A DNA stretch of 64,000 nt. Source: Agarophyton chilense. Taxonomy: Eukaryota; Rhodophyta; Florideophyceae; Gracilariales; Gracilariaceae. The stretch is from NCBI GenBank assembly GCA_030374765.1, contig JARGXX010000092.1, forward strand, positions 496,001 through 560,000, in the 5' to 3' direction. Below the pieces are notes generated by a model. That model searched no databases and was not told where the DNA came from. It worked only from the letters and a program-made list of their open reading frames with translations. How positions within the stretch are numbered: position 1 is the first letter of the stretch; the number at the start of each line of letters is the position of its first letter. A program made the position numbers and the translations under genes. Positions 1 to 64,000 of the stretch are shown one piece after another.

Positions 1-1
1 A

Positions 2-1999
2 TCGAACCGTCAAGCGGATTTGGTGCCCCCGGCCCCGCCTAGGCCGAGGAGCTCAATTCCCGAAGTCCGGAACAATTCCGGTATCGATCTGGACACTCGG
101 AGAGCACCCTCAGTGGTTTCAGGTCCTCGAGAGGTCGTGGCTGTGGGCCCAGCTCCGGTGGTGGAGACCCCCTCAGCAGCACCCCGAAGTCGGGCCGACC
201 CTGAATTACAGCGCCTGGAGACTCGAATCGATATCGCCAACGCGGCTCACGTCGAGCTCCTTCAGGAGGTTACTACCCTCCGCCTCAGGATGGAGGACGC
301 CCAGGTGCGGGGAGTCGCCGATGACCTTCGTACCTTGAGGAGGGATGTGAACTCCCTTTTGGAAAGCTTTGGTACCCTTGGGGTCTTTATCCAGGAGTAC
401 CGGAGCCTCGTGGAGGAACACCGCGTGCAAGCGGAACGCTTCGGAGCTCGGCTGGACACCCTCGAGGCCATTATCCGTATGGACGGAGACACAGAAGCCT
501 CGAAGGATAAACCCGATGTTTCGGAAGACGAAGAACACCGCTCCGCTAAATGGGACCGCCGCAAGTCCAAGAAGAGGGTTCACCTCCAAGAGGACTTATT
601 GGATTCCGATCCCAATCGCTCGTCATCGAGTTCGTCCTCCGAATCTTCGGATAGTGAAGATGGACGCCGGTCATCCCGGGCGACTCGGTCGAAGGCTACT
701 TACACCTCTCAAGGGGCAATCCGTACCCGGAAGAAGGGTAGGAAACACCTTGGATTAAAGGAGCTGAAGCCAACGAATCCTCTCTATCGGAAGCTGCTAT
801 CGTACCGCTATTACCGGTTGGATAACCCTTCGGGACATCGAACATCCCGCGGAACGGGTAGGGTCAAGGACTACATGAAAAGGCTGAGCATCACCCTACA
901 GAAGAGGGAGTTCAGAGGAACAGACCCAATTCTGGTGCTCGATTTCCTTGCGAGGTTCGTCCAGGAGGCTGACATCCTCGGTATGAGTGAAGCGCAAGCG
1001 TATCTAGCATTACCCTATTTCTTAAAGGGGATGGCTGAAGACCAGTTCAACTCCGTCCGTGGATCATCCCGAGCCTCGGAAGGGGGAGTCACGTGCTGGC
1101 CCGAAGCGGTGCAGTACCTCTTGAGGGCATACGCTACTGGAATTGCGATTCAGGAAGCAATCCTTGCATTAAGGGATACGCGGTAGAAGCCGATGGAAAC
1201 CGAAACGGTGTATTCAACTCGCTTGAATAAAGCGTTTCACCGATGCGGGAATGTATTCCCCGCCTACGAGAGATGCACCATGTTTGTGGATGGTTTGGAC
1301 CCCTCGATAAGGGCATTGGTTGCCCGACATCGGGAAGAGAAGCGCAAGCTGACCTACTTGGAACTGGTTCAGTACGCCCAGGCTGAGGGGGATACTCTCC
1401 GTGCCCGGCAAAACCAAAAGAGTCGGCCGACACGTGCACTCCTCGCCAATGGAGGTAACTCGTCTTTGTCACTCGCAGGAGGCCCTGCCCCTGTGGGGGC
1501 CAATGATAACATTCACTTCATGGGAAGTAACCCCGAATCTATGGGTACGTCTGAGTTGCCGTCGACATCTGCTCCGACTACGGATGAAGACCCTGCGCTC
1601 TATACCCAAGGACGGAGGGTGCCAGCCGCATCGCTACCTTTTGCAAATACCGCTGCTCGGTTCTCTCGCCCCGGATGGAGGGATACAGCACCACGTCGCG
1701 TGGATTCACGTCCACAACCGAACCTGGCAGAGCTGATTTGCTATTTATGTTACCTCCGTGGTCACAAAGCACCAGACTGCACATTTCCCCTGCGGGAGGG
1801 TTCACGAATTATCGCTCAGTACGAGGCTCTGACCCCTGAGGAGAAAGCTCGAGTTCCGAGTAGGTCCTATGAGGAACAAAGGATACTCCGAGCTCACCTT
1901 GCTGACAGGGATACAGAACTTGTACCCGCGAACGGGGAACAACCGGTCCTTTTCGAGGCAGCTGCACCGAATTCGGTGGGGTCGGCTTCGAAAAACTAA
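2..1999 (+). pseudogene. gag: E1 gag, N-terminus missing, one in-frame stop
   Basis: Capsid/nucleocapsid polyprotein of E1, open from base 2 in the frame that ends with TAA at 1997-1999. A TAG at 1184-1186 stands where E3 gag has a Gln codon (CAG), so it is a point nonsense mutation. Seen in order: a Pro-rich N-terminal part, a Ser/Asp/Arg-rich stretch near 600-690, the conserved capsid-like region also found in E3 (about 760-1420), and a CX2CX4HX4C zinc knuckle near 1738-1779. The knuckle is the RNA-binding motif usual in gag. The next gene, pol, lies in the -1 frame and its reading frame is open across the gag stop. Confidence 0.85.
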
Positions 2000-2970
2000 A
2001 CTTGGGAGTCTCCCCTGCGGGAGGGGCGTCTTCTAAGCCGGAGTTGAAGACGCCCGAGGCGCTCCAGCTTCGCTCCCCAGCTGTGACTATCCTTTAAAGG
2101 AGAACGGCTGACACCGACGTTAACTCGGGATTCTTTAGTGTCCTCCGTCGCCCGTGGATACGGTCCCGTAATCTCCGTATTCGGGATCGAGTTTTGGTAA
2201 TGGCCAAGCGGAATTATAAAGAATTCGCCGACTTCGGCCTGTCCAACCAGTTTATGGTTCGTCAAATATCTGTCCTGGATACAGGAGCCGCTCCTAACAT
2301 AATTCATGTTGAATTGTTACCCCCGCTGCTCCGGGTTCAAGTTCGTACCCGTACACGTTTGGATATCGCCGATGCGAACAACAACCCGCTACGGACACTG
2401 GATACAATTTCCCTCATGGTGAGGTTAGGCTCCTATCTCGTTCAGCTAGAGTTTATTGTATGCAAGTCACTTGCAGCACCAGTCATACTGGGTTGTGACT
2501 TTTGCGACCGCTTCGTGGAAGCCATCCGTCCTCGGAATAGAACTGTGGAACTCGAAGACGGGTCTACGATCCCAATCGTTCGTAAACCCTTACAGGGAGC
2601 AGCGCGAACACGCGTTCCTCTCCCTGTCGCGCAGGAATCTGTGAAGGACCCGGTGTCTACACGGGTAAAGGTTGCGAAGTCAGTGGCTATCCCGCCAGAA
2701 ACCCAGGTTTGGGTCACAGTTGTTACCAAGAAAATTGGTGTGCATGTGGTACAACCGAACCGGTCTCTGTATACGCGGCGTCAACTCGCCCTTGCGAATG
2801 GGGTTGTCTCCGTGGAACCAGATAAACCTTTCAAGGTTTTGGTAGCCAACTTTGGAAAGACAAAGCAGCATTTGGTCAAACACCAGATCCTGGGTTCTTT
2901 TCTTCCACACCCGCATGCGGTCGTACCTACAAAGATCTCTATCGCAGAGGTCCTTGGTGTGGCGGACTTT

Positions 2971-2984
2971 AAGGAGGGAGAGGA
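2971..2984 (+). promoter_or_regulatory. E1 internal polypurine tract 1
   Basis: Reads aaggagggagagga inside the protease-RT linker (encoded KEGED). It closely matches the 3' polypurine tract of the same element and sits at the same place as matching tracts in E2, E3 and E4. Confidence 0.5.
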
Positions 2985-5900
2985 CACTGCCGAAATCGCG
3001 GAAGAAGGTGAGCATACGACTGCAGCTCCACACCCTGAACACTTTAAACCTCAGGAGGTTACGGCCCCTATCACAGGAGCAGACCAGACGGATCCTGTTC
3101 AGGAATTGGAGAAATGAGATCTCAACCATGTACCCGCATCTCCTCGGGAGAAGCTGAGGCACATGCTTCGTGAATTTACCCCCATGTGGGATGGTTCCCT
3201 TGGAACTATTGGGATTACAGAACACCGCATCGACTTGTTACCGAACACTCGGCCTATTGCCCAACACCCTTACAGGGCTGGACCGAAAGCTCGGGAAGAG
3301 GAGAAATCTCAGGTGGAGAAGATGCTTAAAGCGAGCGTAATTGAACCTGCCCAGTCCGCTTGGGCCACACCAGTGGTGTTAGTTCCGAAACCGGATGGAT
3401 CGTGGCGTTTTTGCATCGATTACAGACGCATGAACGAGGTAACCATTAAGGATGTGTACCCGATCCCTCGGATGGACGAATACATCGACTCCCTTGGGAG
3501 CGCTACTGTTTTCTCTACCCTCGACGCCCATTCGGGCTACTGGCAAGTCCCTATTAGGGAGGAAGATCGAGACAAAACGGCTTTCGTGTGTCATCAAGGA
3601 CTTTTCCGATTTCGGAGGATGCCTTTTCGGTTGACAAATGCCCCCGCAACGTTTCAACGGGCGATAGACATTCTGTTGGCTACCTTCAAGTGGAGGACGT
3701 GTCTAGTGTATTTAGACGACATTTTTTTCTTCTCCAACAACCTGGATGGCCACCTCGAACACGTCAGGGACGTAATGAAGATACTCCGCGACGCGGGAAT
3801 CACCTTGAAACTCAAGAAGTGCGAGTTTTTCACCGATTCGGTTAAGTATCTGAGTCATATCATCCGTCCCGGACAGCTTCCAATCGATGAAGTACGAGTG
3901 AAATCCTTGAAGGAAGCAAAACACCCGAAAACTCAAACGGAGTTGCGATCCTTCTTAGGTCTGTGTAACGTGTATCGCCGATTCGTCCCGAACTTTGCGG
4001 ATATTGCCACCCCCCTCAACAGGCTCCTGACGAAGGGACAACCAGTTGAACTGGAACCTTTTGGCGACGCCGAAGCGTCTGCTTTCACGGCACTGGTGAA
4101 TGCCGTAACATCACCGCCAATCTTGGCTCTACCCAATCCTGGGCTCCTTGACGAAGTGGACACAGATGCTAGTGCAAACCAAGTAGGGTGGGCACTGTTC
4201 CAATCCTCTGAGGATGGTGAACGTCACCCTATTGGGTACTGGTCACGTTCCCTGAATGTCCATGAAAGAAACTACTCGGTCTCCGAGAAAGAATGTTTAG
4301 CCGTTGTGTGGGCCTTAGCTACACTTCGCCCCTATCTGATGGGTACTCGTTTCAAAGTCCATATGGACCACGCATGCTTGCATTGGCTCCTGGAGATCTC
4401 CGAACCCTCGGGCCGCCTTATGCGCTGGCGTCTCCGACTGTCGGAATTCGACTTCGAGATCCTGTACAAGAAAGGGAAGCTGAACACTCAGGCTGACGCA
4501 CTATCCCGCTTGGGAACCACAGCGGAAACGGAACCCTACGAGGACAATGAAATCCCATGCTTTATGGTGTCGGACCTCGAGGAAGGAGCTCAACAGCTGA
4601 CGGATGATGTTTGTGACGATATACTCGTCAACGAGAGTCTGGATTCGCCGACCGGCTCCTTTATACCTATCTCTCCAGAGGATATGATACGCGAGCAACA
4701 GCTCGACCCATTCTGTACACGGATTCGGGCTCGCCTCAACGGAGGATTTCAGTTACCTTTCGAGGAAGACGATCAGGGTTACCTACTCAGGACCGTTGGA
4801 CCTCGCCCGAGGATAGTGGTGCCGCACACCCTACAACAGAGGGTATTACACCTTACTCACTATGTGAAGGTTGGCGCCCACCCCGGGGGAAGAAAACTGT
4901 ACCTCACGTTGAGAAGGGACTTTTACTGGCCGGCAATGGCATTCGATTGTTACGCCGTTAGACGGGCCTGCACCAATTGCGCCAAGAATGACGTCAAACT
5001 TCGGAAGCACTCTAAGAAGTTGACGCTGTTCCCGGCACGGGCTCTACCTCGAATTCGTGGCCATAGACATCCTAGGGGAGTTTATCAGGACGCCCCGAGG
5101 TCATCGGTATCTGCTTGTCATTTCTGACAGATTCTCTAAGCTAACGAGAACTGTGCCGCTAAAGCGGATCACCGCCGCTACCGTCGGGCAAGCGCTCGTG
5201 ACCCATTGGGTGTTCGTATATGGACCGCCGGTGCAGTTGTTATCCGACAACGGAGGGCAATTCGCATCAAAGTTCTTTCAGGATGTATGTCGAATCCTTG
5301 ATGTAAGGAATTTATTTGTTACTACGTATCACCCTCAGAGGAATGGCCAGGTGGAGAGGTTTAACCGCACGATACTCAACGCTTTGAGATCGTATGTTGC
5401 GGATCACCCCAAAAATTGGGAGTTGTACACAGACGCTATCACGTATGCATACAACACCCAGGTACATCGGGTTACTTCGTTATCCCCATTCGAACTGGTA
5501 CTGTCGAGGACACCGCCGCTGGTCGCCATCGAGGCTCAACCGACGCTGTCGACGTACCCGTCACCGGGATTGTACCGAGAAGCCTGGAAGGAGTGGCTTA
5601 CGAAGATGGTGCCGATAGCCCGGAAAGCAATGGACAAAGCTCAACGCGCCTACAAGAAGGACTTTGACAATCGGGTTCGCAAACCTCTACCTCAGGTGGA
5701 GCCCGACGACTTCGTCTTCCTTCGAAAGGAATACTACAATCCTGCAAAGGAACGCAGGCACAAGCTTTCTCCAATTGTGGACGGACCCTATCGTGTGGTT
5801 TCTGTAGACTTGGACACGGTGGTATTGGATATCGCTAACCGCCATGAACGGATCTCCAGGGACCGCATCACACGAGCGCCCAACCCAAATGTGGAAGTGT

Positions 5901-6130
5901 TGACGGCACCAACGCCCTCCACAGGGGATGATTCAACGGAAGTTAACCCGTCAGGCGGAGATTCGAACACCCACCCCATTATACTTCCGCACCCGGAACG
6001 TGGTTTAACCGACCTACCGGAAACTTCGGATACTCCCGAACCTGGGTCCGCTCCCTCAAGGGCCCAGTCAACGAACTCTTACAGAGTTACTCCCCCACCG
6101 GAGGTAATCAAGCCTCCTGGCTCTCCATCT

Positions 6131-6147
6131 AAGGAGGGGGAGGAGGA
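6131..6147 (+). promoter_or_regulatory. E1 internal polypurine tract 2
   Basis: Reads aaggagggggaggagga inside the integrase-chromodomain linker (encoded KEGEED). Its first 12 bases are identical to the 3' polypurine tract at 9694. Confidence 0.5.
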
Positions 6148-6232
6148 CTTAGTTCTTCGCAGCACGATGTTTCGGCGTCAGCCAGTCGCCCTAACAGGGA
6201 ATCTAGTTCTCACAGTGAGACGGAAAGCCTGA

Positions 6233-7347
6233 CCGAGCCAGCGACAGAGAAGTCAAAACCCCAGCGTATGGGTAGCGACATCACCGCCGACCCAGCCGAG
6301 CACGACGTCAGAAAATATGACGAAACCCCGCTCAGGGAGAGTCGTGTGGAGAACTCCGCACCCGGAACGCCTACAGAGCCGACGATCACCCGCCGCCGCG
6401 GACGAGACACTGAGGTGTCGCACACTCAAACCCCGCTTTCTCGGGAACGAGCTGTGTCAGCGGACCCGCACGGGGAAGATCTCGACGACGAGGTTGACCA
6501 AATTTGGCTCTCCGTTATGAAATGAGAATAGGAACTCCTATGGAGACACTGGAACCCTCAGGAATGGGAAAGAAATGAGTGAGGCCCGTCGGGGACAGCT
6601 CAAGAGAGTGCTTGCGCGTGTCAAAAGCGCGACCTCACATCCGCATATGCAGATTTCCCCGCACAAGGAACGGTCACCCCACACGCGGCGCCCGCGCATT
6701 TGTGTGGCACACGTCGAATGGCACCGAGCCAATCAAAAGGCTCTGACGACCAACCGTCGCGCAAACCACCTCCGTCGCACGGCGCGTTGCACGGGAGCAA
6801 CCTTCGTCCCTGTAGCTCGGGTTGACGTTGAAGTCATACCCCCATGAGATTGGAGACGCTACCGCGTCGCGGTTTCTCAACCGTCACAATATCTAAGAAC
6901 ACTGTTGTTATCGGGAAGATCTCAGCTTTAAGAAAAACTCAAGACTGGGCCGTGTTGACTCCGTAGACGGAAGTTACAATGTAGTCCACAGGCCACTCGG
7001 CGCCGTTTGGACGAAGTGCTGAGACCCGCTCGCAACACGGAAAAGAACCCACCGGGGTGTGTCTAGAACCTATGTTGACACCCTCAAGGGAACTAGAGCG
7101 TTCCAAGATGGAAGAGAAGCCCGAACAGGGAAAAGTGTACCCGCAGGAATTCGTTATCGATCGCATCGTGCGTCACATCTACACCCCCGAGGGAGAAGTT
7201 CGCTACCAAGTCCGATGGTACGGATTCTCTCCTGATGAGGATACAGTGGAACCGATTGAGCACCTTCAGAGGTCTAAGGTTTTATCCTATCACCGACGCG
7301 CTCGGGTAACCTTGCCTCCAAATCTGGATCGTGCCCAAGTCGGGTAA
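6233..7347 (+). pseudogene. E1 pol tail: disordered linker and chromodomain
   Basis: After the stop at 6230-6232 the linker continues in shifted frames (for example an open stretch 6268-6525, rich in Pro, Arg, Glu and Thr) and then a clear chromodomain at about 7129-7290, in the open frame 7057-7347. Landmarks are EFVIDRIVRH, YQVRWYGF and VEPIEHL. Phe, Trp and Phe fill the positions that form the methyl-lysine cage in HP1-type chromodomains; the usual Trp of the TWEP motif is Val. In chromoviruses this domain is fused to integrase and directs insertion to modified chromatin. In E3 the same stretch is nearly one continuous reading frame with integrase, so the breaks here are decay. Confidence 0.8.
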
Positions 7348-7768
7348 GCCACCACGGGAACTGGTGTGGATGGGACCTCGAAGTGAGGAAGATGTTGGAC
7401 CTCTGAAGAGGAATTGAGGAGAGTATCCCGAAGAACACGTATTGAGAGGGAATGTCTACCGGTCCTCGGCCTAGCGCCGTTAACCGGGGAACACAGCACC
7501 GGTTATCGGGACGGTTTATGATAAAAAAAGGAAAAGAAGATCCACGAAGTGGAGAAGAAGATTAAGAAGAAGATTGGACCCTAGGAAGGGAAGAAGATGA
7601 AGACGAAGATGAAGAAGATGAAGGCGAAGATGAAGAAGATCCTAAGAAGGAATGAAGAAAATGAAGTAGAACTAAAGATCTTAGGAAGGAAGAAGAAAAG
7701 AAGTTATGCAAATAAGAAGTTTACTATTGTCGCCAAGCTATTGACTCTACAATTGCCCGAAGGCGGAA
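7348..7768 (+). other. E1 convergent intergenic region with purine-rich tract
   Basis: Between the ends of pol and the antisense gene. From about 7525 to 7700 it is a run of GAAGAT/GAAGAA-type units on the plus strand. No gene is credible here; the Lys/Glu-rich open frame 7597-8070 is a product of the repeat. E4 has a purine-rich tract in the equivalent place (minus strand, about 37990-38140), and E3 a shorter one near 31036-31058. Confidence 0.6.
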
Positions 7769-9664
7769 CTACGGAAAGCCCGAGGAGTTACCCGCCCCAC
7801 CGTTGGGATTCTGACCCTGATGATACGCCGAGGCGAAAGCCGACATCTGGCTCACATCCGTCATACCCGGGGGAATCGGAATGCCCGCGTTCACGAGGCC
7901 TTGTCGCACACTATCCGCTTGCGGAGGGGCAACCGGCGCCTGCACAAGGGTGTTCACACCCCACCCGGAAGGAGCAGATGGACCGCCACCGGATGCATTC
8001 GCCGCCGCAGCTGAGGTCGTTCCCACTGGTTGGAAGGGTGCAGATGGCTCCACAGGGAGTACTCCACTAGGAGCTGGCATGTCATTATACAACGCTGGAT
8101 CGTCCAGGTCTACTGGAGGCTTGTACTCGTAATCGTCGGTATAAATGAACCTCGTCGGGTGTCCCACCGGCATCGGTCGAGGCGAGTCCATCAGCGCCCG
8201 TGCTTGCGCCGCGCTGATGCGAACCCCTTCGAAGTGATTGTAATAGACCCAGTTACCGGAGCCCGAATCGTACTGGCCAGGAGACTTGTCTCGCGCGGAT
8301 CCTTCCCCTGCAGGCTGATTTTCCACTGGAACTCGATCCCATTGGGTGTTGTCGATCACGTCCAAGATTGGATACAGGTTCTGCACGTTGCTGACCGAAC
8401 CCAACGCTGGGACAAGGTCGATCTGACGCATGATGGTCCGTAGCATTGGAGGAATATACCAGATACGGAAATGGTCATGAGCATCCCTGAGGAGGTGCGC
8501 CGCTACGCGGGCTGCCCACTCGGCTGCAACGAGGGCCCATTATCCCGAGTTCGGGTCGTGCATCAAACGAGACCCGATATAGTAGATGCATGGGGGCAGT
8601 TCAGCAAAGCACCCTCGGGGGACCTCGACCTTACTCCACCAAGCTGGAAGGGGCACGAATCGCCCAACCTTCGCCGTGTTACGGATACGCTCCAGTTCCA
8701 CGTGAGGATACTGGACAAGGAACCCGAAACGGGAGCGCGAGCGGCGCTCGAAGCGCAAGCGTCGATCGAACCCATACTGGGTAAACTGCCGTTGAAGGTA
8801 CCTGAATTCAGCCCGAAGGATGGGACGACTCCATTGGAGCATATCTTCTCGGAGAGGAAAACCCGGTCCGCGGAACTCGGCTTCGGGAAAGGCTGCCAGG
8901 TTATCCCCGTAGGAGACCTCACCGTACGTGCGGTAATAGGCGACATCGAACGCGTACTCCGGGGGAACCAGATGGTCAAAGCGTGACCTTTCCAATCGCT
9001 GGTAGGCCAAAGCCGCCATCGCTGCGCGCGCCTTGTCCAGGGACTCCCCGCGACTGCGGTATAGATACTGAGGCTCTATGGCTACCCGCGCCCTCCAATC
9101 GGGAGAACGTACAACCTCGACAGGTAGGCCACCCGGCAATAAGCCGTCCTCCACGTGGGAGTCGATGAGCTCATCGTCGCGAACCGCTGTCGGATGGAAC
9201 CACGGAGGGCGGGAATATATCACCGGATCGGTAAGGGGACTCCACCTTCGAAAGGATTCGTTTGAGATCCAACCTCTGGAGTTTCCTACCAAGGGCATCG
9301 CATGAGCGGAATTCCACGCCACCGCGTTAATGTCCAAATCCTCCTGAGGATGTCGGTTGCTCGCCGAGGCGGAAGGTTAGGTACCTGACGGAGCCGCATC
9401 AAAACCGGAGAAATATCCACCCTGCCGGGGAGCTTCGTTGTCCGCCGGCGCGGAGGCCGACGGCCCCGAGAGTGGGTTGATGACGTATGGGTTCATTCCC
9501 TTGAGAGGGCTGGTTGAGACTGCTGTTGCGAGAAGTTGCTTATCGCCAAAAGTCGGAGGAGTAGAAGAAAGTTGTACCGATGTGCCGGTTTTGTGGCGAT
9601 CCTCAGAAGTGGTGAAGGACCCCATCGGGAGAGAAGTATATATAGTGACCGGAAAGCGAGACAC
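7769..9664 (-). pseudogene. E1 antisense gene (aORF), two in-frame stops
   Basis: A 632-codon frame on the strand opposite gag-pol, starting 43 bp from the 3' LTR and reading toward pol. It is interrupted only by TAA at 9377-9379 and TAA at 8540-8542; the second stands where E3 has Leu. Conserved blocks shared with E3 and E4: GGYFSGF near the N-terminus, PWFHPTAV, RPILRAEFR, the segment around RFGFLVQYPHVE, FAELPP, and a C-terminal GMTDVSQM region. No known domain is recognised, and no signal peptide or membrane segment is evident. The first codon is GTG at 9662-9664 with an upstream stop 30 bases earlier; an ancestral ATG may have mutated. Function unknown. Confidence 0.75.
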
Positions 9665-9693
9665 CCGCGGCTCGGAATGTTCTTCCTCGTCTT

Positions 9694-9706
9694 AAGGAGG
9701 GGGAGA
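9694..9706 (+). promoter_or_regulatory. E1 3' polypurine tract
   Basis: aaggagggggaga immediately before the LTR start tgtagtgcaac. It is the plus-strand DNA primer site of LTR retrotransposons. Confidence 0.8.
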
Positions 9707-10629
9707 TGTAGTGCAACGCCCAGTTAGGGGATACTTGAAGATGCAACTCATAGAATGAGGGTTGAACCCTCCGAGGGTTATGACTATAATCCCTTCTAAG
9801 GTGTGCTGAGGTGGCACGGTTTTCTGGGTAGAGTTCGCCTATGAAGAGAAGATTCGGATGGCCTATGGTTGGATTGGCCCCGTGATACACGTGGCTTAAT
9901 TGTGGCACCGATGTTCGGATATTTGTTAGAACGTTGGACTTTTGGGCCCTGACAGTGGGATCTCCACGTGTATGGCCCTGAGCAGGTGTGCACTACTGTA
10001 ATTAGTAGAGTTTAGTTAGTGGGCCCTACTTAGGGAGACGAGATCTGACAGTCCGAAGCTCAGAGTAAATGGGAACCAAGGTTGGTCTTCGATACCTTTA
10101 GAGGTTCTTCGTCGCCATCGTTTCGGCCTTACAACCCGGAACGGGCTCTGGTTAGCAACGCCTGCGTAGGGACACGACTCCACTTGGAGAGTGCCCACGT
10201 TTGGGTTCCGTGCAACCACCCCCTTGGGACCGCTCAGACGACCTGCGTGCACGAAACCCCGTGGGGGTTCTGCTTACTTGTTGCGTGCTTTTTGTGTTTC
10301 CTTCCGAGGACAGGTTTTCGCCCCTGTATTGGGTTTCTTTTGTTGTTTCGCCCCTTTTCTGGTTCTCGGGTCCGGTGCCTGTTAGTGCCCGACCCTCGCC
10401 CCGTTTTTCCTCTTCGCCGGATTTTCCCCCATTCTTTGGGATACCCATACCCATTCCCGACCCAACGATTTCTACCCCTCACCTCCGTCGGTACTGCCGG
10501 AATCCCCCGTGGGAGTAACACCCCACACTACTGGTGGAACGGAGGGCTCTGTCTCTGAGTCTGCCTCCCCCAGGGAGCAAGGCTTCAAACACCTTGAGAG
10601 CACTTCCCATCGCCGGGTTTTGCTCGACA
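9707..10629 (+). repeat. E1 3' LTR
   Basis: Starts tgtagtgcaac after the polypurine tract and is taken to end near tgctcgaca at 10629. Its second half follows the E3 and E4 LTRs in outline (pyrimidine-rich stretch near 10310-10440, then a tail ending in ...ACA). The partner 5' LTR is outside the window, so the end point is inferred from where similarity to the E3 LTR begins (about 10632). Small open frames inside it are not credible genes. Confidence 0.65.
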
Positions 10630-10933
10630 CACGTGAGAGCCGTTTTCCAGGACTTGGTTGTTTTTCCGCCTCGGGCGATACTTGTGAGATCTATGAGTAA
10701 TACCGCTTCTAGCGGGCTGGCGTAGCCAGGTGTATACGCGTCGTACGCGAAGTGCACCGGCGGCCGTGCGCCGTGGCCCCGATTCGGGTGTGACTTACCC
10801 ACGTGTACCACGGGTGGCCCAGGACAGGTTGGCACAGCATAGCCGGATATTTCTCTATTTATTTAGCTTTATTACACTAGGATAGGGAGCTCTTGACAGT
10901 ATTCTACACTATATAGTGCCAGGGCGATCTCGC
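10630..10933 (+). repeat. E3 5' LTR, left part
   Basis: Matches 33189-33485 of the right LTR from cgtgag onward with about 8 differences, four of them CG in this copy and TG or CA in the other. It includes the palindrome cactatatagtg at 10907-10918, a TATA-like candidate promoter. It is interrupted at 10933 by E2. Confidence 0.9.
10929..10933. repeat. Target site duplication of E2, left copy (ctcgc)
   Basis: ctcgc directly before the E2 LTR and ctcgc at 22505-22509 directly after the other LTR. The unoccupied site is seen once in the right LTR of E3 near 33486 (gatctcgccctgac). Confidence 0.92.
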
Positions 10934-11496
10934 TGTGAGATAGCGCCGAAAGGCGTGTAAGTTTCCTAGAGGCGCGATCCGTGCGGAGTCCGTAAGCGGG
11001 GCGTGCGTGTCACACGAGGCCGGTCGGGGAACGGTGACGCGTGGAGACGAGCGCCAGCACGGGGCGGTCGTAGGGATACTAGGCGGTTGGGAACGTCAGG
11101 CGCGATCGAGATACGTGCGAAGAGTCCGAACGGCTTGTAAACCTGTAGATATCCCGTGCGGAGTAACGCTTCAGGTCTGCTTTAGAAACGATACTTAGAC
11201 TAGGACGGTGGTGCTTACCCTTTACTGTTTGGAGGGTGGCAGGGAGCGGAGGTGCATAAGTAGTGTGCACCTCCGAGCTGCAACCCGCATTACAGTCCGT
11301 GGTGGCGCCTGCACCCACGTGGCGGAAATATCACGGGGTGGGGGACGCCAATTACCTACAACTATGCTACGTGTTAACCTTCTGTACATGTCCGTCCGGT
11401 GTGCCATCTTCGCACACGTGTGCGACCAGGCCACTTGCACTCAGTCCTGACCACGCCCTTCTTACCTGACAACCCGCTCGGATTCACTATACTACA
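10934..11496 (-). repeat. E2 3' LTR
   Basis: Direct repeat of 21942-22504 with about 18 substitutions in 563 bp by eye (about 3%) and no length change. It contains the inverted repeat ggaggtgca / tgcacctcc (11248-11256 and 11266-11274, 9-bp loop), unchanged in both LTRs. Confidence 0.95.
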
Positions 11497-11509
11497 GACC
11501 CCCCTCCTA
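11497..11509 (-). promoter_or_regulatory. E2 3' polypurine tract
   Basis: On the minus strand ctaggaggggggtc lies directly before the LTR start tgtagtatag. It is the expected plus-strand primer. Confidence 0.8.
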
Positions 11510-11889
11510 GAGCGCGCGACGTCCTTGGAGCGCCAATATCCTAGGCGGTAGCTGGTTGAGCGCGCACCGAGCTGACACGGCGTTACGTTCGCGGACCGAC
11601 ACGAAACGCGCTAGAAGCGACCGGTCGCGTTATACGGGCCCGTTCGGAGATCCGCATTGTGCCACAGCCGCTCGGAAAGGCCTCTAATAGCGCAGCCGTC
11701 CGGGAGTAGACGTTATATCGCAGCCGTTCGGTGGTGCCCGTCAAATCGCGCCCGCTGGCGAGCGGTCGTCGGTGGTGTATTTAAGCACGTCTTTGTCCCG
11801 GGCGGAGTGACGGGTAGACTCCAGAGAGGACCGTTGCGGCAGTACCGAAGAGTACGGACTCAGAGACCGCGTGTCCGTTTGGTTCAACC
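11510..11889 (+). other. E2 leader upstream of the antisense gene
   Basis: About 380 bp between the polypurine tract and the start of the antisense gene, where E1, E3 and E4 have only about 35-43 bp. It holds repeats of the type gcagccgNtcgg, including CCGTTCGG at 11640 and 11724. No open frame is convincing. It could contain the promoter of the antisense gene; no clear TATA box is seen. Confidence 0.5.
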
Positions 11890-14375
11890 ATGGAGGACAA
11901 CAACAGCGCTGTCAACCGTGACCGGGAGGAGAACGCGAGGCGTCAGACAACTTCAGCCCTGGCAGATATACCAATACCGCGACGGGTAGCGGTAACCGCG
12001 CCCGCTGCAGCGCCCGTAGAACCTCCGTTCGGTGCCCAAAGCGGGGGCTACGCGGTTTGGGATGCCCGCCAGGCGGGGGTTCCACCGGTGTCGTCGGGAA
12101 ACCCTCCCGTGCCTTCGTTTCTCCCGTTCGGTGCCCTACAGTCGCAGATAGCGGGGCGTGTTGGCGCGGGCGTGCTGATGCCTCCGTTCGGATACGGAAC
12201 ACCCGGAGCGGGCTTGCCCGGTGTGTTTCGAAACCCGCTACCCGGGCAGGAGCATGACCACCGCTGGAGACGACCGCAGGGCCGTAGGGGCGGGCCGACC
12301 GGGAAAGAGCCCCCGTTTTCGGTCGAGACGTTGATCTCGGGGGACGAATGGAGCGGATGCTTGGACGCGCGGCGGTTCGGCGCAATACCGAAGCAGAGAA
12401 CGTTTTTCGAACGCACCGGCCGGAATCCGAAGTGGACGCGCCACGAGGCGTGGCGTGCGCGATGGAGGCATCTTCCACGAATAACCGGTCGGGAGGGGGA
12501 CGAAACGGTAGGCAGCTGTGACATGCCGTTCCTCCGTTGCCCGGAGGAGTATGACTAACAGGGTCGTATGCGCGACCTCGTTACGCAGATGCTGTCAGAT
12601 GAGAGTATTCCCGATCCGCACGGAAATCCGTTGGGGCTTGTGATGTTTTCCCCTCCGTACGACGGGCTCTATTTCCTGAACCGACGCCGCTGGGGCGAAC
12701 ATGTCGCGACCGAAGCGCGGATCCGGTCGGGCTTGGGTGGTTTCATGTACGGTTGGCATAACGTGGAGTTCTTTGACGTTCCGGTGTCCGAGCGGGAAAA
12801 CTTGTACGTGAGGATTCCGGAGAATCGGCCCGACGTGGATGTGCCCCGAGATCTGTCCGTGATGACCCCGCCAGTTCTGGCCTACTATTCCGACGATGTT
12901 CTTAGTGGGACGTCGATAGCCGAACGGATCATGCGCGTAGCGTACGCAGAGTGGGCGGTATGCGCCCTCATGTCATTTCTTCAGGCCGTAACAGAGGGTG
13001 TGAGGGTCTTCACCAAAACGGAGGATCCGCGGCTGAACTTGTACAGAGGGGATCCTGGTCGGCGCGAGCCCCCTGGGTTGGGAAGGTTACTACCGTTACC
13101 GTACGGTCTAGTCTGCGTCATCATGCAGATGGGGCTGCGAAATATGCTCCGCGGAACGCGGTATACGCCCGAAGAAGCGAGAAGGTGGCTCTTTTTATCC
13201 GTCATGACGGACTGGAGGTCGACTCCTGGTTTCTTGTGGTTCGAACCCCGGTCGGGCGGTTTTCCCACAATGCCCATCCTCCGCGTCGGTGACAATCCCA
13301 TCGTCCATCGCCTGATCCCGGAGGCGGAGAGGCCTTCATGGGAGTTCGAATACGTCACTGATTACTTTCCGCTCGGATTCATGGACCCCCATTCGCGAAG
13401 TGGGGACGGTGACGGGCCCATTGCCGATGCGGATCTACCCCTTCCGGCGAACGAACCGTCGACGGTCCAGAGGGCCGTTACCGAAACGGGCATGCAAACG
13501 GAAGTCCCTTGAGAACGGTAGTTGCCGGTGTGCAGGTATCCGCATCGGACGGCGGCGAAGAGCGTGACGCTTTGAGAACGCTGCAGGAAGTTTGCCGGAC
13601 GAATGACGAAGAGCCCCCCGAGTCGGTCGTCGAAGCTTTAGAAATGGCGGTTGAGGTATGGGTGCCCCGCGCGGATGTGTTCACCAGCCTGTTGAGCGGG
13701 GAGATGGTCAGTAATGTCGACTTGATGTCATATGTCAGTGCTGTTTGCGTTGAGCTCCTCCAGCAGCGCATCAATGCCTTTGGAGACATGGTAACCCGAC
13801 CGGGCGGCGCGACAGTGTCCCAGCTTATTGGGCGTCTGGACCTGTCGATGGGGCGTACGAACGACGCCGCCCATGAGTGGCTGCAGAGAGTCCGAGCGGC
13901 AATACAGTCCGGGTCATTCTCCGCGGCGCCTGGGGCTTCCGGCGTCCCGGCGGCTGAGGTCGCGGCGGGCGCATCGATGCCGGACCGGGCGGGGGATGCT
14001 GAGGAATCACCGACAGTGAGGGCGGCGGCTCAGGCCGCTGCGTCGCCGCACGGGGAGGAAGAAACCGAAGGGCCCACTCCTGGCTGGGGTCCGACGGACG
14101 AGGCCTCCGTACCGACCGGGCCTCTTTCCTCTCTGAGTCGTACCGTTCGGAGGGTCGCGCATGGTACGGCGGTTAGAGCCCTCTTTCAGCCGTCCGGACG
14201 TCGTTTGGGCTCCCCGTCGCCGGTACCAGCTCCTGGAGTTGCTGCCAGGGGTGCTTTGAGAGGCCAGCGAGGAGGTCGCCGCGGTGGGCATCGTAGCGAT
14301 AGGGACTTTGCGTCCCTTCGGGTGAGTTCTCGTATCTCGAAAGCGTCTTCTCCGTCCGAAAAGCGGGGAAAGTGA
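11890..14375 (+). pseudogene. E2 antisense gene (aORF), divergent homologue
   Basis: Starts with ATG at 11890 and runs opposite to E2 gag-pol in three open segments: 11890-12558, 12568-13512 (same frame, in-frame TAA at 12556-12558) and 13509-14375 (-1 frame). Segment 2 aligns with the centre of the E1/E3/E4 protein: a Gly-Phe/Tyr motif followed by NVE, then TPPVLAYYS, then EWAVCALMSFLQ, matching NVE, LPPVITYYG and EWAVRAAVFILW in E3. Segment 3 has an Ala/Gly-rich, Arg-rich tail without a counterpart in the others. No domain is recognised. The 13509 overlap may be an indel; a programmed shift cannot be excluded. Confidence 0.65.
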
Positions 14376-15389
14376 GTCAGTCCGCCTCGCGGTGGGACAT
14401 GAGTAAAAGATCCTAGCATCGCCATCATGCTTCATGGCGCGAGCCACGGTGCAGCGACGCGTGCGGGATTGCGGTGCTTGCGCGCGCGTTGCCACACGCG
14501 TGCGCCACGCGCGTGCTTTACCTACCGGTGCGTTTGCAGACTTAGAGTGCACGTGCCGTTACAGCAATGCCCGGCTAGGTCGGTATCCGAATCGGTATAC
14601 AGTAACGCGCATAGTGCACCTTTGCGTCTGCTCAAAAAATCACAAGTCTTTTGGCCGTGCGGAGAGTCCAAATCGGGCATTCTCAGAGCCTGCGGCGGCT
14701 TCGTTTCCGAGATATCGGCCAAGACATTTTTCCGCGTTTTTGATACCATACGGGGCGGTAATTTCCGCGTCGGATTTTTTTTGATTAGCCTTGCAGGTAA
14801 CCGCTCGGTTTGGCGTGTGGCGCAGTGCGTATACGCTTGTTGCGGGTATGCACGCGGGCACCGCCGGCGCGGGCAGGCACCGAGTGCCGTGTTGTAATCG
14901 GTGTACGTGTGTTGCTTGGCTCCAGGCGGGCTGCAGTGCCGGAGTTACCGAGTATATCACGGTAATGGCGTCGGGGGGTTGTTGGTCGATGTCCATGTCC
15001 GGTCGCAGGGGGGTACGGTGCCGACGGAGTCGCACACAATCGCCCTCTTCTCCCCTTTGCCGCACGGTAGTTCAGCACACGCTAGTGGTTACCGATCGGA
15101 GGTGATTCCCAATGTTCGGCCGGAGGCCATGTCCAATTTTGGGATTCCCTCAGTGCTGAGGGAGTCGCACGGAGTCACAACAGACGCTGATGAGTGCCGA
15201 TCGGAGGTGAACACACGCTGGTGAGTGCTGATCGGAGGTGAACACACGCTGGGGAGTGCCGATCGGAGGTGAACTGCAATGTTCGGCAGGAGGCCATGTC
15301 CGATTTTAGAATGCCTCCTATCGTTCGGCTTGTATCCACCCCCCCTTCTAGATGCGACGGCCCCGCCCGGCGTACAGTTTCATGCCGTT
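14376..15389. other. E2 convergent intergenic region
   Basis: About 1 kb between the ends of the antisense gene and pol. It holds a CG-alternating stretch near 14475-14518, an 8-bp perfect inverted repeat tccctcag/ctgaggga at 15146-15163, a 60-bp direct repeat (15092-15151 and 15259-15317) and the 31-bp tandem array at 15191. No gene is seen; small open frames look like chance. Confidence 0.6.
15191..15275 (+). repeat. 31-bp tandem repeat, 2.7 units
   Basis: Units start at 15191, 15222 and 15253 and read tgagtgccgatcggaggtga followed by acacacgctgg. Units 1 and 2 differ at one base; unit 3 is partial. The unit core recurs at 15092. Confidence 0.9.
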
Positions 15390-18300
15390 CGGGATTTGCG
15401 CTTCCAATATGGGCTAATAAAGTGTTGCAGAAGATTCTTGGGAGGTTCTCAAGAGTCTTCCGCAGCACTGCAACCGTACCAGCGTACGCGATAAACAAGA
15501 CCGTGCGGAGGGTCGTCGGCCAGCCCATGGTCGAGGATTCGCTCGACAGTGCCAATGCTGTCCGGTTGGGTAGAGTTAGAGTTAGCCGAATCGGGTTGTG
15601 AAAGCTCCGCTCGGTGATTGTTTCCAGCAGGGGGCGAGGTAGTGTCCGTCACGGGTTCCTCTGCGAACGGACCGTCCGGATCAAAAGTTACCGTACGAGC
15701 GCGTTCTGTTGTAACCGGAACGGGTTGTATCCGAGCGGGGGCGCTAGTGACGCGGTCAATGCTGACGGTATCGTGTATCCCGTCAAAATTGATCGTGACC
15801 GTGCTCTCCGTCGTGGAAATGACTTTGTAGGGCCCCGTGGTCTTTGGCAGAAGTTTCCGTGAGGTACGTTTCTGCTCCTCAAGCACGCAAAAGGTCGGAG
15901 TTGTCGTATGAAGGTCAAGGAAGACCTCCTCGTCGGCCGCAAATGTGGGGGTTGTCCGTACGGATTTTTCGAAGTCCGCCTTGTAGCGCTGTTGCGCATT
16001 TGTGAGGCGGTTCCGAGCAGACTGGAGCGTAGCCTTGAGAAGCCTGAGTGTGTAGCGCTTCATATGTCCCGGGGTTGGCTGCGTCGGTGTTGCTGGGTCC
16101 GTGATGGAGCTGGGTTCGTCCAGGACGACGTTCGGGGGTACGCGGGTCAGGGCCAAATCGAAAGATGTGGTGCCCGTGCTTCGGTGTACCTGAAGGTTGT
16201 AACCGTACGTTAGCGGCTGTACATACGCGTGCCAGTTAGATTGGTGATCCGCAACGTAGTACCGTAGGCGCTGGACGAGCGTCTTATTAAACCGTTGGGC
16301 TTGTCCGTTCGCCTGAGGGTGGTACGCCGTCGTTGTGACGTGTTTCGTACCAAGCGCCCTGCCAATCTTATTGAAGAACTTCAAGACAAACTGAGGTCCG
16401 TTGTCGGTGAGCAAATAGTTCGGAATTCCGTACGGGTAAGCCCAATTCTCTAAGAACGTCCGGGCCACCGCCGGGGCAGTTGTGGACCGTAGCGGGAACT
16501 GCTCTGCAAAGCTTTGTGAACCGGTCGGTGATGACGAGGATGTACTCATGTCCAGTGACTGACTTCGGAAATGGACCGACGATGTCCATTGCCACGAACT
16601 CAAGTGGCCCCGCAGCGGGAAAGATCTTAAGCCGCTTCTGTGAGCGGTTTTGTGTGCCGCGCATTGCGGCGCACGAGCTGCAATCCCGAGTGGTTTGATA
16701 AACATCATTAGCCATCCGCGGCCAGTAGAAGTCCCTTCGGAGAGTGTTGTACATTCGAGTCCCGCCCGAGTGTCCTTCCAGGCGCGGATAATGCGAAAGA
16801 TAGAGGACGCGCGGAACCAGCGAGCGGGGTACCACCTTCTGTAGGGCTCCGTCCAGCGGGGAGCGACGGATGAGAACTCCGTAACGGTTGATGTCGAAGA
16901 GAGTAACCCCATTACCAACGTCCTTCCGCACGGATTTGCGGTACTCGTCCTCCGCCTGCTCTCGGATGAGCTCTTCCAAAATGACCGGTCGGACGTTCGT
17001 CTCCTCTTCGACGATGGCCATGACCTCGGGGCAGCCGATCGGGTTCTCTCCGTCGTGCCAGTCAAGGACAGCGTCTGTTTTGACCTCACCGTCGACAGTG
17101 ATGTCCGCAAAGAGGTCGTCGTTCTCTTCCGCGCGGTCCGCAAGGAGTAGGCATGGGACCTCCTCGTCCAGGGGAGTGGTGTCTTCTCCGTCCGTCTAGA
17201 TTCGTGACAGCGCGTCAGCGGCCTGGTGTTTTATGCCCGGCCGGTGGACTATATCGAAGTCATACTCCATGAGACGGAGCCGCCAATGAGCCAGCCGTCC
17301 GGAAGCGTCCGCCAGGTTGAGTATCCACCTCAATGCGTGGTGGTCCGTACGGAGGGTGAAGCGGGCGCCCTCGAGATACGGCCGGAAGTGCAGTATTGCC
17401 CACACGACAGCGAGGCATTCCCGTTCGGTTGTGGAATATGACCGCTCAGCCTTATTCAGCGAGCGGCTCCAGTATCCGATTGGGAGTAAATCACCGTCCG
17501 GTTGCTTCTGTAATAAGACGCAACCGACTTGCTTATCGCATGCGTCGGTATCCAGGACGTACGGCATATCTTGAAGTGGGATAGCCAGAATTGGGGGACG
17601 TATTAACCGTTGGCGAAGATTCTCGAAGGCCTCGTGCTCCGTATCGGTCAGGGTCTCGAAGTTGAACGGTTTGTTCTTTTCGAACTTGCTGTTCAACGGG
17701 GCCGCAATTCGGGCAAAGCTTTTAACAAAACGTCGGAAGACGTTGCACAGTCCCAAGAACGAACGGATTTCGGTTTGGTTAGTGGGGGGTTTAGCCGCTT
17801 GGATAGCATCTTGGGTCCTTGTGGAGACCTGCAGCTTGCCCGGGCGGATAACCTGACCCAAATCGTCGACAGTACCGCTGAAGAATTGAAACTTATCCAA
17901 ACGGAGAGTGATACCGGCCGATCGGAGTGATGAAAGAATGGTCCGAATATGGTCGAAATGCTCTGAAACCGTGTGGGAGTAGATTATAACGTCATCCAGA
18001 TAGACCAAGGCGTATTGCCACTTGACGCGGGACAGTATGATGTCCAAGGCCCGTTGAAATGTGGCGGGGGCGTTCTTCAAAACGAACGGCATTCGAACAT
18101 ACCTGTACAGTCCTATATGAGACGTGAACGTTGTTTTATCCCGGTCGGCTTCATCCACCTCGGTCTGCCAATAGCTGCTGTTCGCATCCAGGGTGGAGAA
18201 TACTTTTGCTTCTCCAAGAGAATCGATGCATTCGTCCATTCTCGGTAATGGGTAAGTATCCCGAACGGTGACTGCGTTTAGTCGACGGTAGTCCACACAG

Positions 18301-19498
18301 AAGCGTAAACTTCCGTCTTTCTTTTGAGCGAACACAACCGGACTGGCCCACTCGGCCGAGGAAGGCTCAATTACACCGAGCTCCAACTGCTTGGTGACCT
18401 CCTTGCGTTCGAGTTCGCGACGCGCCGGACCCGCACGGTATGGCATCTGGTATATCGGCTTTGTACCAGGTTCCAATTGGATCCTGTGCTTCGCTGCCGC
18501 GATACGGCCCAGATGGCCGTTCCACATGTCCCGAAACGTATCGAGGAGCTCAATGACCCTTTCTCGTTCGGACTCGAATTCGGGGGACAACTGGACCTTT
18601 GCGATCCAGTCGTCTTCTGCATCAGGCGTTGGCTCTTGTCCGGTGGGCTTCGACACGTCCGAAACGGAAATAGATGCGTCGTTGGGGCCCCCCTCCTTAG
18701 TTTCGTCGCTCCGAGACGGAAAGTCGGGTGTTATTAATGCGACGGGGGAGGGTAACGCCAGGCCGATGATTTTGCCTTTGTGAAGGCGATCCGAAAGATC
18801 GGAAAAGTTAGCTACCTGAACGTATAATGCCACGTCCGGTCGGATTTCCAATACCCCGTTAGCCAAGAGGGTTAACTCCTCTTTATGAGCAGAGCGGTGA
18901 TGTCCTTGGATAAACATGAGGCCAGCAGCCTGGGAGGTTACCAATACATGAAATTCCGACATTGGTGGTATAGAAACCGGGCGGGCGACAAGAATCTTGT
19001 TCGACGCAGGTTCCCGAACGGTAGCTTGGGCTGGTAGCATAGATTGCCCGGACGGGGTTGAGCTCTGCCCGGACGCGGATTGAATCTCCACGGGGGGGCG
19101 AGTTGCGTAGTACAACAATTCGTTTCGGAGGTAGTATCGCCAAAACGTATTTGTCTATGAAAGACGTGCCGAGTATGCAGCTGGCAGCGAGATTGCTGGC
19201 TACCATAAACTGAACCCGGACGGTCAGCGCTCCCAAGCTGGACAAGGAGGGGTACGACCCCCAATATGTCCATTCGGTTGCGAGACGCATCCGTAATGTT
19301 ATCCACCGACCGGGGTTGCAAGTGCCCTCGCCAGTGGGGAGGAAGGTGCCGCTCCTGAATGAGGTTCGGACCCGCGCCAGTGTCCAGTACACCTGTAAGT
19401 GGAAACATTACCGATCGGGAGAAGCCGACGGAGAAATTCACTTTATAGTGCAAACTGTTTAACAACATTACTGGCGCGGCCGGATCGGTTTCATCCAA
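15390..19498 (-). pseudogene. pol: E2 pol: protease, RT, RNase H, integrase, chromodomain
   Basis: Protease has GVLDTGAGPN at the start of the frame beginning 19498, then two frameshifts (near 19260 and 19100). RT and RNase H are open from 19118 to 17196 with FVLKNAPATFQ, YLDD and DTDACDKQVG. A TAG at 17196-17198 interrupts before the integrase; the zinc finger (HYPRLEGHSGG, CSSC) and AMDIVGPF lie in the same frame to about 16490, where the frame shifts. The second integrase segment has LTDNGPQF, but the catalytic Glu is Gln (codon CAA, plus-strand 16295-16297). The chromodomain at about 15555-15390 has VYRVRWYG and a TGA (15449-15451) in place of the Trp of the WEP motif. Confidence 0.88.
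18688..18700 (-). promoter_or_regulatory. E2 internal polypurine tract
   Basis: Minus strand ctaaggaggggggc in the protease-RT linker (encoded TKEGGP), at the same place as tract 1 of E1, E3 and E4. Confidence 0.45.
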
Positions 19499-19590
19499 AG
19501 CGTCTACAGGGCGTCGCTCCGTCAGGTCGGAGGTCGTACCCGTGTAATCCGATTCGGTGAGGCTTTCCGGCCTAGGAGAGTCGTGCGCCT

Positions 19591-21867
19591 CTACACGCCC
19601 TCCTCGGCTTTTTCCTGTTTTATAACGGGCTGAGCTGGAGGTAGCTCGCCACTCATAGCTCGCGGGGGCTCTTTCTGTATGAGCATAACCGGCCGGGGTG
19701 AGGTAGCGCGGAATGGGGTAGCCCGTGCAGGGTTGCCCGAGCTTACGCCAGTAGAGACCCGATCGGAGCCATTAGTACCATCACGGTTGTAGTATTCCTC
19801 TTCACGACGGAGTTGGTAGTTTCTCTCCCGTGCGGCCAGTAAGTCTTCCCGGACGCCCGGAGGTACCATTTGACAGCAGTTGGGCTCTCGCGAGAGACAG
19901 ATCCGGCACGGGCGATTCACTAACTGACCGGGCGGTGACGTACTAACCGAAGGCGTCTGGCCGGTACCTGGGGTCATAGTTTGTGACGTGCGGTATGTGC
20001 CCGAGTTAGAAAAGGTCGACGACGACGGTGTTGTCGGGACCGACGGGGTGGAGCTTCCACGTCCAAAGGCGAGAATGGCTTCGCCATCTTCCGAGTCGGT
20101 GTCAAAGAACTCCGTTGGGGTCCCCACGCTCAGGACTTTCCGTGCGGAACTCCGGGGAGTGATCAGCTTCGTGCAGGGCGGTGTCTCGGTCCGGACGGAC
20201 TGGCGTCTAGCCGAGCGGTGGGTATCCCCGTAGAACTCGGCGTATCGGGCGAGTGCGTCGTATCCGATGTGGGGATGAGACGTGAGATGATTTCTCACCT
20301 TCGCCCGTATGGCGGGAAGCAACCCCTCTACGAAGATAGACTTCAACCTCCGGTCGGAAAAGACAGTGCCGCAGCGGAGGGCCTTCGTCCACAGTTTCTG
20401 AGAGTATTCCGTTTCGGACGTTCCCGAGGACTGGTGGTACAGAATAACCTCCGAGTAGGCGTCGGCAATGACTTCATCTGTGGCGTACGTAGTCAACAGA
20501 AAGTTGACGACTTCCGAGTACGTACGTAGCATTTCGCTGCGCCGCACGTCAACGGCGCCCGTTTCTCCCAAGAGGCGAGACTGGATCAACGCGTGAGCCG
20601 GTCCGGTCAGGTAGAATTGGAAGCACCAGAGTGCTGCTCCCTTGGACAGTCCGTTGTGGTTGCAGGCGGTTTTAAACCGCTGCAAGAAGTTCAGAACTGA
20701 AATAGCGTCAGCTCTGGAGAAGGAATGTCCCTTCATCTGGACATTCAACTTCTTTTGGTAGCACGCGATTCCCCGTGCTACATTCGAGTTGTACTTCCGA
20801 CTACGGTCGTTGAGCCGCTACGTACGGTAGTCCACCACCTTGGTGAACAGTTCGTTCCGCGGCTTGATGCGCCTGGGTGCAGATTTCTCCGAACGGGAAC
20901 GATACCGATCGGAGCGTCTTCTGCGATCAGAACGGTTTGAATCAGAGTCACTGTCAGTCCGGGAAACGGCATCCGAACTATCCAAGCGGTCAGAATCTGT
21001 GTCCGAATCGGAGGAGCGTCGTTTCTGTCTACGACGACGGCTCTTCCGCGCGCAACGGTGGCGATCCGAATCGGAGTTGGAATCAGCCCTACCGCCTTTC
21101 TTGTGGCGGCCTCTTCCCACGTCATCAGAGGAAGAGTTGTCTGAATCTCCGTTCGGATCATCTCGGCGTGAATTAACCGGACGGGCTGGGACCATGGGGG
21201 CACTCTGCTGTCCCCCTTCATGTGGTTCTAGGATCCGTTCGGGTTCGTGGTCTGGGGCTACGTCCGGGCGGCCCATTGAAAACTTTTGGAGGGGTGGCAA
21301 CGTCGCTGTTGCCGTGTAAACTGCCGGTCGGTCTTCCTTATTTCCTTTTCCAAACCCGATCGGTGTCAACTGCTGCAGCACCTCTTCGACGGTCTCGCGC
21401 ACCATCGGGGAGATGATTTCGGAGAGCAACTCCGGTAAGCGCTCGTGCAGATAACGCTCAATCCGAACGGGAACACGGGACTCGATCTCGGTCTTGACCT
21501 TATAGTGCCAATACGGTTCAAGTTCCTTCCACAGTTCTGCAAGCGTCCGCGGAGGGCTATTCGGAGGGTTCTGTCCGATTGGAGCGGGGGACTGCTGGGC
21601 AGCCCCTGCAGCGGCCGAACTCACTGGGGGGCTTTCGTACCGTGCAGATCAGGAAGCGGAGGGCCCAGGGGGCCTCGAGGTTTTTCGGACGAGAACCTCG
21701 GGGTTCCCAAGGGGGAATTCCAGGGTAGGTGCAGTGCTGCGGGTGCTGCGGCGGCCAACCGAAGCGGTGCCCGAAGCTGTCTGCAGGGGTGGCTCGCCGG
21801 ACGGAGCCAATTCTTTTTCGACATCAACCCGTCCGGTCGAATCCACGTTTGCGTCACGGGACTGCAT
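19591..21867 (-). pseudogene. gag: E2 gag, two in-frame stops
   Basis: One frame from ATG at 21867 to the stop at 19591, interrupted by TGA at 21649-21651 and TAG at 20818-20820. The second stop stands where E1 and E3 have Tyr. Seen: an N-terminal linker, a predicted coiled segment around the VEEVLQQL motif, a long Ser-Asp/Ser-Arg stretch (about 20870-21170) and a capsid-like region similar to E3 gag. The zinc knuckle reads CRICLSREPNCC, so the expected His is Pro. The protease frame follows with frameshifts. Confidence 0.82.
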
Positions 21868-21921
21868 CGCATGACTCCTTTTCCAGATCTGATCTAACCC
21901 GTTCGGTAAACACGAATCCCA
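21868..21921 (-). other. E2 leader between PBS and gag
   Basis: Short untranslated leader of about 54 bp. It contains CCGTTCGG at 21899. Confidence 0.5.
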
Positions 21922-21941
21922 CTTCTAAGTCGGGAGACTAA
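21922..21941 (-). promoter_or_regulatory. E2 primer binding site
   Basis: Minus strand ttagtctcccgacttagaag directly follows the 5' LTR. It matches the E3 PBS at 16 consecutive bases (tctcccgacttagaag). The complement ends ...agactaa instead of agacca, so the first bases have mutated. The tRNA is not identified. Confidence 0.7.
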
Positions 21942-22504
21942 TGTGAGATAGCGCCGAAAGGCGTGTAAGTTTCCTAGAGGCGCGATCCGTGCGGAGTCCG
22001 TAGGCGGGGCGTGCGTGTCACACGAGGCCGGTCGGGGAACGGTGACGCGTGGAGACAAGCGCCAGAACCGGGCGGTCGTAGGGAGACTAGGCGGTTGGGA
22101 ACGTCAGGCGCGATCGAAGTACGCGCGAAGAGTCCGAACGGCTTGTAAACCTGTAGATATCCCGTGCGAAGTAACGCTTCAGGTCTGCTTTAGAAACGAT
22201 ACTTAGACTAGGACGGTGGTGCTTACTCTTTACTGTTTGGTGGGTGGCGGGGAGCGGAGGTGCATAAGTAGTGTGCACCTCCGAGCTGCAACCCGCATTA
22301 CAGTCCGTGGTGGCGCCTGCACCCACGTGGCGGAAATATCATTGGGTGGGGGACGCCAACTACCTACAACTATGCTACGTGTTAACCTACTGTATATGTC
22401 CGTCCGATGTGCCATCTTCGCACACGTGTGCGACCAGGCCACTTGCACTCAGTCCTGACCACGCCCTTCTTACCTGACAACCCGCTCGGATTCACTATAC
22501 TACA
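21942..22504 (-). repeat. E2 5' LTR
   Basis: Partner of 10934-11496, with identical length and ends. It drives gag-pol on the minus strand. Confidence 0.95.
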
Positions 22505-22509
22505 CTCGC
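22505..22509. repeat. Target site duplication of E2, right copy (ctcgc)
   Basis: Second copy of the 5-bp duplication; the E3 LTR resumes directly after it. Confidence 0.92.
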
Positions 22510-22987
22510 CCTGACACTCAGTAAACCTCCCCAACCAGGGTTCTTGGCTCTAAGTCTTTTTCCGCTTTCGCGAGTCTTCCACACTCTACGGAGGTGAAGC
22601 CGCGTTACTAACGGTAGACTTATCCACCCTGCGTCAACAGGAGACTCACCGCTGTTAGCGTGTATATCTTTCATACCCCTGCCGTGTTCTCGCCCCAGTC
22701 TTGGGTTTGATACATATTTTTTTTGGCTCTCGTGGCCCATGCCACCGATCGCCCCCACTGGGTGGTCCCCCCTTTATCACTTGCCCACTCCCGTGGAATA
22801 CAGCTCATACCTGGTCTGCTCCCTTCTAGCATCCCGCACTCTCCCCGCTTGGCGTGCCGGTGAACCTCGGCCTTACACCCCGACTTAGTCGTGTTCACTC
22901 CGGAGAGGCTCCGTCGCCGTGCTACCCTCCTTGGAGGAAGACTCGGACATCTTCGTGTGTTTCCGCCGCCCTTGGCGTTGCAATACA
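22505..22987 (+). repeat. E3 5' LTR, right part
   Basis: Continues the E3 LTR after E2. It matches 33486-33969 with about 6 differences and ends gttgcaataca, against gttgcactaca in the right LTR. Confidence 0.92.
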
Positions 22988-22990
22988 AAC

Positions 22991-23008
22991 TGGTCTCCCG
23001 ACTTAGAA
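22991..23008 (+). promoter_or_regulatory. E3 primer binding site
   Basis: tggtctcccgacttagaa, three bases after the LTR. It begins TGG, as complements of a tRNA CCA end do. The deduced acceptor strand is tcgggag with discriminator a. The tRNA is not identified. Confidence 0.75.
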
Positions 23009-23147
23009 GGCTAGGGGAACCTGGTTTGGTTGTTTTTCACATTGCTGTGCTGTCTTCTCTCGTCGAGATCTGCTTTCCTATTTCTTGGTTTGGACCCACT
23101 TGGTGGAAGCTTTTGTTGTCCTCTTCTTAGTGGTCAACGCTACAACC

Positions 23148-25319
23148 ATGTCACGACTACCGTCGGAAGCGGAACCCGCGATCACGCGGAGCCGTTCCGT
23201 CAATGACGTGGTGCCTGCGGACCCTGGAAGGGTTCCCCCGCCGCTACCTCATGCCGCTCCGAAAGGCAAGAGTAAGGGGTCGAACTCCTCCAAGAACAAC
23301 AAGCTACCGCCTAAGGCGTCGAAGAATGGACCCAATTCTGGTGCTGGACCGGCCCCTGCCGTGGATGACCCGGCTCCTGCCGACGAAAAGGCCCAGAAAA
23401 ACGAGTTCCACATCGACACCACCTCAAGTGTGAGGCAGCAGATCCGCGTAATGCGGGAAGCGCACAATGCCTTCGTGGAACAGTTCGAAGCCCTGCGTTC
23501 CGGGTGTGATGGCTCTTCTATGAAGGAAGTGGTTGACGACCTCCGCTTGTTGCGGGCGGACGTCAACACCTTGTTGGAATCTTTTGGTGGTCCCGCTGCT
23601 TACGTGGAAGGTGTCGATACCCGATTCAATCGTGTTAGCGCCCGTCTCCAGACGTTAGAGCAAACCATCTTGATGGAAGACGTCCCGGAGAAGCCGGTTG
23701 CTGTGTCGCACCAAGCGAAACACGAGAGGAAAAGGGACGATACCCGCCGTCGGCGTGGAAATCGTGACAGCAATGACTCGGACTCGTCGAACTCCTCACG
23801 GTCGTGGCGTGGCTCTCACCATTCAAATGGGTCGGACTCGTCAGATTCATCTTCTGACGATGGCCATCGCAGGCGTTCATCCCGTTCTAAACGGTCGTCT
23901 GCCACCCAAGGTCTGATCCGCGCCTGCGAGAAGGGAAGGAAACACTCCGGGTTGAAGGAGCTGAAATGCACCAACCCCCCGTACAAGAAGTTGGTTTTTT
24001 ACCGATACTATCGGCTAGGGAACTCCTCTTTGGATCGCACGCCCCGTGCCACGGGTAGAGTGAAGGATTGCATAAAGCGTATGAAACTGTCCCTCAGGAA
24101 CCAGAGCTTTTCTGGAGAAGACCCCATTTTGGTGTTGGATTTCCTTGCGAGGTTCGTCGCCGAAACGGATATTCTCGGTATGACCGAAGGACAGGCGTTT
24201 ATTGCACTGCCGTACTTTATGAAAGGCCTCGCCGAGAATCAATACAACTCTGTAAGAGGTTCGTCTAGAGCCTCCGAAGGAGGGGTAACCTGCTGGCCAG
24301 AAGCAGTACAATACCTCTTGAGGTCCTACGCCACTAATCACGCGATTCAGTCGGCCATTCTCGCTCTTCGCGATACGCGCCAGAAGTCTGGAGAAACGGA
24401 AACCGAATTCTCGGTGCGCCTGAACAAGGCTTTCCACCGTAGTGGGAAGGTACACTCCGCCGGAGAGCGCTGCACCATGTTCATCGATGGACTGGAACCC
24501 GCTATCCGAACACTCGTGGCCCGTTACCGGGAAGACCGAAGGAAGACCACGTATCTGGAGTTGGTCCAACACGCGGAAGCGGAAGGTGACGCTTTAAGAG
24601 CTCGTGCCCCCGGACACAGGTCGCGAACCGCCAAGGTGTTGGTGATGGAAACGAAGTCGCCATCCCTATCGCTGGTTGCGATTGAGCGCCCCCAACAGGA
24701 GTACGACAACGTACACTTCGCCCGAAGCGATATCCATTCGGTCCCGAGAACCGAACTACCGTCTACGACGGACGACTCATATGACACGGCCCAGGATGGA
24801 CCCCTGCTGTACGCAGACTCTTCCCGTGTTCACGGACCTGGCATCCCGTATTCAAACGGTGCGCTCCGACAGAGTCGCCCTGGATGGAAGGATACCCGCC
24901 AAGCGGTGAAGTTCACGGATGCTCGCTCCGGTTTGCAGCCCTCACGCCCGGGAATCATATGCCACATATGCTACGAACACGGTCACATTTCACCGGACTG
25001 TATCCTCACCATGAGGGAAGTAGCCCGAGTAATCGGTAATTATGAGGCGTTGACCCCAGTGGAAAAGCGGATTGTTCCGATGACGTCGTATCTTCGAGCG
25101 AAGATCGATTTTCCACGGAGTATTCCGGAGGCGAAACCGCGCAATGCGTTGCTTTACCCTGCCGAGCAGGCTCCGGACCACCGCCCCGTTCCTTCAAACC
25201 CCGCCGCTGGCGCCCCATTGCTAGTGGTTCAGGATTCTGAGGCCCCGCCCCAGGCGAATGGGACTCAGGAAAACTCATTTCGGGAGTCTTCCCTTCGGGA
25301 GAGGCGTCCCCAACAGTGA
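23148..25319 (+). CDS. gag: E3 gag polyprotein, intact (723 aa)
   Basis: Open from ATG at 23148 to TGA at 25317-25319; the frame is open upstream of the ATG, but this is the first Met and it is followed by MSRLPSEAEP. Order: Pro/Lys-rich N-terminus, a helical region around residues 90-190 (heptad-like), a Ser/Asp/Arg-rich tract around 220-275, the capsid-like region shared with E1 and E2 (about 290-510), and a CX2CX4HX4C zinc knuckle near 24960-25001. Expected role: virus-like particle assembly and RNA packaging. Pol lies in the -1 frame and is open across the gag stop. No break is seen, which is unusual in this window. Confidence 0.9.
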   Translation: MSRLPSEAEPAITRSRSVNDVVPADPGRVPPPLPHAAPKGKSKGSNSSKNNKLPPKASKNGPNSGAGPAPAVDDPAPADEKAQKNEFHIDTTSSVRQQIRVMREAHNAFVEQFEALRSGCDGSSMKEVVDDLRLLRADVNTLLESFGGPAAYVEGVDTRFNRVSARLQTLEQTILMEDVPEKPVAVSHQAKHERKRDDTRRRRGNRDSNDSDSSNSSRSWRGSHHSNGSDSSDSSSDDGHRRRSSRSKRSSATQGLIRACEKGRKHSGLKELKCTNPPYKKLVFYRYYRLGNSSLDRTPRATGRVKDCIKRMKLSLRNQSFSGEDPILVLDFLARFVAETDILGMTEGQAFIALPYFMKGLAENQYNSVRGSSRASEGGVTCWPEAVQYLLRSYATNHAIQSAILALRDTRQKSGETETEFSVRLNKAFHRSGKVHSAGERCTMFIDGLEPAIRTLVARYREDRRKTTYLELVQHAEAEGDALRARAPGHRSRTAKVLVMETKSPSLSLVAIERPQQEYDNVHFARSDIHSVPRTELPSTTDDSYDTAQDGPLLYADSSRVHGPGIPYSNGALRQSRPGWKDTRQAVKFTDARSGLQPSRPGIICHICYEHGHISPDCILTMREVARVIGNYEALTPVEKRIVPMTSYLRAKIDFPRSIPEAKPRNALLYPAEQAPDHRPVPSNPAAGAPLLVVQDSEAPPQANGTQENSFRESSLRERRPQQ

Positions 25320-26249
25320 GGTTGACGACGCCCGAGGCGTTTCCGCCTCGCTCCCCGGTCACAATCCTCACGAGGAAACAGGCCGTCTCAGACGTGGACT
25401 CTGAACACTTTGGTGTTCTACGTCGACCGTGGAAACGTGTTCGTAACCGCCGGTTCCCGGATAGAGTCTTAGTAATGGCCAAGCGCAATTACAAGGTGTA
25501 TGCCGACCTTGGTCTTTCTACGGAGTTTATGGTTCGAGTCCTTACTGTTTTGGACACAGGTGCTGGTCCGTATTTAATCGTGGAGTCGCTGCTGCCCCCG
25601 CCCTTGCGGTCTCAGATCCGCCTTGGCGTTGCGCCCGACGTCGCGGACGCGAATAACAACCCGTTGTCAACGGTTGGAACCGTCGCTTTCGTCGTTCGCT
25701 TGGGCTCCTTCGTGGTGAAACTCGACTTTATTGTATGCCGGAAATTGGCTGCCCCCATCATCTTAGGATGTGACTTCTGTGACAGATTCGTTGACGCCAT
25801 AAGGCCCCGCTTAAAGCGTGTTGAGATGGAAGACGGCTCGTCAGTCCCGATTGTCCGTCGTCCACTGCGGCGTGCCTCCAAGAAGCACGTACCCCCCCCC
25901 TGCCGCGCAGGAACCTTCACCCACTTCTCGGGAGTCTACCAAGCTCCGCGTGGCTGCGTCTGTCCAAATCCCGCCAGAGTCCCAAGTATGGGTGCGTGTC
26001 ACTTCCCGTCAACACGGTTTACGAGTCATTCAGCCTCTCTCATCTCTGTACGATGGATATCAACTCGCCGTGGCGAATGGAGTCTCGCAGATTGTCCCAG
26101 ACAGGCCGTTCACCGTGCTCGTTGCCAATCTGGGCTCCACCCCCCAGTCACTGGTAAAAAACCAAGTTATTGGATCGGTAATGCCTCACCCCACCGCGAT
26201 GGTCCACATTAGGCTGACCGCTGCCGAAGTCCTCGGTCTCGTTCACTCT

Positions 26250-26265
26250 AAGGAGGGGGAGGAAG
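26250..26265 (+). promoter_or_regulatory. E3 internal polypurine tract 1
   Basis: aaggagggggaggaag in the protease-RT linker (encoded KEGEEA). Confidence 0.5.
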
Positions 26266-29200
26266 CTGCCGTCCAATCACCGAATGATTCGGAATCGCAA
26301 CCTGCCGAAACAGAAAAGAAGCCCGTTACGACGAGTTACGACCGGGTAGACGCCGTGAAAGAACTCGAGGAACTCGACCTCGGTCATGTACCGGAGTCAC
26401 ACCGTGAAAGTCTGCGTGAGATGTTACGGGAGTTTACCACAGTGTAGGATGGCTCTCTTGGTGAGATAAATACAAAGGAACACCGGATAGATTTATTGCC
26501 GAACACCCGACCGGTGGCTCAACACCCTTACAGGGCAGGCCCCAAGGCTCGAGAAGAGGAACAGTTCCAAGTGGACAAAATGCTCCGAGCTGGAGTGAGC
26601 GAACCGGCTCAGTCGCCGTGGGCATCCCCAGTGGTACTGGCTCCGAAACCCGATGGGTCCTGGCGCTTTTGCATCGACTACCGTCGCTTGAATGATGTTA
26701 CCGTCAAGGACGTGTATCCGTTCCCACGAATGGATGAGTACATCGACTCTCTCGGCACTGCTACCGTGTTCACGGCTTTGGACGCCAATTGGGGATATTG
26801 GCAGGTTCCCGTTAGGGAGGAGGACCAAGATAAGACTGCGTTTGTCTGTCACTCGGGACTCTACCGTTTCAAACGGATGCCTTTTGGTCTAACCAATGCT
26901 CCCGCTACCTTTCAGCGTGCTATCGACGTTTTGTTGGCCCGCTTTAAGTGGCGTACTTGCCTTGTCTATTTCGACGATATCATTGTATTCTCAGACAATC
27001 TGGATGACCATCTCACCCATGTCAGGGACATAATGACCACGCTACGTGATGCTGGAATAACCCTCAAACTGAGGAAATGTGAGTTCTTTACCGATACTGT
27101 GAAGTATCTCGGGCACATTATCCGTCCTGGACGTGTAATGATCGAGGAAGCTCGAGTTAGGTCCCTTCGCAAGGCGAAAGAACCCGCTACCCAGACGGAA
27201 CTGCGGTCCTTTCTAGGATTGGTCAACGTCTACCGACGGTTTATCCCTAACTTCGCTGACATCGCGGCCCCCTTGAACGCGCTTCTGCAGAAAGGTCAAC
27301 CACTTAAACTGAACCCCTTTACGTCCGCCCAGACGGATGCTTTTAACTCCCTTAGGGAGGCTGTCACATCAGCACCGATTCTATCGTTACCGAAACCCGG
27401 ACTACCGTTTTCCGTGGACACGGACTCTAGCGACTACCAGGTAGGCTGTGCGCTCTTTCAAACTACTCCCGAAGGAGAACGCAAACCCATTGGGTACTGG
27501 TCACGCTCGCTCAATGTCCACGAGCGGAACTACTCCGTGTCAGAGAAGGAGAGCCTCGCAGTTGTGTGGGCCCTCTCTACACTCCGCCCCTACCTCATGG
27601 GTGTGCACTTTACCGTTTACACGGATTACTCGTCCCTACGATGGCTCATGACCATCTCGCAGCCGTCAGGCCGCTTAATGCGTTGGAGACTCCGCCTCGC
27701 GGAATATGACTTTGAAGTGATCTACAAGAAGGGCACTCAGAACGCGCAAGCGGACGCGCTCTCGCGTTTACCCACGAATGGGGAAGCTCTAGCCGTCGAT
27801 GACGAGGATATACCTTGCTTCGTCGTAGACGATGGAACACCGGGGGACCCGGATTGGTTACAAGATAAATGGAACGAAAGCTCGGAATCGGATGATGATA
27901 TTGACGCATTGCTCGTCTTGGACGATTCAGAGAAACCCCCGCCGGGTAATTTTGTGCCGATACCCCCGGAGGAGATAAGCAGAGAGCAGCAGGGTGAACC
28001 CTTCTGTACGAAGATTCGCGCCTGGCTTAATGGCGGTGCACAAATCCCTTTCGAGGTGAACGATCTTGGATACCTCGTCAGGACGGTTCAGTCATCCCCA
28101 CAAGTCGTGGTGCCGCATACTCTACAGTCTAGAGTTTTGCATCTATCGCACTATGCGAAACTTGGTGGACGCGCCGGTGGACGGAAGCTCTACCTCACTT
28201 TGCGAAGGAATTTCTACTGGCCCGCCATGGCAGTGGATTGCTACGCAACGGTGCGGTTTTGTACCGAATGTGCTAAGAATCGGGTGAAACTTCGCAAGGA
28301 CTCAACGAAGTTGAAACTATTCCCGGCACGGGCTCCTTTCGAGTTTGTCGCCATTGACATCCTCGGTAAGCTCCTCATCACACGACGTGGGCATAAGTTT
28401 TTACTCGTTATCACGGATCGTTTCTCAAAACTGGTTCGGACCGTACCTTTACGGAAGATATCCGCTTTCACGGTTGCACAAGCATTTGTATCCCATTGGG
28501 TATTCGTCTACGGCCCGCCGGTTAATCTTCTATCTGATAACGGAAAACAGTTCGCATCGCGATTCTTCGAGGACGTGTGCAGGATTCTCGACATCAAGAA
28601 CCTGTTCAGAACGACCTATCACCCCCAGTGTAATGGGCAAGTGGAGCGGTTTAACCGAACGCTATTAGCGTCTCTCCGTTCTTACGCGGCCGACCACCCA
28701 AAGACATGGGATTTATATACTGACGCCTTGACGTTCGCGTACAATACGCAGGTACACCGTACTACGGGCTTGACTCCATTCGAACTGGTCTTGTCCCGCC
28801 CTCCGCCCGCTGTCGCGTTAGAACCCCAGCCCACGCTGGATGCGTTCCCTTCCGTGAAGGATTATCGCCACAGGTGGAAAGAGTGGCTTACGAAGCTGAT
28901 CCCGGTCGCCCGAAGCTCAATGGCTCGTGCCCAAACCTCTTACAAGCGTGATTTCGACTCTCGCATACGCGGTAAGGCCCCGCCAATCAAAGCTGGTGAC
29001 TTCGTTTTCGTCCGTAAAGAGTACTGGAACCCTGAAAAGGAAAAGAAGCACAAGCTTTCTTCCGTCGCGGACGGTCCTTACAAGGTCATTTCGGTGAAAG
29101 ACGACACCATCGTGGTGGAAATTGTCGACGCTCATGAGCGGATCTCCCGCGACCGCGTTGTACTCGCCCCTCCACCGACGTTGGAAGTAACCGAAATGGG

Positions 29201-29423
29201 TCAACAATCCCTCTCTGAGGATGATGGTGCTCGGCACACAACAGTGGCTCAGCCCACTGCCGTGGTTTCCAGACCTTCTGCGTTACCACACCCTACCCGG
29301 GGACTCTCTGACTTGCCGATCTTATCGAACCAAGGCCAGAATGGCCTCTCTTCTCTCACGCCACGGCGCGGTGTCTACCCCCGCCCGTTGGGCGTTTCAA
29401 CCACTCCCCATGCCGCTCCGTCT

Positions 29424-29439
29424 CAGGAGGGGGAGGAGG
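29424..29439 (+). promoter_or_regulatory. E3 internal polypurine tract 2
   Basis: caggagggggaggagg in the integrase-chromodomain linker (encoded QEGEEA). Its first 11 bases equal the 3' tract of E3 at 33163. Confidence 0.5.
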
Positions 29440-31023
29440 CTCATAACTCTCGTCGAGAGACGGAAACTGCTTCGTCGCGTCATGAAAACCGTGGTGCACG
29501 GACTCCTGGACACACCAGCAAGAAAAACGGGGATCCGGACGTCCCGTCTACCGACGTGCCATCTCCGCATTTGCGCGCTACAGCCGTTGCTGAACCCTCT
29601 ATGGTAAGCGCCACCGCATCTGCGTCTGATCGCACTCCCCACGGGGACTCTACTCAACAGGACGCACCACGTAGTGGAAACCCTCTCGCTGAAGCGAAAC
29701 CGAAATCGTCGCAGAATGCTGTTCGCCCTCGCGATACTGGACCGGCTATGCCGTCGAGCGTTGACCCGCAGCCCGTGGGTCACGGTTCGTCGACACCAGC
29801 TACGCTGGAAAACCTAGAGCACGCCCTCGCAGGCCCCTCTAGGCCGAATCGATCGGAAGTGGTCCCTCGTACTGTACGGCAGGACACACCGGCTAAGCCG
29901 GTCAAGCACACCGTAGCAGACGAGAGATTCACACCCAGCACGCTTGATGCTGGTTCAGAACCCGCGCGCAGTGGCGGACGCACTCAGAGTATCTCAGTTG
30001 ACCCCGACCGCGTTGTCGAAGGCGCACCGGTCACCCCGGAGAATGTGCCCGTCAAGGACGGAAGCACCTCGTCGCCGAGTGAAGTTGAACCTTCGAAAGG
30101 GATAGTTGAGGACGAACTCGCTCCCCGCAGGGGTTCCTCGCCGCGCACTTCGCCGCCCGTTGGTGAGGAAGGCACGGTTGACCCGGAGTTGCACGCCCGT
30201 CGCGGTACTTTGTCGCCCAAGCGAGCAGCCATACCGGCAGCGCCGTTGCACACGCCCTCACGTGAGGAGGCGGAACGCAGCACGGCGCGGAGTACTCTCA
30301 GCCGTCAGCCGGACGTGTCACGTGACCAGACGACACCCGGCTCGGGAGATACGCCAATCAACACCCAAGGCGGCTCACCCGGCAAGGCACGACGCCCCGT
30401 GATGAAACCGCCTCCAGCGTCAAGTCCAGCACCGTCGCGACGGATTTCACCCCGACGACTCGTGGAACGCGACTGCGAAACCCTGCCTTGGGATGAGTCC
30501 GCGTTCCCCCGAAGGGTGGCCTCTGCACGAGAACTCTCGGAAAGCATTCTGACCCAAAAACTGGGAGAATTGCCCCACGGGAAGGCCTCCGGCCGAAGCC
30601 GTCGAACTGACGCTCTTCGTCATGACGCCTTGGCGGAAGCAACCCTCCAAGCGGCCAAGGCAACTCGGAACCCGGTTCGTTCCCCTACCCAAGGCATGGA
30701 AAGGCATCGCCAACCCATGGAACCCTTGGGGGAAGGGCACATTAGCCCGCACGCACCTGCGGACGTACACTGGTTTGGTCCGATGACGCGTACACCGCAA
30801 GGGCGGGAAGTCTACGAGAAGGAGTTCGTGGTCGACCACATAGTGAAGCACTCATACCTTTCTGGATGGTTATATTAAATACCTCGTCCGTTGGTACGGT
30901 TTAGGGCCCGAATGGGATTCGGATGAGCCGATGGAACATCTCCCACGTTCGAAGGTGGTCTCATATCACCGCAGAACGCGGACGGGAATCCCGGCATCGC
31001 TTGTTAAAGCCCAGGTGGGATAA

Positions 31024-31202
31024 CACCCACCTCGGTGGAAGAAAAAAGAGAAGTAGGTTTGCTTGAGAACGGGCTGGTGAAGGAAGGTTTTGGGTTACAC
31101 AAGTTACTTGGTTTTTATTCGAAGCTATCGATGGAATACCGAGCACTCGGGATACTACTCTAAGTAACAAGGGAAAACTCCCCATCGGGATCGCGTGCCC
31201 CG
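31024..31202 (+). other. E3 convergent intergenic region
   Basis: About 180 bp between pol and the antisense gene, with a purine run near 31036-31058. No gene. Confidence 0.6.
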
Positions 31203-33140
31203 TCACGGGTTCGGCTCACCGCCCCCGGGTTGGTTACCTCCCTGGAGGCGGGTGATCAAGGCCTCGCGCATCGCGGCAACATCGCCACTCGCTGCGTTGG
31301 TCCCCAGCCCCACCTGTCGCAGGAACTGGGAGATCACGGCCGCTTGACCCGCCGGAGCGGAGCTCGCATCTCCTGGGGCGGACGCCCCACCACTTGGGAG
31401 ATTCACCGGTGGAACCGGAGGTGGTCCAGCTACCGCGTACTCCGATCCAGCCCCCGCGGGGTTATCAAAATCCACGTAAGGCGTGGCTGGCGTCCCCGCG
31501 TTATAGGGACCTTCCGCTTCGGATCCCTCGACCTCCGCCTCGGCGTACGCTTCCCCGTCGTCGGGTTCGTTGTCCACCATTGGATCGTCGCCGTCGTAGA
31601 CGTGATAATATTCATCCGCGTCCACGAAACCGATCGGATGCCCCTCGGGGATATGGCGTGGTGCGAACCGGAGTTCGTTCGCTTCCTTCGCGGTGATTTC
31701 GTGCCGTTCCCAAGGGTCAATGTATACGAAATCACCTCCCAAGGGAGTACGCCTTTCTGGTGACAGGTCCTGACCCCGGCTACCCACGGTGCGCCCGCTT
31801 TGTTCAATCGGAACGGTGGTCCAGTCCAACTGGTCGATGTAATCGAGAAGACCCGCCACTTCTTCGGCGTTGGGTACTCCACGAAGTGGGATGCTCAGGT
31901 CCAGGCTGCGAATCGCGGACCTCAACCGGAACTGGAGGAACCACAGTCTGTACTGGTCATACACCTCCCAGAGGATGAACACCGCCGCGCGGACTGCCCA
32001 TTCGGTAATCACCACGGACCACAGTCCGGACTCGGGATCCTCGATGAAGTACGAACCGTAATACGTGATGACTGGTGGCAGCTCGATGTAACAGCCCCGG
32101 CAGGCCTCGAGGTTCGACCACCACGGTGGAATGAGGACATAGCAACCCCGTCGGTCGGCCACGCGAAGGCGTTCGATCTCCACGTTCTGATACGGGACCA
32201 AATACCCGACTCGGGATCGTGCTGGACGCTCGAAGCGGATCAGGGCGAGGAAGTTGGCCCGCGCAAGTCGACGCATGTAGCGGAACTCTGCCCGGATAAT
32301 CGGTCGCGTGCAGCACACGGCCTCTTGCTGCGCTATCGGGATGCCCCTCCACGAGAGTGTTTCCAAACCTGCCAGGCGGTCGACGTAACCAATCTCACCT
32401 TGAGTGCGGTAAAGCCGAATGTCAGTGCCGAGACCATCGGTGATGGGATATTCGAAAGGAGCCCGGCGAAGCCGTTGATGGCCAAGAAGGACGAAGGCCG
32501 CATGAGCGGAAGCCAAGGTTTCCCTACCCCGGCGCGCCACAGCGTAAACCGGAACCGCTACGCGGCGTCGCCAATCCAACGAAGTTGTCACCACGGCCGG
32601 AATATCGCCCGGCAACATCCCGTTTCCATCGGTGTACATCGCTATGAGCGCTTCGTTTAACACCGCAATCGGGTGGAACCACGGCGCAAGCCGGAGAACG
32701 GACGCATGATGCCCAGGATGGCGCCCGACAAGCATGTCGTATGGCGGCCACCCTCTCGGGGGGAACATTCCGTACGGAACAGCAGCCGCGTTCGCGATAG
32801 GAATCTGGGGCGCAGCCGATGACGCCCTTTGCGGAAGCGGAGCGGACCGGAAGGCGGAGAAGTACCCCGCAGAGAGACGGTTGGGTTGATTGTTTTGGTT
32901 GCTCATTGGTGAGCGAAGAGGCCGGATGACCGGAAGAGGAGACCGGCGAAGCGAAAGACGATGCCGAGGAATCGGAGGACTGGCACGCAAAGAGGCGGAT
33001 TCGGTTGAGATGGAAGGTTGAGAACGGTTGTTGCCAGGAGACTGGAGTTTTGCCGCACTGCGTTTGTTGGCATCGGATGAAGTGGATCCCAGCGAGCTGG
33101 TTGCACTCTTCTGCATTCGTCTCGGCGCGTCGCCCACCAT
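31203..33140 (-). CDS. E3 antisense gene (aORF), intact, 645 codons, unknown function
   Basis: Single open frame from ATG (33138-33140) to the stop at 31203, convergent with pol and starting 36 bp from the 3' LTR. N-terminal 100 residues are Ser/Arg/Pro-rich and end in AGYFSAFRSAP, a motif shared with E1 and E4. The folded-looking centre has PWFHPIAV, RPIIRAEFRYMRR, VGYLVPYQNVE, IELPPVITYYG and VVITEWAVRAA. The C-terminal part has HPIGFVDADEYYHVYDGDD, an acidic/Gly/Ala-rich spacer and a terminal block VVISQFLRQVGL. No recognised domain, signal peptide, membrane span or Cys-rich motif. Conservation of the frame in four copies argues for selection. A promoter in the 3' LTR reading inward is the simplest expression route. 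Its role is unknown; candidates include a silencing or regulatory factor and a structural protein. Confidence 0.85.
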   Translation of the reverse strand: MVGDAPRRMQKSATSSLGSTSSDANKRSAAKLQSPGNNRSQPSISTESASLRASPPIPRHRLSLRRSPLPVIRPLRSPMSNQNNQPNRLSAGYFSAFRSAPLPQRASSAAPQIPIANAAAVPYGMFPPRGWPPYDMLVGRHPGHHASVLRLAPWFHPIAVLNEALIAMYTDGNGMLPGDIPAVVTTSLDWRRRVAVPVYAVARRGRETLASAHAAFVLLGHQRLRRAPFEYPITDGLGTDIRLYRTQGEIGYVDRLAGLETLSWRGIPIAQQEAVCCTRPIIRAEFRYMRRLARANFLALIRFERPARSRVGYLVPYQNVEIERLRVADRRGCYVLIPPWWSNLEACRGCYIELPPVITYYGSYFIEDPESGLWSVVITEWAVRAAVFILWEVYDQYRLWFLQFRLRSAIRSLDLSIPLRGVPNAEEVAGLLDYIDQLDWTTVPIEQSGRTVGSRGQDLSPERRTPLGGDFVYIDPWERHEITAKEANELRFAPRHIPEGHPIGFVDADEYYHVYDGDDPMVDNEPDDGEAYAEAEVEGSEAEGPYNAGTPATPYVDFDNPAGAGSEYAVAGPPPVPPVNLPSGGASAPGDASSAPAGQAAVISQFLRQVGLGTNAASGDVAAMREALITRLQGGNQPGGGEPNP

Positions 33141-33162
33141 CGCGGATGTCGTACTCGCGCCT

Positions 33163-33175
33163 CAGGAGGGGGATA
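33163..33175 (+). promoter_or_regulatory. E3 3' polypurine tract
   Basis: caggagggggata directly before the right LTR. Confidence 0.8.
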
Positions 33176-33969
33176 TGAAGTGCAACCCTCGTGAGGGCCG
33201 TTTTCCAGGACTTGGTTGTTTTTCCGCCTCGGGCGATACTTGTGAGATCTATGAGTAATACCGCTTCTAGCGGGCTGGCGTAGCCAGGTGTATACGCGTT
33301 GTACGCAAAGTGCACCAGCGGCCGTGCGCCGTGGCCCCGATTCGGGTGTGACTTACCCACGTGTACCACGGGTGGCCCAGGACAGGTTGGCACAGCATAG
33401 CTGGATATTTCTCTATTTATTTAGCTTTATTACACTGGGTTAGGGAGCTCTTGACAGTATTCTACACTATATAGTGCCAGGGAGATCTCGCCCTGACACT
33501 CAGTAAACCTCCCCAACCAGGGTTCTTGGCTCTAAGTCTTTTTCCGCTTTCGCGAGTCTTCCACACTCTACGGAGGTGAAGCCGCGTTACTAACGGTAGA
33601 CTTATCCACCCTGCGTCAACAGGAGACTCACCGCTGGTAGCGTGTATATCTTTCATACCCCTGCCGTGTTCTCGCCCCAGTATTGGGTTTGCTACATATT
33701 TATTTTGGCTCTCGTGGCCCATGCCACCGATCGCCCCCACTGGGTGGTCCCCCCTTTATCACTTGCCCACTCCCGTGGAATACAGCTCATACCTGGTCTG
33801 CTCCCTTCTAGCATCCCGCACTCTCCCCGCTTGGCGTGCCGGTGAACCTCGGCCTTACACCCCGACTTAGACGTGTTCACTCCGGAGAGGCTCCGTCGCC
33901 GTGCTACCCTCCTTGGAGGAAGACTCGGACATCTTCGTGTGTTTCCGCCGCCCTTGGCGTTGCACTACA
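33176..33969 (+). repeat. E3 3' LTR (794 bp), holds the empty E2 site
   Basis: Starts tgaagtgcaac and ends gttgcactaca (imperfect inverted ends). Uninterrupted at the site where E2 sits in the 5' LTR. The palindrome cactatatagtg is at 33465-33476. Confidence 0.92.
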
Positions 33970-34419
33970 GTCGACGCGCGGTAAAACCTATGTAGTAGTT
34001 GACAAACAATGACCAAAAAGGTATAGTTGTGACCCAAGTGGTGCCTGCCTTTATCTGACTACGGTGTGGAGGAGGTGGAGTTCCCTATATGGAGTGGACT
34101 GCACTCTCCAGATCACCCGGGAGGTGCCAGCTAAGCACGGTCTCTGACCTAGTGTCAGACACCTGGCCAGCATTGGCTACAGTGCCAGGTGGCCACTCCA
34201 CTACTGTACTAAAATAAATATAATTACAATTACAATTACAATAACTGACAATTACTCAACCAAAAGGTACATGTCAACACTAAACGTGGCTGACAACACC
34301 TAGATGGTAGCTCGCCCGGAGCTGCATGGCCGATGATCCCTCGCGTCCATCACCTACAAGGTCAGTGTAGTATATCGACAACCTCAAAGGTCAAACTTTC
34401 TTCCACTATACGACAAATG
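33970..34419 (+). other. Flank and probable leader of copia family B copy 1
   Basis: 450 bp with lower GC than E3. A short aattac-type repeat lies at 34218-34240. No open frame is convincing. It may hold the LTR or leader of the following copia relic; no partner repeat is seen. Confidence 0.4.
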
Positions 34420-35243
34420 AAAAGGCTTTGATATATATCAGCCACTCAGTAGACGACAATCAAATTTTTTATATAGAATCGGCGAAGTCAGAAACAAAAG
34501 CATGGAACGAATTGTCAGAAGTATATGAAAACTAGAGAATGGCAAAAAAGTAACTTAAAAGAACAATTCGTTTCAAAGAAACTAAAAGAAAAAGATTTTC
34601 GAAATGCGAATATTAACGAACTGAAACATTAAAAAATCAGATTATATCAAAACGGTGCTCAATATTCCAAAAAATACATTATGCGTCGATTGTGAAGTCA
34701 ACCAAAATCAGACGAAATTCTTGCAGTGATTTTCTAAAACTGTTCAAAAATAATAACAATCAAAGTAACTCATGCCAAAATCTTGCGGGAAAAGTCTCGA
34801 AAACTTCTACATCAGAAAAAGAACAAAACGAAAAATTCCTTCAAGGAAAACTTGTCAAGAAAAATTCAGACTTTTCTTTCATCTGTCATTACTGTCAGAA
34901 AAAGAACATAGAATTGGAGACTGTCACACAAAAGAAAAGGAGGAGAAGAATAATATCTACAAAAATAGAAATCACATTGGAAACTCAACAAACGAATCAA
35001 TGTATACAGGACAACGGGCGGAAATTTTTATAATAACCCAACCAGAACACGCAAACCTGGTAGGAACATGGTACTTGGATTCAGGAGGATCGGTTCACAT
35101 GACGAAAAATCAAATGTGGTTTGTCGCGAACAGTGTACAGAAAATCGAATCTCTCACGATTAGGCTTGGAAAAGGAACCAAAATCACATCAAACATATAA
35201 AAAAATGTTGAAATGCACAAAACAGGAAATAAGGAAAGTAAAG
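34420..35243 (+). pseudogene. Copia family B copy 1: gag and protease relic
   Basis: AT-rich degenerate coding sequence with several stops and frameshifts. Readable pieces match family B copy 2 at 57379-59255: a YISHSVDDN segment near 34435, SLENFYIRK, and a nucleocapsid piece with HYCQKK. The retropepsin follows with WYLDSGGSVHMTK (near 35069-35107) and RLGKGTKITSNI. This is the Ty1/copia gag-protease arrangement. The frame stops mid-domain at 35243, where the LTR of E4 begins, so E4 inserted into it; the missing part is not found beyond E4. Confidence 0.75.
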
Positions 35244-36132
35244 TGTAGGACAACGCTTGGAGCGGAGACACCACGAAGATGTTCGGGATCTTCTTCTATT
35301 GGGAGACACGCCTCAGGCGGAGGAGACGCCTCCCAGCGGAGCACAGAAACAGAGCCACTCTGGAATGGCACGACGAAGTCGGGTGTAAGACCGATGCAAA
35401 TCTGGTGGGATATACCTAGAGTGTTTAGGTGAGCACGGCACAGTCCGGGGTGTGACCAATCCTAGGCGGAGCGGTACCACGGCGATTGTCGGAAAAGGGA
35501 GCGACGAAACACTCGTATGAGGTGGACGAGCGGGGTGAGTGGGGCGGCCACTCACGAGAGCCAAAAAGGAGAACAAGAGGAAAACGGGGGCGAAACCCTA
35601 CACAGGGGCAAGACTACGACAAGTGTCGGCGATTAAATATGAACCCACGGTGGTGGTAGCACTCTGGTTGACAGAGGGGTGGATGAACTAATGTGCAACG
35701 GGCGCTCACGCCGTATGTGGTGAAGACGCGCCGAAGGCGAAAAGTTCAGAGCCAAGACTCCCTCCTTGGTATCTCCCAAGGGGGTGTTTACTGGGGAGCA
35801 GTGCTCAACCTCCTAAGTAGTGTGGCGCGCAGCCCCTGGCAGTGGGCGCGCGCCCGAAAAATAGACACAAAATAGCGATAGCGTAGCTATATAAAAACTG
35901 AAAATTACTAAATAATACTAACCATTAGGTAGAATCCGGGCCACGTGGGGCACGCCTCGCACTCGAGCGTCGGCATCAATGCAGTCCACGTGTTCCACCA
36001 GTGTGCACTTCCGGTCCTAACCGGCCGTCGGCACGCAATAGCAGTATAGCTTGTCATAGACCAAGCTAGTCCTCAAGCGAGCGAAACCTCTAAGTCCTGG
36101 GAAGAAACCCCCTTGAAGGGCATTGTCCTTCA
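35244..36132 (-). repeat. E4 3' LTR (889 bp)
   Basis: On the plus strand starts tgtaggacaac and ends ttgtccttca (inverted ends). It aligns in outline with the E3 LTR, including the end region around the motif cacgaagatgttcgg. Left flank is copia B at 35243. Confidence 0.85.
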
Positions 36133-36147
36133 TATCCCCCTCCTTAG
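36133..36147 (-). promoter_or_regulatory. E4 3' polypurine tract
   Basis: Minus strand ctaaggagggggata directly before the LTR. Confidence 0.8.
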
Positions 36148-36167
36148 TTGACGAACACGCCGTCGAC

Positions 36168-37926
36168 ATGGCGGGGAGGCAACGGTCCAACCGGCATAAT
36201 AGCGAGCCGCGTAACGCGTCCAGAGACCACTCGACTGTCGAAGGCCGAGCTGCACAACCGAACGACAAACACACCATCGCGGTAACCACTCCTCGAACTC
36301 CGAGAGCGCATCTGCATCGTACACCAACCTCTAGCGATTATATCCCGATACCTCGGCGACCAGTACTCCCGATGAACGGTGGTAACGATCCCCGCCGGGG
36401 TTACTTCTCCGGTTTCCATTCGGCTCCCCCTCCACGGGGGAGTGCCTCGTCAACCGCGCCGAGCCGATCCCGGGGTCCCGTTGAAGCTTCAAGCCACATC
36501 ACTCCTACGGAGGACACCTGGCCCTCTTACGACGAACTCGTCGGGTTAAACCCACGTCAACATGCGGCGTTTCTCCGGAGAGCTCCGTGGTTCCATCCGA
36601 CAGCGGTCTTCGACGAAGAACTGGTGGCGTCGTATGCTGATGGCAATGTGCGTCTCCCGGGCGAGGTGCCGGCTTGGTTACTCACGGATCAGCCGGGCGA
36701 ACTTCCAATACCCCATCCCCGACGAGTTCGGCTTCGACCTACGGATGTACTGGACGCAGGGTGAGATCGGCTATTGGGACCGCCTTACGGCGTTGGAAGC
36801 TTACGCATGGCGCGGTCAACCGCGAGCGCGTCAAGAAGCGATCTGCTCGGCCCGTCCGATCATTCGTGCCGAGTTCCGTCACCTTCGTCGTGAGTCCCGA
36901 TATCGGTGGTTACAGAACTTCATCCGCGAGGAGCGTCGGGGCAGATCCCGCTTTGGGTTCTTTGTCCCTTATCAGAACACGGAGATAAACCGGATTAGTC
37001 CCTTCTATCAGTTCGGGCGATACTTTCCCCTGCCTGGGTGGTGGTCCTCCGTCGAGGCGTGCCTGGGATGTTACGTGGAGTTGCCTCCAGTCGTCTCCTA
37101 TCTGGGCTCGTACCTCATCGAAGATCCGCACTCCGGCTTATGGTCCGTGGTCCTAACCGAATGGGCAGTCCGCGCCGCGGCGTACATCTTGTGGGAAGCC
37201 TACGACCAGTATCGACTGTGGTATCTTCCTCCGCGTTTGCGTGGTTACATCCGGCAGATGGGCTTTCAACTCCCTCTTGGAGGTGTCAATAACGCTGATG
37301 AAGCTCCGGAGCTCATCGACATCATTGGGCGTGTCGACTGAGCTTTCGTGCCTGTCCGGCAGAGCGGCCGTGGTCAAGAAGCCGGTGGGGCTGATCGGTC
37401 TCCCGGGCATCGCACGCAGTTGCCGGGGGATTTCATCTTCTTTAACCCATGGGAGCAGCAAGAGATCTCCGAGACGGAGGCGTCGGCTTTCCGGATGGCT
37501 CCACGAGGTATACCATACGGGCACCCTGTGGGGTTTGTCAACTCGGATGACTTCTACTACGCCTATGGCGGTGATGGTCTTCCGGAGGAGGAGGGCAAAT
37601 ACCGTGGCGACGAGGTCATGGAAGACGTGGGAGACCCCGATGGTGCCGATACTACGGCGCGGCCGGCGCAGGGAGCGACTCACGCAGGTGCGGCGGTCGA
37701 TCCAGTGGCGGCGGCGCTGCCGGACGAACCGGAAGTTATCGAGGTTCCCGTACGACCAGAGGCGGTTGTGATCTCCCAGTTCCTTCGGGGTGTTAGACTG
37801 AACGCGCAAGAGGCGAGCGGCGACATCTGTACGATGAGAGATGCCCTCGTGGCACGCCTTACCGGCGGGAGTAACTCCGTTAGCGATTCGGTTGGCGCGC
37901 ACGGCAATCCGGGTTCTTCCAATTAA
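36168..37926 (+). pseudogene. E4 antisense gene (aORF), one deletion-frameshift and one stop
   Basis: ATG at 36168-36170, 36 bp from the LTR. The first frame runs to about 36690 with RGYFSGFHSAP and PWFHPTAV. About 40 codons present in E3 are then missing, and the sequence resumes one frame on with YWTQGEIGYWDRL, RPIIRAEFRHLRR, FGFFVPYQNTE, VELPPVVSYLG and TEWAVRAAAYILW. TGA at 37339-37341 stands where E3 has Trp. The rest is open to TAA 37924-37926 with HPVGFVNSDDFYYAYGGDG and the terminal VVISQFLRGVRL block. It is the closest relative of the E3 gene in this window. Confidence 0.8.
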
Positions 37927-38138
37927 TCCCTTGTGATATTGGTTCGTATATTCCGCTGTGCCGTAGTGTGTGCAGCAACTTCGAAAATAGTAAACTGCTT
38001 CCGTCTATGACGTATTTGTTTTCTTTCTTCTCTTTCACTTCTTCTGAGTGTCCTTCTCCAGGTCTTCTGTGCATCTTCTCCTTCTTCCGAGGGTCCTTAT
38101 CCAGATCTTTTGTTCCTTTATCCCCATCGTGTGTCTTC
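37927..38138 (-). other. E4 convergent intergenic region with purine-rich tract
   Basis: About 210 bp, purine-rich on the pol strand (GAAGAAG-type from about 38140 to 37990), as in E1. No gene. Confidence 0.55.
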
Positions 38139-39025
38139 TTATCCCACTTGGGCTCGGTCTATGGTAGCCGGCAAAGCCGTGACAGTACGACGATGATACT
38201 GTGACACCTTCGACCGAGGTAGGTGCTCTATCGGTTCGTCTGAATCCCATTCGGGGCCATACCCGTACCAAGGGACCAAGTATTCGATATACCACTTTGG
38301 GTGGTCAGAGTGCTCAAAAATGCGTCCGACCACGAACTCTTGTCGGTACACTTCCCGGCCATCTCGTATGACGTTGTCGCTACTCCCGGGTGGTACCCGT
38401 CCTGATCCAGGAGGTAGCGAAGTGATCACGCGTTGGGCGGCTTCGCTCCGGTCGGACCGTGTAGCCCGCAAGGCAGTCCTCGGCTGAGTGGAATGTCGAC
38501 CCGACTTCGGCGGTTCATCTTCCCCAAGTGCGTGGTTTGCTTCGGCGTTTCCCACTCCGGTTGGAAGGCCCACACAGACGGGTAGCCCGGGTGGTCGTTC
38601 CACTAATCGGTGTAGTGAAGCTCGCTTCGGCGGTGAGATTTGCTGGGGCGGTGGCGCCTTGTTGCACGTCTCTGTCCCACGGCGAGGTTCCGTGTAGTCA
38701 CGTGAGCGTTCCAATGGCTGGCTGTCTGGCGTCGGCGCCGTGGATGTATCCGCCTCCCTGTGCGGGGTACTTGGCGGTGCGTCGCCCACTCGTACTGTAT
38801 CAGGCTGCGGTGCGTCGAGCGCATTTGCATTCCGTGTTGCACGTGTGGTGACACCTCGGCGGGTGTTGGTGGCGTTATCCGCAGCTGCGTTCTGAGGCTT
38901 AGATAGCGACTGCGTCGAGTCGTGCAGGACGTCGGTATCAGGCACCCCTGATGGGCGAAGAATGACACGCGACGGTGCGGCGTTTCCAGCGACGTTATCG
39001 ACCGGATTACGACAGCTGTCGGACG

Positions 39026-39040
39026 CCTCCCCCTCCTTAT
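39026..39040 (-). promoter_or_regulatory. E4 internal polypurine tract 2
   Basis: Minus strand ataaggagggggagg in the integrase-chromodomain linker (encoded YKEGEA). Confidence 0.5.
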
Positions 39041-42000
39041 ACGATGCACCGGAGTTGGTGTCCGTCGGGTGGACTGGGGAGGAGCGACGATTGCGCGACA
39101 CGATTCCTTGCGAGGTGGGCGCCGCGGGTAGCGGAAGGTCAGACAAACCCCGAGATGGGTGTGGTAACGCGTAGGGACGCTGGTGGACCTGGGGTAAGGG
39201 GGTCGATGAATCCGTTTCAACTGGAGCAGTCACACCTGTAGGTTGGGATGTTAACGGCGGAGGAGCCGATACCACGCGATCGCGGGAGATGCGTTCGTGA
39301 TTACCAGCGAGGTCAACAACAAAAGTGTTGGGAGCCACCAAAATATCCCGAAAGGGGCCGTCGGCAACGGGTGACAGCTTGTTGCGTTTCTCCTTCTCTG
39401 GGTTCCAATACTCCTTGCGGATGAATACTTAACCGTCGGGGGCGAGACGTGGCGGCGAGCGAGGGGCTTTGGTATCAAAGTCATGCTTTTAAGCGGCCTG
39501 GGCTCGGCCCATTGAACGCCGTGCGGCGGGAACGAGCTTCGTGAGACAAGTTTTCCACGCTTCGCGGTAAGCAGTCGGTGACGGAAAGGTATCCAGCGTG
39601 GGCTGTGGTTCTAGTGCCACGGGCGGTGGGGTACGGGACAGTACCAGCTCGAAAAGCGTTAATCAAGTTGTCCTGTGCAGCTGCGTATTGTACGCAAAGG
39701 TGAGCGCATCAGTGAACAAGTCCCAATCATTGGGGTGGTCTTCAACGTATGAACGGAGTGTCGCAAGTAATGTCCGGTTGAACCGTTCGGCCTGCCCATT
39801 ATTTTGGGGGTGGTAAGTGGTCGTGAACAGGTTCTTAATGTCCAAGATGCGACAAACATCCTCGAAGAAACGAGAGGAGAACTGTCTCCCGTTTTCGGAG
39901 AGGAGGTTGACCGGTGGACCGTAGACGAAGACCCAGTGTAGGAGGAAGGCTTGAGCCACGCTCATAGCAGAGATATTCCGTAATGGTACGGTCCGGACCA
40001 GCTTTGAGAAGCGATCCGTAATTACGAGGAAGAACTTGTAATTCCGCGTAGTGGTAAGGAAGGGACCGAGTATATCGATGGCCACAAACTCCAATGGAGC
40101 GCGAGCTGGAAACAGCATCAACTTCTTCGCATGACGGCGGAGCTTGACACGATTCCGAGCGCAATCGGTACAAAACCGCACCGTTTCGTAGCAGTCCACT
40201 GCCATGGCAGGCCAGTAGAAGTTACGGCGTAGGGTGAGGTAAAGTTTCCGTCCCCCGACGTGGCCACTCAGTTTGGAATAGTGGGACAACCGCAAGACTC
40301 TTGACTGGAGGTTATGTGGTACCACGATTTGTGGGTGCGATCCGACGGTCCGTACAAGGTATCCGGCGTCATTCACCTGAAAGGGGAGAGTACCTCCTCC
40401 ATTGAGTTGAGCGCGGACCTTTGCGCAGAACGGGTCAGCGTATTGCTCCCGTATCATCTCCTCTGGAGTAATAGGCACGAAGTTCCCTGGTAAGGGTTTC
40501 TCGGAATCTTCCGAGAGAAGAAAGTCGTCCAATTCGGAACCGGAATCTGAAGAGTCTGTGTCTCGTTCCTTGTCAATGGTAGCGTCGTGGCCATACAATG
40601 CAAAGTAGGGTACTTCATCGTCTTTGATGGGTACTGCTTCGCCAGTAGTGACCAGGCGGGAGAGAGCATCGGCTTGGGTGTTGCACGATCCATTTCGGTA
40701 CTGCACGTCAAAGTCAAATTCCGCTAGACGGAGACGCCAACGCATCAAGCGGCCTGAAGGCTCCGAGATGGAGAGTAGCCATCGAAGTGATGCGTGGTCC
40801 GTAAAAACAGTGAAATGATTACCCATGAGATAAGGGCCCAACGTTTGTAATGCCCACACTACTGCAAGGCATTCCTTCTCCGAGACGGAGTAATTCTTCT
40901 CGTGGACGTTTAGCGATCGGGACCAGTACCCTACGGGGCGTCTTTCCCCATTGGGTGCAGTTTGAAACAGTGCACAAACTACTTGGTAGTAGCTGGCGTC
41001 CGTATCTACGGTGAAGGGCCTTCCAGACTTCAGCAACGAGAGGATCGGGGCGGAGACGACAGAATCCTTAAGGGAGTTGAAAGATTCCGTTTGAACGGGG
41101 GTTAAGGGGTCCAGTTTTGGTGGTTGGCCTTTCTGCAAAAGCGCGTTTAACGGTGCAGCCTTGTCCGCAAAGTGCGGGATGAATCGTCGGTAGACGTTCG
41201 CGAGTCAGAGAAAGGAACGAAGCTTGGTTTGCGTCCGCGGTTCTTTAGCCTCTTTGAGTGACTTTACACGAGTCTCCTCGATTGTAACACGTCCTGGACG
41301 GATAACATGGCCGCGATACTTCACGGTGTCCGTGAAGAAGTCACATTTCTTCAACTTAAGAGTGACACCTGCATCTCGTAGCGTGGTCATGATATCCCTC
41401 ACATGAGTGAGATGCTTGTCCAGATTATCTGAGAAGACGATTATGTGAACCAGGTAGACCAGGCAGGTACGCCATTTGAAGCGGGCCAATAGGATGTCGA
41501 TGGCTCGCTGGAAAGTAGCGAGGGCGTTGGTAAGACCAAAAGGCATCCTTTTGAAACGGTAGAGACCGGAGTGACACGCGAAAGCGGTTTTATCCTTGTC
41601 CTGCTTCCTTACCGGAACTTTTCAGTATCCCCAATTGGCGTCCAGAGTTGTAGAGAAAGTGGCAGTGCTCAGCAAGTCAATGTACTCGTCCATTCTTGGG
41701 ATTGGATACACGTCTTTGACGGTGACGGCATTCAACCGACGGTAGTCGACGCAAACCTCCAGGAACCATTCTGCTTTGGAGCCAGTACTACTGGAGAAGC
41801 CCACGGCAACTGAGCCGGTTCAATGACTCCTGCTCGAAGCATTTTATCCAATTATGCCTTTTCCTTTGCGCGTGCGGCGGGTCCGGCATGGTATGGGTGC
41901 TGAGAGATGGGTCGGGTGTCTGGGAGCAAATCATTCCGATGTTCCGTAGTGGCAATCTCACCAAGGGAGCGGTCCCACATAGTGGTGTAGTCCCTTAAAA

Positions 42001-42160
42001 GTTCTCGCAATCGATGGCGGTATCACTCCGGTACGTGGCTGAGAGCAGGGTCCTCGAGTTCTTGGACTTGATCGGGGCAGTCACCACTCGTGGAAACGGG
42101 CTGCGTCCCTGATGTTACAGGTTGAACCCCGGGTACCGGCGATGAAACGGGTTCCGAGCT

Positions 42161-42174
42161 GTCCCCCTTCTTAG
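42161..42174 (-). promoter_or_regulatory. E4 internal polypurine tract 1
   Basis: Minus strand ctaagaagggggac in the protease-RT linker (encoded KKGD). Confidence 0.45.
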
Positions 42175-42570
42175 AGTGAACGAGTCCGAGAACGTCAGCT
42201 GCGGTCAGCTTTGTCGGCACCATAGCGATGGGGTGCGGCATGACGGACCCTACCACTTGGTTCTTGACCAGATATTGGGGTACAGTCCCTAGATTGGCGA
42301 TCAGCACATGAAACGGTTGGTTTTGCTCCACATGGGCCATTCCATTCGCAATTGCAAGGCTGTGCCTGTCATCCAGTGACGACAATGGTTGCAAGACCCG
42401 GAGTCTGTGTTGACGGGAGGTTACTTTCACCATCATTTGGGACTCAGGCGGGACGCACAACGACGCTGCGACGCGGAGCTTATTAGATTCACGGTTATCC
42501 GGTCCAGGTTCCTGTGCTGCTGGTAGCGTGACATGCTTCTTCGTGGCACGCCTAAGCGGACGTCGAACCA

Positions 42571-45425
42571 TCCCATTGCCAGATTCGTCTCCCTTCCGAT
42601 TTTCCGCATCCTTCTTCTTAGCTTCCTCTGAAACGAACTTCCACTTCTCATCTAGCAGGTGCAAGACTTCCTTGTCTCCGTCGAAATATTCAACAGAGTA
42701 CTTGTCAGTGCAATGGTTGTGTCTGGTAACCGTTCCGGCGTAGAACTCCTTGTCGTCTGGCCAGTACACTTCATTTTCGTTTCCAGCGCTGGATAGCTGC
42801 TGTCCGATGCATGGAGTCTCTTCTGAAGACTCCTGATTTACAGCATTCGCATTATCTGTCGCGCGGTGAGCTTGCTCGTTCAAATCGTCGTTCGTTTTCT
42901 CTACAAGTTTGTCCTAGCGCGTCTTCAAGGGTTCTGTTCATATCATAGATCGCTTTTTGCACAGCAGAAGCCATTTCATCGGTGCGAATAGCCGACCTCA
43001 CATCTTCGATGGCGGTTTCAATCTTCCTGCCAAGTACTCCAGGTTCTGTCATGGTTCTGTTACGTACGTCAAAGGACAGCACAGTCTTTGGTTGTGACCA
43101 TTTGCCTCTCTTCTCGTGCTGATGTTTAATGTAATCTTGCACCACGTCTCCGATGGAAATAGGGAACTCAGTAGAATGTTTCGAGCGGAGAATGAGAGTC
43201 AGGTTGCGTTTTAACAAAAGTTTTTGAGGTGTTTCGGCAACATCCTGAGGCAGCAACTGCAGGTATTGACCTGCTTCGATTGGCCTGGAATATCCCTTGG
43301 CAAGCTCATGTGCGGACAGTACGTCATTCCCGTACAGATCGTTGGAGACTTGGATGGCCTGGCTATTCATCAATGAAGCGTAGCAGTCGATGTCAGTGGT
43401 AGATTCTTCCTTGGGGCGAAGGTACACATCCCGTATCATTCTGTGCTTCGATTCGAGAATGTTTTTGTTGTGTCTACGTGGTGGAAAGGGTCTGCAATGT
43501 ATTCCAATGCGCTTCAAAAAGCTTTTGAAGATGTCGTTGTTAAAAGCGGGGTCGAATGTTACTGTCTGCAGGGACCAGAAAGGAGTCAGCCACTGCGAAT
43601 CGAAAGTGTGGATAGCACTCTTCATTGACGTGCTTTCAACAATAGGGCCAGTTGAATATCGAGAAGCTGGGTCCATGATGTGCATGACACAGTACTGATC
43701 GAGAAACATATGATCGACACGGACTACTTCGTTGAAATTCCGGCTCAAGTTGCTTAGAGATACCTTTCGTTCAGTCTTGAGACGGGCAGTTGTTAAACAT
43801 ACAGTGCATTCCTCTAGCGTCTTAGAATTGGCCACCTGCTGATTCCAGAGTCCGTTTCTTTCGAGGAGCAATTTGATGTCCGTTTAATTCGGATGGCCAG
43901 AGACATGTCGATGGACCTTGTCATCGACTTTCTTCAGCTCCTTCCACGGTCTCTCTGATAAACCTTCGTCCAGACGAGCTGTGGCACAGAACAAAACTGA
44001 CTCGTTATCTGTGTTCAGGGTTTGGTTGTGGAATGTGAACACGGAGTGCGGAATGTAGGTATGCATGTCTTCATCGATCAGGGAGATGGTGCAGTGCTCT
44101 GATCTTTCGCCAGTTGCGGGTAGTTTGAGAACAATACCGTTCATATGCAGACGGTCGCAAAGACTTGTGACATTCTGTCCAACTAACCACTGTGAAGATC
44201 ATTCGATAACTCGATGTCGGTTCATGACAACAGTACCTTCATTTGTGCGTCCAGTGAGCAGTATCGATCCAAGGATTGGTCTGGGCTCACTGCGATGGTT
44301 TCCAGATTCGTATTGCCAGTTGGTGTTGTCCGCTACTGGTCCCAGTAGTGGTCCCAGTGTTCCATCCCAATCGAGGCACACGATTCTCTTGATCAAGTTC
44401 AATTCTTCCATTTTAATTCTACTGTACAGAGCGGCTTTGTCTAAGAGTTGCCGATCAGAGCCATGAATTTCAGTATGAGGTTTGTCAACCTCTCTTAAGT
44501 TAGCCATATTGAACGTAAGTACTTTGCTGGGGTCCTTGTCTCCATTTGCTTGGGCATTTGCAGCATTGAAACCGGGTTTCAACGACCCGTCGCGCCGATG
44601 ATCATTATCCGAATGCCCGTACTTGCCCTACCTGTCACAATTCGTCTTCCTCTTGAGATGAGCTATCTGCTCGAGGGTCAATCGCGGCTTCTGAGATCCT
44701 CTGCGAGCTCGAGATCGTGCAGGAGACGTGTACGAGGCACTCGTAGACAAGGTTTGCGACGACGTAGAACCATTGGATGTATGGATTTTGTCCCACTGGC
44801 GAAGAACTGAAAGGACTGACTCGTACGAAACGGCCTTCAAAAAGTCGTTCGTAGTGGAGATGGAATGGAATGGAGGATCCTTGGGGGCACATTTAGCCAA
44901 AACGGATACACGCTGGTTACTGTCTACGTCTGAGTTAGCCAGAAGTGTAAATGCTACAAGAGATTCCGATAGTTTTGCTTCTGTACCATGAGCGTTCACC
45001 CTCGAGACAAACGCCTGAAACCGGGATTCAAAGTTTTTGAATCATTCATTTGCGTTTCTCTTGCTGGTAAGAAGTGTCAAGAAATTCTGATAGACGTCAG
45101 AAACGATTGCGAGTGGATCTTGCTTGTACAGTGCTTCTACAATAGATTGCGCGCCAGCTCCCGAACGAATGACTTCTATCGAAATCGAACGACAAATGTC
45201 GCGGGCACGACCGAAAAGCTGGGACTGCAACATTATTCCTTGCACGGCCTTCTGCATCTTGTTGTCGTTCGAATCGGTTACGGTCTCATGGAAGGCTTGC
45301 CAAGGCGAAATGGCGTTCGCGTACTGTTTCTGGTTTCTTCTTCCATCTGTGCAGGGGACGTGACTGATGTCCCTCGAGAAGCAAGGGCGCCACGGCAGAT
45401 CGGATGATGAACTTTCCGAGCCCAT
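42571..45425 (-). pseudogene. Copia-like family C copy 1: gag, protease, integrase, Tudor-like domain
   Basis: A single polyprotein frame from 45425 to about 42860, broken only by TGA 45042-45044, TAG 44628-44630, TGA 44199-44201 and TAA 43884-43886, then a frameshift near 42870. Order: gag with ESRFQAFVSRVNAHG, a zinc-knuckle-like segment near 44630-44590, a protease-like region with the motif SSQWLVGQNVT, an integrase His/Cys finger (HRHVSGH, ECTVC) and an integrase core with VRVDHMFLD, FDPAFNND and ILESKHRMIRD. Integrase before any RT and gag-pol in one frame point to Ty1/copia. After integrase comes a Tudor/Agenet-like stretch around VYWPDDKEFYAGTV and YSVEYFDGDKE. RT and RNase H are missing; sequence then joins E4 protease in frame, giving a chimeric open frame 42883-42023. 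Confidence 0.75.
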
Positions 45426-45719
45426 AACTCTATAAAGGGTAGTTCGATATGGGTGATTTCTTGCTTTTACTACTCGACGGTAGTGCTGCTTCTCGCTTGC
45501 ATCGTCTTTTAATTCGTCGTCGAAGAGGGCTGAGACCTCGTTAGAGAATCTCTGGAGCCGAACTCCGAACAGCCAGACAAAACTGGTCAGTCAAAATTCA
45601 ACTACAGCCCTAACAGTAGACCGCTGCAAATGCGCAATTCAATCGTCACACGTACGGCTCCACACCACTATAAGCCTTAATTGCAAGAGCAAATCAGTTA
45701 GATATAACACGAGAACATG
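45426..45719. other. Junction between family C copy 1 and gypsy G
   Basis: About 290 bp without a credible gene. It probably holds the 5' leader of family C (minus strand) and the end of the lost upstream part of G. No repeat partner is seen. Confidence 0.35.
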
Positions 45720-45799
45720 AATTCCATATTGAAAGCCTTGCCCTGGCCAACATCATCTACCTCATTTCCGGTTATGACATCTTCATTTGGAAGCTGCTG

Positions 45800-48700
45800 A
45801 TGGGCTTGCCTGTGCTACAACACCTTCGGGTGGACAAAGAGGCTTTGCTTGACAATAATCGCAGCAAATTGGATGGCACTCATTGCTTGAGAGTAGGAAA
45901 CCCAATAAGACGCCCTAGTGGTGGTTACCTCAGTCGATTCATGAACTCAGAAGAACCCACAAGCAGTAACGGGCACTCCAGCTCCAGGATACGCTTGACC
46001 CCTAACAGACCCCGCGCGAAGTCCCACATCGCGCGTTCTGAGGATGACCCATTCTTAGACCCATCTCTGCCTGACCCACTTGACTTTTAACAGCATAAAG
46101 ACGTCATATAAGCGGTAAACGGAATGATATCCGCCGTTCAATCACAGGGAATTCCAGCGTCTCCCGTAACTGCTCTGCAAGGCATCGCACAGGACTACAA
46201 TGATATTTTTCGAATCTCATTCTCAGCTGGTCCACTGGCAAAACTCGAACCGCTCAAGATTATCTTCACCCCAGACGTCCGCCCCGTTCGCGTCAAATTG
46301 AGGAAATACTCCCAAGAACAGACTCAATTCCTGGATAAATTTGTAGGAAACATGATGAAAGCCGGAAAGCTATATTTGAAGCCAAGCGTAGCATGGGCCT
46401 CTGCCCCACTTCTCGTCCCTAAACAAGGCCAAGCTCGTTTTCGCTTCACTGTAGGTTTCCGTCCTGTTAACAAGTACACTGTTAAGTATGATCGGAGTTA
46501 GATACAGGAATCTAAGCAGAGAGTGTAGTCGAAGTACAGTCTGCTCGTCTTTACTCTTCTTTAACGGATTGCAGGTTCTGGTATTTGTAGTCATGAGGCT
46601 CCATGCACAAGCGGTTGTCACGTAAGGTGAGACCGGGCGTCGTGTAATACAGGATTCAAATACAAACGGAGATGCATTGTATATCAGCGCTTTCGATGGA
46701 GTCTACGAGAGTGTCTACATTCATAACTGTTCAGCATCGATTCTCAATGCCCAACTTGGAATAGGAGCTTTGTAAACTGTCAGGCTCCCGATTGATACAT
46801 TTGATGTCTCACACGGATATTAGCAGATCCATCTCGCCAAGACTTGTCAACCTCTTCACCCGTTCATCACTCCGGATGTGATATATACTTCAACAAGGGT
46901 GCTATATTGCCTTACAAATGCAACCAAGCATACGCAGTCTACTCTCTCCTAAGTCATTTCCGAAGGTCTTTGACCTCATCTACTGTACTGGCTTGATGAT
47001 ATACTTCTTCATCATGTAACCATTGAAGGCGTTCTCAACTGCATCCGCTCTCTGTTCCGGTTGTGTTCCGAGCGACATGTAAAGCTACACCCTGCCAAAT
47101 GCACCTTTTTTGCCACTTTCATCAGGTGGTGTGGGAGGGTCATATCTCCTGATGTTGTCAAGTATGACCTTCGACAGCTCAAAGGCCTTCTTTCCATTGA
47201 ACATACATCGAACGGCGCCCATTTACAACAATTTTTTTTGGACGTTGCAGTGGGTGAAAACTGGTATCACCAATTTTTCCAATCTCATTGGCCCACTGCA
47301 TCAGTTCATGGAAAATTTGTACCACCGAGCCGGCAGTCGCACAACTAGAGCAGTAGCTCGAATTGACTTATGTACCTTTGGAAGGGGAGAAGTCGAATTC
47401 ATGCGCTTGAAGCCTGCAAAGCGACTCTGGGGAAACTGGTTGCATTGTCTCATCGTGACAACAATCAGCGCTTGTAAATTTTTACTAACTCATCAGATAT
47501 CGCTTGTTCAGGAATTGTTACGCAGGTACCTTACGATGATTTGAGCATGCAACACGCGATTCAACGCCACAGATCACTTGCATTCTGTTCCGGCCGGTTC
47601 AACAGAACTCAAATTGGCTGGCTCCTTCTTGAAAAGAACTTTACGCAGTTCTTTCAACAATGGACTTCATTCCCTGGCTGGTAACAAACCTCACTGGTTT
47701 TGACCTTTCATGGACCATAACAACCTAATTTTTCTTCTGGATCCTCTTGCGGTCTCACCTGACCTGTCTCAGACTTCAGTTCGAAAGGGCCTTATATGGG
47801 CCGTACGTCTTTTCATGTATGACTACACCTGCTTCCACATAAAGGGCACGGACAATGCCTGGGTAGACCTACTGGGAAGATGGTCGGCCCGAGGCACAGT
47901 ACGACGATAGGCCAGAATCCCAGGGCTTCCATGCTCCTTCACTGAAGACTTTGAGTGGCCGTCGCAAAAGAGATCTTCAAAAAACAGGGAGAAAACCGTG
48001 ACTCCCTCCCACATGACGAACAAACGAAACACGAGCTATGGAAAAGCCCGAGCAAGGACGCCATGTGGATACCAGATAATGCAGAGGACCTGCAACTTCG
48101 TCTTTGCATCATCGCTCACACTGAACCCGGTGGTCATCATAGCCGCAAAGCTAACATACGTGTACTACAGCAACATTGTTTTGGTCCACAATGACAGCCG
48201 ACGTGGCGAACTTCTTTCAGGCCTGTATTCACTGCCTCTCAATAGTTGGCGGCGAAAATTTCCCGCGCCCTTTTGGTCCTGCCTTGCACGGTACAGCGCC
48301 AAACCATCTTGTTCTGTTTGACTACTTGGAAATTGGGCCGAGCCACACCGGTTATAAACACCTCCTCCTACTCAGGGATGACTAGTACGAGTAAAAATGG
48401 CATTTTACATCATATCCAAACACTTGAGCCAAGAACGCACTGCACGCTCTCATCGACTTGTGTACCGAGTTTGCCGTCCCGCACGGGTTCTATTCTGACA
48501 GTTCAACACATTCGAAATGAGACACTTCATTTGGTCTCAAAGGGCTTCAAAGTCCCATATCATTTCACCGTACCATGTACCCCTTGAAGCAAGGATGCCG
48601 CCGAGCGCTTGGGAAAAGAAGTACTTCGTGCGTTCCGTGCTATTGTGTCTGAACTGCGTATGGACATGAAAGAATTCCATGATCTAGTACCTATCATTCA

Positions 48701-49040
48701 GCGTGCTCTGATCAGTGCACCATCTCCACAGCGCCGCAATGTACCACCTGTAACAGCTTTCACTGGATTAAAACCGACACCACCCATTTCCACTTTCTAC
48801 GGATACCACAGAAACAACAATGACTCTTTCGGAGGCAGCAGCCAAACGCTTGCTCAAAAACAAGTCCTTGAAGCAAGCTGTAGCTGAATGGCACCTTCTG
48901 ATACAGTCCAAACTACAGAAACACCCGGGAAAAATGCGCATATGCGCGTCTAGAATTATATTGCCAAATTTTGATATAGGTGACTTTGTCCTGGTCGCAC
49001 GTGACGTATTTCACGCCGGCTGAAGTTTTACAGAGAAGCT
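45800..49040 (+). pseudogene. G pol: RT, RNase H, integrase relic
   Basis: 45800-46090 is the protease-RT linker (VLQHLRVDKEALLD). 46124-46501 starts RT (KLEPLKIIFTPD, WASAPLLVPK, RFRFTVGFRPVNKYTV). 46502-47060 is the RT core, too broken to read. 47061-47348 is the RT thumb region (KLHPAKCTFFA, WCGRVISPD). 47710-47910 is the RNase H end (DHNNLIFL, FHIKGTDNAWVDLLGRW). About 48080-48385 is the His/Cys finger and following region (ACIHCLS, FGPALHGTAPNHL), and 48590-48890 the integrase C-terminal half (LGKEVLRAFRAIVSELRMD). Frames change many times; no intact domain remains. Confidence 0.75.
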
Positions 49041-49118
49041 TCGTTAAACACTAAAGCTATTCTCCCGCATGTTGTCGCTTCGGAAAATGGCATGCCTGTG
49101 GCGCGCTACGGCCTGTTC

Positions 49119-49121
49119 TTA
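49119..49121. repeat. TTA target duplication of the Harbinger element, left
   Basis: TTA before the left TIR and TTA at 53924-53926 after the right TIR. Three-base TWA duplications are typical of PIF/Harbinger. Confidence 0.85.
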
Positions 49122-49149
49122 ACAAGCCTGGTCATGTTCATGTATGAAC
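49122..49149 (+). repeat. Harbinger left TIR
   Basis: acaagcctggtcatgttcat then gtatgaac; inverted partner at 53896-53923. Confidence 0.9.
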
Positions 49150-49476
49150 GCGTGACGGCATCGTATTGGTCAAATGGAGGTTTTCTTAAAGAACGAGAGA
49201 ACTGACCCTATCGGTTCCCTATGCTACGACTATTTAATTCTTTTCCCCTCCTTGAATTATTCCCCGCCATTTGGATTCATCCCGGCCAGGTATTTAAAAA
49301 CTTGGACCGCTGCAGTTCCATTGTGCTCCACTTTCTGTGCTGTTTGGAAGCAAAACAATATTGGAAACCTACCTTCTATTTCACTCGAATAGAGTTCACT
49401 AATCTACGTTTCCTTGTGCTTCGGCGTCACGCCTGCCTAGTTTACCGTCCTATTTGTTCCGAATATACGCTTCGAC

Positions 49477-50884
49477 ATGTCTCAACAACAACAACAGTTG
49501 CCTCCATCTCTACAACAACCCCCCATCAACAATAATGCCACTTCTCCCGCGCCAATACTTCCAAACTTTCTGCGACGCGGTTCTCGCAAACACCCTTCCT
49601 CGCAAATAAGCATCCCTCCGAACCAAGATGTATTGTTTTTGTCTCCTGCCGAGAACCGTCAGCACTGCTCACCCGCCACATCCGCTATAACTTCTCAAAC
49701 CTCTCATCCTTTTCTACAGTTTGAGAGTATCAAATTGCTTTCTGCGGTGTATACCTATCTACTTTCCTGTAATGTCACTTCACTTAAGAAATACAACAAG
49801 GTCCTTTCGCTCAAAGTCAGCGACCGCACGAAATCGGAGTTGGTTGGACTTCTGGTTTTATTTTTCTATGTCGAGGGTATGAAAGGAAAAGATTTGGAAA
49901 CTTGTCTGGATGAAAAACAACAGTTATCAAATTTCGAGAGAGGCGGACGGCTGCGATCTCTCGTCGTGCTGCAATGAAGGATTTGCCTGGCATTTAGGAC
50001 CTGATAAGCACAGTACTAGATTGGGTGGGTAAGGCTCTGACCGAAGTGCTTCGCAGAGAGGAGATTCGCCGTAGCGGATTTACTGAACAACCTTCACCCG
50101 TGGGCGTTGCCAACGATAATTCTGATGCCCAGACTAACACTCTTTCTTTCTCTTTGAACGAATTTGTGCGTTTTTCAGTACTTCTACGTGACGATGAACA
50201 TGCTCGTGTCGTCTTAACTACTGCAATAGGATCGGAGCTTTCGAGGGCCCAACTGGATGCGAATGTCACCCAGGATTCGTTTTGGACTATTGTCGAGAAC
50301 CGATTTAACGATATAAGGGTTGAAACAAGGGAAATTTTTGCTGGTAGAGTGGATGAAGTTGACTCCAATCGAAAACCTCTAGCGTTTAGGCCTGCCTCTA
50401 TTCTTCGGAATCAGTTTTATAATGTCAAGAAACTGTCCACAATTGTCCGCGATAGATGGTCGTCGTCTGGCCAGAACAACGTGTGACGGATTACCCAGTT
50501 TTTGAAGCTTACGACGAGTGGAGATCTAACAGCAGATTCTAAGTGGGTGTATATATATGTTTTACTTTTTGTCGAGTTGGTACTCCTTTGGAAGACACTA
50601 ACCTACTGAGGAACGAATCTAAATTAATTGAGGATGACGATGGTGGCTATGAAGCAGGCGTCCCTGTTGCGCAAGAGGGGGTGGTGCGTGAAAGACCTCG
50701 AAGAAAGCGGAGTAGTGTGGAAACCCAGGAAAACTTCGAGAACTTGAATAGGACGATGAGTAGAATGGGTTCCGCATCGGAGGCCAAGGTTGCAATTGTG
50801 AAAGAACAGTTTGAGAGAGAGAAGGCAAAAAGAGCTACAATTGAACGGGCGGAACATAAGATAGTCAATGAGGTCGATCTGTAG
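49477..50884 (+). pseudogene. Harbinger second protein, probably the DNA-binding (Myb/SANT-like) partner
   Basis: Three open pieces in three frames: 49477-49977 (Gln/Pro-rich start MSQQQQQLPP), 50025-50486 (WTIVENRFNDIRVETREIF, LRNQFYNVKKLSTIVRDRW) and 50543-50884 (Arg/Glu/Lys-rich, probably helical, REKAKRATIERAEHK). The Trp-containing helices followed by a charged coiled tail suit the Myb/SANT-like accessory protein that PIF/Harbinger elements need for TIR binding. The domain assignment is inference. Breaks could be decay or small introns; splice sites were not established. Confidence 0.5.
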
Positions 50885-51059
50885 GAGTAATTGATGGGAT
50901 TCATGGAAAAGATTGTTATGCGATACGAACGAGCACAGAAGACTAACAATCCTATGTTAGTTAAGATTGCCAAGAACGCTTTAGAAAGAGTGAAAAGGAG
51001 GTATGAGTTGTTCTGTCAGTGGGTTGAAGGGGTAGAAGGGGTCGACGATAGAGATTGTT

Positions 51060-52345
51060 AGTTTGAGTTTCTTTTAACTTGCGGTTTACATATTACGCGT
51101 GGTCAAATACCTAAAAGTGTTCCCTCTCCTGGATATACCTTAACTGTTTCTTCCCCTACTATTTTCTTCGGTGCTCGTTCGATGATGCCTGCAGATGCTC
51201 CAAAACGTGCTGATGTGCCTCTCTCGGCTGCGATAGTGTGTTAGGGAGTTTGCTGAGTAAGACCCTCTTGTCGCTTGGTATCCAATTGATATACAGGGAT
51301 ACCGTCTTTTATGCCTGCGACCTTCATACACATTTCTCAATAGTGATCCTCGACACCAATTAGTCACTCGGAAGCCGCTGGGGCGACTCGCCACGTCGGC
51401 GTCCAGTCATGCCACCTACGTGCAGCATCCAAAACGGCAAACCACCACCATTCTCAAACGTTAAGATACCAGTGGTTAACTTCATCCGAGAATTACATGT
51501 TAATTCTTTTACCAGGGTAAAGTGAAGCCTTCGGTAAAGTCCACAAAATTTCTCAGCCATGCTCTTCATATGTGCATGTATCGATAATCAAAGCCCTTGC
51601 CACTCTTCAACCGCCGTCCATCGCCAAGAACTACTTCCCCCGCCACACTCTTCCCTCCTTCTCCCTCTTAAACTACGAATTTGAAGCGCTCAGGCCCTCG
51701 CTCCGAAACATTTAAGCAAGCCTTGCCGTCAAACAGCGCAATAACATCCTCATCAAAGCCCCACCCAGTGACCAACACCACATTCCCCCCGTCCATCCCG
51801 CCACTAAATGGAGTCATGGAAATCATTTACACATCTCGCCGTCACTCGTGATCCACCCTCAAAACCATAATACTTCCCTCTTATAACTTAGGTATGATCA
51901 GATCGCCCACGGAGACATTGCAATAGAAAGTCCGCTCCCTTCGTACAAGGAGTCCACCTCTTTTGCATCGCCCTATTTGTCCAATTGAACTCTATACACC
52001 CGTCCGTTATCAATGGCATCATTCGAACTGACCTTTGAAGCCAACAAATCCCCCTTCAGTTGTCTTTCAAATATGTTAGCCGTGTACTCTATAATACCGT
52101 CCGTGGAAGACTCAAAAGTGGCAATTGGCGGATTGTAGTTGTTCGTCGCATCATTGAATGGACTTCTCCGAATATACCGAATAGGATCATCTTTGCCTCG
52201 ATTCCAAGAGAGCCATTGCTCTTTGAGCGGTAATTAATTGCATTCGAACAAATGAACAGTTATGTGCATCTCAAGAGCGTAGTTCGCCACCTTTTCAACC
52301 CTCAATAGTTTACCATTTTGCGAGCAAAGGCAACAGGGCTTGCTT
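51060..52345 (-). pseudogene. Captured gene fragment: beta-propeller sugar-dehydrogenase-like part plus IPT/TIG-like domain
   Basis: Not visible as one open frame but readable with stops. About 52320-51930: NGKLLRVEKVANYALEM, then PPIATFESSTDGIIEYTAN, QLKGDLLASK, GRVYRVQLD and GLSIAMSPW, a pattern like glucose/sorbosone dehydrogenase or NHL-type propellers. About 51820-51560, one frame on: MTPFSGGMDGGNVVLVTGW, ALFDGKACLNV and VVLGDGRR, which follows the IPT/TIG immunoglobulin-like pattern. 51569-51360 continues in a third frame. No such gene belongs to a Harbinger element, so it looks like host sequence carried inside the TIRs. The family assignment is by pattern recall. Confidence 0.4.
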
Positions 52346-52519
52346 CCTCACCGTACATTCCCACTATGTCCTTACTCCTCCTGAACGATGGCGGTCGCGT
52401 AGTGTTCGCTGAGCCACTTAGCGGCCCTGGAATCAGAAATCCGAGCGAAAAACACTCAGAACGGATGGTCGCAGCAACTTTTTGGTACGAACAATATCCA
52501 CCAGCTTCTCCCGATTCTG

Positions 52520-53706
52520 CTAAACCGAACCAGTCGACCCACGAGGAGATGGATTGTATTCACGTTGAGCAATGCCATCCGACTTACAGAGACGATACCA
52601 ATCTTTACATTCTGTAATAGCAGCAATAAAATCTTCATATGACGGTTCTTTTTTCATCCTTTTCGTTTCATCGAGACAAAAATTATGTAGTTTCACGCAT
52701 ATCCCAACCAACCGGGAACTTATATACACCGAGAACTTTAACACATTTCGTAGAATTCGCAATCTCGAAACAAGAATTACGAAAGCCTGCTCGACGTGCA
52801 CACGCAATGAGGAATGAAAAAGAAGTTAAAGGATTCGTTGTATACGCCGTGCGTCTGTGAGCGAGGGATTGGGGTGATAAGGTTCTTCGTACACACATAT
52901 GCTTCGTCCTCAACAATCCAAAATTCGCTTTGTAGTTTCTTATCTCGCAAATAATTTCCAAGGTTGGAAACAGCATGCGCCACAGAGTCATGAGTGAAGC
53001 CAACGCAGCGAGAAGAATAGGATAGAAATCGATACTTGGCATCCACGAGTGCCTGAACGGGAAGTGCGTAATAGCCTTTTCGACAGTAGTACGACGCGGG
53101 AGTTAGATAGTTGTTCGGGTTCTTTATTCTCAGTGAAATGCCATCCAAAGCCCCTAGACATCCGTAAAACGGACTTTCGGGGGTTCTGGAATTCTTGAAC
53201 TATGCAGAGAGTCTAAGCAATTCGTTAAAACTTTGTGGCAATCCAGGCAGTTTTGTTCCGTGGTTTAAGGCTAGGCACGTGTCGTGGAAAATATGATAGA
53301 CCTTCGTTGAAGCAACTTGAAACGTCATCATGAGATCAAGGTAGCTTGCTCATGCAAGTATGCGTATGATTATCGCGAGACGAACATGTTCGGAAATAGT
53401 TTCTCGGCCGGACCGTTTACCCATCTCTTCATTACGAGAAATATGTGAACGTACCTCGTCCAAAAGTTTTTTGAAAGACGAACGAGTGATGCGAAAGACT
53501 TGTTTGAATTCATCATCGGTCAGCCGTTGTGTGAAGCTCGCAAAAGAGGTGGTGCGAACGGAAACGGGTTTTCGGCGTTCTCTTGTGGCTAGTGGAGTAT
53601 TAAGACAAGAAAAACTGTAGTGCAAGAGGTGCTGTGCGGCGATCAGAATTTTGAATTCAGTGTCGTCGAAGAGTTCGTCGTGAAAGAGTGGATCTGCACT
53701 GCCCAT
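52520..53706 (-). pseudogene. PIF/Harbinger transposase (HARBI1-like, DDE_4 superfamily)
   Basis: Catalyses excision and insertion of the element. Frame from ATG at 53706: N-terminal RLTDDEFKQVFRITRSSFKK, then in the same frame with a TGA at 53350-53352 and a TAG at 53200-53202: HIFHDTCLAL, GALDGISLRI (first Asp), YYCRKGYYALPVQALVDA, FTHDSVAHAV (second Asp) and EDEAYVC. It shifts frame near 52800 and continues with HVEQAFVILVSRLRILRN and KLHNFCLDE. Order and motifs fit DDE_4 transposases of about 400 residues. Two stops and one shift make it inactive. Confidence 0.88.
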
Positions 53707-53895
53707 CTTTTTTTATCTGTGTTTGATCTGTGTGGGTATCTGGCACAGCTACCAGTGGACTACGAATGGAATTTGATCACGAGTAGGGGGCAGTAGATTT
53801 TTGTTCCGGTCCGTGTCGCACTACAGCAAGCACGTGTGGGGCTGTCCATGAATTTAACTTACAGGACGCAAGAATTTAAAATTTCAATCATACAT

Positions 53896-53923
53896 GTTCA
53901 TACATGAACATGAGTAGGCTTGT
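53896..53923 (-). repeat. Harbinger right TIR
   Basis: Inverse of 49122-49149, with mismatches at the ninth and tenth positions. Followed by TTA at 53924-53926. Confidence 0.9.
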
Positions 53924-53941
53924 TTAGAACGAGCCTAACTG

Positions 53942-54130
53942 AAACTTGTCAAAATTGCGGATGGTTTGAAGGTACTGATGCTCTGGAAGCGACTGCTGAA
54001 CGATGAACACACTTTGGATTCTATAGAACAAATCAACGAAGACGTTCCAGTAATGTTTTCTCGCTTGCTGAAGCGAAAACAATGTCCTGCACACCTTGTG
54101 GATAAAGTTCGTGACGCTATGGATATCTGA
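53942..54130 (+). pseudogene. G chromodomain-like C-terminus, right of the Harbinger insertion
   Basis: A 62-codon open stretch KLVKIADGLKV, LMLWKRLLNDE, LDSIEQINEDVP then a Lys/Arg tail, ending TGA 54128-54130. The spacing of the basic strand, LxLWK and the acidic loop follows a chromodomain, the expected end of gypsy pol after integrase. It supports that G was one element before the Harbinger insertion. Confidence 0.55.
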
Positions 54131-54706
54131 ATTTTACAAATAATGAGCACGAGAGCATATTCAAATACGAGCACAAGCAGAGAATACATGGAAACCACTT
54201 AAACAGTAGCATTACTTGCCATAAGACACAGGAGACATAGAACGCAGACGCAACTGTGCAGCAGGTATCTGATCACGCATGGCATCCAATTCGAACCTCT
54301 TAGACTGCCTCAGACACTACCCGGTACACGTATACCATCAAACATTTAGAGTCACTTTCTCTCTGAAAGAGGAGATTGTGTTGAGGGGCGTGCGTAATAC
54401 GAGAGTATTACGCACGCCACTCAACAAAATTAGAATAGTACAAAACGTGGACACAAGGATTGCAGGTTGCGTCCCAATCCGGGACACAGTAGACACCTAC
54501 GATCAGTATTTAAGTCTGCTCTACGTTACATCTCAGTAAACGGAAGCATCGAACCCACTATAGTAGACGAATATATGCAGTTTGAAAGAATATTCGACTT
54601 GAACATGAAGAGGAGCCCTGAACTGGCACATACAAACAGCTTCACAATGCTTCAAGAGCAGAACCAATGGTGACGTCGATAACAATTAAATAACGGAATA
54701 CCGAGA
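54131..54706. other. Unassigned stretch with a long hairpin
   Basis: No credible gene; the open frame 54279-54539 shows no recognisable motif. Contains the inverted repeat at 54379-54426. May include the lost 3' LTR of G. Confidence 0.4.
54379..54426. repeat. 48-bp near-perfect inverted repeat
   Basis: Arms of 22 bases (54379-54400 and 54405-54426) around the loop gaga, with one mismatch. Outer ends tgttgag/ctcaaca look like LTR termini. Confidence 0.92.
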
Positions 54707-56539
54707 CTATCTTTCCATCATAAGAAGTATTCTGAACTCATCTAAGTAAAAGTGATCCCTACAGACAACGTCATTTAAATAGCTGTTCAGAGACGACAGA
54801 GAGATTTTGCGAGAAGATTTCAGAGGTGAGGTCGCAATGTGATTGTGACAATCCTCTATACTTACAGCCAGGTGGTGGTGGACTTCATCGTTCCACAAGG
54901 AATTGCGCCTACGCAGTATCTTGATGTCCACAAACGTTACATGCCCGCATATATGTTTGTGGACCATTTCAATAATGCGCTTGACTTTGCTCCAGGGACG
55001 AGTGTCTGTTGTCTGCATCGAAAGGGGACAGAATGATGATGAGGTGGTTGTGCTGGATCGTGCTGAAAAGGATTTCAAAAACGTGGTAAGGGATGAGAAT
55101 CGTGCGTTTCGTTACGGAGAGAAAACAGTAGAGCATTAGTACCAATGTGAATGATGTCAGTTTGACGCATTAAATGGCGTCCTACAACCCATGTCGAGAT
55201 GCCTTCGAGAAGAAGATGGCGAATCTGAAATGGAATACATTCGTTTGAAAGCGCAGTTAAAACTACTGATCTGATAATTAGACGCTGGGCGCTTGCATGA
55301 TAACTGAAACCTTACTGCCATTACACGCGATAAGCTACAGAAGCCTGTACATAGTCAAGCTTGCGTTTGAAGTTTGTACTTAGATGGCGGCAGAGAAGGT
55401 GAAGTTCTGTGACACCAATGGCTTGGGAAGGTGTGCCATCACCGACAAGGGGGCGGAGGGGTCTCACAGAGGCAAACTACGAAGGGTTGGGATCTGCGAT
55501 CCGAGCCATGTTGAAAGAGAGGCTCTCTTTCTCAGACGAATCGTTCGAATTTTCATCTTGGGGTCCGTTTTGGGAAGGAGCTAGAGCGTCCGTGTTCGTA
55601 TCGTTTGCTTTGAGCCTTCCATCATTGTTATGATCTGACCACGAGAAGATCCGTATTTTTTACAGGTACGAAAATGAGAGCGAAACTTTAGATCCTGGAG
55701 CTGTTCACGTCAGACTCTCCGACGTTCACGCCGACCACAACCATGTCGAGAGGGCCAAAGCTTTGTTTGCATGCTGAATTAGAACCAATAGGGGTTGAAG
55801 ACTGGTTAGACGAGTCCTTAAGAATATCTCACTGTCTCAGTACATAACAGAGTGGTTGATTTGAAACAAGATTCATGAATTATTCATTAGACGACTGAAT
55901 TTTGAGATTGGGGTCAGAAGAAACGTCAGGTTCTAGAACAGAGATACGCCGAGAAGTGTGGATCGATTCTTTAACCAAAATCGACAAAGCTGGAGGGATT
56001 CTGGAAGTCATGTGCTTTGGCCTCTGGCATTGAATTTTGCAATATGAGCTGCCAATCAAGAGTTGAAGTTGAAAGTAGACTCCGTTGATCTACGACGTGC
56101 AGATAGAAGATCGTTAAAAGTTCTTGGAAACCTCCCTAACAACTAAAAGAGCATCACGTTTGTGGATTCCAGTAACTATTGCATCAGCACTGTCATATTC
56201 TATCAAATTGTCTCCAATGCCCGTGCAGAGGTAACTGTTACATTCAAAGAACTGTAATTTGCGACAGATATTTCTCAATTCGGCCGGTACTTCGTTGAAA
56301 ATGTGGTCTTTGGGCCTCTAATGGAAAACACTCTATCATCTAACAGCCTTCGAATAGCCTTCTTGGCTTCCGCGACCGTCAGTCCATGGGACAAAATTAA
56401 TGTCCCATGAGAATTTAGGACGACTTGAAAGATCAGAACTAGAACCTGGGCCACTAAGTGAGGGGAGGTATAAGTATGAACAGTATCCGGGCACTAAAGC
56501 ATGGTATGAAGCGAGCTTGCGAGAAGTCTCCGCAGGCAC
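54707..56539 (-). pseudogene. Copia-like family C copy 2: gag and integrase relic
   Basis: 54707-55078 is the integrase zinc finger and core start (MVHKHICGHVTF, RRRNSLWNDEV, SSRKISLSSLNSYLNDVV, RDHFYLDEF), matching copy 1 at 43730-43880. About 55640-55384 gives a segment ending in SLSFNMARIADPNPS, which matches FNMANLREVDKP of copy 1. 56336-56539 holds a gag piece SSSDLSSRPKF and FVPWTDGRGSQ, matching copy 1 at 45340-45425. Between these the sequence (55640-56336) is too decayed to read. Confidence 0.7.
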
Positions 56540-56623
56540 ACTTTTCGAATGACTCCCTGTAGCATCGTGCCATGTTTATATGCATGTTTGACTACTACCA
56601 AGTAATACAACTAAATTCGAGAG

Positions 56624-57073
56624 CTATTTTGCTTCTTTAACTGCTTTACATAATGCAATTAATTCGGTTACTGTACTTGATAAAGAAACACAGTTTTTCT
56701 TACGGCTGCTCCACGGTATTAAACAATTTCCATAGTAGCTAGCATATCTTGAAATTGATTTTCGCTCTTCTGCATTTCCCCAACTTGCATCACTGAATAT
56801 TTCTACAGTGTTTCTTTCTTTCCATTTACATGAAAGACACAGATCTTTTGTTTTCTGTATGTAGCGAAATATTCTTTTGCAAGCGGACCAATGTTCATTA
56901 GAAAATTTATCAGAATACTGGCTAAGATTAGTAATTGCAAAAGCCAAGTCTAGTCTCGGATCAAGCATCAAGTAAATGATAGACCCAACTAGTTCTCGAT
57001 ACGGAACTGATTCCATTCCTGTCACAATTTCTTTCACGCAGAATATGCAAACTGTGAGCGTCAAAGCTGACAT
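56624..57073 (-). pseudogene. Copia RNase H relic (third copia family)
   Basis: A 149-codon frame with VPYRELVGSIIYLM, LDLAFAITNLSQYSDKF, NEHWSACKRIFRYIQKTKD, IFSDASWGNAEERKS and SLSSTVTEL. This is the end of a Ty1/copia pol: RT connection and RNase H with the Asp of SDASWG. It differs from family B (57379) in sequence. Everything upstream is missing. Confidence 0.85.
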
Positions 57074-57378
57074 CTCAGTCGAGGACCAGAGACTGCTTTG
57101 TGCCTGTCTTTATATAGTTCTAAAAAGCAGTGTAATAATTTTCTAGTTGTCATCAAATTCTACGTCCTAAGTGTCCAATATGCATAGACAATTATAGGGG
57201 AAAGACACGCAAGACGTCCTTTCAGATCATCCTTAGGAATCCTTGAAGATGCACTGACTTGATCATAGATGTCGCCTGAATGCGGCATCGTCCTTGCCGT
57301 ATGTGAGTGTTTCCAAATCTGCACACGCAGATGCACAGTTTGTCAAATAAAATATTCCACCATTCCATTAGCTTTTTG
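57074..57378. other. No feature seen
   Basis: About 300 bp of AT-rich sequence between two copia relics on the same strand; nothing recognisable. Confidence 0.4.
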
Positions 57379-59255
57379 CTATTTTTCCACACTCTTAAAC
57401 ACGACCCCTCGAGAAGGTAATGGAATTACTCCGAGGTTGCTGCGGTGATGTTCAAATGTTGCGATTGGCAGAATCTTCGTCAAAGAATCAGCTAGATTTT
57501 TTTCTGAGGGTGTATATTCTACACCTATGACTCCTTTCTGAAACATCTCCTTCACATAATAATACCGAATTGATATGTGCTTCACATTTCGAATGCCTTG
57601 AACTTCCGTCGTCCATTTTATGCTTCCGAGATTATCTTGCAGTACAGTAGTTGGTTTTGAGACAGATACTCCAACTTCTTCAAGAAATTGCTGAAACCAT
57701 ACAGTGTTCCTTGTGCATTCGGATGATGCATAGAACTCTGCCTCACAGGTCGACAGTGACACCGACGGCTGCATCTTTGAGATCCATATTACCGTAGAAC
57801 CACCCAATTGAATGAACAATCCACTGAGCGATATACGGGAGTCCTTATCTGTGCCCCAATCTGCATCAGACCATGACAGAATGGTCGTGGTATCCGTCTT
57901 AGAAATGGAAAGAACTAAATTCAGTAAGCCCTTTGGATAGCGCAAAATGTGTTTAAGCGCTTTCCAGTGTGGTAGTCTTGGACAAGAAGCATACTTTGCC
58001 AGTAAGGAAACAGCGGTGCTGATGTCCGGCCTCGTTCGAGTTGAATTCATTCCAGTTTTGAGTTTTCTTGAAAGTTGATAAGAGGTTAAATGACTTTGAA
58101 ACCATTTTTCCTAAAGGGCATCCCTCGCACGATTTTTTCTTCTTTGGTTCTGGTTTAGTTGGTATTCCAGTAGCAGTTTGTTTTGGAATAACTTGATTTA
58201 AAACTGATTCTACAGTGTGTTCTAGTTTGGAATGCTATATTTTATATTTTTCCTGTGCGGCAGCATATGAAAAATAGTTATTTCTATTAGCTTTTTAGGC
58301 TTTGAAGCAGTGCGTTCATGATTCCTTTTGAACGTTTACAATTGTTTCCTTGTTATGTTTTGAAATTATTCTGCAAGACTCTTTCTGAAAGTGAACAGTA
58401 TGACTACATTCATCGATTTGTCCAATTGACAAAATATTAGCAACAATTCCTGGTACATGCAGTACATCAAAGATCTTTAAAACTTTAGTTTTTCTATTTC
58501 CAGTTTTGTTTAATTCAAAATTTCTTTTTATGTTTGAAGGGACTTTGGTTCCACCCCCAAGTCTAATTGTAACGGGGTCTATTTACTGTACACTGTTAGG
58601 TACAAACTATCATTGATTGTTTGTCATGTGAAATGATGCTCCTGAATTCAAGTACCACGTTGCCGGCATTTTTTAAATCTTTCTTCCGAGCCATGAAAAA
58701 ATGTCCAGCCCTTTCTTGTACAATTTGATGCGTTTGTTGAATATCCAGTCTGGTTCCTATTTTTGTATATACAGTTTTTTCATCTCTCCTTTTTGTGCGA
58801 CGGTCTCGAATTCTATATCCTTTTTTCTGACAGTAGTGATTGTTGAAAGGAAATTTCCGTTTTTTTGTCTTTCTGATGTATAAATTTTCTAGACTCTTCT
58901 CGTAAGATTCTGGCATGAAGTTCATTGAGTGATAATTTTCTGCCATGTTTTCTAGTGTCACAACAAGTCTTTTGTATGATTTTGGTAGACTTCGTAGTAG
59001 TCGCATAATGTATTCTTCTTTTGATTTTTGAACACCCAGTTGATGTACTCTGGTTTTTAAACGTTTTAGTTGTTCAATATGTTCTTTTTTAGAATCTCCG
59101 TCTTTTAGTTTCTTTGAAATAAGTACTTCTTCTAAGTCCATTTTGTTTGCCATTCCTTTGTTTTTATAAACTTTTGATAAGTTCCCTGCTTCTGTTCCCA
59201 TTTTAGCCGATTCGACATAACCCTTTTCATTGTCGTCTACTGAAAGGCTGATATA
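57379..59255 (-). pseudogene. Copia family B copy 2: gag, protease, integrase finger and RNase H, internally deleted
   Basis: Gag from about 59255 (YISLSVDDNEKGYVESAKM, KEEYIMRLLRSLPKSYKRL, nucleocapsid HYCQKKGYRI). The protease WYLNSGASFHMTNNQ lies in an alternative frame at 58665-58600, followed by VLHVPGIVANILSIGQ near 58490. The integrase zinc finger ends with SCEGCPLGK near 58130. The sequence then jumps directly to the pol end 58050-57379 (TRPDISTAVSLLAKYAS, SWSDADWGTDKDSRIS, SLSTCEAEFYASSE, VKHISIRYYYVKEM). So the integrase core and most of RT are deleted. Beyond 59255 similarity to copy 1 stops, so the N-terminus of the open frame (59432-59260) is foreign. Confidence 0.8.
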
Positions 59256-59470
59256 TACCTGTGCAATACACGATTGCCACCTGGCACAATGCCGCCGGCG
59301 CTGCATATTAAACCTCACTCTTGCTTCACCCCGAGACACTGGGGACAGAGGAGCAAGAGGGGACACCTTGTGCCCGTTCCACACTCGTCGGTTCCACCGC
59401 GCGCTGCGCGTGCATACTTGACACAAGACCAACAGCCCTCCCGCTCTGAGTGCGACTGTTCCCCATAGTT

Positions 59471-60724
59471 ATGGGCCCAGCGGCAGGAGCTGTTATGTCT
59501 TTCAATCCGACAGACCCGCCAAAGTTTGATCCGACCAAGGATCTACAAGAATGGAGCCGCAACGTTTGTCGATGGGTGGATACTATTTCTACGGCTGCCA
59601 AAAAGGGCACCAATCGTCGTTACCAAACAGTATTTGCGACTCTAGGTCTACAGCTGTACGACAGAGCTTTACCTAGTGCTCAGAAATCCGTGGTCGACGA
59701 AGCCCAAGAAAAAGAAATTGTTGATTACAAGCAAGAGGACAAAGTGAAAGCGGTATGCGAAATGGTTGAACTTGTCGCATTCGACCCTCCAATTGCTGTT
59801 GTTTCTCGTTTGACTTCTTCATTCAGCCGTGTTACAAACTGCCGTCGTCGCAAAGATGAGCCTCTGGCTAGCTTTGTATCACGTTTTCGCGGCTTGGCTG
59901 CCCATCATCTCATGCAAGATGGACTCTCATCCTCGTCTCAGGTTGGAGAAGTTCTGGCAATAACGCTACTAAACAATGCATCTTTGAGTGACGAGAGTTT
60001 GACCAATGCCAAACTACAACTCATCTCTCTCGCCGAAGCTCGCATGAGAAGTGGAAGTTATACTGGGGATACCCAGCACCACATCAATCTTGTGACCTTT
60101 CAGGAGTCCGTAAACAACCTCCGTGAAATGCTATCGAGGCCTCACCTTAAGATTTCGAGGCGCAATAATCACAATATGACGAAAACAAAGCTTTTGGTAA
60201 CCAAGAGAAGGATCAATGAAACGGTTGTTGAGTTCGAGGGACATCTTACAGACACTCACTCAAAGACCAGCCCGACTCCTTCTGTCAACAAGCTCCTCCA
60301 ACCCTCCTGCATACGCCGTCTAAACCTGGATGACGCCGTTACAGTCATACGGAATCTTTCTTTTACCCCTTCGAGCTCTGCTGCTCACAATGCAAGGGAA
60401 GACCTTGAAAACATCGTGGGTCAGAAAGTTCAAACTGCTTTACTTTCGATTTCGCAATCCAACCAGAGCTTACTAACTCGCTTGGGAAATAGGAAGGAGG
60501 GAAATGCATCAACCGCATCTTTCAAACCCGGCAATGCGAAGAGGAAACGCACAGATGTTAAGGCCGGAAAAGGTGGAAAGTCGTCTTTCTGTTTCGATTG
60601 TGGTGATACCGAGCACATGGCGGGCAATGACTTGTGCCCAAGTCCCTCATTTCTGACAAAGAAGAGGAAGTTCGAACGCCAACGCAACGACTCAGAAGGT
60701 AGGTCCACAGTTCTTCGTCGTTGA
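59471..60724 (+). CDS. gag: D gag
   Basis: ATG at 59471 (MGPAAGAVMSFNPTD); the frame is open a few codons upstream without Met. About 417 residues. Capsid-like start (PKFDPTKDLQEWSRNVCRW), middle helical region (LASFVSRFRGLAAHHLM) and a Lys-rich tail with a knuckle CFDCGDTEHMAGNDLC, which is CX2CX4HX6C instead of the usual X4. Ends in a stop at 60722-60724; the sequence just after is readable in other frames (GPQFFVVEEDIPGNMPPETG), so the natural end may lie further on. Confidence 0.75.
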   Translation: MGPAAGAVMSFNPTDPPKFDPTKDLQEWSRNVCRWVDTISTAAKKGTNRRYQTVFATLGLQLYDRALPSAQKSVVDEAQEKEIVDYKQEDKVKAVCEMVELVAFDPPIAVVSRLTSSFSRVTNCRRRKDEPLASFVSRFRGLAAHHLMQDGLSSSSQVGEVLAITLLNNASLSDESLTNAKLQLISLAEARMRSGSYTGDTQHHINLVTFQESVNNLREMLSRPHLKISRRNNHNMTKTKLLVTKRRINETVVEFEGHLTDTHSKTSPTPSVNKLLQPSCIRRLNLDDAVTVIRNLSFTPSSSAAHNAREDLENIVGQKVQTALLSISQSNQSLLTRLGNRKEGNASTASFKPGNAKRKRTDVKAGKGGKSSFCFDCGDTEHMAGNDLCPSPSFLTKKRKFERQRNDSEGRSTVLRR

Positions 60725-60859
60725 GGAAGACATTCCAGGAAATATGCCTCCAGAGACCGGAACCGTGGATCTAACGCGGATCTTACGCTAGGCGCTGCCC
60801 CATCGAAGCGCAATCATGCCTAAAGTCATGGGTTGGGGCGCCTTCTGATTTAGTTAGTG

Positions 60860-61245
60860 GTACAAGAGATCCTAACCCCATCATTGACATTGGTTGTCCC
60901 CGCAGTGTGGGAGGCATCGAATCTGCCGCTGCACTGTCAATCGAAATGGGCATCCAATTTCACGTTAAAGCACTCGACTGTGACCCCTTTTTTCACGGTT
61001 TTGGTCCAGAATGTTCAAATCTGAAACTGGTATATGGAATTTGGAGGTTGAAGATCAAAGGACTGAACGATGTGAAAGCAGACATTAAGTTCTACATTAC
61101 GGAAGGCGATGGTCCTCTGCTAGTGGGGAACGACATAGTGTCACGTTCGGACCTCATGGATTCGGACAACACGCTCGTAGTGCCCGTTTCGGTCGGAATC
61201 TCTCGGGACGACGCAGTTCTGTCAACGTACGTCCTAGAAGAATAA
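60860..61245 (+). pseudogene. D protease
   Basis: Retropepsin-like: DIGCPRSVGG near 60885-60915 (the D-x-G site, with Ile in the middle) and GPLLVGNDIVSRSDLMDSDN near the C-terminal half. It cleaves the polyprotein. The frame is -1 relative to gag and the same as integrase; TAA at 61243-61245 separates it from integrase. Confidence 0.65.
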
Positions 61246-62708
61246 ACTGACCGCCGAACACACTTATTCGTCGTTCCTGCGATAACGAAGTCGTTCAAAT
61301 CCTTCTTCTCTTCTCATTCTTCCTTTCTCTCTAGGAATCCTAATCCGATCGCCGAATTCTCTGGAAAGGATGGCATGGATCAGACCCATGCCCGCCGCTT
61401 CGCCACAAAGCTTCACTGTCAATCCCAGCTCTCCACCAAGGACATGAAAAAGCTTTGCAGTCGAGGCGGGATACTAAATCGAAAACTTTCTTGTGAGCTC
61501 GAACAGGCCTACAATTCTTGCACTTCATGCAAAAGGTCTGGCCGCCCATTACACTCTCGAAAGATATCACTCAAGAGGATACTGAGTGAGTTCAACGAGC
61601 ACCTTCAGGTGGATTTCCTATTCATATGCGAGTTTGGAAACCTCCCAATTCTGCATATGAAGGATGTATCAACTGGTCTCTCCGTTACTGTCTTGATGAC
61701 TTCAAGGGATATGACTGATACTGCTTGCCTGATTGTCGTTCATTGGTTTCATGTCTTTGGGCCTCCATCAAAATTATCGGGAGACTCAGAGTTCAATAAC
61801 GACTCTATTCAGCGGTTGTGTGCCGAGAATCAGATTTCATTCGAACCACGGCCTGCTCGACGCCACAGCAAAATTGGAAGCGTTGAATCGAGCAACGAGA
61901 CAATCCGTACATTTGTCCAAACGCTCCTTCTCGACGAACCTAATCCGAGGGAACTCGTCAAGTGTATCGCACGGACTTTGAGATCCTCTCCAAAGCCACA
62001 TTCCTGAAGAATGTGCTGTATGGTAACAAGTCAGTCAGCAACTTCGACCTTGTTCACGGCTACACTCCTTCTGTTTCTGGGTTACCCAAGCAGATGCTAC
62101 CAGAGAAGCTCCTTTCTTCCTACCACGAACAAGTTTCCAGGCGTGCCGTACACACCTTACTTCGTACCAAACCATCGTATCCTTTATCACAAGACCTTCT
62201 GGCACCAACCATTCCGGTGCATATCTTTAAGAGAGTTGGAAAACATGGTGCCTGGTACAAGGCTTTCGTGGTCACGACTACTGACCATATATTATCGGTC
62301 TCTCCGAGCAAAATACTCCAGGTACCGAAGCATCAGATCGCCTACGAGGACATAAGGTTAGTCTCACGTTCATCCCTTCCACAGGAACTGGGCAAACAGG
62401 AGCTTGGATATTCGTCCTTCCCGGACACTAACGCCCAAGAAGAACTGATCCCAGTCTCTAAAGAAAGGAATGAGGCCGATCGTTCTTCTCTTCCGCCCCT
62501 CCAAGATGAAGAAATCACAGACTTCCCTGTGCAGAACATAGAAGACCCTTTGAGTTTCGACCCAAACATATCGGACAAACCAAATTTGTGGTCTCTGCAT
62601 CCGTTCTCTTCATCCTTCTTCGCGTCGAAGGAAGACACAACGGCTGTGAACTCACCCTCAATGGATGTCGGGAACCCTCAACTCTGCAGAGATGTTGGAG
62701 ACACCTAG
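61246..62708 (+). pseudogene. D integrase and following region
   Basis: Zinc finger part with NSCTSCKRSG near 61520; core VDFLFICEF (first Asp, near 61610), SGDSEFNND (second Asp, near 61790) and SVESSNETIR (Glu, near 61880). The frame 61375-62007 then shifts to 61962-62708, which holds the integrase C-terminal region (FDLVHGYTPSVSGLP, VHIFKRVGKHGAWYKAFVV, IAYEDIRLVSRSSLP) and an acidic linker to RT. Related to family C integrase. Confidence 0.75.
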
Positions 62709-64000
62709 CTCAGGTTCCCTACAATCGGCGAAAATCTATTGTCTTCAGAGCGAAGAATTCTCGAGCAGATCAAGAAGATCATTGGAGACCAACCGGCCAC
62801 AGAAGCTAAGCTACAGTTCGCCCCGCAATGGATAATCGACAAGGCCATCGAAGCAGTGAAGAGAAACTACTCTGAAGCCGAGGCATACAAGCCGATCTCC
62901 ATCAAAGGACTCCCGCGAAATGCAAATATCGTATCCTCCCATCACTTCTTCGTGACAAAATTCGATGGATAGAATGGTAAGCTCAAGCTCAAGTGCCGTC
63001 TGGTACCACATTGGAATCGGGATTCCCAAAAGGACAACATTCTATCTGACTCCTCTACGGCTCAATTCACTTGCATCAGACTTCTGCTTTCCCTCGCAAC
63101 TTTACTACACCTCACCCTTGGAAGCATTGACATCTCTTGAGCGTATTAGCAGTCAGGCGACCTCAAACGAGATATATACATTCGGCCTCCAAATGGATGG
63201 ACACAGTTCGTAGACGAAGTATGGAAGCTACTCAAGCCAGTATATGGCCTAGTAGAGCCCGGTCGTCTCTGGCAGCTATGCATCGAGGAATGATTGTGCA
63301 AATACGGATTCCGTACTGTCCCTACTATGCCGCAGATGTTCATATTGTCGGACGACCATGCATGTATATCTCTACTCCTGGCCAAATTGGTGGACGATCT
63401 TCTCCTTGCCGGATCAAAGAGTGAGATGAACAAATTCTCCAAGGCTCTCTCAGCTCGCTTCAAGGTTGGCAGAGCACTCTTTAAGAACGAGATTATCTTC
63501 ATTCGCCTTTGGATTCGGCAATATGAAGACTTCTCGATCGAGATATTAGTGGCAGAGTTTATGAAAGAGCTCGCCCCCATTCCGATCTCTAGGGATAAAA
63601 GTAAGCAGTCCGAGGATCTATGCACCCAACAAGAAGTCCGAGAAATCCAGTCTCTTACTGGAAAACTCAACTACCTCGGCCATGGTGTGCTGCCTCAAGC
63701 CGCGTACGCTGCCAGCTCCATGCAGCAGGTGGTCCTAGAGATGCGCGTTAGGCATCTTCTGCAGGCAAACCAGATCCTCAACCTCTTCTTTAAGCTACGT
63801 CCGAGCTTGAAGTACATGGCTCCGAGATCCGCAATGGTATCGGGTAACATGAACGCTTGCCACATTGTGTCGTTCTCTGACGCCAGCACTGTAAAATCAT
63901 CCTACGGTCAAACTGGCTACATCAGTGGCATCGCCTTCTCCCAAGATGAGAACGTTCCGTACCACATCGTCGACTGGTATAGCGCGAAGCAAGGACGCAT
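62709..64000 (+). pseudogene. D reverse transcriptase and RNase H start
   Basis: One frame from 62709 to the window end with in-frame stops at 62970-62972, 63138-63140, 63144-63146 and 63288-63290. RT landmarks: KCRLVPHWNRDSQ, SLGSIDIS-like first motif, GDLKRDIYIRPPNGW, WKLLKPVYGLVEPGRLW, and LVDDLLLAG as the YVDD equivalent with Tyr replaced by Leu. RNase H starts with VSFSDASTVKSSYGQTGY. Motif order and spacing are those of Ty1/copia. Confidence 0.82.

What the first reader, a model, noticed from the sequence alone, without database searches (positions are those of the whole stretch)
31203..33140. A conserved convergent gene of unknown function in four gypsy elements
Seen: E1 (9664-7769), E2 (11890-14375, opposite strand), E3 (33140-31203) and E4 (36168-37926) each carry a 586-828-codon frame antisense to gag-pol, between the chromodomain and the 3' LTR. 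In E1, E3 and E4 it starts 36-43 bp from the LTR. Shared blocks in E1/E3/E4: GYFS-F-x-AP, PWFHP-AV, RPI-RAEFR, NVE or NTE, ELPPV, EWAVRAA, and a terminal VVISQFLR in E3/E4. E2 is much diverged yet keeps NVE, TPPVLAYY and EWAV in order. The frame is preserved although copies differ a lot, and breaks are point mutations, as in gag-pol. Known: some plant gypsy elements (Retand/Ogre-type) have antisense extra ORFs; I recognise no homologue of this one. Inference: an element-encoded accessory protein expressed from an inward promoter in the 3' LTR, perhaps a transcription or anti-silencing factor.
Basis: partly seen in the sequence, partly recalled or inferred. Interest (0 to 1): 0.92.

Follow-up and report, generated by a model that had tools for sequence, protein, structure and literature searches.

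The report
Red-algal retrotransposon antisense protein family
Jumping genetic elements in a red seaweed genome carry a real, selection-preserved gene read backwards from their tail end, encoding a protein of unknown function whose predicted fold matched no solved structure in the searches made.

Summary
Four Ty3/gypsy elements in the window carry homologous frames antisense to gag-pol, between pol and the 3' LTR; only E3's is intact (645 aa). One capped search lists 68 E3-type copies at 90% identity or more, 25 of 68 stop-free in the matched stretch. Others add E1-, E2- and E4-type and more diverged families. The frame faces the pol tail in 64 of 68 E3-type and 12 of 12 E2-type copies. dN/dS is 0.67 among young copies, diluted by dead ones, and 0.25-0.59 between older lineages. 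Named relatives found are all Gracilariaceae red algae. No Pfam match. AlphaFold2 gives a confident, mostly helical core (pTM 0.86) without a Foldseek match at E 0.001 or less. Antisense ORFs in this place are a known kind in plants and Botrytis (PMC7264820, PMC11963269, passages seen). Here the protein is different by the tests made, and the elements are red-algal with chromodomains. Best guess, unproven: a nuclear accessory regulator expressed from an antisense promoter at the 3' LTR.

The parts
31203..33140 (-). E3 antisense ORF, 645 aa, intact; folded core residues 127-495, disordered N-terminus 1-126 and acidic linker about 499-600, weakly predicted C-terminal helices 598-632
   Evidence: 68 copies listed in the genome
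33181..33964 (+). E3 3' LTR (TGCAAC...GTTGCA); its inner edge is 40 bp from the antisense ATG
33163..33180 (+). E3 polypurine tract next to the 3' LTR; lies in the presumed 5' leader of the antisense mRNA
   Evidence: read by eye; inference
33465..33476 (.). palindromic TATA-like site CACTATATAGTG in the LTR, about 336 nt upstream of the antisense ATG; exact in 28 of 30 fetched copies; promoter function untested
10632..10933 (+). left part of E3 5' LTR, split off by the E2 insertion
   Evidence: 97.4% to 33190-33491
22505..22982 (+). right part of E3 5' LTR
   Evidence: 98.8% to 3' LTR
23007..25319 (+). E3 gag-like frame, 770 aa, with a CX2CX4HX4C knuckle (motif recalled, read by eye); no Pfam gag match
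25241..26212 (+). E3 protease-region frame (weak gag-asp_proteas hit, E 0.22)
26448..30878 (+). E3 pol frame: RT, RNase H, integrase, long low-complexity tail; frame stops inside the chromodomain-like stretch (read by eye)
7772..9723 (-). E1 relative of the antisense ORF, broken; 93.6% to L035
11818..14372 (+). E2 relative of the antisense ORF, broken; ATG at 11890
11778..11785 (+). E2 TATA-like box TATTTAAG; the next ATG downstream is 11890 (context ACCATGG)
   Evidence: promoter role inferred
36060..37923 (+). E4 relative of the antisense ORF, broken by a frame change and at least one stop; 82-83% to L049

Best explanation
Ty3/gypsy elements of a Gracilariaceae-like red alga, with a chromodomain at the end of pol, carry besides gag and pol a third gene in the opposite direction between pol and the 3' LTR. 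SHOWN: the frame is conserved across several families, faces pol, and is under purifying selection in the lineages that transpose. SHOWN by prediction: a disordered N-terminus, a compact mostly helical core of about 370 residues, an acidic linker and weakly predicted C-terminal helices. INFERRED: it is translated from an antisense RNA that starts in or beside the 3' LTR. INFERRED, most likely mechanism: the protein enters the nucleus and acts in trans as an accessory regulator of the element (its transcription, its silencing by the host, or nuclear handling of its cDNA), as proposed for plant aORF-3R proteins and reported for some retroviral antisense proteins. Confidence: about 0.95 that it is a real element-encoded protein; about 0.45 for the nuclear-regulator role.
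For: Copies and relatives. Facing pol: 64 of 68, gap 344-345 bp in most; 12 of 12 E2-type. Selection: (dN/dS 0.67 in frame against 0.73-1.10 in the other five frames; changes private to one copy are flat over codon positions, 157/147/154, while shared changes favour position 3, 49/43/77, P 0.003); between lineages. Divergence of the ORF ranks like that of pol: over one shared stretch of 184 pol residues E3 is 76% to E4, 71% to E1 and 50% to E2, and the ORF is 52%, 36% and 23% to L049, L035 and L061, which stand for E4, E1 and E2. Nuclear hints: PKKRxRL near the C-terminus in 4 of 4 copies of the L063 clade (0 of 4 other rows of A6), and PPKKRA in 2 of 4 Agarophyton chilense products; basic clusters near the N-terminus of P0004; acidic linker in E3. 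No hydropathy peak above 1.6 in five of six. Confident core.
Against: No transcript, protein or localisation data. The NLS-like patches are not in all members: E3's own N-terminus is basic but has no classical NLS, and its RRR/RRGR patches lie inside the folded core. No DNA-binding fold was recognised. Among young copies dN/dS is high: 0.67 on average, 0.78-0.94 in three of seven young pairs. Four of 68 ORF copies had no listed pol tail; only 22 of 59 E1-type copies had one in a capped list.
Confidence: 0.5

Rival explanations
1. The protein is a structural or RNA-binding particle component (a second nucleocapsid-like protein) rather than a nuclear regulator.
For: Arg residues among the invariant core positions (R223, R245, R308 in A3); disordered tails; evolves at least about as fast as gag (E3-E1: gag 50% over 241 aligned residues; ORF 35-37%).
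Against: E3 already has a gag frame with a zinc-knuckle pattern. Particle proteins are normally made from the genomic RNA in sense; an antisense gene uncouples dose and timing (general knowledge). No gag family match for the ORF.
Confidence: 0.18
2. It is an integration or nuclear-import cofactor that acts with the chromodomain integrase on the cDNA.
For: Found on elements with a chromodomain match; basic patches in one clade; ORF and pol divergence rank alike.
Confidence: 0.15
3. The antisense RNA itself is the functional product (dsRNA or siRNA control) and the frame is incidental.
For: Antisense RNAs of LTR elements can be regulatory (discussed in PMC7264820, passages seen).
Against: Frame-specific constraint, protein-level homology down to about 20% identity and a confident fold point to a translated product.
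Confidence: 0.04
4. It is a captured host gene, carried along with no role in transposition.
For: Origin unknown; extra genes can be transduced (PMC7264820, passages).
Against: Seen in four lineages in the window and in many genome copies, facing pol where that could be checked. Protein searches found few relatives elsewhere, none named as a host gene of known function, but those score only about 8000 word-sharing candidates of 5.8 billion and the eukaryotic coverage is unknown, so an ancient capture is not excluded.
Confidence: 0.08
5. It is an Env-like or cell-to-cell movement protein.
For: Position between pol and 3' LTR is that of env.
Against: Antisense orientation; no hydrophobic stretch typical of a membrane span in E3 (maximum KD19 1.57, at a predicted core helix) and only one of six above 1.6 (L062, 2.09; threshold recalled).
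Confidence: 0.04

Closest known systems
Plant antisense additional ORFs between pol and 3' LTR (aORF-3R: Grande gene23, RIRE2, Retand, PvRetro13; also Botrytis Boty), PMC7264820 (passages seen)
   Same: Place (pol to 3' LTR), antisense direction, presence in several families, no settled function; Grande GENE23 is reported there as nuclear.
   Different: Different host group (red alga); protein without Pfam match; the profile searches returned no plant protein at the thresholds used.
Retand TRP28 (PF04195) antisense proteins, PMC11963269 (passages seen)
   Same: Antisense between pol and 3' LTR; suggested DNA-binding or regulatory role.
   Different: Retand is described there as non-chromovirus, with TRP28 seen only in flowering plants; here a chromodomain match is present and PF04195 was not found.
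HBZ/APH-2 antisense proteins of HTLV (described in PMC11963269 passages)
   Same: Minus-strand gene at the 3' end of the element; the working analogy for a nuclear regulator.
   Different: No sequence relation found; no bZIP family match (that HBZ is a bZIP protein is recalled).
Hypothetical protein BWQ96_03215 of Gracilariopsis chorda (P0002) and unnamed products of Agarophyton chilense (P0008-P0011)
   Same: Homologues: 43% to P0001 and 58-79% to L063; both species are Gracilariaceae.
   Different: Listed as hypothetical or unnamed; their genomic context was not seen.

Membership tests
antisense aORF between pol and 3' LTR (positional kind) | Lies between pol and 3' LTR, opposite to gag-pol | tested here: met
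   E3 directly; 64 of 68 E3-type and 12 of 12 E2-type copies face a pol tail; LTR-end hexamer 40 bp from the ATG in 26 of 30 fetched copies
antisense aORF between pol and 3' LTR (positional kind) | Kept in many copies and several families | tested here: met
   lists are capped
antisense aORF between pol and 3' LTR (positional kind) | Transcribed from an antisense promoter | not testable with these tools
   no RNA data; TATA-like sites only
Retand TRP28 proteins | PF04195 domain | tested here: not met
   0 of 12 members of A3 with any Pfam match at E 1 or less
Retand TRP28 proteins | Carried by non-chromovirus elements | tested here: not met
   Chromo match in the pol tail of E3-type copy L005, E 1.9e-5, 24.9 bits against cut-off 25.1; weaker in E4, E 0.027
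Env-like aORF | Sense orientation and membrane spans | tested here: not met
   antisense; hydropathy
Gag | Gag or zinc-knuckle domain | tested here: not met
   no Pfam match; the separate gag frame has the knuckle
HTLV HBZ-like antisense protein | bZIP domain | tested here: not met
   no Pfam match in P0001 or the 12 members
any known fold | Structural match in PDB | tested here: inconclusive

The most novel reading that the evidence does not exclude
A previously undescribed, red-algal superfamily of retrotransposon-encoded nuclear proteins with a new fold, expressed from an antisense promoter at the 3' LTR and acting as a trans regulator or anti-silencing factor. It would be an HBZ-like strategy evolved independently in red algal chromoviruses.
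Probability: 0.3. Interest if true: 0.8.

Novelty: new variant of a known kind. Interest (0 to 1): 0.6.

Why it matters
Antisense genes between pol and the 3' LTR have been described in plant and fungal LTR elements without a settled function. An apparently unrelated, well-folded protein in the same place on red algal elements suggests that the same niche was filled more than once, so the position itself may matter (antisense, LTR-driven, separate from gag-pol). Many copies, stop-free ones among them, and a confident structural model make the question testable. If it is an anti-silencing factor, it could show how these elements escape host control in red algae.

Tried and rejected

Limits: the E1 linkage count (22 of 59) rests on a capped pol list (103 scored of 4074 candidates) and on 59 of the 98 rows that I chose by eye as E1-type. 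A first pass used only 27 of the 103 pol rows and gave the same 22; one of the 59 also had a same-strand pol tail 4.8 kb away. For other E2-like families one search used 21 of the other 113 rows (plus one E2 row repeated by mistake) and 36 of 77 pol rows; 7 of those 21 had a facing pol tail. dN/dS used 29 of 30 fetched copies of 68 listed; one of other length was dropped and stop codons were skipped in the counts. One search shows 19 chosen pairs. Changed on checking: the ORF/pol rank comparison used different pol stretches, so it was repeated on one shared stretch, with the same order.

Full report
WHAT WAS CHECKED. The E3 frame is real: 652 codons stop to stop, 645 from the ATG at 33140 to the stop at 31203. 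None of 2000 dinucleotide shuffles reached that length (maximum 460). tblastn with fetched genome copies confirms that E1, E2 and E4 hold broken relatives. E1 belongs with L035 (93.6%), E2 with L061 (95% and 91% in two frames), E4 with L049 (82-83%). The link of the very diverged E2 type and its kin to the E3 type is firm by profile comparison (98.1% probability, E 7e-14).

WHERE IT COMES FROM. The window lies in a 79.8-Mb genome of 135 contigs. The named relatives are a Gracilariopsis chorda hypothetical protein (43%) and four unnamed Agarophyton chilense products (58-79% to L063); both species are Gracilariaceae, Rhodophyta. So the source is probably a red alga of that family (inference).

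ANATOMY. E2 (10934-22504) sits inside the 5' LTR of E3, with the 5-bp target duplication CTCGC, and splits that LTR into 10632-10933 and 22505-22982. E3's 3' LTR is 33181-33964 with ends TGCAAC...GTTGCA; the two LTR parts are 97.4% and 98.8% identical to it, so the insertion is fairly young (inference). In sense E3 has a gag frame with a CCHC-type pattern, a protease region with a weak match, and pol with RT, RNase H and integrase. A long low-complexity tail and a chromodomain-like stretch follow; the frame is interrupted there in this copy, at 30878 (read by eye). In the copy L005 the pol tail matches Pfam Chromo (24.9 bits, cut-off 25.1); in E4 the match is weak (E 0.027). The antisense ORF faces this tail. 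Its ATG is 40 bp from the LTR, and the polypurine tract lies between them.

A SUPERFAMILY. One capped search lists 68 E3-type copies at 90-100% identity, 25 of the 68 without a stop in the matched stretch. Searches with P0003 (98 matches, overlapping the first list) and with an E2 piece (125 matches) add E1-, E2- and E4-type copies and further families at about 28-40%, several with long open frames. Facing a pol tail: 64 of 68 E3-type, with a gap of 344-345 bp in most; 12 of 12 E2-type; 22 of 59 E1-type with a capped pol list. In the other direction, 18 of 82 E3-type pol tails had no ORF in the capped list, and 4 of 68 ORFs had no listed pol tail. Over one shared stretch of 184 pol residues E3 is 76% identical to E4, 71% to E1 and 50% to E2. 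The ORF gives the same order: 52%, 36% and 23% to L049, L035 and L061, the nearest copies of E4, E1 and E2. This fits descent together with pol, on four elements only.

SELECTION. Among 29 E3-type copies dN/dS is 0.67 in the ORF frame and 0.73-1.10 in the other five frames. Changes private to one copy are flat across codon positions (157/147/154, P 0.84), as expected for dead insertions. Changes shared by two or more copies favour third positions (49/43/77, P 0.003). In 19 chosen pairs, nine pairs at 13-24% protein divergence give dN/dS 0.35-0.59, and three pairs between types give 0.25-0.31 with dS near saturation. Seven young pairs give 0.42-0.94, three of them 0.78 or more, which is told here against the claim. 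Together this is the pattern of a protein kept by selection in transposing lineages and decaying after insertion.

MECHANISM. Expression has to come from an antisense transcript. In E3 the ATG is so near the LTR that an LTR promoter is the simple reading; a palindromic TATA-like site, CACTATATAGTG, lies about 336 nt upstream in 28 of 30 fetched copies. These copies are young and alike, so this conservation says little. In E2 a TATA-like box starts 112 nt upstream of the first ATG, in the stretch between LTR and ORF; that ATG is not kept in the fetched E2-type copy L061. These are sequence hints only. For function I favour a nuclear accessory regulator. PKKRxRL is kept in 4 of 4 L063-clade copies and PPKKRA in 2 of 4 Agarophyton products, but neither in the other 4 rows of A6. 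P0004 has basic patches and a SUMO-interaction-like VIDLVSDDE with a VKTE (motif meanings recalled). There is no hydropathy peak above 1.6 in five of six, and the element already has a Gag. E3 itself lacks a classical NLS, so the role is inferred at about 0.45.

WHAT IS KNOWN. [quoted passage not shown] GENE23 of Grande is reported as nuclear, and Retand carries TRP28. No word beginning with 'alga' occurs in either main text. PMC5970526 (passages) reports that LTR elements make up 17% of the Gracilariopsis lemaneiformis genome, without this gene in the passages seen. PMC12115072 and PMC12477816 were seen only as passages. I therefore file it as a new variant of a known kind: same place and direction, unrelated protein by the tests made, different host group.

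VERDICT.

Noticed in passing
10934-22504: E2 is inserted inside the 5' LTR of E3 with a 5-bp target duplication (CTCGC), so E3's LTR is split over 11.5 kb.
   Followed up: yes
29150-30800: About 500 residues of low-complexity-looking sequence lie between integrase and chromodomain-like stretch in E3 pol, with no Pfam match beyond the integrase and SH3-like parts.
   Followed up: no
34432-35244 and 58482-59257: Inverted pair of diverged repeats (74-75%), another repeat family in the window.
   Followed up: no
P0004 residues 822-836: A SUMO-interaction-like VIDLVSDDE followed by a VKTE sumoylation-like motif in one distant relative.
   Followed up: no
L049, L061-L066, P0001, P0002, disordered parts: Recurring short motifs: PIPRR-like and GYFSGF/GYAV-like near the N-terminus in several types, PKKRxRL near the C-terminus in the L063 clade.
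   Followed up: partly
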